The notes below the pieces were generated by a model. That model saw only the letters and a program-made list of their open reading frames with translations, was not told the DNA's origin and made no database searches. The translations under genes and the position numbers were made by a program. A stretch of DNA of 32,517 nt from positions 1 through 32,517 of the forward strand of contig JAKSCL010000401.1 of NCBI GenBank assembly GCA_022360615.1, written 5' to 3'. Numbering within the stretch: the stretch's first letter is position 1; every line of letters begins with the position of its first letter. The stretch comes from Hyphomicrobiales bacterium. GTDB lineage: Bacteria > Pseudomonadota > Alphaproteobacteria > Rhizobiales > JAKSCL01. This document shows positions 1 to 32,517 of this stretch, piece after piece.

Positions 1-173
1 CTAAAAAAACCAAACTGATATTCGACGAAAAGAAGGATGGCGACGATCCCGCCAACACTGGCGATTTCGATTGCTTCCTTCGGTGTTGTCTTCTGAACCG
101 GCATAAATTGCAGCTTAGGACCTGGAGCCAAATCGATTCTGACCTGATCAAAATCATGCTCTGAAAGGCACAT
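1..173 (-). CDS. Partial CDS (5' end only; runs off the left edge), small protein with a hydrophobic segment, function unknown
   Basis: Manual minus-strand translation from ATG at 173: MCLSEHDFDQVRIDLAPGPKLQFMPVQKTTPKEAIEIASVGGIVAILLFVEYQFGFF..., open to the window edge. Same orientation as the T6SS operon. Absent from the ORF track, probably because it is truncated. Confidence 0.45.
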   Translation of the reverse strand, partial: MCLSEHDFDQVRIDLAPGPKLQFMPVQKTTPKEAIEIASVGGIVAILLFVEYQFGFF

Positions 174-345
174 TGCGGCGTATCACGATGAAAACCGTCC
201 TTGTGTTTTCTCCGTACACACCCGACTGAGGCAGCCTGTTCTCTGATTGGGCTGCTATCGGTATAGGCTTTATCCTACGGAAGCTTCGCGAGTCTTAATT
301 TTGCGCCGAAGCCGCAATTTTGGAAAAATTTCCCCGAAAATATGG

Positions 346-1770
346 TTAACCAATTATTCGCCACCACGGTTTCCTGGAAAAGCCTTCGATGAACTCTGTG
401 ATGGTCGCAGTCCGCTCGTCTTGGGTAAGTTGCAGCGCTCGCCGCAGCGCTGGCCAGCGCCACTTTGCAAGGTCTTTCGGTTTCTCCGGTTTCAGCTTTT
501 CTTCCAGCGCGTCTTCAGCCGATTTCTTGTCATACGGATGACGGCCTGCCAGCATCATGTAGGCGAGAACGCCGAGCCCGTAGACATCATCCATGGGCGT
601 GGGGTCCTCCCCTTTCAGCATTTCAAGCGAGGCATATGCGGGGGTGAGCGCGCCGACGCGGTCGAGATAAATGACGGTCGGGTCGTCTTCACCGCCGGGA
701 AATGGGTTTAAGCGCCGCGCAGTCCCGAAATCCAGCACTTTCACATCGCCGGTGCGCGTTACAAAGATATTGCCCGGCTTGATGTCGGTATGAATAACGT
801 CACGGGCGTGCGCATGGCGAAGAGCTGAACCCACTGCCTCGATAATGTGCAGCGCCCGCGGGAAGGCCAATGTTCCATCTTCGCTTGATTTGAGAATTTT
901 TGCGAGCGTTTTGCCTTCCAGCAACTCCATAATGATGAAGTCGGTTTCGGACTCAGGGTCGTGATCCCAGTCATAGACCCGCACAATGTGAGAGTGCACC
1001 AACTCCTGCATCCGCCGAGCTTCACGGTGCATGAGTTCAACCGCATCGTGACCGAGGTCAGAACTCACATTGACGACTTTCAACGCCACTTGTGCGTAAG
1101 GCGAACGCGCCCGTGCGCGGAAACGGTCAAGTGCGCGATAGACCGTGCTCATGCCGCCGAGACCGATCACCTCGAGGATTTCATACCGGTCCCGCAGAAC
1201 ATCCCCGACCGGCACCGGAATGCGCTTTGGCGCAGAAGTCTTTCTCAATTTGCGGGGTTTCGCTCTCGCGGCTTCAGCTCTTGCAATCGCTGTTTCCTGC
1301 GCAATCGTACGGCGTCCTGCGTTATCGGAGGATTCTGTGCCTATGTCCGCCACCCCGATGGCCGGGACCGGATCGGCATCCGGAACCGCTCCGCCGGCCT
1401 GGCCGGCCGGTTTATCATCATTGGCATCGCTTGCCGTTTCTTCGGCACCGGGCTCTTCTGCGGCCTGTCTTTCGTTGGACGATCCTTCGCTGGGGGAGAC
1501 TTCGGGAACCGGTTTGTCGCTGGCGGCGTCTTCGAGGGACGGTTCCTGCGCGGCTTCGGCGGTGGGCGTTGGCGGGGTCTCGGAAGCTCCAGCCCGTCCG
1601 CCTGTCTCCCCGGCCGCCGTTTGAGGGCGCGAGCCCCGGAGAGGTTCATCATCTCCCAGGCGCGTTGACTGCGTCAGCGGCGCGGTCGCATCATCGTCGT
1701 CGGCAATGTCCAGGGGTGGGTGCGCCCGCGCCTCGTCTTTTTTTGCCGCGCCGTCGTCCACGGTTGTCAT
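346..1770 (-). CDS. ppkA: T6SS-associated Ser/Thr protein kinase (PpkA/ImpN/TagE-like)
   Basis: Kinase motifs: Gly-rich loop VIGLGGMSTVYRA, VALK lysine, catalytic loop HTDIKPGN, DFG (LDFGTARRL). About 185 aa acidic, Pro/Ala-rich N-terminal extension. Adjacent to PP2C and TagF genes in a T6SS operon. Confidence 0.9.
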   Translation of the reverse strand: MTTVDDGAAKKDEARAHPPLDIADDDDATAPLTQSTRLGDDEPLRGSRPQTAAGETGGRAGASETPPTPTAEAAQEPSLEDAASDKPVPEVSPSEGSSNERQAAEEPGAEETASDANDDKPAGQAGGAVPDADPVPAIGVADIGTESSDNAGRRTIAQETAIARAEAARAKPRKLRKTSAPKRIPVPVGDVLRDRYEILEVIGLGGMSTVYRALDRFRARARSPYAQVALKVVNVSSDLGHDAVELMHREARRMQELVHSHIVRVYDWDHDPESETDFIIMELLEGKTLAKILKSSEDGTLAFPRALHIIEAVGSALRHAHARDVIHTDIKPGNIFVTRTGDVKVLDFGTARRLNPFPGGEDDPTVIYLDRVGALTPAYASLEMLKGEDPTPMDDVYGLGVLAYMMLAGRHPYDKKSAEDALEEKLKPEKPKDLAKWRWPALRRALQLTQDERTATITEFIEGFSRKPWWRIIG

Positions 1771-1879
1771 CCCTCATCCATACCGCGTTGTTGCCACGCT
1801 CCATCGCCAATCCCCCCAGACGAACCTATCACACCTGCTGGCAAGGCCTTGAGCACAAAGGAAAACGTTCTTGTTCGTA

Positions 1880-2632
1880 TTATCCAGGGAGCACCGGTAT
1901 CGTCAAATCCTGCTCTGCGATCGAACGCAATATGATGACGGTCACATCATCGCGCGCACCCTTTATCGCCGCGGCCGCCACAAGGCGCTCCGCCAATCCC
2001 TCTATGGGTTCCGAAAGGAGCGTGATGATTTCACTCGAGGTGAGAACCTTGGTGAGCCCATCGCTGCATAGGAGGAAAGTATCGCCAATCTGCACAGGCG
2101 TGACGACGCGGTCGAGCTTCAAGCTGTCAGAGGAACCGACAGCGCGGGTGATCATGTTGACGGTCTGCACGGCGCCGTTGGAAAGATGATCGAGACTATG
2201 GTCTTTGGTGAGCTGGTAAAGTCTGTCATCCCGGAACAAATAGATGCGGGAATCGCCTGCCCAAAGGCAGACTGCGTGTTTCTGACTGACAAGGAGGCCG
2301 GCGAAAGTGGAGCCGATGATATCGTTGCCGCCACGCTCAAGAGCGCCGCGCCTCAGGGCGGCATTCACCTCGAGAACCCCGAGTTCGGTTTGCGCCACCC
2401 GCTCATCGAGAGGGCTTTCCGGCATGACGACCGTGCCCAGAACATCGACAATCATGCGGCTTGCAACATCGCCATCGGCATGCCCGCCCATTCCGTCGGC
2501 AACGGCGAAAAGGCCTGCGGAGGGGTAATCGATGAAGGCGTCCTGGTTGACCTTGCGGTTCGGACTGCGCCGCGTCATCGAGGTCGAGATCCACAACAAG
2601 GCGTCGGGTGAGGTCATCTCAACACCGCTCAC
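1880..2632 (-). CDS. pppA: PP2C-family Ser/Thr phosphatase (PppA-like)
   Basis: PP2C motifs: NQDAF, VADGMGGHADGDVAS, WAGDSRIYLFRD, LCSDGLTKVL, ARDDVTVIIL. ATGA-type overlap with tagF. Confidence 0.9.
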   Translation of the reverse strand: MSGVEMTSPDALLWISTSMTRRSPNRKVNQDAFIDYPSAGLFAVADGMGGHADGDVASRMIVDVLGTVVMPESPLDERVAQTELGVLEVNAALRRGALERGGNDIIGSTFAGLLVSQKHAVCLWAGDSRIYLFRDDRLYQLTKDHSLDHLSNGAVQTVNMITRAVGSSDSLKLDRVVTPVQIGDTFLLCSDGLTKVLTSSEIITLLSEPIEGLAERLVAAAAIKGARDDVTVIILRSIAEQDLTIPVLPG

Positions 2633-3399
2633 GATGCGGGAACGCTCGCCTGCTGCGCAACCCAGTTATGGTGTTCCCAGGCGCCATCGAGAAAACCTGC
2701 AAAAGACTTCGGATTGGGAAGGCCAAGACAAAGCGTCGCCGCCGGTTTATAGCCGCTCCATCCGGCATGCCACCAGCAGGTTCTGCCCGCCGGCTGACGC
2801 TTGGATCCAATGCCGTCAATAACGGCGGTGCGGAGCGCTGCAACCGGCGGAAAACCGTCACCAAGCACCAGCCAGCCCTTTGTGACGCCGTAGCGGTCGC
2901 GCCAGCGCAACCGTTTTTCCGACATCGCAAGATCATTGCGGACATTCTGGCCGATCTTCTCAAGGCCATTCAACGCTTCACTCACATCGAGCGCGCCGTC
3001 GATAACCCTTATGGTCAGTTCCTCTACCTGCTCAAGCCAAGCATTCAGAATCTCAGCCGCATCGAGGGTATCGACATCCGGTTGAAACGGCATGGCCAGC
3101 ATCAAAGGATAGGCACGATTGACAGAATCGACCGAGGAAGCAAGCACGCCGGTCCAGCCATTCTCCGAGAGAATGCCGGGGTCGAGCGAGAAGCGCCAAA
3201 TGGGACTTGAGAGATATGTCTGAAGCCAGTTGTCGCCGAGCGCCTGCTGGCTCTCATGAATGGCATGGGCGAGCCAATTGTCCCAATTGCGAATGGCGAG
3301 GCCCGGCAGGCCGCCCTGTACGAAATCTGATTTCGAAGGAATCTTGCCGAAATATCCGGCATGTTCGGTTACGCGCATGCTCATAGCGAGTCGGGACAT
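2629..3399 (-). CDS. tagF: T6SS-associated protein TagF (ImpM family)
   Basis: N-terminal GYFGKIPSKSDFVQGGLP signature of TagF/ImpM; lies between tssM and pppA. Confidence 0.9.
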   Translation of the reverse strand: MSRLAMSMRVTEHAGYFGKIPSKSDFVQGGLPGLAIRNWDNWLAHAIHESQQALGDNWLQTYLSSPIWRFSLDPGILSENGWTGVLASSVDSVNRAYPLMLAMPFQPDVDTLDAAEILNAWLEQVEELTIRVIDGALDVSEALNGLEKIGQNVRNDLAMSEKRLRWRDRYGVTKGWLVLGDGFPPVAALRTAVIDGIGSKRQPAGRTCWWHAGWSGYKPAATLCLGLPNPKSFAGFLDGAWEHHNWVAQQASVPAS

Positions 3400-6300
3400 C
3401 TGAAGGCCGAAAGAACCCCGAAATTAAACGCGTTCGATACGCTCGATGCGCGCAATTCGAAACTAGCCGTGAGATCGTTGTCCATCATGGAGAACTGATA
3501 GCGGTCCGGGCCGCCGGCGCGCTGCAATCCGGTCTCCTCCAGCAGCCGAAAAAGCGCCCAGACACCTGAGTGGTCGAGCCGCCTCGTACTGCCCTCAAGC
3601 GTTGTGATGGAGACCTCGGCTGTGCTGGCTTCGGCTTTGCTCGGCCATTCGAAATCAATCGTTCTCGGCGGACCGTGCCGGTAGACGATCTCGGTGTCGT
3701 CTAGCTTGAAGGCGGAGCGAAAGGCGTTGGGATCGAGGGCTGCGGGCGTAACGCTGAAACGCACCAGCGGCGTGGTGCCGCCCTCCGCGAAAAAGCTATT
3801 CTGAATGGTGGTCGCGCGAGCGAATTGCGCAAGCGTGTCAGCCGAGATGCCCAAGGACTCGCCGTCGATTGTCGCGGCGCGCAAACGCGAGCCCTGACGC
3901 ACGACGAACGGTTTGAGATAATCCTCAAAGAACGTGTCGAGCGTGCCTTTTGGCGCGAAGAAATCGCTGAAGTCCTGAATGTTCGCTTCCTGTTGTGAAT
4001 TCCGGAAGATGGGATAGCGCTGGAAAAGCGCGCTGTCGCAGACAGGCAGCACATCCCTTCGCCAAGTCTCGTTGATCTCCGAATAGGTCAGCCGCATGAG
4101 GATACCCCAGGTCGCACCTGTAACCTCACGCATGATGGAGCGCACGGGATCGGGGCGCAGTGCGGAATCGTTGCGCAATTCGGCCATGGCGTCATTGTTT
4201 GGATTGGCAACGCGCTGCGCGACGAATTGGTAAGCCGCCATTGAGGGCTGGGGCGCCGTTGTGATGCTTGAGACGGTGCCGAAGAGGTTACCGAATAACT
4301 CCTGGGTGCGCGTAATCCGTGGTGCGCCCGTTGCCGCATCCGTCGCCATCAGATCGTTCAAGCCTCGAAAAGCTTGGCTGATCTCGTGGCCGGGCCAGTC
4401 CATGCCGCCAAGCGCTTGAGCAGCAGCGGCTTCGGCGGCCGCAGACGATGCAGACGCAACCGCATCACCAGCCGCGTTGGCGACGGCTCCGATCGGGCTG
4501 CCGGAGAACCCACCGGTACCTCCGCCCACATTCTGGTTATTTTCCTGGCCAGGGATCGGGAGGTTCGTGTTCTGCCGAACCGATTCCACTAGGCGCAGCA
4601 TCGGTGACTCAGGGCTCGCCATGAGCTGGAGAATGTTCTGCGCGGAAACCAGGTCATTGATGGGCGCCACGCCAACCTGGTTCAGCATGGTGCGCCAATA
4701 GCGGATGTAATCGGAGATGTACTGGCGGGCCACCTGCCGGATCAGGCGCTTCGTGAGTTCGTCGTCGCTGCCGCCGCCGCCGACCACCCAGTCATTCCCC
4801 ATTTCCTCACGTACGATCCGCTGCAGATCGACGAGAAAATAGTCGTAAAAGCCTTGGCGGGTGAAGAGACCTGGAATGCGCATAATGCGCTCGCCGCCCG
4901 TGCGTGCATTGGTGATTGTCAGCCCCGACGCACCGCCCACCAAGGAGAGCAGATCGAAAGGCGCAAGATCCGCGCGCTGAAGGCCTTCGCGAACAAACCG
5001 GCTATAGATCTGATCGGTCTGGGGCACGCGCGTAATGCGCTGGCGCGCAGTGCTGATCACGCCGGAGTTCAATTCAGCAGGCGCACTCAGCCGGGTGATC
5101 AGATCGTTCACCATGGTATCCATGTCTTGCCGGCTGTTCGGATCAAGAGCAAAAGCAAGTTGGACTTCTTCGCCAACGGCTTGTTCGACCCGGCTTGGAT
5201 CAAGGCGATCGAGATCGCCGAGCATCAGATAGCTCTCAAGCAGCTCGCGGAGACCTGAGGTATCGACAGCGCCGGGTGTCCGGGCTGCGGCCACGATGCG
5301 GGACCCAAGCCGGTCGACGACGGTAGGTTCGAGCACATTGTTGAGGAGCGATTGATACGTCCGGTCGGTCGCGGGCCCGAGCGTGGCGGTCGCCGATACG
5401 CCGGCAAAGCCGATCCAATCCCATGGGCTCGAGGCGAAGTGGATTTCGCGCAGATCGCGGCCTGCCTGCATGATGGGGAGAACGCTTTGGAAGTTCGTGT
5501 TGCCGCGGTAGTTCGCAAGCCGTTCCTCAAGCACTTGTGCCGCCTCTTTGGTGCGGTCGGCGCGGGCGTCGCTGCTTTGATAAGCGGCAAACCATAAGGC
5601 GGATACGCCGGCCACGAGACCAATCGCGGCGGCGTAACCAAGCCCGTGCAAGGCGGCGAGCTTTGCCTCAAGCTTGCGGTTGGTGCCGACCATTGCCTGT
5701 TCGCGGAAGATCACATCGGTCAAAAGCGAGCGGATAAAGAAGGCTTTGCCCCTGCCGCTGAAGGCCGGGGTCTGTGCTGCCGAAAGGCCGAAATCGCGGC
5801 TAAAGGCTCCGATGATGCGGTCGATCGGCGTGCCTTCCTGAGTGCCGCTGGTAAAATAGACACCACGGAAGATCGGCTGCGTCTCATAGCGATTCGGCCG
5901 GAAAATACCATTCAAGAACGCCTTGAGCGTTTCGTTCAGCGCTCCGAATTCCTGCGGGAACATGAAGATGCGGCAGCGGCGCCCGATATCGCGTTCGACG
6001 TGCATGCGCTCGTGGACACGGGCATCGACGCGGCCAGCCAGTTCCTTGAACTGGGTGTCGAATTCCTTGCCCCACTCAGCGCTTGGGCTATCGGCGGGGA
6101 AGGTCATTCCCCAGACCTGATTGCGCTCCTCAGCGTTGAGTGTGTCAAAGAAATCGGTGAAGCCCGAGATGAGGTCGCATTTGGTGACGAGCACATAGAC
6201 GGGAATGCGCACGCCAAAACTCTTCATCAGTTCCTGAAGCCGCTGCTTCATCGCTTCTGCATGGCGCTTGCGGTCATTTGGACCGGACAGAAGGATGTCG

Positions 6301-6995
6301 GAGAGGCTGATAGCGAGGAGCACGCCGTTCACCGGCCGCCGCCGCCGGTGCTTCTTCAAAATGCTTAGGAAGCCGTTCCAGGCGGTGCGATCCGCATCGC
6401 GGTTGACGTCCTGGGTCGAATAACGCCCGGCTGTGTCAATCAACACGGCCTCATCGGTGAACCACCAGTCGCAGTATCGGGTGCCGCCGATCCCGGAAAT
6501 CACATCGGCACCCAGCCGTTCAGCCAGCGGAAAGTCGAGACCCGAATTCTTTAGGACGGTGGTTTTGCCCGATCCCGGCGGGCCGATAATGATGTACCAG
6601 GGAAGCTGGAAGAGATAGTTGCGCCCCCCCTTGTTGCGAACCGCCTGCTCCTTGAGGACGTCCATGGCGTCCTCGAAACGGTCCCGAATGATTTCGATCT
6701 CCTCGTCCGACTGCGTATCGCCCATGGAAACGAGTTCTTCGCTCTGGAGAAGACTGTTGATGAGCTTGGCATTCGCCCGCCGGGCCAAAACGAAGCGGAT
6801 GAGCGCGACCAGAAACGCGACGAGGAAGATGGAAACAATGGTGATAACCCGAACGCCCACACCACCTAGAGGCGTGACGTTCATGACCGTCACATGCGGC
6901 CCCAAGAACCAGATGAGTAGGCTTATCGCCGCAAGCCCAGCGGTGACCGCCAGCGAGCGAAGACGGAAGAGGCTGCTCAAAAACGCGATCACCAT
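3381..6995 (-). CDS. tssM: T6SS membrane complex protein TssM (IcmF/ImpL)
   Basis: 1204 aa, N-terminal TM segments, Walker A GPPGSGKTTVLKNSG, IcmF motifs (GGTRYCDWWFTDEAVLIDTAGRY), large C-terminal region. 19-nt overlap with tagF. Confidence 0.95.
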   Translation of the reverse strand: MVIAFLSSLFRLRSLAVTAGLAAISLLIWFLGPHVTVMNVTPLGGVGVRVITIVSIFLVAFLVALIRFVLARRANAKLINSLLQSEELVSMGDTQSDEEIEIIRDRFEDAMDVLKEQAVRNKGGRNYLFQLPWYIIIGPPGSGKTTVLKNSGLDFPLAERLGADVISGIGGTRYCDWWFTDEAVLIDTAGRYSTQDVNRDADRTAWNGFLSILKKHRRRRPVNGVLLAISLSDILLSGPNDRKRHAEAMKQRLQELMKSFGVRIPVYVLVTKCDLISGFTDFFDTLNAEERNQVWGMTFPADSPSAEWGKEFDTQFKELAGRVDARVHERMHVERDIGRRCRIFMFPQEFGALNETLKAFLNGIFRPNRYETQPIFRGVYFTSGTQEGTPIDRIIGAFSRDFGLSAAQTPAFSGRGKAFFIRSLLTDVIFREQAMVGTNRKLEAKLAALHGLGYAAAIGLVAGVSALWFAAYQSSDARADRTKEAAQVLEERLANYRGNTNFQSVLPIMQAGRDLREIHFASSPWDWIGFAGVSATATLGPATDRTYQSLLNNVLEPTVVDRLGSRIVAAARTPGAVDTSGLRELLESYLMLGDLDRLDPSRVEQAVGEEVQLAFALDPNSRQDMDTMVNDLITRLSAPAELNSGVISTARQRITRVPQTDQIYSRFVREGLQRADLAPFDLLSLVGGASGLTITNARTGGERIMRIPGLFTRQGFYDYFLVDLQRIVREEMGNDWVVGGGGSDDELTKRLIRQVARQYISDYIRYWRTMLNQVGVAPINDLVSAQNILQLMASPESPMLRLVESVRQNTNLPIPGQENNQNVGGGTGGFSGSPIGAVANAAGDAVASASSAAAEAAAAQALGGMDWPGHEISQAFRGLNDLMATDAATGAPRITRTQELFGNLFGTVSSITTAPQPSMAAYQFVAQRVANPNNDAMAELRNDSALRPDPVRSIMREVTGATWGILMRLTYSEINETWRRDVLPVCDSALFQRYPIFRNSQQEANIQDFSDFFAPKGTLDTFFEDYLKPFVVRQGSRLRAATIDGESLGISADTLAQFARATTIQNSFFAEGGTTPLVRFSVTPAALDPNAFRSAFKLDDTEIVYRHGPPRTIDFEWPSKAEASTAEVSITTLEGSTRRLDHSGVWALFRLLEETGLQRAGGPDRYQFSMMDNDLTASFELRASSVSNAFNFGVLSAFRCPDSL

Positions 6996-6998
6996 CGC

Positions 6999-7955
6999 TC
7001 ACCTGTTCAAGATGCGCTGATCGATGCCTTCAAGTGTCTCCATGACTGGGGAGACCTCGCCCGAAAGCAGAAACTGGAAATAGCCGAAAATACCAACCAG
7101 AAGAACGGCGGCGGTCGCAAAGACCACCCATAGCGGAATGTAGCTTGTCAGCTTGCCTCGCGTCTCCGCCGCCTCCCAGCGATCGGAAAGCTGGCTTGGC
7201 GGCGCTTCCTTCTCCGCCGTAATGAGGCGGCCTAATTCGGCGCGGAGATCTTCGAGCTGATAGCGTCCGCCTTCGACGATCCGGTAACGGCCCTCAAAGC
7301 CGAGCAGGAGGCACGTATCGATCAGGCGCATCAAGCTGAGGTATTGGGCTGGTTTCGAGCGCACGCGGTCAAGGATCTCGAACACTTTCTCACCGCCCCA
7401 TGTCTCGCCATGAAACTCGTTGAGAAGCGATTTGGCGCTCCATTCGCTGCGGCTGCCCCAGGGCGTCGTCAAGATGGTTTCATCGAGGAGTGCGCACAAT
7501 ACATAGCGGGCGGCCGTCACCTCGCCGGGTTGCGCTCCGGCTTTAAGCGCCCGCTCCTCGAAACTGTCGATCTGCGAGACAACGTTGCGGCGCAACGCAC
7601 TGACATCGGCGAACTCTACGGCCTTCTTGAGTTCAGCCACCAGCGCCAGAAGCGGCTGCGCGCACACAACGAGAATCTCATCCTCTGACTTCGGTTCGCG
7701 GTATAGCAGGCGATCAACAGAGACGAATTCTTCTTCCAGGGCGACCGGAGGCTGGCTCGCAAGAGGCGCCGACACCGCACCGGTAGCCGGGGTGAGAACC
7801 ACGGTCGGATCATCGTCAAAAACGGGGGCGGGACCATTGACTGCCGTTGCGCTTCCAGCCTGCTGCTGGGCGCTCCTCGCCCGTGGACTGATAAGCTGCT
7901 CGGTCGCGTCATCCGCCTCGACATTGGCGTTTTTGACGAAATCAGTGAATGTCAT
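6999..7955 (-). CDS. tssL: T6SS TssL (DotU/ImpK), short form without a C-terminal OmpA/peptidoglycan-binding domain
   Basis: 318 aa, DotU-like core (ARYVLCALLDETILTTPWG), single C-terminal TM (PLWVVFATAAVLLVGIFGYFQFLL), ends shortly after the TM. Confidence 0.93.
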   Translation of the reverse strand: MTFTDFVKNANVEADDATEQLISPRARSAQQQAGSATAVNGPAPVFDDDPTVVLTPATGAVSAPLASQPPVALEEEFVSVDRLLYREPKSEDEILVVCAQPLLALVAELKKAVEFADVSALRRNVVSQIDSFEERALKAGAQPGEVTAARYVLCALLDETILTTPWGSRSEWSAKSLLNEFHGETWGGEKVFEILDRVRSKPAQYLSLMRLIDTCLLLGFEGRYRIVEGGRYQLEDLRAELGRLITAEKEAPPSQLSDRWEAAETRGKLTSYIPLWVVFATAAVLLVGIFGYFQFLLSGEVSPVMETLEGIDQRILNR

Positions 7956-9283
7956 CGTTTGCGAATAGCCCAGAATTCAAGCCGCAGATTCGGGTAGTCG
8001 CCACTTACGTGAAATGCGAAAGCCGCGGATGTCGGCAGCCTGCCCCATAGCTCCGTGTTCTGTTCGAGTTCAAAGTACACTGCATCCTGCAAGAAAGGTA
8101 GCTCGCGGGGCGCTACAGGTAATGAATTGAGCGCGATTCCGGGCAATTGCAGATTAACCAGATCGCGGATCGCCTCCACGGGGCCAATCTTGATCTGCAA
8201 GGGTAAATGTTGACGTAACGTCTCCGCCGGCATGCTCGCCATCGCCGCGAGCACGAAACGCCGGTCCTGGAAAATCGAACGGTCGGGGATCGCGCCGATC
8301 CAGATACCATAGTCGCGCGGTTCGAGCGGGATCGGTTGCGCGGTCTGCTCGATAACCGTCGAAAGGAGCCCGCGTAGCGTCACCATAATGGGATCGAAGG
8401 TTGCTTCGAGACGGGCGTGGTCGTACGGCGGATAGGGCGAAGGGCGGCGATTTTCGTCGGCGTAGGTGGACAACTCGCCCGCCAATTGGACAAGAAACCG
8501 GTAAACCGTTTCCGGATGCACGCTGTCTATGGTCAAGAAATGCTGAAACAACGGTTCGTAACGGTTCACGATCTGGAGCGTGATGAGGTCGTTGAAGCTT
8601 GCCCCGTCCATGGCCCGCGAGGGATCGATCCGCAGTGCTAGCGCTTCGCCGCGGCTGCGCAGCAACGCTTGCACCTGACGGAGGATTTCGACGAGCCGCG
8701 GTACCGCCACGGCATTTAGACAGGGCGGAATGAAATTGGTGTCGAGAACGGCCTTGCCGCTTGCATCGATTTCGCGCAGCCGGGCAATGGGCAGGCAGAC
8801 GAGATCGTCCTCCGGTTCGCCTTCGAACAAGATACGGGCGCGAAGCGCTCCCACATCGAGACGGGTCGCGGGCCGGTCGGGAAGGACGGAATCGCGCACC
8901 TCGATCTGCGCGCGCTTGTAGCGGCGGGTTTCTTCGCCGTCACCGCCGACCTCGGCACCGTCACGCACCCGCACCGGTAAGGCGAGCTTGATGACTGCGT
9001 TCTGGGTGTTGACGGGAACTTCGCGCGCGGAAGGCGGGCTGAGGTCGTTGGGGATCGAGATGACGGACCCCTCTTGAAGAACGGCGTCGCAACGGGCAAG
9101 CGCAATGCGCCCCAACGCCAGTACTTCCTCGTCGAACTCAAGCGCGGCGACACCATAGCCGCCTGGCACAATAGCATTCACGCGGCCGTCGATTTGCCGC
9201 TCGATCCAGCGATCATACTGCTGAAAGTGCTGAGGACGTACGAACATCCCCTCTTGCCAAATCGGCTTGTTGGTCAACGACAT
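7952..9283 (-). CDS. tssK: T6SS baseplate protein TssK (ImpJ)
   Basis: N-terminal WQEGMFVRPQHFQQYDRW signature; 443 aa; ATGA overlap with tssL. Confidence 0.95.
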   Translation of the reverse strand: MSLTNKPIWQEGMFVRPQHFQQYDRWIERQIDGRVNAIVPGGYGVAALEFDEEVLALGRIALARCDAVLQEGSVISIPNDLSPPSAREVPVNTQNAVIKLALPVRVRDGAEVGGDGEETRRYKRAQIEVRDSVLPDRPATRLDVGALRARILFEGEPEDDLVCLPIARLREIDASGKAVLDTNFIPPCLNAVAVPRLVEILRQVQALLRSRGEALALRIDPSRAMDGASFNDLITLQIVNRYEPLFQHFLTIDSVHPETVYRFLVQLAGELSTYADENRRPSPYPPYDHARLEATFDPIMVTLRGLLSTVIEQTAQPIPLEPRDYGIWIGAIPDRSIFQDRRFVLAAMASMPAETLRQHLPLQIKIGPVEAIRDLVNLQLPGIALNSLPVAPRELPFLQDAVYFELEQNTELWGRLPTSAAFAFHVSGDYPNLRLEFWAIRKR

Positions 9284-9360
9284 ACCGCACCCCGCTGCCG
9301 GCCAGGGCAGCCCCTCCCTACTCAGCCGGCACGCCCCGGCAATACATCAAACCGGTTTGG

Positions 9361-9918
9361 TCAGATCAAACCAAACCGTCTGCGCCGTCCTCCCTCCACG
9401 GAAACAGACAGCCCGGACACCAGGATCGTCACTCTATTTCTTCGTCTCGATTTTAACTCATAGGTCGTGCGCCATTGTGCGGAGCTTATGTCGCGAAAGC
9501 CAGCGACAACGCCCAGATACTCGGCCTCCCTTGTCGTGGGCCGGTCGAGCTCCGTTTGATCGCCCGGCTTCAACTCGATCTCTTGCTTGGCGATGAGATC
9601 GGCGCCAAGCGCTGATGCGTCATCGTCGAGGAGATCGAAATAGTCGACCTGATTAAAGGCACCCACGCCCTTTAACTCATAAACCCGGACGACGACTGGA
9701 GATGGCGTCCCCTCTTCGTTCGGGTTCACCGACGTGTCAGCGAAAACCGTGATGTTCAGCTTGGTTTTCGGCTGTTCCCTGTTGCGGCCGCCACAACCGC
9801 TAACAAACAACGCAGCACTTGCTCCCAACACAAGGCCGCGCCGGTTAAAACGCGCCATCTCATCCGGCTTCCGGGTTTTGTCCGTGTCCGCCGGGCACAC
9901 GGTCTGCGCGTCTGCCAC
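9361..9918 (-). CDS. tssJ: T6SS lipoprotein TssJ (SciN family)
   Basis: Hydrophobic signal with lipobox-like FVSGC, then a TssJ-like domain (SPVVVRVYELKGVGAFNQVDYFDLLDDD). Start may be the internal ATG at 9858 (MARFNRRGLVLG...). Confidence 0.85.
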   Translation of the reverse strand: MADAQTVCPADTDKTRKPDEMARFNRRGLVLGASAALFVSGCGGRNREQPKTKLNITVFADTSVNPNEEGTPSPVVVRVYELKGVGAFNQVDYFDLLDDDASALGADLIAKQEIELKPGDQTELDRPTTREAEYLGVVAGFRDISSAQWRTTYELKSRRRNRVTILVSGLSVSVEGGRRRRFGLI

Positions 9919-9929
9919 TTGATTACTCC

Positions 9930-12083
9930 CTATCGTCCGCCGCGGCTCCGCTCATAGGCGTTCGACACATCGCCCGCGATCACTTCCCGCGTGGTTGCCT
10001 CGATATCTCCAGAAAGGCGTTCATGGGCTTCCACGAAACGCTCCCAGGCCTTGTCTTTGCTCCGACCGAGTAAACCCTTCCCCTCATTCTCAAACATTAT
10101 TGGGTCCAAACGGCTTAACACTCCGGTAATGGCGGACTGCATGCCAGCCATCGCGGCCATTTCATGCTCTTTCATGTTCTGAAAGCCTTCTTGCACCGCT
10201 TTATCGAAAGCCATGAAACCTTCCGTGCGCTTAACCAAGGCATGGTCGAGCACTTCGGTGCCGGACTTAAAGAATTTCAAGGGATTGTTCTCACCCGCCT
10301 GCAAGGTGGTCTGCTCCAGCCGGAACTCGTCCTTTATCATCCGGCGGGCCTGCAAAATGCTCACAAGTCCATCGGCAGTGTCCCTAATGGCCCGGCCCAA
10401 CTCGGTAAGGACCTGCGCCCGGTTTTCAGGTGGAATGAGCGATGGATCGATGCCAAGCCCCCGCCAGAACGCCATAAACGCTCCATCGGGCGATGCGCTG
10501 GCCGTAATAGGTTCACTTGCGGCCGATGAGGGCGCCACGGGCGGCAGCGGCTGGGATCGCGGCGTCGGTGCGGCGCCAGGCCCGCTCGCCGGCGGCATAG
10601 GAGGCAACGGGGGCGCACCCTGTGGACCACCGGCCGGGACAGCGCCAAGCCCCTCCAAAGGCGCGGCTGACGCGCCGGTCGTGCCGGCAGACTGAACCAC
10701 TTGACCGGGTGGGTGCGATGGCTTCAAACGCTCCCGCAAATTGGTGCGGGCACGCATCGCCGTTTGGACATCGGAAGATCTTGTATTCCGCGATCCAGCC
10801 CTCTGGCGAAGCATTGTGATCGGATCAAGCGTCTGGCGCGCGCCAGCGACTTCGGCTTCGGGTGCCGGTTTTCCAGCTTCCAGCGAAAGCGCCACCAGAT
10901 CGGCCATCAGTTCATTGCTGAGTGCCTCGGCGAAATCGGTCTCACCCGTTTCCCCGCTTTTCGACTGCTTCACCCCTGCGGCAGCAGAGGCCGACCGGTC
11001 GGGTGCTCCAGATGCATGTGGGAGTGGCGGCGCTGGAGGCACCGGCGCTGGCTCAATCGGCGGCGGCGGCGGAACATCGAAGGCCGGAGGCATCGGAGGC
11101 TGAGCCGCTGAGACAGGTTGAGGCGGAATGCCCGTATCAGGGCCAGGCTTCGGCTGAAGTGCTGCAACCGGCGGCGCAGGCGGAACCGGTGGCGGTGCAG
11201 GCGGCTGATAAGCTGGCGCGCCGCGGGGTTTCAGAAGATCATCGACGCTGAAATTGTCAGGTAATCCCCGTCCTGCGGGCAGACCTCCCGCCGGATGTTG
11301 CGGCATTGCCGGCGGCGGTGCGGCTGGAGGAGGTGCCGGTTGCATCTCGCCGCGGCCGCTGGAACCAGCCGAAGCGGGGAATGCCGTTGGCGCATCCAAG
11401 CCGGCAAGCGTATCACCGTTGTTTCCTACCGGGTTGGACGCACCGGCTCCGGGGAGGCCGCCGGGACGGTTGGGCATGGGAAACTCAAATCCGCGCCCTG
11501 GCGGCGGTGCTTCAGCGGCAAGCGGGGCTGGCGTCCCGGCAGAATGGGAACCGCGATAATGCTGGGAGGGGTGGCCACCGGAGAGCGCTGAAAGCGGATC
11601 GTTCGGTGACGACTGCCCGGCAGGCGGTGAAAGATCCCCAAATGGATTGCCCGTGCCGGGTTGCGGCGATGGAGCGGGTTGCGGTTGCGGCATCGCCATG
11701 CCGTTTTGCGGCTGCGCCAAGGTGTTGAACGCGGTCGGCTGGGCTATCGCTCTTCCATGCACCTCGGCTGAGACCCTGAAACGGCCGATCAGGATGGTCT
11801 CACCGCCCAGCAATTGCGCGGTTTGATTCCGGCCGAGCGGTACTTCCTCATTATCGATGAAAACACCGTTCGTGCTGGTGTCGGTGATGGAGAAAACCCC
11901 GTTCTGAAAGCGGATGACCGCATGACATCCGGACACGGTTTTCGTCTTATCGGGCAGCACCCAATCATTACCGGCGCTCCGGCCGACCGAACCGCCATTC
12001 TCACTGAACACGAACTGGGACTGCGGTCCCAATTGGGCCGCCTGTTCGCTGATGACCCTTAAGACAAGCTGCACCGGATGCAA
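9930..12083 (-). CDS. fha: T6SS FHA-domain protein (ImpI/TagH/Fha)
   Basis: N-terminal FHA domain (GRSAGNDWVLPDKTKTVSGCHAVIRFQNGVFSITDTSTNGVFID), long Pro/Ala-rich linker, C-terminal TagH-like region (FWRGLGIDPSLIPPENRAQVLTELGRAIRDTADGLVSILQARRMIKDEFRLEQTTLQAGENNPLKF). Confidence 0.93.
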   Translation of the reverse strand: MHPVQLVLRVISEQAAQLGPQSQFVFSENGGSVGRSAGNDWVLPDKTKTVSGCHAVIRFQNGVFSITDTSTNGVFIDNEEVPLGRNQTAQLLGGETILIGRFRVSAEVHGRAIAQPTAFNTLAQPQNGMAMPQPQPAPSPQPGTGNPFGDLSPPAGQSSPNDPLSALSGGHPSQHYRGSHSAGTPAPLAAEAPPPGRGFEFPMPNRPGGLPGAGASNPVGNNGDTLAGLDAPTAFPASAGSSGRGEMQPAPPPAAPPPAMPQHPAGGLPAGRGLPDNFSVDDLLKPRGAPAYQPPAPPPVPPAPPVAALQPKPGPDTGIPPQPVSAAQPPMPPAFDVPPPPPIEPAPVPPAPPLPHASGAPDRSASAAAGVKQSKSGETGETDFAEALSNELMADLVALSLEAGKPAPEAEVAGARQTLDPITMLRQRAGSRNTRSSDVQTAMRARTNLRERLKPSHPPGQVVQSAGTTGASAAPLEGLGAVPAGGPQGAPPLPPMPPASGPGAAPTPRSQPLPPVAPSSAASEPITASASPDGAFMAFWRGLGIDPSLIPPENRAQVLTELGRAIRDTADGLVSILQARRMIKDEFRLEQTTLQAGENNPLKFFKSGTEVLDHALVKRTEGFMAFDKAVQEGFQNMKEHEMAAMAGMQSAITGVLSRLDPIMFENEGKGLLGRSKDKAWERFVEAHERLSGDIEATTREVIAGDVSNAYERSRGGR

Positions 12084-12103
12084 CCTCCTACGCCATTCGA
12101 GCC

Positions 12104-12382
12104 CTATGCCCGTCGACCAGGCACTCCGGCATCGCGCATGACTCTCAATTCGCGGGGTGGGATGCCCCCGTCTGCAAGGGAAAAACCGATCAGCCCCGAT
12201 TCCCCCGCTTGCCGCCGTGTATATTGATAAACCACTGTGACCGCCTCACGAAAGTCTTTCGCAACGAAAGTCATTTCATCACGAGACGTGCCGCTCTTTG
12301 GTTCCCACGGAAAGAGCCCAGGCCAATTCCAGCAAGGAACACTTGCCCGGCTTTCTTGCCGCTCAATGGCCATAAGCGTCAA
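12104..12382 (-). CDS. Small ORF between tssG and the FHA gene, function unknown
   Basis: 92 aa ORF. TTG start overlaps the tssG stop (TTGA at 12382-12379); an in-frame ATG lies at 12373. Stop is about 20 nt before the FHA start, so it fits the operon spacing. Confidence 0.55.
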   Translation of the reverse strand: MTLMAIERQESRASVPCWNWPGLFPWEPKSGTSRDEMTFVAKDFREAVTVVYQYTRRQAGESGLIGFSLADGGIPPRELRVMRDAGVPGRRA

Positions 12383-13389
12383 TCCCGATACCCGGACCAG
12401 GGCGCAAGATCGGCTTCATGCGACTTGCCTGACACAGGGTCGGTCCAGATGTTCCAGCCGAGCCGGCCTTCGCCGAGTTTCCAGGGTCGCGCCTCATCTT
12501 GTATCAAGCTGATGCGCAAATCCCACTCAAGCGGCTCGCGCAGTGCCAGCGCAATCAGATCGATAAGCGTTTGGTGTTCCGGTTTAACCGGCAAAAAAGC
12601 AGCCAATTCGTCCCTGGTAACCGGCCCGATCTTCAGCCGGAACCGCCCCGTCACATCGGGCACCGTGTCGCCGAGCACGAAACTGTCCCCAAGGACCCCG
12701 GAGGCTTCGCCAAGCCTGAGCTTATCGTCATCGGAGATCGTCACATTGCGTTCGACGAACTCCTCAATCTCGCAAGGCACTTTGAAATAGTGGGTAACAA
12801 GTCCCGCAACGATGCTTGCGGAACGGCTGTAAAGACTGAGAAGTCCTGCTTGCGGAAGGATCGTGGCGCGCCGAAGCTGGCGCGGCGAGGGTTTTGCTAC
12901 CGGCTGAAGCCCGATGAGCGAGAAGACACGTTGCGAGATCGGGTCGCCCGCGCCCTTTTGATAGCGCTCGTGATGCCGGTACTTCCGCCAGATCGAGTGC
13001 GAAAGCATGACCAGGCGGTGGTTGAAAAAGTCGAAAAAATCCTCAAGCGGATTCTCAGCGACATCAGATTGGACAATACGTTCTGTGTAGTGCGGTGGAA
13101 GCGGCGACGACGGTCCGTAAAGCCCCAGAAAGTTAACGCGCAGATCAAGTCTTGTGGGGCCGTCCGGCGCCAAATCGATCTGTGCAATGTCAGCCAAGCC
13201 GAAGCTTAACGAGCGCGCCGCGCGGAAGCGGATCACCTCATCATGCGGATCGATCGTGCGTGCATTTGAACCGATCTGCTGGAAACGCTTTTCGAGCAAG
13301 AGCACAAACTGGTGAAAGGTCGGCTCGCGTTCCTTAGCCCATTCGACGAGTTCTAGAATGGATTCACGGCTCCAATTCTGGGCGTCCAT
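12379..13389 (-). CDS. tssG: T6SS baseplate protein TssG (ImpH)
   Basis: 336 aa with TssG-like segments (FRAARSLSFGLADI, NFLGLYGPSSPLPPHYTE, FFDFFNHRLVMLSHSIWRKYR); 37-nt overlap with tssF. Confidence 0.95.
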   Translation of the reverse strand: MDAQNWSRESILELVEWAKEREPTFHQFVLLLEKRFQQIGSNARTIDPHDEVIRFRAARSLSFGLADIAQIDLAPDGPTRLDLRVNFLGLYGPSSPLPPHYTERIVQSDVAENPLEDFFDFFNHRLVMLSHSIWRKYRHHERYQKGAGDPISQRVFSLIGLQPVAKPSPRQLRRATILPQAGLLSLYSRSASIVAGLVTHYFKVPCEIEEFVERNVTISDDDKLRLGEASGVLGDSFVLGDTVPDVTGRFRLKIGPVTRDELAAFLPVKPEHQTLIDLIALALREPLEWDLRISLIQDEARPWKLGEGRLGWNIWTDPVSGKSHEADLAPWSGYRD

Positions 13390-15101
13390 CTATAACTTGC
13401 CTTTGTGTCTTTACCGGTGATCGCAAATTGATGAAGGCTATTAATGCTCGCATAGGCAGTGAAATAGGCATTCAAGACAGCGCCAAGCAGAAACATCTCG
13501 CCTTCGCCGCCAACCTTCGCCTCCTCGACGGTCAGTGTAAGACGGCGCGCGCGCACCGGCCGTCCCTTGACAAGAATGTCGACAGTGCCCATGCGGAAAT
13601 CGGAAAAGCCCTCAAGCAACAAGGACAAGCGCTGGCGGGCCTGAGCGTTCCGCAACGCCGCGAAATCATAGGCAGCGATCACGGTTCGGAGTGCATCGAC
13701 ATCGACGATTGAGCCGAAATTACGCGCAAGATTGGCGATCAACCGCCACATCACGGCATCGTGGATCGGCGGCGGCACTTCAGCGGAGACACCTGAAACA
13801 TTCGAGAAAACCACCGAACCGGGACTTGAGGCCGTGGGCCGGTTGATCCCGCCGACGGGGATTTGTTCGGCAAGCTGACCATTGGAGCAGGTGAGCCCAA
13901 TGGAAATCGTTTCCGTCTCAGGAACGCCAACCTTGTCGTTCTGGTCGATGAAGGTGATGAAATGGTCGACCCCGCGCCCGATAACCGCGTTGCGCAGCCG
14001 GATCCGGTAATAAAGGTCAACCTGGTCATCGCCAGGCAAATCGTGCGCAAAGGATTCAAACGCGGAATACGGCACGCGGGCGCCGCGCCCCTGGACGAAA
14101 CCGACCACGGAATTGACGGAGTGAATGGAGTACCCCGGTCCGCCGGTCGGCTTGATGCGGTACTCGCTGCGTGCATGATCGACGGTCAAAGGGTGCGCTG
14201 TGTGCTCAAAGAGGTTCACGGCCGGCGTCGCATTCACGGTGAACATGCGCTCCGAAACCCTCACCTGATCGGGCAGCGGGCGCGAGAATCCGAAGGTAAT
14301 CGTGAAGGTCCGCGCATCGGACCGGGCAAGCTGACCAAGCCGGGCAAGCTCGACAAACATGAACTTCTTTGGAAAAGCGAGGTATTCCTGAAGAATCCGG
14401 AAACCGGAGAAAGCGTTTGAAGGATAAGGCAGAACGGCATCCTTATCCTCAAGGCCAAGCGGCTTCAGGTCGCCAGGCCGCACCGAAAACGCCTTGCCGC
14501 CAGCCGGTTCAATCTGCACTTCGCGCATATGGCGCTGCATCCAAAGATAAAGCGTGCGTCCAACCAGCGGCTCACGGTCCACGTTAAAGAAAAGCCGCAA
14601 AGGGTTGGCCGCAAACCCGCCCAAACCGCAATTGTCATTCAACTTGAAGGAGAGCCGCAACTGGGCCGAGGTGGCCTGGTTATCAAGCGCCGCCTTTGTC
14701 ACCTTCACCGGCAGGACATGAACGTCATAGGAGGTGGAAAAACGGCATGGGGTACCGTTGACGGGCTGCGATTCCAAAATCGTGCCTCTCGGCACGGAGA
14801 CAACGTCGTCGGAGGCGTTGGCTGCCATATCGAAACCGATAATCGTCATCGGCGGGACCGGCCTCAAATAATGCGGCCAGAGGAGTCGGATGAGGCCATG
14901 GGCAAGTTCGGGCAACTCGTTTTCAAGCTGGGCGCGCAAACGGCCAGTCAAGAAAGCGAAACCCTCAAGAAGGCGCTCAACATCGGGATCGGCGGCATCC
15001 CGCGATAATGAACCCGCAAGCTTTGGATTCTCGCGCGCAAAAAGGTCGCCCATCTCCCGCAGATAAGAGAGTTCGTCCTCGTAATACTCGTTAATGGCCA
15101 C
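13353..15101 (-). CDS. tssF: T6SS baseplate protein TssF (ImpG)
   Basis: N-terminal YYEDELSYLREMGDLFARENPKLAGSLSRDAADPDVERLLEGFAFLTGRLRAQLE signature; 582 aa. Confidence 0.96.
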   Translation of the reverse strand: MAINEYYEDELSYLREMGDLFARENPKLAGSLSRDAADPDVERLLEGFAFLTGRLRAQLENELPELAHGLIRLLWPHYLRPVPPMTIIGFDMAANASDDVVSVPRGTILESQPVNGTPCRFSTSYDVHVLPVKVTKAALDNQATSAQLRLSFKLNDNCGLGGFAANPLRLFFNVDREPLVGRTLYLWMQRHMREVQIEPAGGKAFSVRPGDLKPLGLEDKDAVLPYPSNAFSGFRILQEYLAFPKKFMFVELARLGQLARSDARTFTITFGFSRPLPDQVRVSERMFTVNATPAVNLFEHTAHPLTVDHARSEYRIKPTGGPGYSIHSVNSVVGFVQGRGARVPYSAFESFAHDLPGDDQVDLYYRIRLRNAVIGRGVDHFITFIDQNDKVGVPETETISIGLTCSNGQLAEQIPVGGINRPTASSPGSVVFSNVSGVSAEVPPPIHDAVMWRLIANLARNFGSIVDVDALRTVIAAYDFAALRNAQARQRLSLLLEGFSDFRMGTVDILVKGRPVRARRLTLTVEEAKVGGEGEMFLLGAVLNAYFTAYASINSLHQFAITGKDTKASYRWTPRIGAVNPF

Positions 15102-15126
15102 CGCTTCCTCTTCCTTTTGGAGACGC

Positions 15127-15543
15127 TCAACTGCGGATGCGGACGCGGCCCGTATCGCTTAAGACGGTTTCAAACGAAATCTTTTCCGACACATGCTCGC
15201 TTTTGACCGTCGCAGTAATCCGGAAATTCACATTCAGCGGATTATCGGGGTCGGGCACGTGGCGGACCACGACCCCGGTCAGGCGCGGCTCGAACTTTTC
15301 AATCTGATATTTCACGGAGCGGATGACCGGATTAATCGCGTTGTTGAAATCGGTCACGAGGCCGTTCAAATCCGGCATGCCGTAGTCCTGCCGGATTTCG
15401 CAGCAGCCCTCGCGCGAATTCAGGATGCGCCTGAGATTGTCGATGATGTTCTCAAGCAGCATGGACTGGTCGGTATCGCCCGCAACGGCCGGCATGTTTT
15501 CAGTCGCGTTCTCTATCCGGTCGAAAAGGCATAACTCACGCAC
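15127..15543 (-). CDS. tssE: T6SS baseplate protein TssE (gp25-like/ImpF)
   Basis: 138 aa gp25-like: ENIIDNLRRILNSREGCCEIRQDYGMPDLNGL...FEPRLTGVVV. Confidence 0.93.
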   Translation of the reverse strand: MRELCLFDRIENATENMPAVAGDTDQSMLLENIIDNLRRILNSREGCCEIRQDYGMPDLNGLVTDFNNAINPVIRSVKYQIEKFEPRLTGVVVRHVPDPDNPLNVNFRITATVKSEHVSEKISFETVLSDTGRVRIRS

Positions 15544-15619
15544 AACTCACCCTCTTTGAGACCTCTCAACCCATTGCCGCTCAACGCCCGAAGCGCCGAT
15601 ATCAAAACGCGAACAGGCA

Positions 15620-15648
15620 GGGATGGCGGACCTTTCGCCTGCCATCCC
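15620..15648 (-). promoter_or_regulatory. Intercistronic hairpin just downstream of tssC (8-bp perfect stem)
   Basis: Inverted repeat GGGATGGC (15620-15627) / GCCATCCC (15641-15648), 13-nt loop, about 11 nt after the tssC stop, in the tssC-tssE gap. Confidence 0.5.
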
Positions 15649-15659
15649 CGATCTCCAAG

Positions 15660-17141
15660 CTACGACTTGTCCAGCTTGCCCTTGAGCGACAATGTGAAGT
15701 CGGCACCCATATATTTGAAGTGTGGCTGGATCGCCATGGAGACGCGATACCAGCCGGCCTCACCCTCGACGTCCTCGACCGTGATTTCCGCCTTTTTGAG
15801 CGGACGGCGCGAACGCACTTCCGCGGATGGGTTTTCCTGGTCCGACACATACTGCCGAAGCCAGTTGTTCAATTCGGTTTCCAATTCGCCGCGATTCTTC
15901 CAGGAGCCGATATTCTCGCGCTGCAGCACTTTGATGTAGTGCGCCAGACGGTTGATGATGAACATGTAGGGAAGTTGCGTGCCAAGCCGGTAGTTGAGTT
16001 CGGCATCCTTGCCCTCAGCCGTATTGCCGAAGAATTTCGGCTTCTGGACTGAGTTCGCAGAAAAGAACGCCGCATTGTCGGAGCCCTTGCGCATGGTGAG
16101 CGCAATGAAACCCTGCTCGGCAAGTTCGAATTCCCGGCGGTCGGACACCAGAACCTCGGTGGGGATTTTTGACTGCAGCTGCCCCATCGCCTCGAAGGTG
16201 TGGACTGGAAGGTCCTCGACAGCGCCGCCGGACTGCGGGCCGATGATGTTCGGGCACCAGCGGAACTTCGCAAAGGAGTCCGTCAACCGCGTGGCGAATG
16301 CATAGGCCGCGTTGCCCCAGAGATAGTTGTCGGTCTTGCCCTCGGATTCTTCCTCATAGTTGAAGGATTTCACCGGAACCGTATCGGGGCCGTAGGGCAG
16401 GCGCAGCATGAAGCGTGGCATGGTCAGACCCACATAGCGCGAGTCCTCCGATTCGCGGAACGAATTCCACTTGGCGTATTTCGGACCTTCGAAAATCGAT
16501 TCCAAATCCTTCAGGTTTGGAATTTCCTCGTATTTTTCGACGCCGAACATTTGCGGTCCCGCGGCTGCGACAAACGGCGCGTGCGCCATCGCGCCGACGC
16601 TCGCGGCATATTGCAGAAGCTTGACGTCCTGGGCGCCCGGGCCGAAATCGTAGTTGGACACGATCGCCCCGATCGGCTGGCCGCCGAACTGGCCGTATTC
16701 GGCGGTGTAGACGTGCTTGTAGAGGCCCGATTGGACCACTTCCGGGCTATCCTCGAAGTCCTCCAGAAGCGCTTCTTTCGAGACGTTCAGCATCTCGATC
16801 TTGATGTTCTGGCGGAAATCGGTGTTGTCGATCACATATTTGAGTCCACGCCAGGAGGACTCGAGTTTCTGGAAGCTCTCGTCATGCATGATTGCGTCAA
16901 GCTGCGAGGAAAGCTTCTGGTCGATGGCCACGATCATCTGATCGACGGCGTCATTCGAAACTTTCTCGCCCTGCCGCGACGGCTTGACCAATTCGGCGAT
17001 AAAGGCTGCGACACCCTTCTTGGCGACATCATAGCCTTCATCGGATGGCGTCAGGCGGGTCTCTTGAAGGATTTCATCGAGAAGGGAAACCTCGGCAGTT
17101 TCCGCCGCGCCGCTTTCTTGCTGGAGTTCGGTCTCAGACAT
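15660..17141 (-). CDS. tssC: T6SS contractile sheath large subunit TssC (ImpC/VipB)
   Basis: 493 aa, classic TssC sequence (LESSWRGLKYVIDNTDF, EYGQFGGQPIGAIVSNYDFGP, PRFMLRLPYG). Confidence 0.98.
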   Translation of the reverse strand: MSETELQQESGAAETAEVSLLDEILQETRLTPSDEGYDVAKKGVAAFIAELVKPSRQGEKVSNDAVDQMIVAIDQKLSSQLDAIMHDESFQKLESSWRGLKYVIDNTDFRQNIKIEMLNVSKEALLEDFEDSPEVVQSGLYKHVYTAEYGQFGGQPIGAIVSNYDFGPGAQDVKLLQYAASVGAMAHAPFVAAAGPQMFGVEKYEEIPNLKDLESIFEGPKYAKWNSFRESEDSRYVGLTMPRFMLRLPYGPDTVPVKSFNYEEESEGKTDNYLWGNAAYAFATRLTDSFAKFRWCPNIIGPQSGGAVEDLPVHTFEAMGQLQSKIPTEVLVSDRREFELAEQGFIALTMRKGSDNAAFFSANSVQKPKFFGNTAEGKDAELNYRLGTQLPYMFIINRLAHYIKVLQRENIGSWKNRGELETELNNWLRQYVSDQENPSAEVRSRRPLKKAEITVEDVEGEAGWYRVSMAIQPHFKYMGADFTLSLKGKLDKS

Positions 17142-17329
17142 TGCCTACCTCATTGTCCGCCATGTCCCCATGATACCCCCCTTTTCCGGCGAGACTTCAC
17201 CGCCCTACGCTACCGTTTCGGCTTCAAACGCCTGCTGTTTGCGGGTGTACCGGGAACTCTGCTGGCCGCGGGCGCGGCCCATTTGAACCTGGCGGACCAT
17301 TTCACCGGCCCGCCCATTTCTCATGATTC

Positions 17330-17857
17330 TTACGGCTTGTCCTCGCCGCCCTCATCCTTGCCGTCGCCCGACGACTTCGTTAGCTCGGCAAGCAATTTCT
17401 CGCGCGCACCTTCATCATCAAGTACGCCCTGGATGGCTTTGCGGAAGGCTGGCATATTGCCCATTGGGCCTTTCAGTGCGACCAGCGCTTCACGCAGCTC
17501 GGTCAGCTTGCGCAGTTCAGGGACCTGCGACACCACGGCCTCGGGCTCGAAATCCTTCAACGACTGGAATTTCAGGCTCGCGGTCAGCTTATCGTCGGGA
17601 TCAGCGTTTTCGTCGAGCTTGTTCTCAACGCCCACATCAAGCGACAGATCATGGCTCTTCAGAACGTCGTTGAAATTGTCCTTGTTGATATTGACGAGCT
17701 CGCGGTCTTCGAGCGGCGTATCATCCGGTTTGCCTGTGTAATCACCGACCATCAGCATTTTCAGCGGAAGCTCGACTTCTTCCTTTGCATTGCCGGTGGC
17801 CGGCTTATAGCGAATATTGACACGCTCCTTCGGCGCGACCGATGATTCCTTGGCCAT
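17330..17857 (-). CDS. tssB: T6SS contractile sheath small subunit TssB (ImpB/VipA)
   Basis: 175 aa, TssB motifs (RVNIRYKPATGNAKEEVELPLKMLMVGDYTG, FNDVLKSHDLSL, LKFQSLKDFEPEAV). Confidence 0.97.
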   Translation of the reverse strand: MAKESSVAPKERVNIRYKPATGNAKEEVELPLKMLMVGDYTGKPDDTPLEDRELVNINKDNFNDVLKSHDLSLDVGVENKLDENADPDDKLTASLKFQSLKDFEPEAVVSQVPELRKLTELREALVALKGPMGNMPAFRKAIQGVLDDEGAREKLLAELTKSSGDGKDEGGEDKP

Positions 17858-17925
17858 TATGTTGCCCCTCTCTCATGTTTTGCGCGGATCTCATCTTGAA
17901 AACTTTTCAAAGGCTGGCCCGCGCT

Positions 17926-19677
17926 CTAGCCCGACAGTTTAGCAGCTGCCGCAAGATCCATCCTTGCAAGCCGCTGCCGAGATTTTTCCAACGCTTCGCG
18001 GTTGTTCTGTTCGGCTCCCGGCATCTTCTTCACATCGGGATGCAAGAAAATCCGGCACCGTAACGCCGCCACACGCCCCGCAAGTTCCGGTTCCCAGGTT
18101 TCGATTTCGTTATCGTCTACCAGATGATCGAGATGCTCAAGCAACGAAATGGCCACGGGGACAAGCTTGTTTTCCAGGCAGAACTCCGCCTGATCGAGTT
18201 GCCAAAGCATTTGATCCCGCCGTCCCCGGATCTGGCCGAGAACTTGCGCAAGAAGTTTCAAGCCTTCATTGGCCCTGCCATTCGCCGCCAGGCTTCGGGC
18301 CTCACGAAGCGCGTTTGCACGGGGGTCGTCGCCCGACACCGCACCGCCGCCCTCGTCCGCCATCACCGTTTCAGCAATCCAGCGGCGCGCGCCGTCATCC
18401 GCAAAGGGCGTACCGTCTGCGAAGGTGAGGTCGACAAGACCGGGAAAGCGAGCAAGCAGAGCGCGCGTCATCGCGACGACCACGGCCTGAGCGGCGGCGT
18501 GGCTATCGCCGAGGGCGCCCAGTGTTGCCGCCGATCTGTGATTGCCCGTAAGCCAGCAAGGTGATGAAGCGACAACATTCTCGATTTCGGGAAGCGCTTC
18601 AGCATGCATGCCAGCGCTGAGCTTTCCCTCGACGCCATCGAGCTGCATCTTGTTCGGCGGCGGGATAAGCGTTTTTCCACCCTGATTCGCCGGAAGTTCC
18701 TTCAGTGAGGCAATGCCTGCGGCGCGGACCAAGAGATATGGCCGCGGATCGGCTATATCCTTGCGCCTCAGTGCTGAACCGAGACGTTTCATGGCGGTTT
18801 CGAGCTCTCTGGCCGCTTTCTCCAGATCGGCATCGCTTGCGTCGGCGGAAAGAGGAACGGTGGGCGCAGCCACCGTCGCCACCGGGGCGGGAGTTACCGA
18901 TGCTGCCGCACCATTCGCGGCAGGCGCTGCAGCGTCCGGAGCGTTGGGCGCCGGTGCCCCAGCAGCAGGATCCGTGGCCTTTTTCTGAGCCTGCTCCGCC
19001 TTCTTCCTTTCTTCTTCAGTCGCCTGTTTCGCGGCCTGTGCGTGCGGCCGCAGCGCGCGAACGAGTTCGCCCAGCGCAGCCTCGGTCTTCTCAAGCTTTG
19101 CAGAAAGGAGATCGTCGATCCCAAGCAGATAATCATTGGCCGCGATGACATAAGGCGCGTCAGACTTCGACGGCGTTGCTTCCGAGACCGGACCGGCAAG
19201 ACGCCCCACCAGCCATTCCATCGCCCCGACACGGCCGCGCTCCCGCCGGAGCGGCGGATGCATCTCAACCCAGAAATTGTCGATGAGGCCATGGATGATC
19301 CCCAGACCGACGGCAAGCCCCCTAAACGACTCCTCCCGGTGCAGACCGAAGGTCAACCATGTTGCGATCATCAAGTCCTTGGTCCGGTCTTCCAGGAGCT
19401 TAGACGCCATCTCGATGACATCGTTCCACCGGACGGCGTTCGGCCCCTCCGTTTCGATTTTGCGGAATTCGGCTTCGAGCGCATCGAAATCGGGATCGTC
19501 GCGGACGTCCTCACCGGCAACAGCATCGGAAGAAATCGGCGATGCGCCAATCGCGATGCGGGGATCGTCAAACGCGACCCCCTTCCCGGCGTCCTCTGTT
19601 TCACGCCCCGCGGCCCCATCCGCACCGCTTTCGGATGCAGAATTCCCCTGCTCCGCCCCGTCCGCCTGTGTTTCCAT
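17926..19677 (-). CDS. tssA: T6SS TssA (ImpA family)
   Basis: ImpA N-terminal domain (GEDVRDDPDFDALEAEF...WNDVIEMASKLLEDRTKDLMIATWLTFGL). ORF opens at 19776 but ATG 19677 (METQADG) is a plausible start. Confidence 0.9.
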   Translation of the reverse strand: METQADGAEQGNSASESGADGAAGRETEDAGKGVAFDDPRIAIGASPISSDAVAGEDVRDDPDFDALEAEFRKIETEGPNAVRWNDVIEMASKLLEDRTKDLMIATWLTFGLHREESFRGLAVGLGIIHGLIDNFWVEMHPPLRRERGRVGAMEWLVGRLAGPVSEATPSKSDAPYVIAANDYLLGIDDLLSAKLEKTEAALGELVRALRPHAQAAKQATEEERKKAEQAQKKATDPAAGAPAPNAPDAAAPAANGAAASVTPAPVATVAAPTVPLSADASDADLEKAARELETAMKRLGSALRRKDIADPRPYLLVRAAGIASLKELPANQGGKTLIPPPNKMQLDGVEGKLSAGMHAEALPEIENVVASSPCWLTGNHRSAATLGALGDSHAAAQAVVVAMTRALLARFPGLVDLTFADGTPFADDGARRWIAETVMADEGGGAVSGDDPRANALREARSLAANGRANEGLKLLAQVLGQIRGRRDQMLWQLDQAEFCLENKLVPVAISLLEHLDHLVDDNEIETWEPELAGRVAALRCRIFLHPDVKKMPGAEQNNREALEKSRQRLARMDLAAAAKLSG

Positions 19678-19777
19678 TCGCTGTTCCACGAGCCAATCCC
19701 GGTTTTCTCGCCAAACGGTCTGCTGAAGCGTCGTCAGGATCCTGGTTGACCAGGCAACTGAAGCCCATCCGCTCATC

Positions 19778-20170
19778 GAATATTAATCGTGTTTATCCCT
19801 CTGACATAATAATAAGACACTTCTATAAACTCTTTGTAATCCTGTTCAGTATAATGGCATCCGTTATGTTCACTTTCATCCGTAAAACGAGCATGTCAGC
19901 TTCGCTGTTGGCACGCTGAATTCAACAGGGATAGCCGACAATAAACACTGAACCGATGCGCCATCGTCAGAACTGTTTTCAAGGGATCAAGAGAGAGTTA
20001 GAAGGCGAAGTGAACAGACCAGGGGCTTGGTCGAACGACTCGGTCTGATCACGAATTCCGGGCTGTGGGTTACGTTACGTCATAGTGCTATCCGCGCGGG
20101 CGGAAAAGACACTGGTCAACCTTCCCGGCCTTGGCTACGACAACAACCCGCAGTAATGGGGCTCCGATCC
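19778..20170. promoter_or_regulatory. Divergent intergenic regulatory region between the T6SS operon and the partner-switching operon
   Basis: Gap of about 390 bp between divergent operons. The segment ~19780-19870 is clearly AT-richer than its surroundings, and an inverted repeat CTGTTG-N12-CAACAG lies at 19905-19928. No specific promoter consensus assigned. Confidence 0.55.
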
Positions 20171-20518
20171 ATGGCACTTACCATCAACGACGACTACGAC
20201 GGAGCGATCCTGATCGTCCGTCCCGCCGGAAGGCTCGATACGACGACAGCCAAGTCGCTCGAAACGCATCTGAGCAGCCATATCACCGACGGTCAGACAC
20301 AGATTGTCATCGACTTGGCTCAGGTTGACTACGTGAGCAGCTACGGCTTGCGCGTGATTCTTATCATTGCCAAGAAACTGATGCCGCACGGACAGGCTTT
20401 TGCGCTGTGCAACCTGTCGGAAAACGTCCATTCGGTTTTCGAGGTGAGCGGTTTCGGCAAAATCCTGAAGATCAAGCCGAGCCTTGGCGAAGCTGTCAGT
20501 GCAGTTTCGACTGTCTGA
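20171..20518 (+). CDS. STAS-domain anti-sigma factor antagonist (RsbV/SpoIIAA-like)
   Basis: Translation from ATG 20171: MALTINDDYDGAILIVRPAGRLDTTTAKSLE...IVIDLAQVDYVSSYGLRVILIIAKKLM, a canonical STAS pattern with candidate phospho-Ser in YVSSYGLR. Confidence 0.9.
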   Translation: MALTINDDYDGAILIVRPAGRLDTTTAKSLETHLSSHITDGQTQIVIDLAQVDYVSSYGLRVILIIAKKLMPHGQAFALCNLSENVHSVFEVSGFGKILKIKPSLGEAVSAVSTV

Positions 20519-20552
20519 ATGCGTAGACCGACAGTGACGGGGGCGTACGGTC

Positions 20553-20975
20553 ATGCATAGTACTGTGACCACCGAGCTGGAGATAAAAAGCTCGTTTGAA
20601 GAGATGGATCGGGTCGTCGACTTTGTCGACGATTTTTGCGTGCGGGAAAGCGTAAATGACGCAGTCCGCAACAAACTGCACCTTATCGCTGAAGAACTTG
20701 TGGTCAACGCGGTGATGCACGGTTATCCCGGGCGCGAAGATGGCTGGATCGCACTCCGGCTTCGCGAAATGGAAAAGGGTATCGAAATCACCTACCTGGA
20801 CGAGGCCGCGCCTTTCGACCCGCTCTCTGAAGCTATAGACCCGGATCTCGATGCTGGCCTTGAGGAGAAACGCGTTGGCGGCCTAGGGATATTCCTCATC
20901 CGGGAGTTCGCAGAAGACGCCCGTTATAAGCGGGCTGGAAATCGAAATACTCTTTCAATTGTGGTATGTACGTGA
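20553..20975 (+). CDS. RsbW/SpoIIAB-like anti-sigma serine kinase (HATPase_c)
   Basis: GHKL N-box HLIAEELVVNAVMHGY; C-terminal GGLGIFLIREFAEDARYKRAGNRNTLSIV; directly follows the STAS gene. Confidence 0.9.
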   Translation: MHSTVTTELEIKSSFEEMDRVVDFVDDFCVRESVNDAVRNKLHLIAEELVVNAVMHGYPGREDGWIALRLREMEKGIEITYLDEAAPFDPLSEAIDPDLDAGLEEKRVGGLGIFLIREFAEDARYKRAGNRNTLSIVVCT

Positions 20976-21012
20976 TCGCTTGAGGGAGTGGGAGTTCGGG
21001 AGCTGAGGGCCG

Positions 21013-22185
21013 GTGTTGGATGTAAAGGGCGAGCGGGGCAAGACGGGCGACAATACGCAGGATGGCCCACAGAACTTTTCAAACGAACAAGAAGCGGCGT
21101 CAAATGTTGCGCCGGTCTCCACGTCTGCGTCCTTCGCCCCGCAGGGCAATAATGTGCATGCCCCCGTTCAACGGGCCGCAGTCGACGCGGACGGGGCGGC
21201 GGCTGTACAACCAATCGGCGATCCGGCAAGGAGCAACGTTGGGCTGCCTCTTTTTGACCCGCCTGCGCAGGCTGTTTACACGCCCGAGGCCGATACTCCC
21301 AGCACCGCCACCAACAAAACGTCCAAACCCGCCCAACAAGGCGATACATCCGGTTTGTCAATAGGGCGGGTTCCTAGACCGCCCCGTACGCTTTTCGGCC
21401 GCAGCATCTTCCTGCGCCTTGTCATGCCGCTATCCCTGATCTTCCTGTTCAGCATGGGCGGGGCGGCGTTTTTGAACTTCACGAAGTTCGAGCAAACCTA
21501 TGTAACACTCGCCCATGAGCGCTATGACGATGCCGTCCGTGATCTGCGTTTCAGCATCGAGGAGAGTCTTGGGATCGGCCTGTCGCTCGGCGCCACACAA
21601 TCGACCCAAGTGGTGATTGACCGGACAGTCGAGCAATATAGCGGCGCTTTCGAACTGACCATCCTCGGTACCGATGGCGAAATCCTCTTTGGAACCCAGA
21701 ATGCGACCTTCGGCGATCTCCGTGACACCCAGGCTGGACGCGGCTTCATCGATCAACTTATCGCCGAAACAGCGGCTCAGGCCCGTATCGGGAAGTCCGT
21801 CACCGACAAGCGGTTCTTGAGCACAACCGTCATCAGAAATCCGCTGGGAGAGATCGAAGGCTATCTGGTCCTAGGGCACAACCGGTCCGAAGTGCAAGAC
21901 GTCATCACCCGGCTTGGCGACGTGCTTTGGCGCGGCGTGGCCGTTTTAAGCTTTGTTTTCGTTGTCATAATCGCAGTCACCGTTTTCTTTGCGATCCGGC
22001 CCATGGAGCGGCGGTTCGCTAAGGGCAGCGAGGCCCTCGCGCATTTGATCGAAACAGGCGATCTCGCGCCTGTCGACCCCATGGGTCGCAACGACGATCT
22101 GTCGATCGGCTTCTCACAGGCACGCTCCATTGAGCGGGAGCTGGCTGCAGCCGAAGCGCAAGTCATGACGGTCCAGGGGCGTTGA
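21013..22185 (+). CDS. Membrane sensor-like protein: disordered N-terminus, two TM segments flanking a predicted extracytoplasmic domain
   Basis: TM1 LRLVMPLSLIFLFSMGGAAFL, about 150 aa domain (RYDDAVRDLRFSIEESLGIGLSLG...), TM2 VLWRGVAVLSFVFVVIIAVTVFFAIRPMERR, short cytoplasmic tail. GTG start assumed. Confidence 0.7.
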   Translation: MLDVKGERGKTGDNTQDGPQNFSNEQEAASNVAPVSTSASFAPQGNNVHAPVQRAAVDADGAAAVQPIGDPARSNVGLPLFDPPAQAVYTPEADTPSTATNKTSKPAQQGDTSGLSIGRVPRPPRTLFGRSIFLRLVMPLSLIFLFSMGGAAFLNFTKFEQTYVTLAHERYDDAVRDLRFSIEESLGIGLSLGATQSTQVVIDRTVEQYSGAFELTILGTDGEILFGTQNATFGDLRDTQAGRGFIDQLIAETAAQARIGKSVTDKRFLSTTVIRNPLGEIEGYLVLGHNRSEVQDVITRLGDVLWRGVAVLSFVFVVIIAVTVFFAIRPMERRFAKGSEALAHLIETGDLAPVDPMGRNDDLSIGFSQARSIERELAAAEAQVMTVQGR

Positions 22186-22189
22186 TCAG

Positions 22190-24421
22190 ATGGCCCGCCC
22201 GCGATACGGCAATGCGGTGAGATGGCTGATCGGGCTTTTAACCCCGCTCGCGATCATACCGTTCTTCATTTTCACGCTTTTCTGCATTTGGGTCTTTGAG
22301 AGCGGTTTGCTGCCTGAGCAGGAGCTCAAGGCGACGACCGTTGGGACCGGCATTAAAGCCCGTGTCGAATACGCCGTTGAAGTCGGCATCCCGTTCAACG
22401 ATCTGCGCGCGATGACGGACTTCCTAGACGATACCCGGGCAGCCAGTCAGCAGATATCGTTCATCGCCGTCGCAACGACTAACGGCCGTATCCTTTATCA
22501 GTCGAGCAATCCGCCGAACGATCTCCGCCTTCTCGTCAACGACGCCATCGCGGTTAAGGAAACCGGCGAGACAAGCGCCCTCGATGAGGGCGCAAGCTGG
22601 GCGTCTAGGGTCGTCAACCGCACCTTGCGATTGTTCGGCTTCTCCGACCAGATCGTGCAACGCGATCTGTCGAGTCCGCGGATTGGCGATTATTACGTCA
22701 CGATCCTTCCGCTAATGGATGGCAACACCCAGCTTGGGCACCTCGCCGTCGGCGTGGGGGTGACGGTTCTTTCACGCGTCGTCGGCGATCTGATTTTCGA
22801 TACCGCAACTGTGGTGCTTGCCGCATTCGTGATCGCGGTCGAATTGATGATCCTCGTCGTGACGCTTCATCTGATCCGGCCGATCAAACTCTTGGCCGTG
22901 GTCGCAGAGAGGCTACGAAACCGCGATTTAAGCGCGCTTGTGCAGATCGACAGTTTTGGCGCGGTCGCGCGTACCGTTGATCTCCTGAATGTCTATGCAA
23001 CCTACGCGTTTGAGCGGCTGAAAGCCGTCTATGTGGGCATGCAGTCGCTGCCGGCCGGGCGCCGAAGGCGTGAAGCGCGCCTTTACCTGCGAGACCTTCT
23101 GCTGCGCTATGAGCTGCCGAACCGCGGGGTTCAGGATGGTCTGCAGTTGCCGGCCCTCACCTATATCCGCCTTCCGCTTTTTCTGTTCTTCCTTGCCGAG
23201 GCCCTTGTCAGACCGCTCCTCCCGGTTCTCATCAACGGGCTCGATTCAAGCGTTCTGCCGCTTTCAAAGGAGTTCGCCCTCGGCCTGCCCTTCGCCGCCT
23301 TCATGGCCGCCTCCATTTTCGGCGTGGTTTTCGGATCCTTTGCAGCCGACCGCATGGGACCGCGCAGCGTTCTGGTTTTCGGCGCCCTCTTTTCTGCGGC
23401 GGGGCTCGGCCTTCACGCCACTGCCACTAACATCGAAATAATGACCGTCTTCCGCTGTGCTTCGGGGCTTGGATATGGCCTCGTCTACGCGGCGGCACAG
23501 GTTTACGTTGTTGAAAATAGCGAACGGCGGCAACGCGCAAGCGGCTTTTCGGTATTCCTTGCAGCAGTTGTTGCTGCTGAGATTTGCGGGCCTGCGATCG
23601 GGGGTATCATTGCGGATCGTATCGGGTTTGCAGTCACCTTCGTCGTCGGCGCAGGGCTTCTCCTTCTTTCGCTGCTCTTCGTGCTTTTCCTGATCAGCCA
23701 CCGTCCCGACATCGAAGAAAAAATAAAGAGCGCGGCCCCGCGGCGGCTTAGCTACAGCGAGTATCGCGAAGGCGGCCGCGATATGATGATGAACGCCCGC
23801 TTTATGGTGCTTTGCATCCTTTATGCGGTCCCATCGAAGCTGATCCTGACGGGCGCGGTCTTTTTTCTCATCCCCCTGGCGGCGGAGCAATTCGGGGCAA
23901 ATGTCGCCGAAACCGGACGCATATTGATGCTTTACGGGATCATGATCGTGCTGACGGGACCGCTCTTTGCACGCTTTGCCGACAAGTACCACAGTTTCGG
24001 ATTGAACATCGCACTTGGCGGAGTTCTCTCGGGCATCGGACTTGTCACGGTTGTGTTCCTGCCCGGAATCGCCAGCCTCGCGATTGCGGTTGCCTTTATC
24101 GGGCTTGGACAAGCCATGTCCATCCCCTCACAACTTACCTATGCGCTTGAGGTCGCCGAAGCCGAAGCCGAAAAGCACGGGGCGGGCATGGTGCTTGGAA
24201 TTTTCCGTTTCGTGGAGCGGGTCGGAAGCCTCCTCGGTCCCGTTTTGGGCGCAGTACTGATCGGCATTGCGGGTATTACTGAGGCTTTGATGATCTTCGG
24301 CATCTACGCCATCGTCTCGGCCTGCCTCGCCAGTGCCTTCTTCCTTACCTTCGGACCAAAGGATGAAAACCGTGCGATTGAGGAACTTCTCACCGGAAAA
24401 CCGGCGTCGCAAAACGCCTAG
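22190..24421 (+). CDS. Sensor-like module (TM, extracytoplasmic domain, TM, HAMP-like linker) fused to an MFS transporter
   Basis: N-term TM LIGLLTPLAIIPFFIFTLFCIWVF, about 190 aa soluble region, TM AAFVIAVELMILVVTLHLIRPIKLLAVVAERLRNRDLS, then MFS-like multi-TM region with GSFAADRMGPRSVLVFGALFSAAGL and GPAIGGIIADRIG. Confidence 0.8.
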   Translation: MARPRYGNAVRWLIGLLTPLAIIPFFIFTLFCIWVFESGLLPEQELKATTVGTGIKARVEYAVEVGIPFNDLRAMTDFLDDTRAASQQISFIAVATTNGRILYQSSNPPNDLRLLVNDAIAVKETGETSALDEGASWASRVVNRTLRLFGFSDQIVQRDLSSPRIGDYYVTILPLMDGNTQLGHLAVGVGVTVLSRVVGDLIFDTATVVLAAFVIAVELMILVVTLHLIRPIKLLAVVAERLRNRDLSALVQIDSFGAVARTVDLLNVYATYAFERLKAVYVGMQSLPAGRRRREARLYLRDLLLRYELPNRGVQDGLQLPALTYIRLPLFLFFLAEALVRPLLPVLINGLDSSVLPLSKEFALGLPFAAFMAASIFGVVFGSFAADRMGPRSVLVFGALFSAAGLGLHATATNIEIMTVFRCASGLGYGLVYAAAQVYVVENSERRQRASGFSVFLAAVVAAEICGPAIGGIIADRIGFAVTFVVGAGLLLLSLLFVLFLISHRPDIEEKIKSAAPRRLSYSEYREGGRDMMMNARFMVLCILYAVPSKLILTGAVFFLIPLAAEQFGANVAETGRILMLYGIMIVLTGPLFARFADKYHSFGLNIALGGVLSGIGLVTVVFLPGIASLAIAVAFIGLGQAMSIPSQLTYALEVAEAEAEKHGAGMVLGIFRFVERVGSLLGPVLGAVLIGIAGITEALMIFGIYAIVSACLASAFFLTFGPKDENRAIEELLTGKPASQNA

Positions 24422-25448
24422 GCGATCCGTCCTATGCGCGCTTGTCTTTTCCGCTGCCTTCCTTGCCGGCCTCATGATAGCCGCGCCCTTTTCAAACGAC
24501 GCCCGCGCGGTGGAAAAGAATAAAACCTACACCATCTTCGCCGTCCTGTGGCGTGGCGAAACGGAAGTCGAAACAGGCTTCCGCGCTTATGTGCGTGAAC
24601 GGAATCTGCCATTCAACATTATTGTCCGCTCCGCTGACCAGGATGCGACCAGACTGCCGCAAATCATTGAGGAAATCAGAAAAACCAAACCGGACCTCAT
24701 CTATACCTGGGGGACTACGAACGCCACGACGGTCGTGGGCCGCATGGAAGAGATCGATCCGGAAAAGCATATCACTGACATCCCGGTCGTCTTCACCATG
24801 GTCTCCTTCCCGGAAGGCTCCCGCCTTATTACCGACCGGGCCTCTTCCGGGCGCAATATCACGGGCGTGAGCCATATCGTGCCGCTCGACACGCAAGTGA
24901 AGGCTATGGAAGCCTTCATGCCGATCGACCGCATCGCGGTGATCTACTCACCATCGGAACCAAACTCGGTTCTCAACGTGAATGAGTTGAGGGCCATGGC
25001 TGAAGAAGGGAACTTCAAGGTCTTCCCCTTCCCGGCGAGCCTCGACGAGGCAGGTAAGCCCAGCGCTGATGAGATCCCTTCACTCGTCGATGAAGCGGCA
25101 TCGATCGATCCGCAATTCCTCTATCTGGGTCCGGACTCCTTCATCGGACAGAACCACAAGCTGATCACGGCGGAGGCCAAGCGGGCGGGTATTGCCACCT
25201 TCACAGCCACCGAGGTCATGATCCGGGATTCAGAAGCGCTTTACGGTCTTGTGTCACCTTACCGCGACGTTGGCCGGCTAACGGCACGCAAAGCCGAACA
25301 GATTCTTCTTGAAGGCAAACATCCCTCGGAAATACCGGTTGAGACGCTTCAGCGCTTTTCTTACCAGATCAATATGCAGGTGGCGAAAAGGCTCGGGATC
25401 TATCCGGCGATGCCGCTTTTGAGCTACGCGGAAGTCCTGAACCAATGA
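24363..25448 (+). CDS. ABC transporter substrate-binding protein (ABC_sub_bind family)
   Basis: Signal-like N-terminus (RSVLCALVFSAAFLAGLMIAAPFSNDARA), then IIEEIRKTKPDLIYTWGTTNATTVV...ITDIPVVFTMVSFP...SGRNITGVSHIVPLDTQVKAMEAFMPIDRIAVIYSPSEPNS. Overlaps the MFS gene end; no permease or ATPase gene nearby. Confidence 0.85.
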   Translation: MKTVRLRNFSPENRRRKTPRRSVLCALVFSAAFLAGLMIAAPFSNDARAVEKNKTYTIFAVLWRGETEVETGFRAYVRERNLPFNIIVRSADQDATRLPQIIEEIRKTKPDLIYTWGTTNATTVVGRMEEIDPEKHITDIPVVFTMVSFPEGSRLITDRASSGRNITGVSHIVPLDTQVKAMEAFMPIDRIAVIYSPSEPNSVLNVNELRAMAEEGNFKVFPFPASLDEAGKPSADEIPSLVDEAASIDPQFLYLGPDSFIGQNHKLITAEAKRAGIATFTATEVMIRDSEALYGLVSPYRDVGRLTARKAEQILLEGKHPSEIPVETLQRFSYQINMQVAKRLGIYPAMPLLSYAEVLNQ

Positions 25449-26248
25449 GCGTTGAAAAGCTGCCTGAGGCGGCAACCGTGTTAACGGAACGGCAAGCGCC
25501 GCTCTGCCACCGCGGCGGCGACATTTCCTTTCGCGTCGCAAGTGAAGCGGATGTTGACGCCCTCGACCGGCTCAACATGGATGTGATATGCGCCCTTGGC
25601 GTCCCGGGACGCTTCATGCGTCAAGACCGGCCCTTCTTTTCCGGGCTTATCGGCTGCAAAGATGCCTGCATCTTCTTGGCGGAGCAAGCGGGCAAGCCCG
25701 CTGCTTACTCGATAGCCGCCCGGGCTTGCCCAGACATTCCAGCTTTCGGTGACAATGCTGCAAATGGCGGCGGATCACGTTCGACCGGACTCTTGTTTGG
25801 AACGGCCGTTGATCCGCCGTTACGTGGCCTTGGGCTTCAACGCCTTCTCATTGCGCTTCGCATGGCCAGCCTGCGACGGATCGGATGTCTGCGCATGCAG
25901 ACGACCGTTTCACCATTCAATGGGCCGTCGCTCGCCAATCTGATGGACACGGGTTTCAAGGTGATCGGCTTGAAGCGTATTCTTGACGGCCATTTCCGGT
26001 TTATCATGGACCGCCCAGACCTGCTTAACGGCATCACCGACATTGTCGAGAAGACATCCAAACAGAACGGGCGTGCCCGCCGGGTGCTCTGCAACGAGGA
26101 ATCCATTGACGGGCACAATGATCTTCTGGCGGCCGGTTGGCTCGGCCATGACTACGCCGGAGCATTTGAGACCGAGGTGATGGAGATTATTTATGTTCAG
26201 CAGGACATGGCGCTCCCTGCTGAGGCGATGACAAGGGAAGATGCGTGA
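25445..26248 (+). CDS. GNAT-family N-acetyltransferase
   Basis: GNAT motif A-like VDPPLRGLGLQRLLIALRMASLRRIGC...NLMDTGFKVIG; ATGA overlap with the upstream gene. Confidence 0.75.
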   Translation: MSVEKLPEAATVLTERQAPLCHRGGDISFRVASEADVDALDRLNMDVICALGVPGRFMRQDRPFFSGLIGCKDACIFLAEQAGKPAAYSIAARACPDIPAFGDNAANGGGSRSTGLLFGTAVDPPLRGLGLQRLLIALRMASLRRIGCLRMQTTVSPFNGPSLANLMDTGFKVIGLKRILDGHFRFIMDRPDLLNGITDIVEKTSKQNGRARRVLCNEESIDGHNDLLAAGWLGHDYAGAFETEVMEIIYVQQDMALPAEAMTREDA

Positions 26249-28146
26249 ACGAAACCGCTGACATCGCGCAGCCGCAGATGCTCCTGCGGACGAAGATCGC
26301 ACTCTTTGCAACAGCGATTCTGGTCAGCCTGTCTTTCATTCTCCTGCTCTTTGGCGAGATCAAAGCGGAATGGGCCAACGATCAGTTCGAATCGGCACTG
26401 CTCGATGGCGATGACACCGCAATTTCCACGATCACCGAACTCGATTCACGTTTCCTGTCCCGGGTCAGTCTCGACCTTCGCGACCGCCCCGAAATCCGCC
26501 GGGCGCTGCAGATCGGAACGAGCGGCGCGGCGACAAGTTTTTTGCGCGAGGTGCAGGACGTCACGCGTTTTCTTGATCCGCAACCAAATGTGTTTCTGCT
26601 CTCGCCAAGCTTCACTGTTCTGACATCGACCGTTTCGGATGTTCCAGGCAATTTCGCCAATGTGCTTGAGCCGCTCTTTGACGGGCGCGCCCGGAGCTTT
26701 AGCGGCGTTTTCCGTTTTCCGCGCACCGGTAGCCTCCTTCTTATGTTCGTTCAGGAAATCCGCCTGCGCGACAATGTTGCAGGCTATCTCGTCACTGGGC
26801 TTGATTTCCGCCAGCGCAGCCGGATTTTGCTCCGCGACAACACAGCCATCTTGTTCGTTGCCCATGACCAAGAACCCCAACTCCTTCATGGCTCGGTTGC
26901 CCAAGGTTTCATCGAAACACTTGCTTGCTGCCATACGCGGCCAAACGTCGTCGAGTGGACGGGTCCCGATGGCGCGCATTTGGTTGCGACGGTGAACCGC
27001 CTTGTCGACCCGAACGGGACGCAGATGGGCGACTTTTATGTCGTCCGCGATTTGACCGAACAGAAAGCGCGCCAAGAACTCTTGAGCCGGCTTTCCTATG
27101 CCGGTGTCGCGCTTTTCATCCTGATCGCGGTGTCCCTTCTGATCTGGTCGCTGCGCACATCCTTGCGGCCGTTGAGCGCCGTCGTTGAAGTTCTGCGTGC
27201 GCTTTCGAAAGGCGACACATCGACTGGACTGCGCAGTGTGAAGACAAGCCGGGAAATCGGTACGCTCGCCGACACGGTGGAAAGCTTCCGGACAGGCCAG
27301 CAAGCACGCGAGGAGCTGCTTGCTCTCAATGAGCAGATATCAAGCGCATCACGCATCCAGCAGACTATTCTACCGCGCGAGTTCGACCTTGACCCGACCC
27401 TCGATATTCATGCCGTGATGCAGCCGGCACAGGATATCGGCGGCGATTTTTTCGATATCTTCCGGATCGATAAAGAGCGTATTTGCATCCTCGTCGCCGA
27501 TGTCGCCGGCAAGGGAATCGGATCCGCGCTCTTTGCGAGCAATGCAAGCGCCATGTTGCGCGCTTATGCGCCGCTTTCGAAAACGACCGCCGAAGTCATC
27601 GCGCTTGTCAACCGCGAGTTGTGCAAGCGAAACGATGAAGGGCTCTTCATTACGCTCTTCCTTGCGATCCTGGATACGAAAACCGGCGAATTCGCTTTTA
27701 CCAATGCCGGACATGGGCAACCTTTCCTGATCCGGCTCGATGGCCAAGTGTCCACGCTTCCGATGACGGGCGATATGGCGCTCGGCTTCTTCGATGACGT
27801 GGAATATGGCTATGATTCCATCCGGCTGACACCTGGCCAGACGATCGTAATCTATTCGGACGGCTTTGATGAATCGATGAATCCCAAGGGTGAATTGCTC
27901 GGCCTTGAGCGCGCAACCCATATCGTCAAAAGCGTGGCTGGACTGCAGGCAGGCAGGGCGATTGAGCTGATTTCGGAAGCGATCGCCTGGTACGAAAACG
28001 GCGCGAAGCCGGCTGATGACATCACACTTGTCGCTTTGCGTTGGGACCCCGCACGCGCTGGCAAACCGGAGGCGCAAAAGAATATGGGCGCACGACCCGA
28101 AGGCGCCTTTGAGGCAGCCGAGAAGGCCCCTGAGCCTGCCGAATAA
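26245..28146 (+). CDS. Membrane-anchored SpoIIE/RsbU-type PP2C phosphatase with extracytoplasmic sensor and HAMP-like linker
   Basis: TM near the N-terminus, second TM (GVALFILIAVSLLIWSL), HAMP-like segment, SpoIIE motifs DIGGDFFDIF, VADVAGKGIGSALFAS, FTNAGHGQPFLI, IYSDGFDES, PADDITLVAL. GTG start overlapping the GNAT stop. Confidence 0.92.
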   Translation: MNETADIAQPQMLLRTKIALFATAILVSLSFILLLFGEIKAEWANDQFESALLDGDDTAISTITELDSRFLSRVSLDLRDRPEIRRALQIGTSGAATSFLREVQDVTRFLDPQPNVFLLSPSFTVLTSTVSDVPGNFANVLEPLFDGRARSFSGVFRFPRTGSLLLMFVQEIRLRDNVAGYLVTGLDFRQRSRILLRDNTAILFVAHDQEPQLLHGSVAQGFIETLACCHTRPNVVEWTGPDGAHLVATVNRLVDPNGTQMGDFYVVRDLTEQKARQELLSRLSYAGVALFILIAVSLLIWSLRTSLRPLSAVVEVLRALSKGDTSTGLRSVKTSREIGTLADTVESFRTGQQAREELLALNEQISSASRIQQTILPREFDLDPTLDIHAVMQPAQDIGGDFFDIFRIDKERICILVADVAGKGIGSALFASNASAMLRAYAPLSKTTAEVIALVNRELCKRNDEGLFITLFLAILDTKTGEFAFTNAGHGQPFLIRLDGQVSTLPMTGDMALGFFDDVEYGYDSIRLTPGQTIVIYSDGFDESMNPKGELLGLERATHIVKSVAGLQAGRAIELISEAIAWYENGAKPADDITLVALRWDPARAGKPEAQKNMGARPEGAFEAAEKAPEPAE

Positions 28147-28431
28147 CATCTTGTTAGGGGGCGGCTTTGCCGGATGGGCCGCGGACGGACCGCATGCGCG
28201 GACTATCCCGCCAGCACAGTGCCGCACACAGATTTGTTCCAGGCATCCAACGGGCCTGTCCATCTGGCGCTCGATCGCCGCTCGCCCGGGCAAGCCGTCA
28301 AACACAAGCAGCGCCTGGCGGGCTGGATTGTCCTCCAATTTCTCCACCGGCGCTTCCCAACGTCATTGCACGGTCACCATTCAAGGCTAGGGTCAGATGG
28401 CATTTTCCGCCCCTCTCAAGCATTCCAGATC

Positions 28432-29340
28432 ATGATTGCTGAACCTTTCTCGCTGCCTGGCCGGTTCTGGCGCGGTAATCTCCACACCCACTCAACACTG
28501 TCGGATGGCGCCCGCCCGGTCGCGGCGGTCGTCGGTTATTACAAGCGGGCCGGATACGACTTTCTGATGCTTAGCGATCATTTCCTTGAGCGCTTCGATT
28601 ACCCAATCACCGATACGCGGCCGTTCCGGGACGAGACATTCACGACCATCCTTGGGGCCGAAATCCACGCGCCGGCCATCGGCACCGGCGAGATGTGACA
28701 CATGGTCGCCGCCGGCTTGCCACTCGATTTTATACCGACAAGCGGCACGGAAACGGGTGCGGAACTCGCTGCACGGGCCGCAGATGCCGGCGCCTTTATC
28801 GGCCTTGCTCATCCGGCCTGGTATCATCTGAGCCTTGAGGATGCGCACTCAATCCAATCGGCGCATGCGATTGAGATCTACAATCACGGTTCGGCATTAT
28901 ACAGCGACCGGGGAGACGGCTTCTATCTGCTCGACCAGCTTTTGGCAGAAGGGCACCACCTCTCCGGCTTTGCCTCCGATGATGCGCATTTCGTCCATGG
29001 CGATGACGGCGCTGGAGGCTGGATCATGGTGCGGACCGAGGAACTCGATCCGGACGCCCTTGTCGAGGCACTCAAGAAGGGCCAATACTACTCCAGCCAG
29101 GGCCCGGCGATCCGCCGCATTGTCATTGAAAACGACACCGCCATCGTCACCTGTACACCTGCTAAAGCGGTCGTTGCGACCGGCTATAGTTCACGTTCGT
29201 TGCGCGTGCTCGGTGCGGGCATCACCGAGGCGCGGCTGCCACTTTCCGTTTTCGATAACGCCTATTGCCGTATCACGGTGACGGACAGTTTTGGCCGCCG
29301 TGCCTGGACCAATCCTATCTGGTTAAATGATTTGCATTAG
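28432..29340 (+). pseudogene. PHP-domain metal-dependent phosphoesterase interrupted by an in-frame TGA (28696-28698)
   Basis: MIAEPFSLPGRFWRGNLHTHSTLSDGARPV...LMLSDH...GAEIHAPAIGTGEM-stop-HMVAAGLPLDFIPT...GLAHPAWYHLSLED...EIYNHG...DDAH. ORFs 28174-28698 and 28702-29340 share one frame. Confidence 0.8.
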
Positions 29341-29354
29341 ATCGAGCGGCGGCG

Positions 29355-30260
29355 CTATTCGGCGGCTGCGAGCGTTGTCCTGCTTGTCTCGGACGGCTCT
29401 GCGCTTTTCGGCAACAGCCAGCCGCCGTCTCCCATGGGAGAGCGGGGCATGGAGAAGGAATACGCGTCGCGTCCATGCGTGTCGATGCGCAAGCTCTCGT
29501 CATCGAGCCGGATATCGGCAAAGCATCCCGCCGGATGGGGTGGCGTCGTGAACGTCTCCGTCAGCGATTGGATTGTGACGTGGGCAATGCCGCGAATGTC
29601 CGTGACCCGGTTCCAATGAACATGGCCCGACACCCATAGAACCACGTTTCTGGCAGCTTCCGCCGCTGCCCGTATCGGACCGTGATCGGGATAGAAGGCG
29701 GCCTTTTGGTCCCGCTCGAAATAGTAATTGCCGATCATCGACGTACCGGAAACGGGAACATGGCTAAAAATCACGGTAGGTTTGCCATCCTCCTTCAGAG
29801 CCGCCATGAGCCAGGCCAGATCGTCATCGATGCGCGGCAGACCTTCACCGGGCCGGATCGTGACATCCGCCTGCCAGATGATGAGCCGCCACCCCTTGAC
29901 CTCGACGACCCGGTGGCCCGTCGGCTGGCCAAGGATCTCCGCGTTCTCGGCACGCGTGAGGTGCATCACATCGTGGTTGCCGACCAAATGGGCGCGCGGA
30001 ATGGATTGGGCCGCGAATGCCTTCGAAACGCTTCCCATATTGGCGATGTCCGTTTCGCGGTCAACGCCCGTAATCCGATCGCCAAGCTCGATGATAATGT
30101 CCGGCGATTGGCGGTCGGCATGCGCCAGAAATCCATCCAGCAATTCGAGCGCCCGGCCGCCCTGCTTTGTACCGGATACAGGTCCGCAATGAATGTCGCC
30201 AACGGTTGCGATATGCAACGAACCGGCCACGCATGTCTCCTTTGAGCTTCTTGCCGGCAT
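29355..30260 (-). CDS. Calcineurin-like metallophosphoesterase
   Basis: Metallophosphoesterase motifs GDIH, LGDRI, GNHD, FSHVPVSG, SGHVHW. Start taken at internal ATG 30260; the ORF opens at 30335. Confidence 0.85.
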   Translation of the reverse strand: MPARSSKETCVAGSLHIATVGDIHCGPVSGTKQGGRALELLDGFLAHADRQSPDIIIELGDRITGVDRETDIANMGSVSKAFAAQSIPRAHLVGNHDVMHLTRAENAEILGQPTGHRVVEVKGWRLIIWQADVTIRPGEGLPRIDDDLAWLMAALKEDGKPTVIFSHVPVSGTSMIGNYYFERDQKAAFYPDHGPIRAAAEAARNVVLWVSGHVHWNRVTDIRGIAHVTIQSLTETFTTPPHPAGCFADIRLDDESLRIDTHGRDAYSFSMPRSPMGDGGWLLPKSAEPSETSRTTLAAAE

Positions 30261-30486
30261 CAGGCCAGCGCGCCAAACGTTACACCTTAAATATGCGCAT
30301 TTTCGTCTGCGCGGTTCTCCCATGATCACTGTCATGGCCGTTTGGCATTTTAGTCATCTAGACCATGACCAGATTCGCGTGACAGATGTTTGACGGCCAG
30401 TCACTTTTAAGGAACGAAGAGATTTTTGGTCCCGGCTGTGCGTTTTCCTGCCGGGTCCGCGTTCCCATCATCGAGGCTCCTTTTGC

Positions 30487-32517
30487 ATGCGCACCGACAC
30501 GCCACGGCCCATACGGCTCAAGGACTACCGTCCGCCCGCTTTCCTGGTTGACCGTATCGATCTCGATATCCGGCTCGATCCCCAAGCAACACAAGTGCAC
30601 TCACGTCTCGAGGTGCGTCCGAACCCGGATGCCCATGGCCGGCGCGGATCGTTCCATGCCGATGGCGATGAGGTGATACTAAAAGCAATCGCGGTTGACG
30701 GAATTGAGCTCTCGGAGAAAGCCTATACGCATACCGAGACGGGCCTTGTATTGAACGCGGCGCCGCCTGGTCCCTTTGTGCTGGAGATCACAACCGAGAT
30801 TAACCCCGACGCCAACACCAAACTCATGGGGCTATACCGGTCGAACGGCGTGTTCTGCACCCAATGCGAGGCGGAGGGCTTCCGTCGCATCACCTATTTC
30901 CCCGACAGGCCTGATATCCTCTCGATCTACACGACGCGGATCGAGGCGCCTGAAGAGACTTGCCCGGTGCTTCTTGGAAACGGAAACCCGGTTTCCCGCG
31001 GCAAGGTGCCGGACAGCGATGGACACTTTGCGATCTGGCACGATCCGCATCCCAAACCCAGCTATCTGTTCGCCCTTGTCGGTGGCGATCTCGGCTGCGT
31101 GCGGGACAGCTTCATCACGCAATCGGGCAAATCGGTTGCACTTGAGATTTATGTGGAGCCTGGAAAGGAAGGCCGCTGCGCCTATGCCATGGAGGCGTTG
31201 AAGCGTTCCATGCGATGGGACGAGCGAGCATTCGGGCGCGAATACGACCTGAATGTCTTCATGATCGTCGCCGTTTCCGACTTCAACATGGGCGCGATGG
31301 AAAACAAGGGTCTCAACATCTTCAATGACAAATACATCCTTGCCGATCCCGAGACCGCGACCGATGCCGATTTCGCCAATATCGAAGCGATTATCGCACA
31401 CGAATATTTCCACAACTGGACTGGCAACCGAATCACTTGCCGCGATTGGTTCCAGCTTTGCCTGAAAGAGGGCCTGACCGTTTTCCGCGATCAGGAATTC
31501 TCGGCTGACGAGCGCGACCGCATCACCTGCCGCATCCAGGACGTCAAACATCTTCGCTTGCGCCAGTTCGCCGAGGACGCGGGCCCCCTCGCCCATTCCG
31601 TTCGGCCCGAATCCTACAAGACGATCGACAATTTCTATACGGCGACGGTCTATGAGAAGGGCGCCGAGATCATTCGTATGTTGCGCGAAATCGTCGGCCC
31701 CGATGCGTTCCGGCGGGGCATGGATCTCTACTTCGAACGCCATGACGGTGACGCTGCGACAGTGGAGAACTTCGTCGCCTGTTTCGAAGCTGAGGCGGGG
31801 CGTTCGCTCGAACCCTTCATGCAATGGTATCGGCAAGCGGGCACGCCGCACGTTTCGGCCAATCAGGTCTTCGACGCGGAGACCGGCGTTCTGACGCTGA
31901 CCTTGACCCAAGAGACGCCGCCGACGCCCGGGCAAGACTCCAAGGGGCCGCTCCCCATGCCGGTCCGCGTAGGCTTCATGACCGAGGACGGGGCGCCCGT
32001 TGCAGCCTCGCCGGTCGGCTCCAATCTCGACGCGGACCCGAGCGGCGACGCAGTGGTCGAGTTGACGGATACCGAGCAAAGCTTCGATTTCGCCGGCTTC
32101 GACAGACCTCCCGTGGTTTCGCTGTTCCGAGGTTTTTCAGCGCCGGTGATTCTGAAGCAGGCTGAGCCGGAAGAACATCGCTTGATCCGCATGGCGCATG
32201 ATACGGATCTGTTCAATCGCTGGGAAGCTGGCCGATCGGTGGTGATGCAAGTCCTGACCACAATGGCCGAACAGGCGTCGACGGGCGAACCCATGGCCCT
32301 CGCCCAAGGCTATCTCAACGCGATCAAGACCACGCTCACGGATGAGGCGGCGACGCCCGCGTTCAAAGCGCTGAGCCTGCAAGTACCCTCCGAGACCGAG
32401 CTGGCGCGCGCGATGAATGAGATCGACCCGGTCGCCATTCACGACGCCCGCCAAGCGCTCCGCCGACAAATGGCCGCGGAACTTAAAGACGCGCTTGAAA
32501 CCTCTTACGAACAAAGC
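30487..32517 (+). CDS. pepN: Aminopeptidase N (M1 family), truncated by the right edge
   Basis: Manual translation from ATG 30487: MRTDTPRPIRLKDYRPPAFLVDRIDLDIRLDP...FCTQCEAEGFRRITYFPDRPD...GAMENKGLNIFND...IIAHEYFHNWTGNRITCRDWFQL; M1 zinc motif HEYFH; 677 codons open to the window end. Confidence 0.95.
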   Translation, partial: MRTDTPRPIRLKDYRPPAFLVDRIDLDIRLDPQATQVHSRLEVRPNPDAHGRRGSFHADGDEVILKAIAVDGIELSEKAYTHTETGLVLNAAPPGPFVLEITTEINPDANTKLMGLYRSNGVFCTQCEAEGFRRITYFPDRPDILSIYTTRIEAPEETCPVLLGNGNPVSRGKVPDSDGHFAIWHDPHPKPSYLFALVGGDLGCVRDSFITQSGKSVALEIYVEPGKEGRCAYAMEALKRSMRWDERAFGREYDLNVFMIVAVSDFNMGAMENKGLNIFNDKYILADPETATDADFANIEAIIAHEYFHNWTGNRITCRDWFQLCLKEGLTVFRDQEFSADERDRITCRIQDVKHLRLRQFAEDAGPLAHSVRPESYKTIDNFYTATVYEKGAEIIRMLREIVGPDAFRRGMDLYFERHDGDAATVENFVACFEAEAGRSLEPFMQWYRQAGTPHVSANQVFDAETGVLTLTLTQETPPTPGQDSKGPLPMPVRVGFMTEDGAPVAASPVGSNLDADPSGDAVVELTDTEQSFDFAGFDRPPVVSLFRGFSAPVILKQAEPEEHRLIRMAHDTDLFNRWEAGRSVVMQVLTTMAEQASTGEPMALAQGYLNAIKTTLTDEAATPAFKALSLQVPSETELARAMNEIDPVAIHDARQALRRQMAAELKDALETSYEQS

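Follow-up and report, generated by a model that had tools for sequence, protein, structure and literature searches.

A conserved seven-gene cassette that places partner-switching proteins with a sensor, a sensor-transporter fusion and a binding protein beside a T6SS operon

Divergent from a T6SS operon in a 32,517-nucleotide stretch of DNA from a Hyphomicrobiales bacterium (contig JAKSCL010000401.1, referred to here as the window) lie seven genes that encode the parts of an RsbU/V/W-type partner switch together with membrane and periplasmic proteins of sensory appearance. The locus raises the question of whether these genes constitute a single signalling system and, if so, what that system might sense and whether its output is the neighbouring T6SS.

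Organization of the locus

All seven genes were confirmed on the plus strand, tightly packed and divergent from the T6SS operon, the genes of which were likewise confirmed with Pfam (Table 1). Hcp and TssH are carried on another contig of the genome, C129, which may join this T6SS. SENS and SMFS are separated by 4 bp, SMFS overlaps SBP, and the SBP/GNAT and GNAT/SpoIIE junctions overlap by 4 bp each; whether SBP begins at 24333 is uncertain, an ATG at 24363 being an alternative. The compact cassette beside a divergent T6SS that had originally been predicted from the sequence was thus borne out by coordinates, Pfam and NCBIfam matches and spacing, as was the statement that the window lacks a sigma factor, an ABC permease and an ABC ATPase, none being matched among the window ORFs scanned against Pfam and NCBIfam. 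A promoter and terminator scan for operon mapping gave matches below the shuffle expectation and was uninformative.

The divergent gap is AT-richer (GC 48% versus 59%). It was considered as shared regulatory DNA and rejected, given that it contained no sigma-70 site, sigma-54 matches at or below chance, and only a 9-bp inverted repeat with arms 132 bp apart.

Table 1. Features of the cassette and of the adjoining T6SS region in window coordinates
Feature	Coordinates	Strand	Evidence or remark
T6SS operon (Ser/Thr kinase, PP2C, tagF, tssM, tssL, tssK, tssJ, FHA, tssG, tssF, tssE, tssC, tssB, tssA)	346..19776	-	Pfam; candidate output
Divergent intergenic region tssA/cassette, 394 bp	19777..20170	.	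Sequence, composition
STAS-domain anti-sigma-factor antagonist (RsbV-like)	20171..20518	+	PF01740 1.3e-20; TIGR00377 above cut-off
RsbW-like serine kinase / anti-sigma-type HATPase	20553..20975	+	PF13581 (HATPase_c_2) 2.2e-21
SENS, membrane sensor, predicted TM-PAS/Cache-like-TM-HAMP, without output domain	21013..22185	+	AlphaFold model, Foldseek
SMFS, TM-PAS-TM-HAMP sensor fused to MFS domain	22190..24421	+	MFS_1 8.8e-41, sensor model
SBP, orphan periplasmic substrate-binding protein, PF04392 (TrpX-like family)	24333..25448	+	PF04392 (ABC_sub_bind) 5.6e-32
GNAT-family acyltransferase-like protein	25445..26248	+	Weak PF00583; GNAT structure profile matches
SpoIIE-type PP2C membrane phosphatase, TM-periplasmic domain-TM-HAMP-PP2C	26245..28146	+	PF07228 4.5e-44

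The partner-switching proteins

The sequence marks of an RsbU/V/W system, namely the STAS serine, the N-box Glu and Asn of a GHKL kinase and the PP2C metal ligands, were all found in the cassette. The SSxGLR motif of the STAS protein, phosphorylatable Ser included, is invariant in 31 relatives, the kinase N-box residues E48 and N52 are invariant across 22, and the SpoIIE metal-ligand positions D401, D419, D591 and D592 are kept across 50. The kinase is the only free-standing PF13581 protein of the genome and the phosphatase its only SpoIIE protein above cut-off, and no second partner-switching set was found in this genome. Judged from sequence, SENS, SMFS and the SpoIIE protein each have two TM helices that flank a periplasmic domain, followed by a HAMP-like region, the HAMP match in the SpoIIE protein falling just under cut-off.

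The sensor, transporter and binding protein

SENS had no Pfam match. Its AlphaFold model (mf5f9d71fe678) has a predicted TM-PAS-TM-HAMP architecture and resembles the WalK receptor domain in Foldseek comparisons (4ywz, TMt 0.73; 7dud, 0.68), a likeness that extends to the predicted structure of the sensor part of SMFS. The window SENS has an N-terminal extension of roughly 125 residues that is absent from its relatives. LuxQ appeared as a weak entry among the SENS fold matches.

The MFS_1 match spans residues 331-673 of SMFS, and in an alignment of seven proteins the domain retains a motif-A-like region, the motif B arginine (RxxxxG), motif C (CGPxxGG) and an acidic TM1 residue, so that motifs A, B and C of an H+-coupled antiporter all lie within it. 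Because these motifs of a working antiporter are kept, the window SMFS may be both transporter and sensor. MFS copies that are clearly degenerate, with most conserved transporter positions lost, were found only at other loci, where they are retained beside SpoIIE. Of the proposal that the cassette carries transporter-derived sensors, the sensing core stands, while the term transporter-derived calls for caution, since the window MFS keeps its antiporter motifs.

TrpX-like proteins are closest to SBP, which also matches 3lft and 3lkv in the PDB (about 1e-15). A TrpX-type ABC importer, or the remnant of one, was nevertheless rejected, given that no permease or ATPase was matched in the window and that the NF041285 score was 107 against a cut-off of 390. 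The window GNAT protein matches PF00583 at 17.4 bits, under cut-off, while its relative at locus L020 scores above it; profile matches to the GNAT structures 7ypu and 1s3z were also obtained.

Recurrence of the cassette

If the seven genes were a chance assembly, their families should rarely co-occur in related genomes. All seven were found clustered in four genomes of the same order, and nine related cassettes from Paracoccaceae and Roseobacteraceae have the window's backbone order, six of them with all seven genes. Among 80 sensor-MFS loci picked by similarity and scored over the fetched flanks, all seven families cluster at ten under strict scoring. The clustering is beyond chance and recurs across orders and classes; chance assembly is ruled out by the same-order genomes and the dozens of other loci, and the conserved unit that had been predicted holds. 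Culturable hosts of the cassette include isolates of Mesorhizobium, Thalassospira, Phreatobacter and Marinomonas.

Within this unit the near-universal part is SENS, SMFS and SBP, a conserved core that matches the predicted placing of sensory proteins with partner-switching parts: SENS lies directly upstream of SMFS at 66 of the 80 loci and SBP adjoins SMFS at 69. SpoIIE falls inside the fetched flank at 46 of these similarity-picked loci, and at 13 of 20 in an evenly drawn alphaproteobacterial sample, in which several of the remaining loci are on truncated contigs. Amino-acid-modifying enzymes also recur beside the core, with GNAT present at 32 of the 80 loci, alanine racemase at nine, and ATP-grasp or GCS2 (glutamate-cysteine ligase-like) enzymes at some. 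MFS matches in Azospirillum B510 (L008) and Neorhizobium (L017) were set aside as shorter MFS proteins with no cassette in the annotation.

Linkage of the core to T6SS

The SENS-SMFS-SBP core stands beside T6SS loci in about seven lineages, a tally that adds an intra-operon Vibrio type and G534 to five changes of label on the SMFS tree, against a rough chance expectation of 0.1-0.3 lineages. When genomes were sampled evenly across the phylum, SMFS and T6SS lay within 20 kb of each other in five of the six that have both SMFS and TssK; in the even alphaproteobacterial sample the two were linked in three of the five SMFS genomes having a T6SS. The arrangements vary. In G534 the T6SS is bracketed by a sensor-MFS arm and a SpoIIE-like arm, the SpoIIE-like protein having lost its metal ligands, and at the V. 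furnissii locus (L088) the core is next to VgrG-PAAR-Hcp-TssB-TssC. In marine Gammaproteobacteria the core adjoins a T6SS and SpoIIE, STAS and kinase are not within the flank, so the mechanism proposed below cannot apply there unchanged.

T6SS as a general or obligatory output was rejected, given that TssK is missing from eight genomes whose cassettes are closely related to that of the window; because these closest relatives share even its backbone order, the T6SS cannot be what every such cassette controls. Nor does the distribution describe a dedicated T6SS regulator: linkage is recurrent, yet TssK is absent from many cassette genomes. The original suggestion that the output may be the T6SS was supported in part, by the linkage of the core, and not as a general output.

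Discussion

We propose, with a probability of about 0.65, that the seven genes make up a transporter-coupled partner-switching signal system whose final target is either unlinked or the divergent T6SS. SBP would capture a small, probably amino-acid-like ligand and dock onto SENS and SMFS at their periplasmic faces, the resulting state being relayed by the HAMP domains to the SpoIIE phosphatase inside one membrane complex; we infer both the docking and the relay. SpoIIE would dephosphorylate the STAS protein, which would then bind the RsbW-like kinase and so free the kinase's other partner. Transport of the ligand, or of a derivative of it, is probably still carried out by the MFS domain and would tune the signal. 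As to the end target, the core has become attached to T6SS loci several times, and control of the T6SS by the window cassette is therefore plausible, a reasonable guess that falls somewhat short of an even chance. In relatives the cassette evidently has other targets.

The strongest competitor, itself a serious contender though short of even odds, is that only an unlinked target receives the output, be it a sigma factor, a cyclase or some other enzyme, and that in this genome the T6SS adjoins by chance. The cassettes most closely related to that of the window are indeed in genomes without TssK, which is also absent from 15 of the 20 SMFS-bearing alphaproteobacteria of the even sample, and the fusion of the kinase to a guanylate-cyclase-like domain in some relatives suggests other outputs. 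However, genomes that do have a T6SS show the linkage unusually often, in both even samples and in about seven separate lineages.

It is also possible, given that the MFS keeps exporter-type motifs and that amino-acid-modifying enzymes recur beside the core, that the cassette reads a signal of its own making: GNAT, or elsewhere an ATP-grasp, a glutamate-cysteine ligase-like enzyme or an alanine racemase, would make an amino-acid derivative, SMFS would export it, and SBP would report its level to SpoIIE for population sensing. The antiporter-type motif C, motif B arginine and acidic TM1 residue are consistent with this, as is the kinship of SBP to TrpX-like proteins. However, no enzyme is universal, the marine T6SS-linked cores have no adjacent GNAT match, and the enzymes could instead act in protein modification or in breakdown of the ligand; we consider this account unlikely. 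A broader and quite improbable version is that SENS, SMFS and SBP together exchange signals as a core not recognised before: an amino-acid-derived signal would be made by the cell itself, exported, reread through SBP and fed to outputs that differ among bacteria, whether a SpoIIE partner switch, a T6SS, or both as in the window; if true, T6SS activity would be gated by a cell-to-cell signal of a new type. Finally, it is unlikely that the partner switch controls the activity of SMFS itself, post-translationally, and that the cassette is a transport system lacking any further output. SMFS and SBP do belong to the most constant members, and the transporter has a HAMP-like region directly fused to it, but degenerate sensor-MFS copies retained beside SpoIIE point to signalling, and linkage of the core to T6SS also occurs where partner-switch genes are absent.

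For the transporter-coupled partner switch that we favour, the interest lies on the input side. In Gram-negative bacteria the input to a partner switch is seldom known, and the cassette offers a candidate one in its binding protein, sensor and transporter; were the ligand found, a class of membrane signalling modules across Alpha- and Gammaproteobacteria would become readable. The repeated attachment of the core to T6SS loci likewise gives a way into T6SSs that stay silent in laboratory culture, among them T6SS1 of Vibrio fluvialis (VflT6SS1), which was inactive under the conditions tested (PMC5371669).

Comparison with known systems

The conserved cassette is apparently undescribed, as had been predicted: the literature searched held no description of it and nothing relevant on partner switching with T6SS, SpoIIE or MFS, and the VflT6SS1 paper mentions MFS and binding-protein genes only as junction or flanking sequence (PMC5371669), at a locus that, in contrast to the window, has no partner-switch genes.

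With RsbU-RsbV-RsbW (SigB) of Bacillus the cassette shares a SpoIIE-type PP2C phosphatase, a STAS antagonist with a conserved serine and an N-box HATPase kinase, but its phosphatase is a transmembrane HAMP protein, SENS, SMFS, SBP and GNAT are co-encoded, and no sigma factor was matched among the window ORFs scanned. BtrU-BtrV-BtrW of Bordetella is a proteobacterial partner switch that controls a T3SS (PMC8256260). The cassette resembles it in pairing proteobacterial partner switching with a secretion system, and differs in that the linked system is a T6SS and its control putative. The Btr system is not known to include a transporter or a binding protein.

SiaABCD of Pseudomonas aeruginosa likewise has a transmembrane HAMP-SpoIIE phosphatase that acts on a STAS protein, whereas the cassette has a HATPase_c_2 kinase; membership was rejected, given that NF038263 matched the C-terminal region only, at 57.9 bits against a SiaA cut-off of 700, and that no GGDEF cyclase was matched among the window proteins scanned.

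In LuxPQ and ChvE-VirA a periplasmic binding protein is coupled to a membrane receptor with a periplasmic domain. The cassette has the same pairing, but its binding protein is of the PF04392 family, its receptor has no kinase domain and the coupling is putative. In UhpABC a transporter-fold protein serves in sensing. The same holds for the SLC5/STAC sensor kinases (PMC9100948). In contrast to both, the MFS protein of the cassette has a PAS-HAMP sensor at its N terminus and is associated with a SpoIIE phosphatase rather than with a histidine kinase.

Organization of the cassette

The seven plus-strand genes that had been predicted to form a partner-switching cassette with transporter-derived sensors, divergent from a type VI secretion (T6SS) operon, were all found at the predicted positions. 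Domain matches support six of them and a predicted structural model the seventh, and each of the last two junctions, SBP/GNAT and GNAT/SPOIIE, is a 4-base overlap. The window is a complete contig of a 3.9 Mb assembly (418 contigs, about 93% complete), and Hcp and TssH of the same genome lie at the end of a separate contig, C129 (locus L120, from 17387), perhaps as the missing piece of the T6SS cluster. Downstream of the cassette, a CehA/McbA-like metallohydrolase gene is interrupted by an in-frame TGA, and is either a pseudogene or an assembly error.

Features of the window and of compared loci
Feature	Coordinates	Strand	Support
STAS (RsbV-like)	20171-20518	+	domain match
Kinase (RsbW-like)	20553-20975	+	domain match
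SENS (membrane sensor)	21013-22185	+	predicted structure
SMFS (sensor-MFS fusion)	22190-24421	+	domain match
SBP (PF04392 binding protein)	24333 (alternative start 24363)-25448	+	domain match
GNAT	25445-26248	+	domain match
SPOIIE (membrane HAMP-SpoIIE phosphatase)	26245-28146	+	domain match
T6SS operon	tssA at 19776 down to Ser/Thr kinase at 346	-	domain matches
CehA/McbA-like gene	28432-29340	+	
In-frame TGA in CehA/McbA-like gene	28696-28698	+	
Kinase fused to guanylate-cyclase-like domain	L020:3077-4729		
Kinase fused to guanylate-cyclase-like domain	L021:13572-15287		
SpoIIE-like protein of genome G534	L140:11989-14160		

Conservation and variants

That the seven genes form a unit was borne out by a co-occurrence search, in which all seven families came together within about 12 kb in four further same-order genomes. 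Scanning an SMFS alignment against the genome collection gave 204 relatives, from which 80 loci were retained. In these, by counts that are lower bounds owing to contig ends and extended ORFs, SENS lies immediately upstream of SMFS at 66/80 and SBP adjacent to it at 69/80; SPOIIE is inside the flank at 46, the kinase at 31 and STAS at 27, GNAT is present at 32, and all seven families at 10 under strict scoring. Because the 80 loci were chosen by similarity, rates were taken from evenly drawn samples, which partly overlap in genomes: SMFS occurs in 10/399 Pseudomonadota (E<=1e-60) and 20/385 Alphaproteobacteria (E<=1e-90), and for 13 of the latter 20, window included, the retrieved sequence contains SPOIIE, while contig ends truncate several of the rest.

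On the SMFS tree the window clusters with nine Paracoccaceae/Roseobacteraceae sequences (SH-aLRT 100, top identity 36%). Six of these nine loci (L024, L025, L026, L030, L031 and L032) have the full set of seven, ordered as in the window, while L027 and L028 give no separate SENS match and L029 neither a SENS nor a GNAT match. In a second architecture, found in Hyphomicrobiales and others, an extra SENS and a protein of roughly 600 residues precede SPOIIE. Homology of this protein to SMFS extends across 532 columns (hhalign E 1e-35), and since that of L020 retains just 10 of 27 aligned positions invariant or near-invariant in SMFS, it has the appearance of a transporter converted into a sensor. 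In two related cassettes, L020 and L021, the kinase is fused to a guanylate-cyclase-like domain.

Protein anatomy

SENS is predicted to be TM-PAS-TM-HAMP, stopping after the HAMP, and among solved structures its fold comes nearest to the WalK receptor domain and to further extracytoplasmic sensors of the PAS/Cache kind. Residues 1-300 of SMFS are modeled on the same plan, with the WalK receptor domain again the top match, and the remainder is an MFS domain. In the latter, seven diverse members share a motif-A-like region, the arginine of motif B, CGPxxGG and an acidic residue in TM1, which in MFS proteins are the marks of H+-coupled antiporters; for that reason the domain probably still transports. 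The nearest structures to SBP are 3lft and 3lkv, and its nearest model match is TrpX, at a score far under the equivalog cut-off.

SPOIIE combines a pair of TM helices with a HAMP and the phosphatase domain. Catalytic positions are kept in alignments of STAS (31 relatives), the kinase (22) and the phosphatase (50). The kinase and SPOIIE are the sole representatives of their kind found in the window's genome (about 93% complete), so that cross-talk with a second partner switch is unlikely.

Linkage to T6SS

The original prediction held out the neighbouring T6SS or an unlinked target as the output. In the even phylum sample TssK was present in 89/399 genomes versus 6/10 with SMFS, and SMFS lay within 20 kb of TssK in 5/6 genomes having both, three of the five being one genus and not independent. 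Among the alphaproteobacterial SMFS genomes 5/20 had TssK, within about 31 kb of SMFS in 3/5.

Mapped onto the SMFS tree, the T6SS-linked label shows five changes. The lineages are the window; L040, an alphaproteobacterial MAG; Phreatobacter L069, where SENS-SMFS-SBP-SPOIIE stands immediately ahead of tssA-B-C-E-F-G; three Rhizobium/Ciceribacter members whose TssK is some 31 kb away; and a single clade of Vibrio, Photobacterium, Marinomonas, Marinobacterium and Oceanospirillum. By a rough Poisson estimate, with lineage number and linkage distance assumed and partly fixed after the data were seen, 0.1-0.3 linked lineages are expected by chance, and P for five or more is about 1e-5 or less. Two further linked types fall outside the tree: Vibrio plasmids, with SMFS-SBP inside the operon between tssH and FHA, and G534, in which tssK-L-M-A-B-C-F-G-H-vgrG comes after SENS, a protein akin to the sensor half of SMFS, and a SpoIIE-like protein, with SENS-SMFS-SBP located about 11 kb past vgrG. 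The SpoIIE-like protein has lost its metal ligands and is likely a pseudophosphatase.

The link has its limits: the marine T6SS-linked cores had no SpoIIE, STAS or kinase match inside the flank, and TssK was not found in any of eight tested genomes of the window's SMFS clade, which are MAGs, so this absence is not absolute.

Between tssH and FHA, marine gammaproteobacterial T6SS operons also carry a second periplasmic binding protein, of the transporter substrate-binding-domain type, whether or not SMFS adjoins it (L013, L014, L015, L018, L104, L111, L112 and L123). On Nitratidesulfovibrio vulgaris pDVUL01 (L011/L019) an ABC_sub_bind-type binding protein and an MFS protein of 987 aa, long at its N terminus, adjoin a type III secretion chaperone gene, and in L037 SENS-SMFS-SBP is followed by a secretin/TPR protein, possibly part of another secretion system.

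Proposed mechanism

The cassette's composition, order, conservation and catalytic residues, and the PAS-HAMP plan common to SENS and SMFS, are observed features; the signaling route that we propose is as follows. SBP would signal its ligand to the periplasmic domains, and the ligand state would be relayed to SPOIIE through HAMP-to-HAMP contacts. SPOIIE would then dephosphorylate STAS, which would capture the kinase and free another kinase partner. That this partner belongs to the T6SS is a tentative reading, to which we assign a probability of about 0.4.

The signal itself may be self-made. Amino-acid-modifying enzymes recur beside the core (SENS-SMFS-SBP), GNAT among them: alanine racemase at nine loci (in L020 it shares GNAT's strand and lies 3 bases away), ATP-grasp in Azospirillum and plasmid Vibrios, and a glutamate-cysteine-ligase-family enzyme in Aureimonas. 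Together with the exporter-like MFS and the TrpX-like binding protein, they make synthesis, export and re-sensing of a putative signal a coherent, if speculative, idea.

Comparison with known systems

Full-text searches, covering little subscription literature, returned no paper that connects partner switching to T6SS regulation or to MFS sensors. For V. fluvialis T6SS1, reported as likely inactive under the conditions tested, the left junction is mentioned as containing an MFS transporter and an ABC-type periplasmic component (PMC5371669). Control of type III secretion by BtrUVW has been reviewed (PMC8256260), and we regard the present cassette as a new variant of partner switching.
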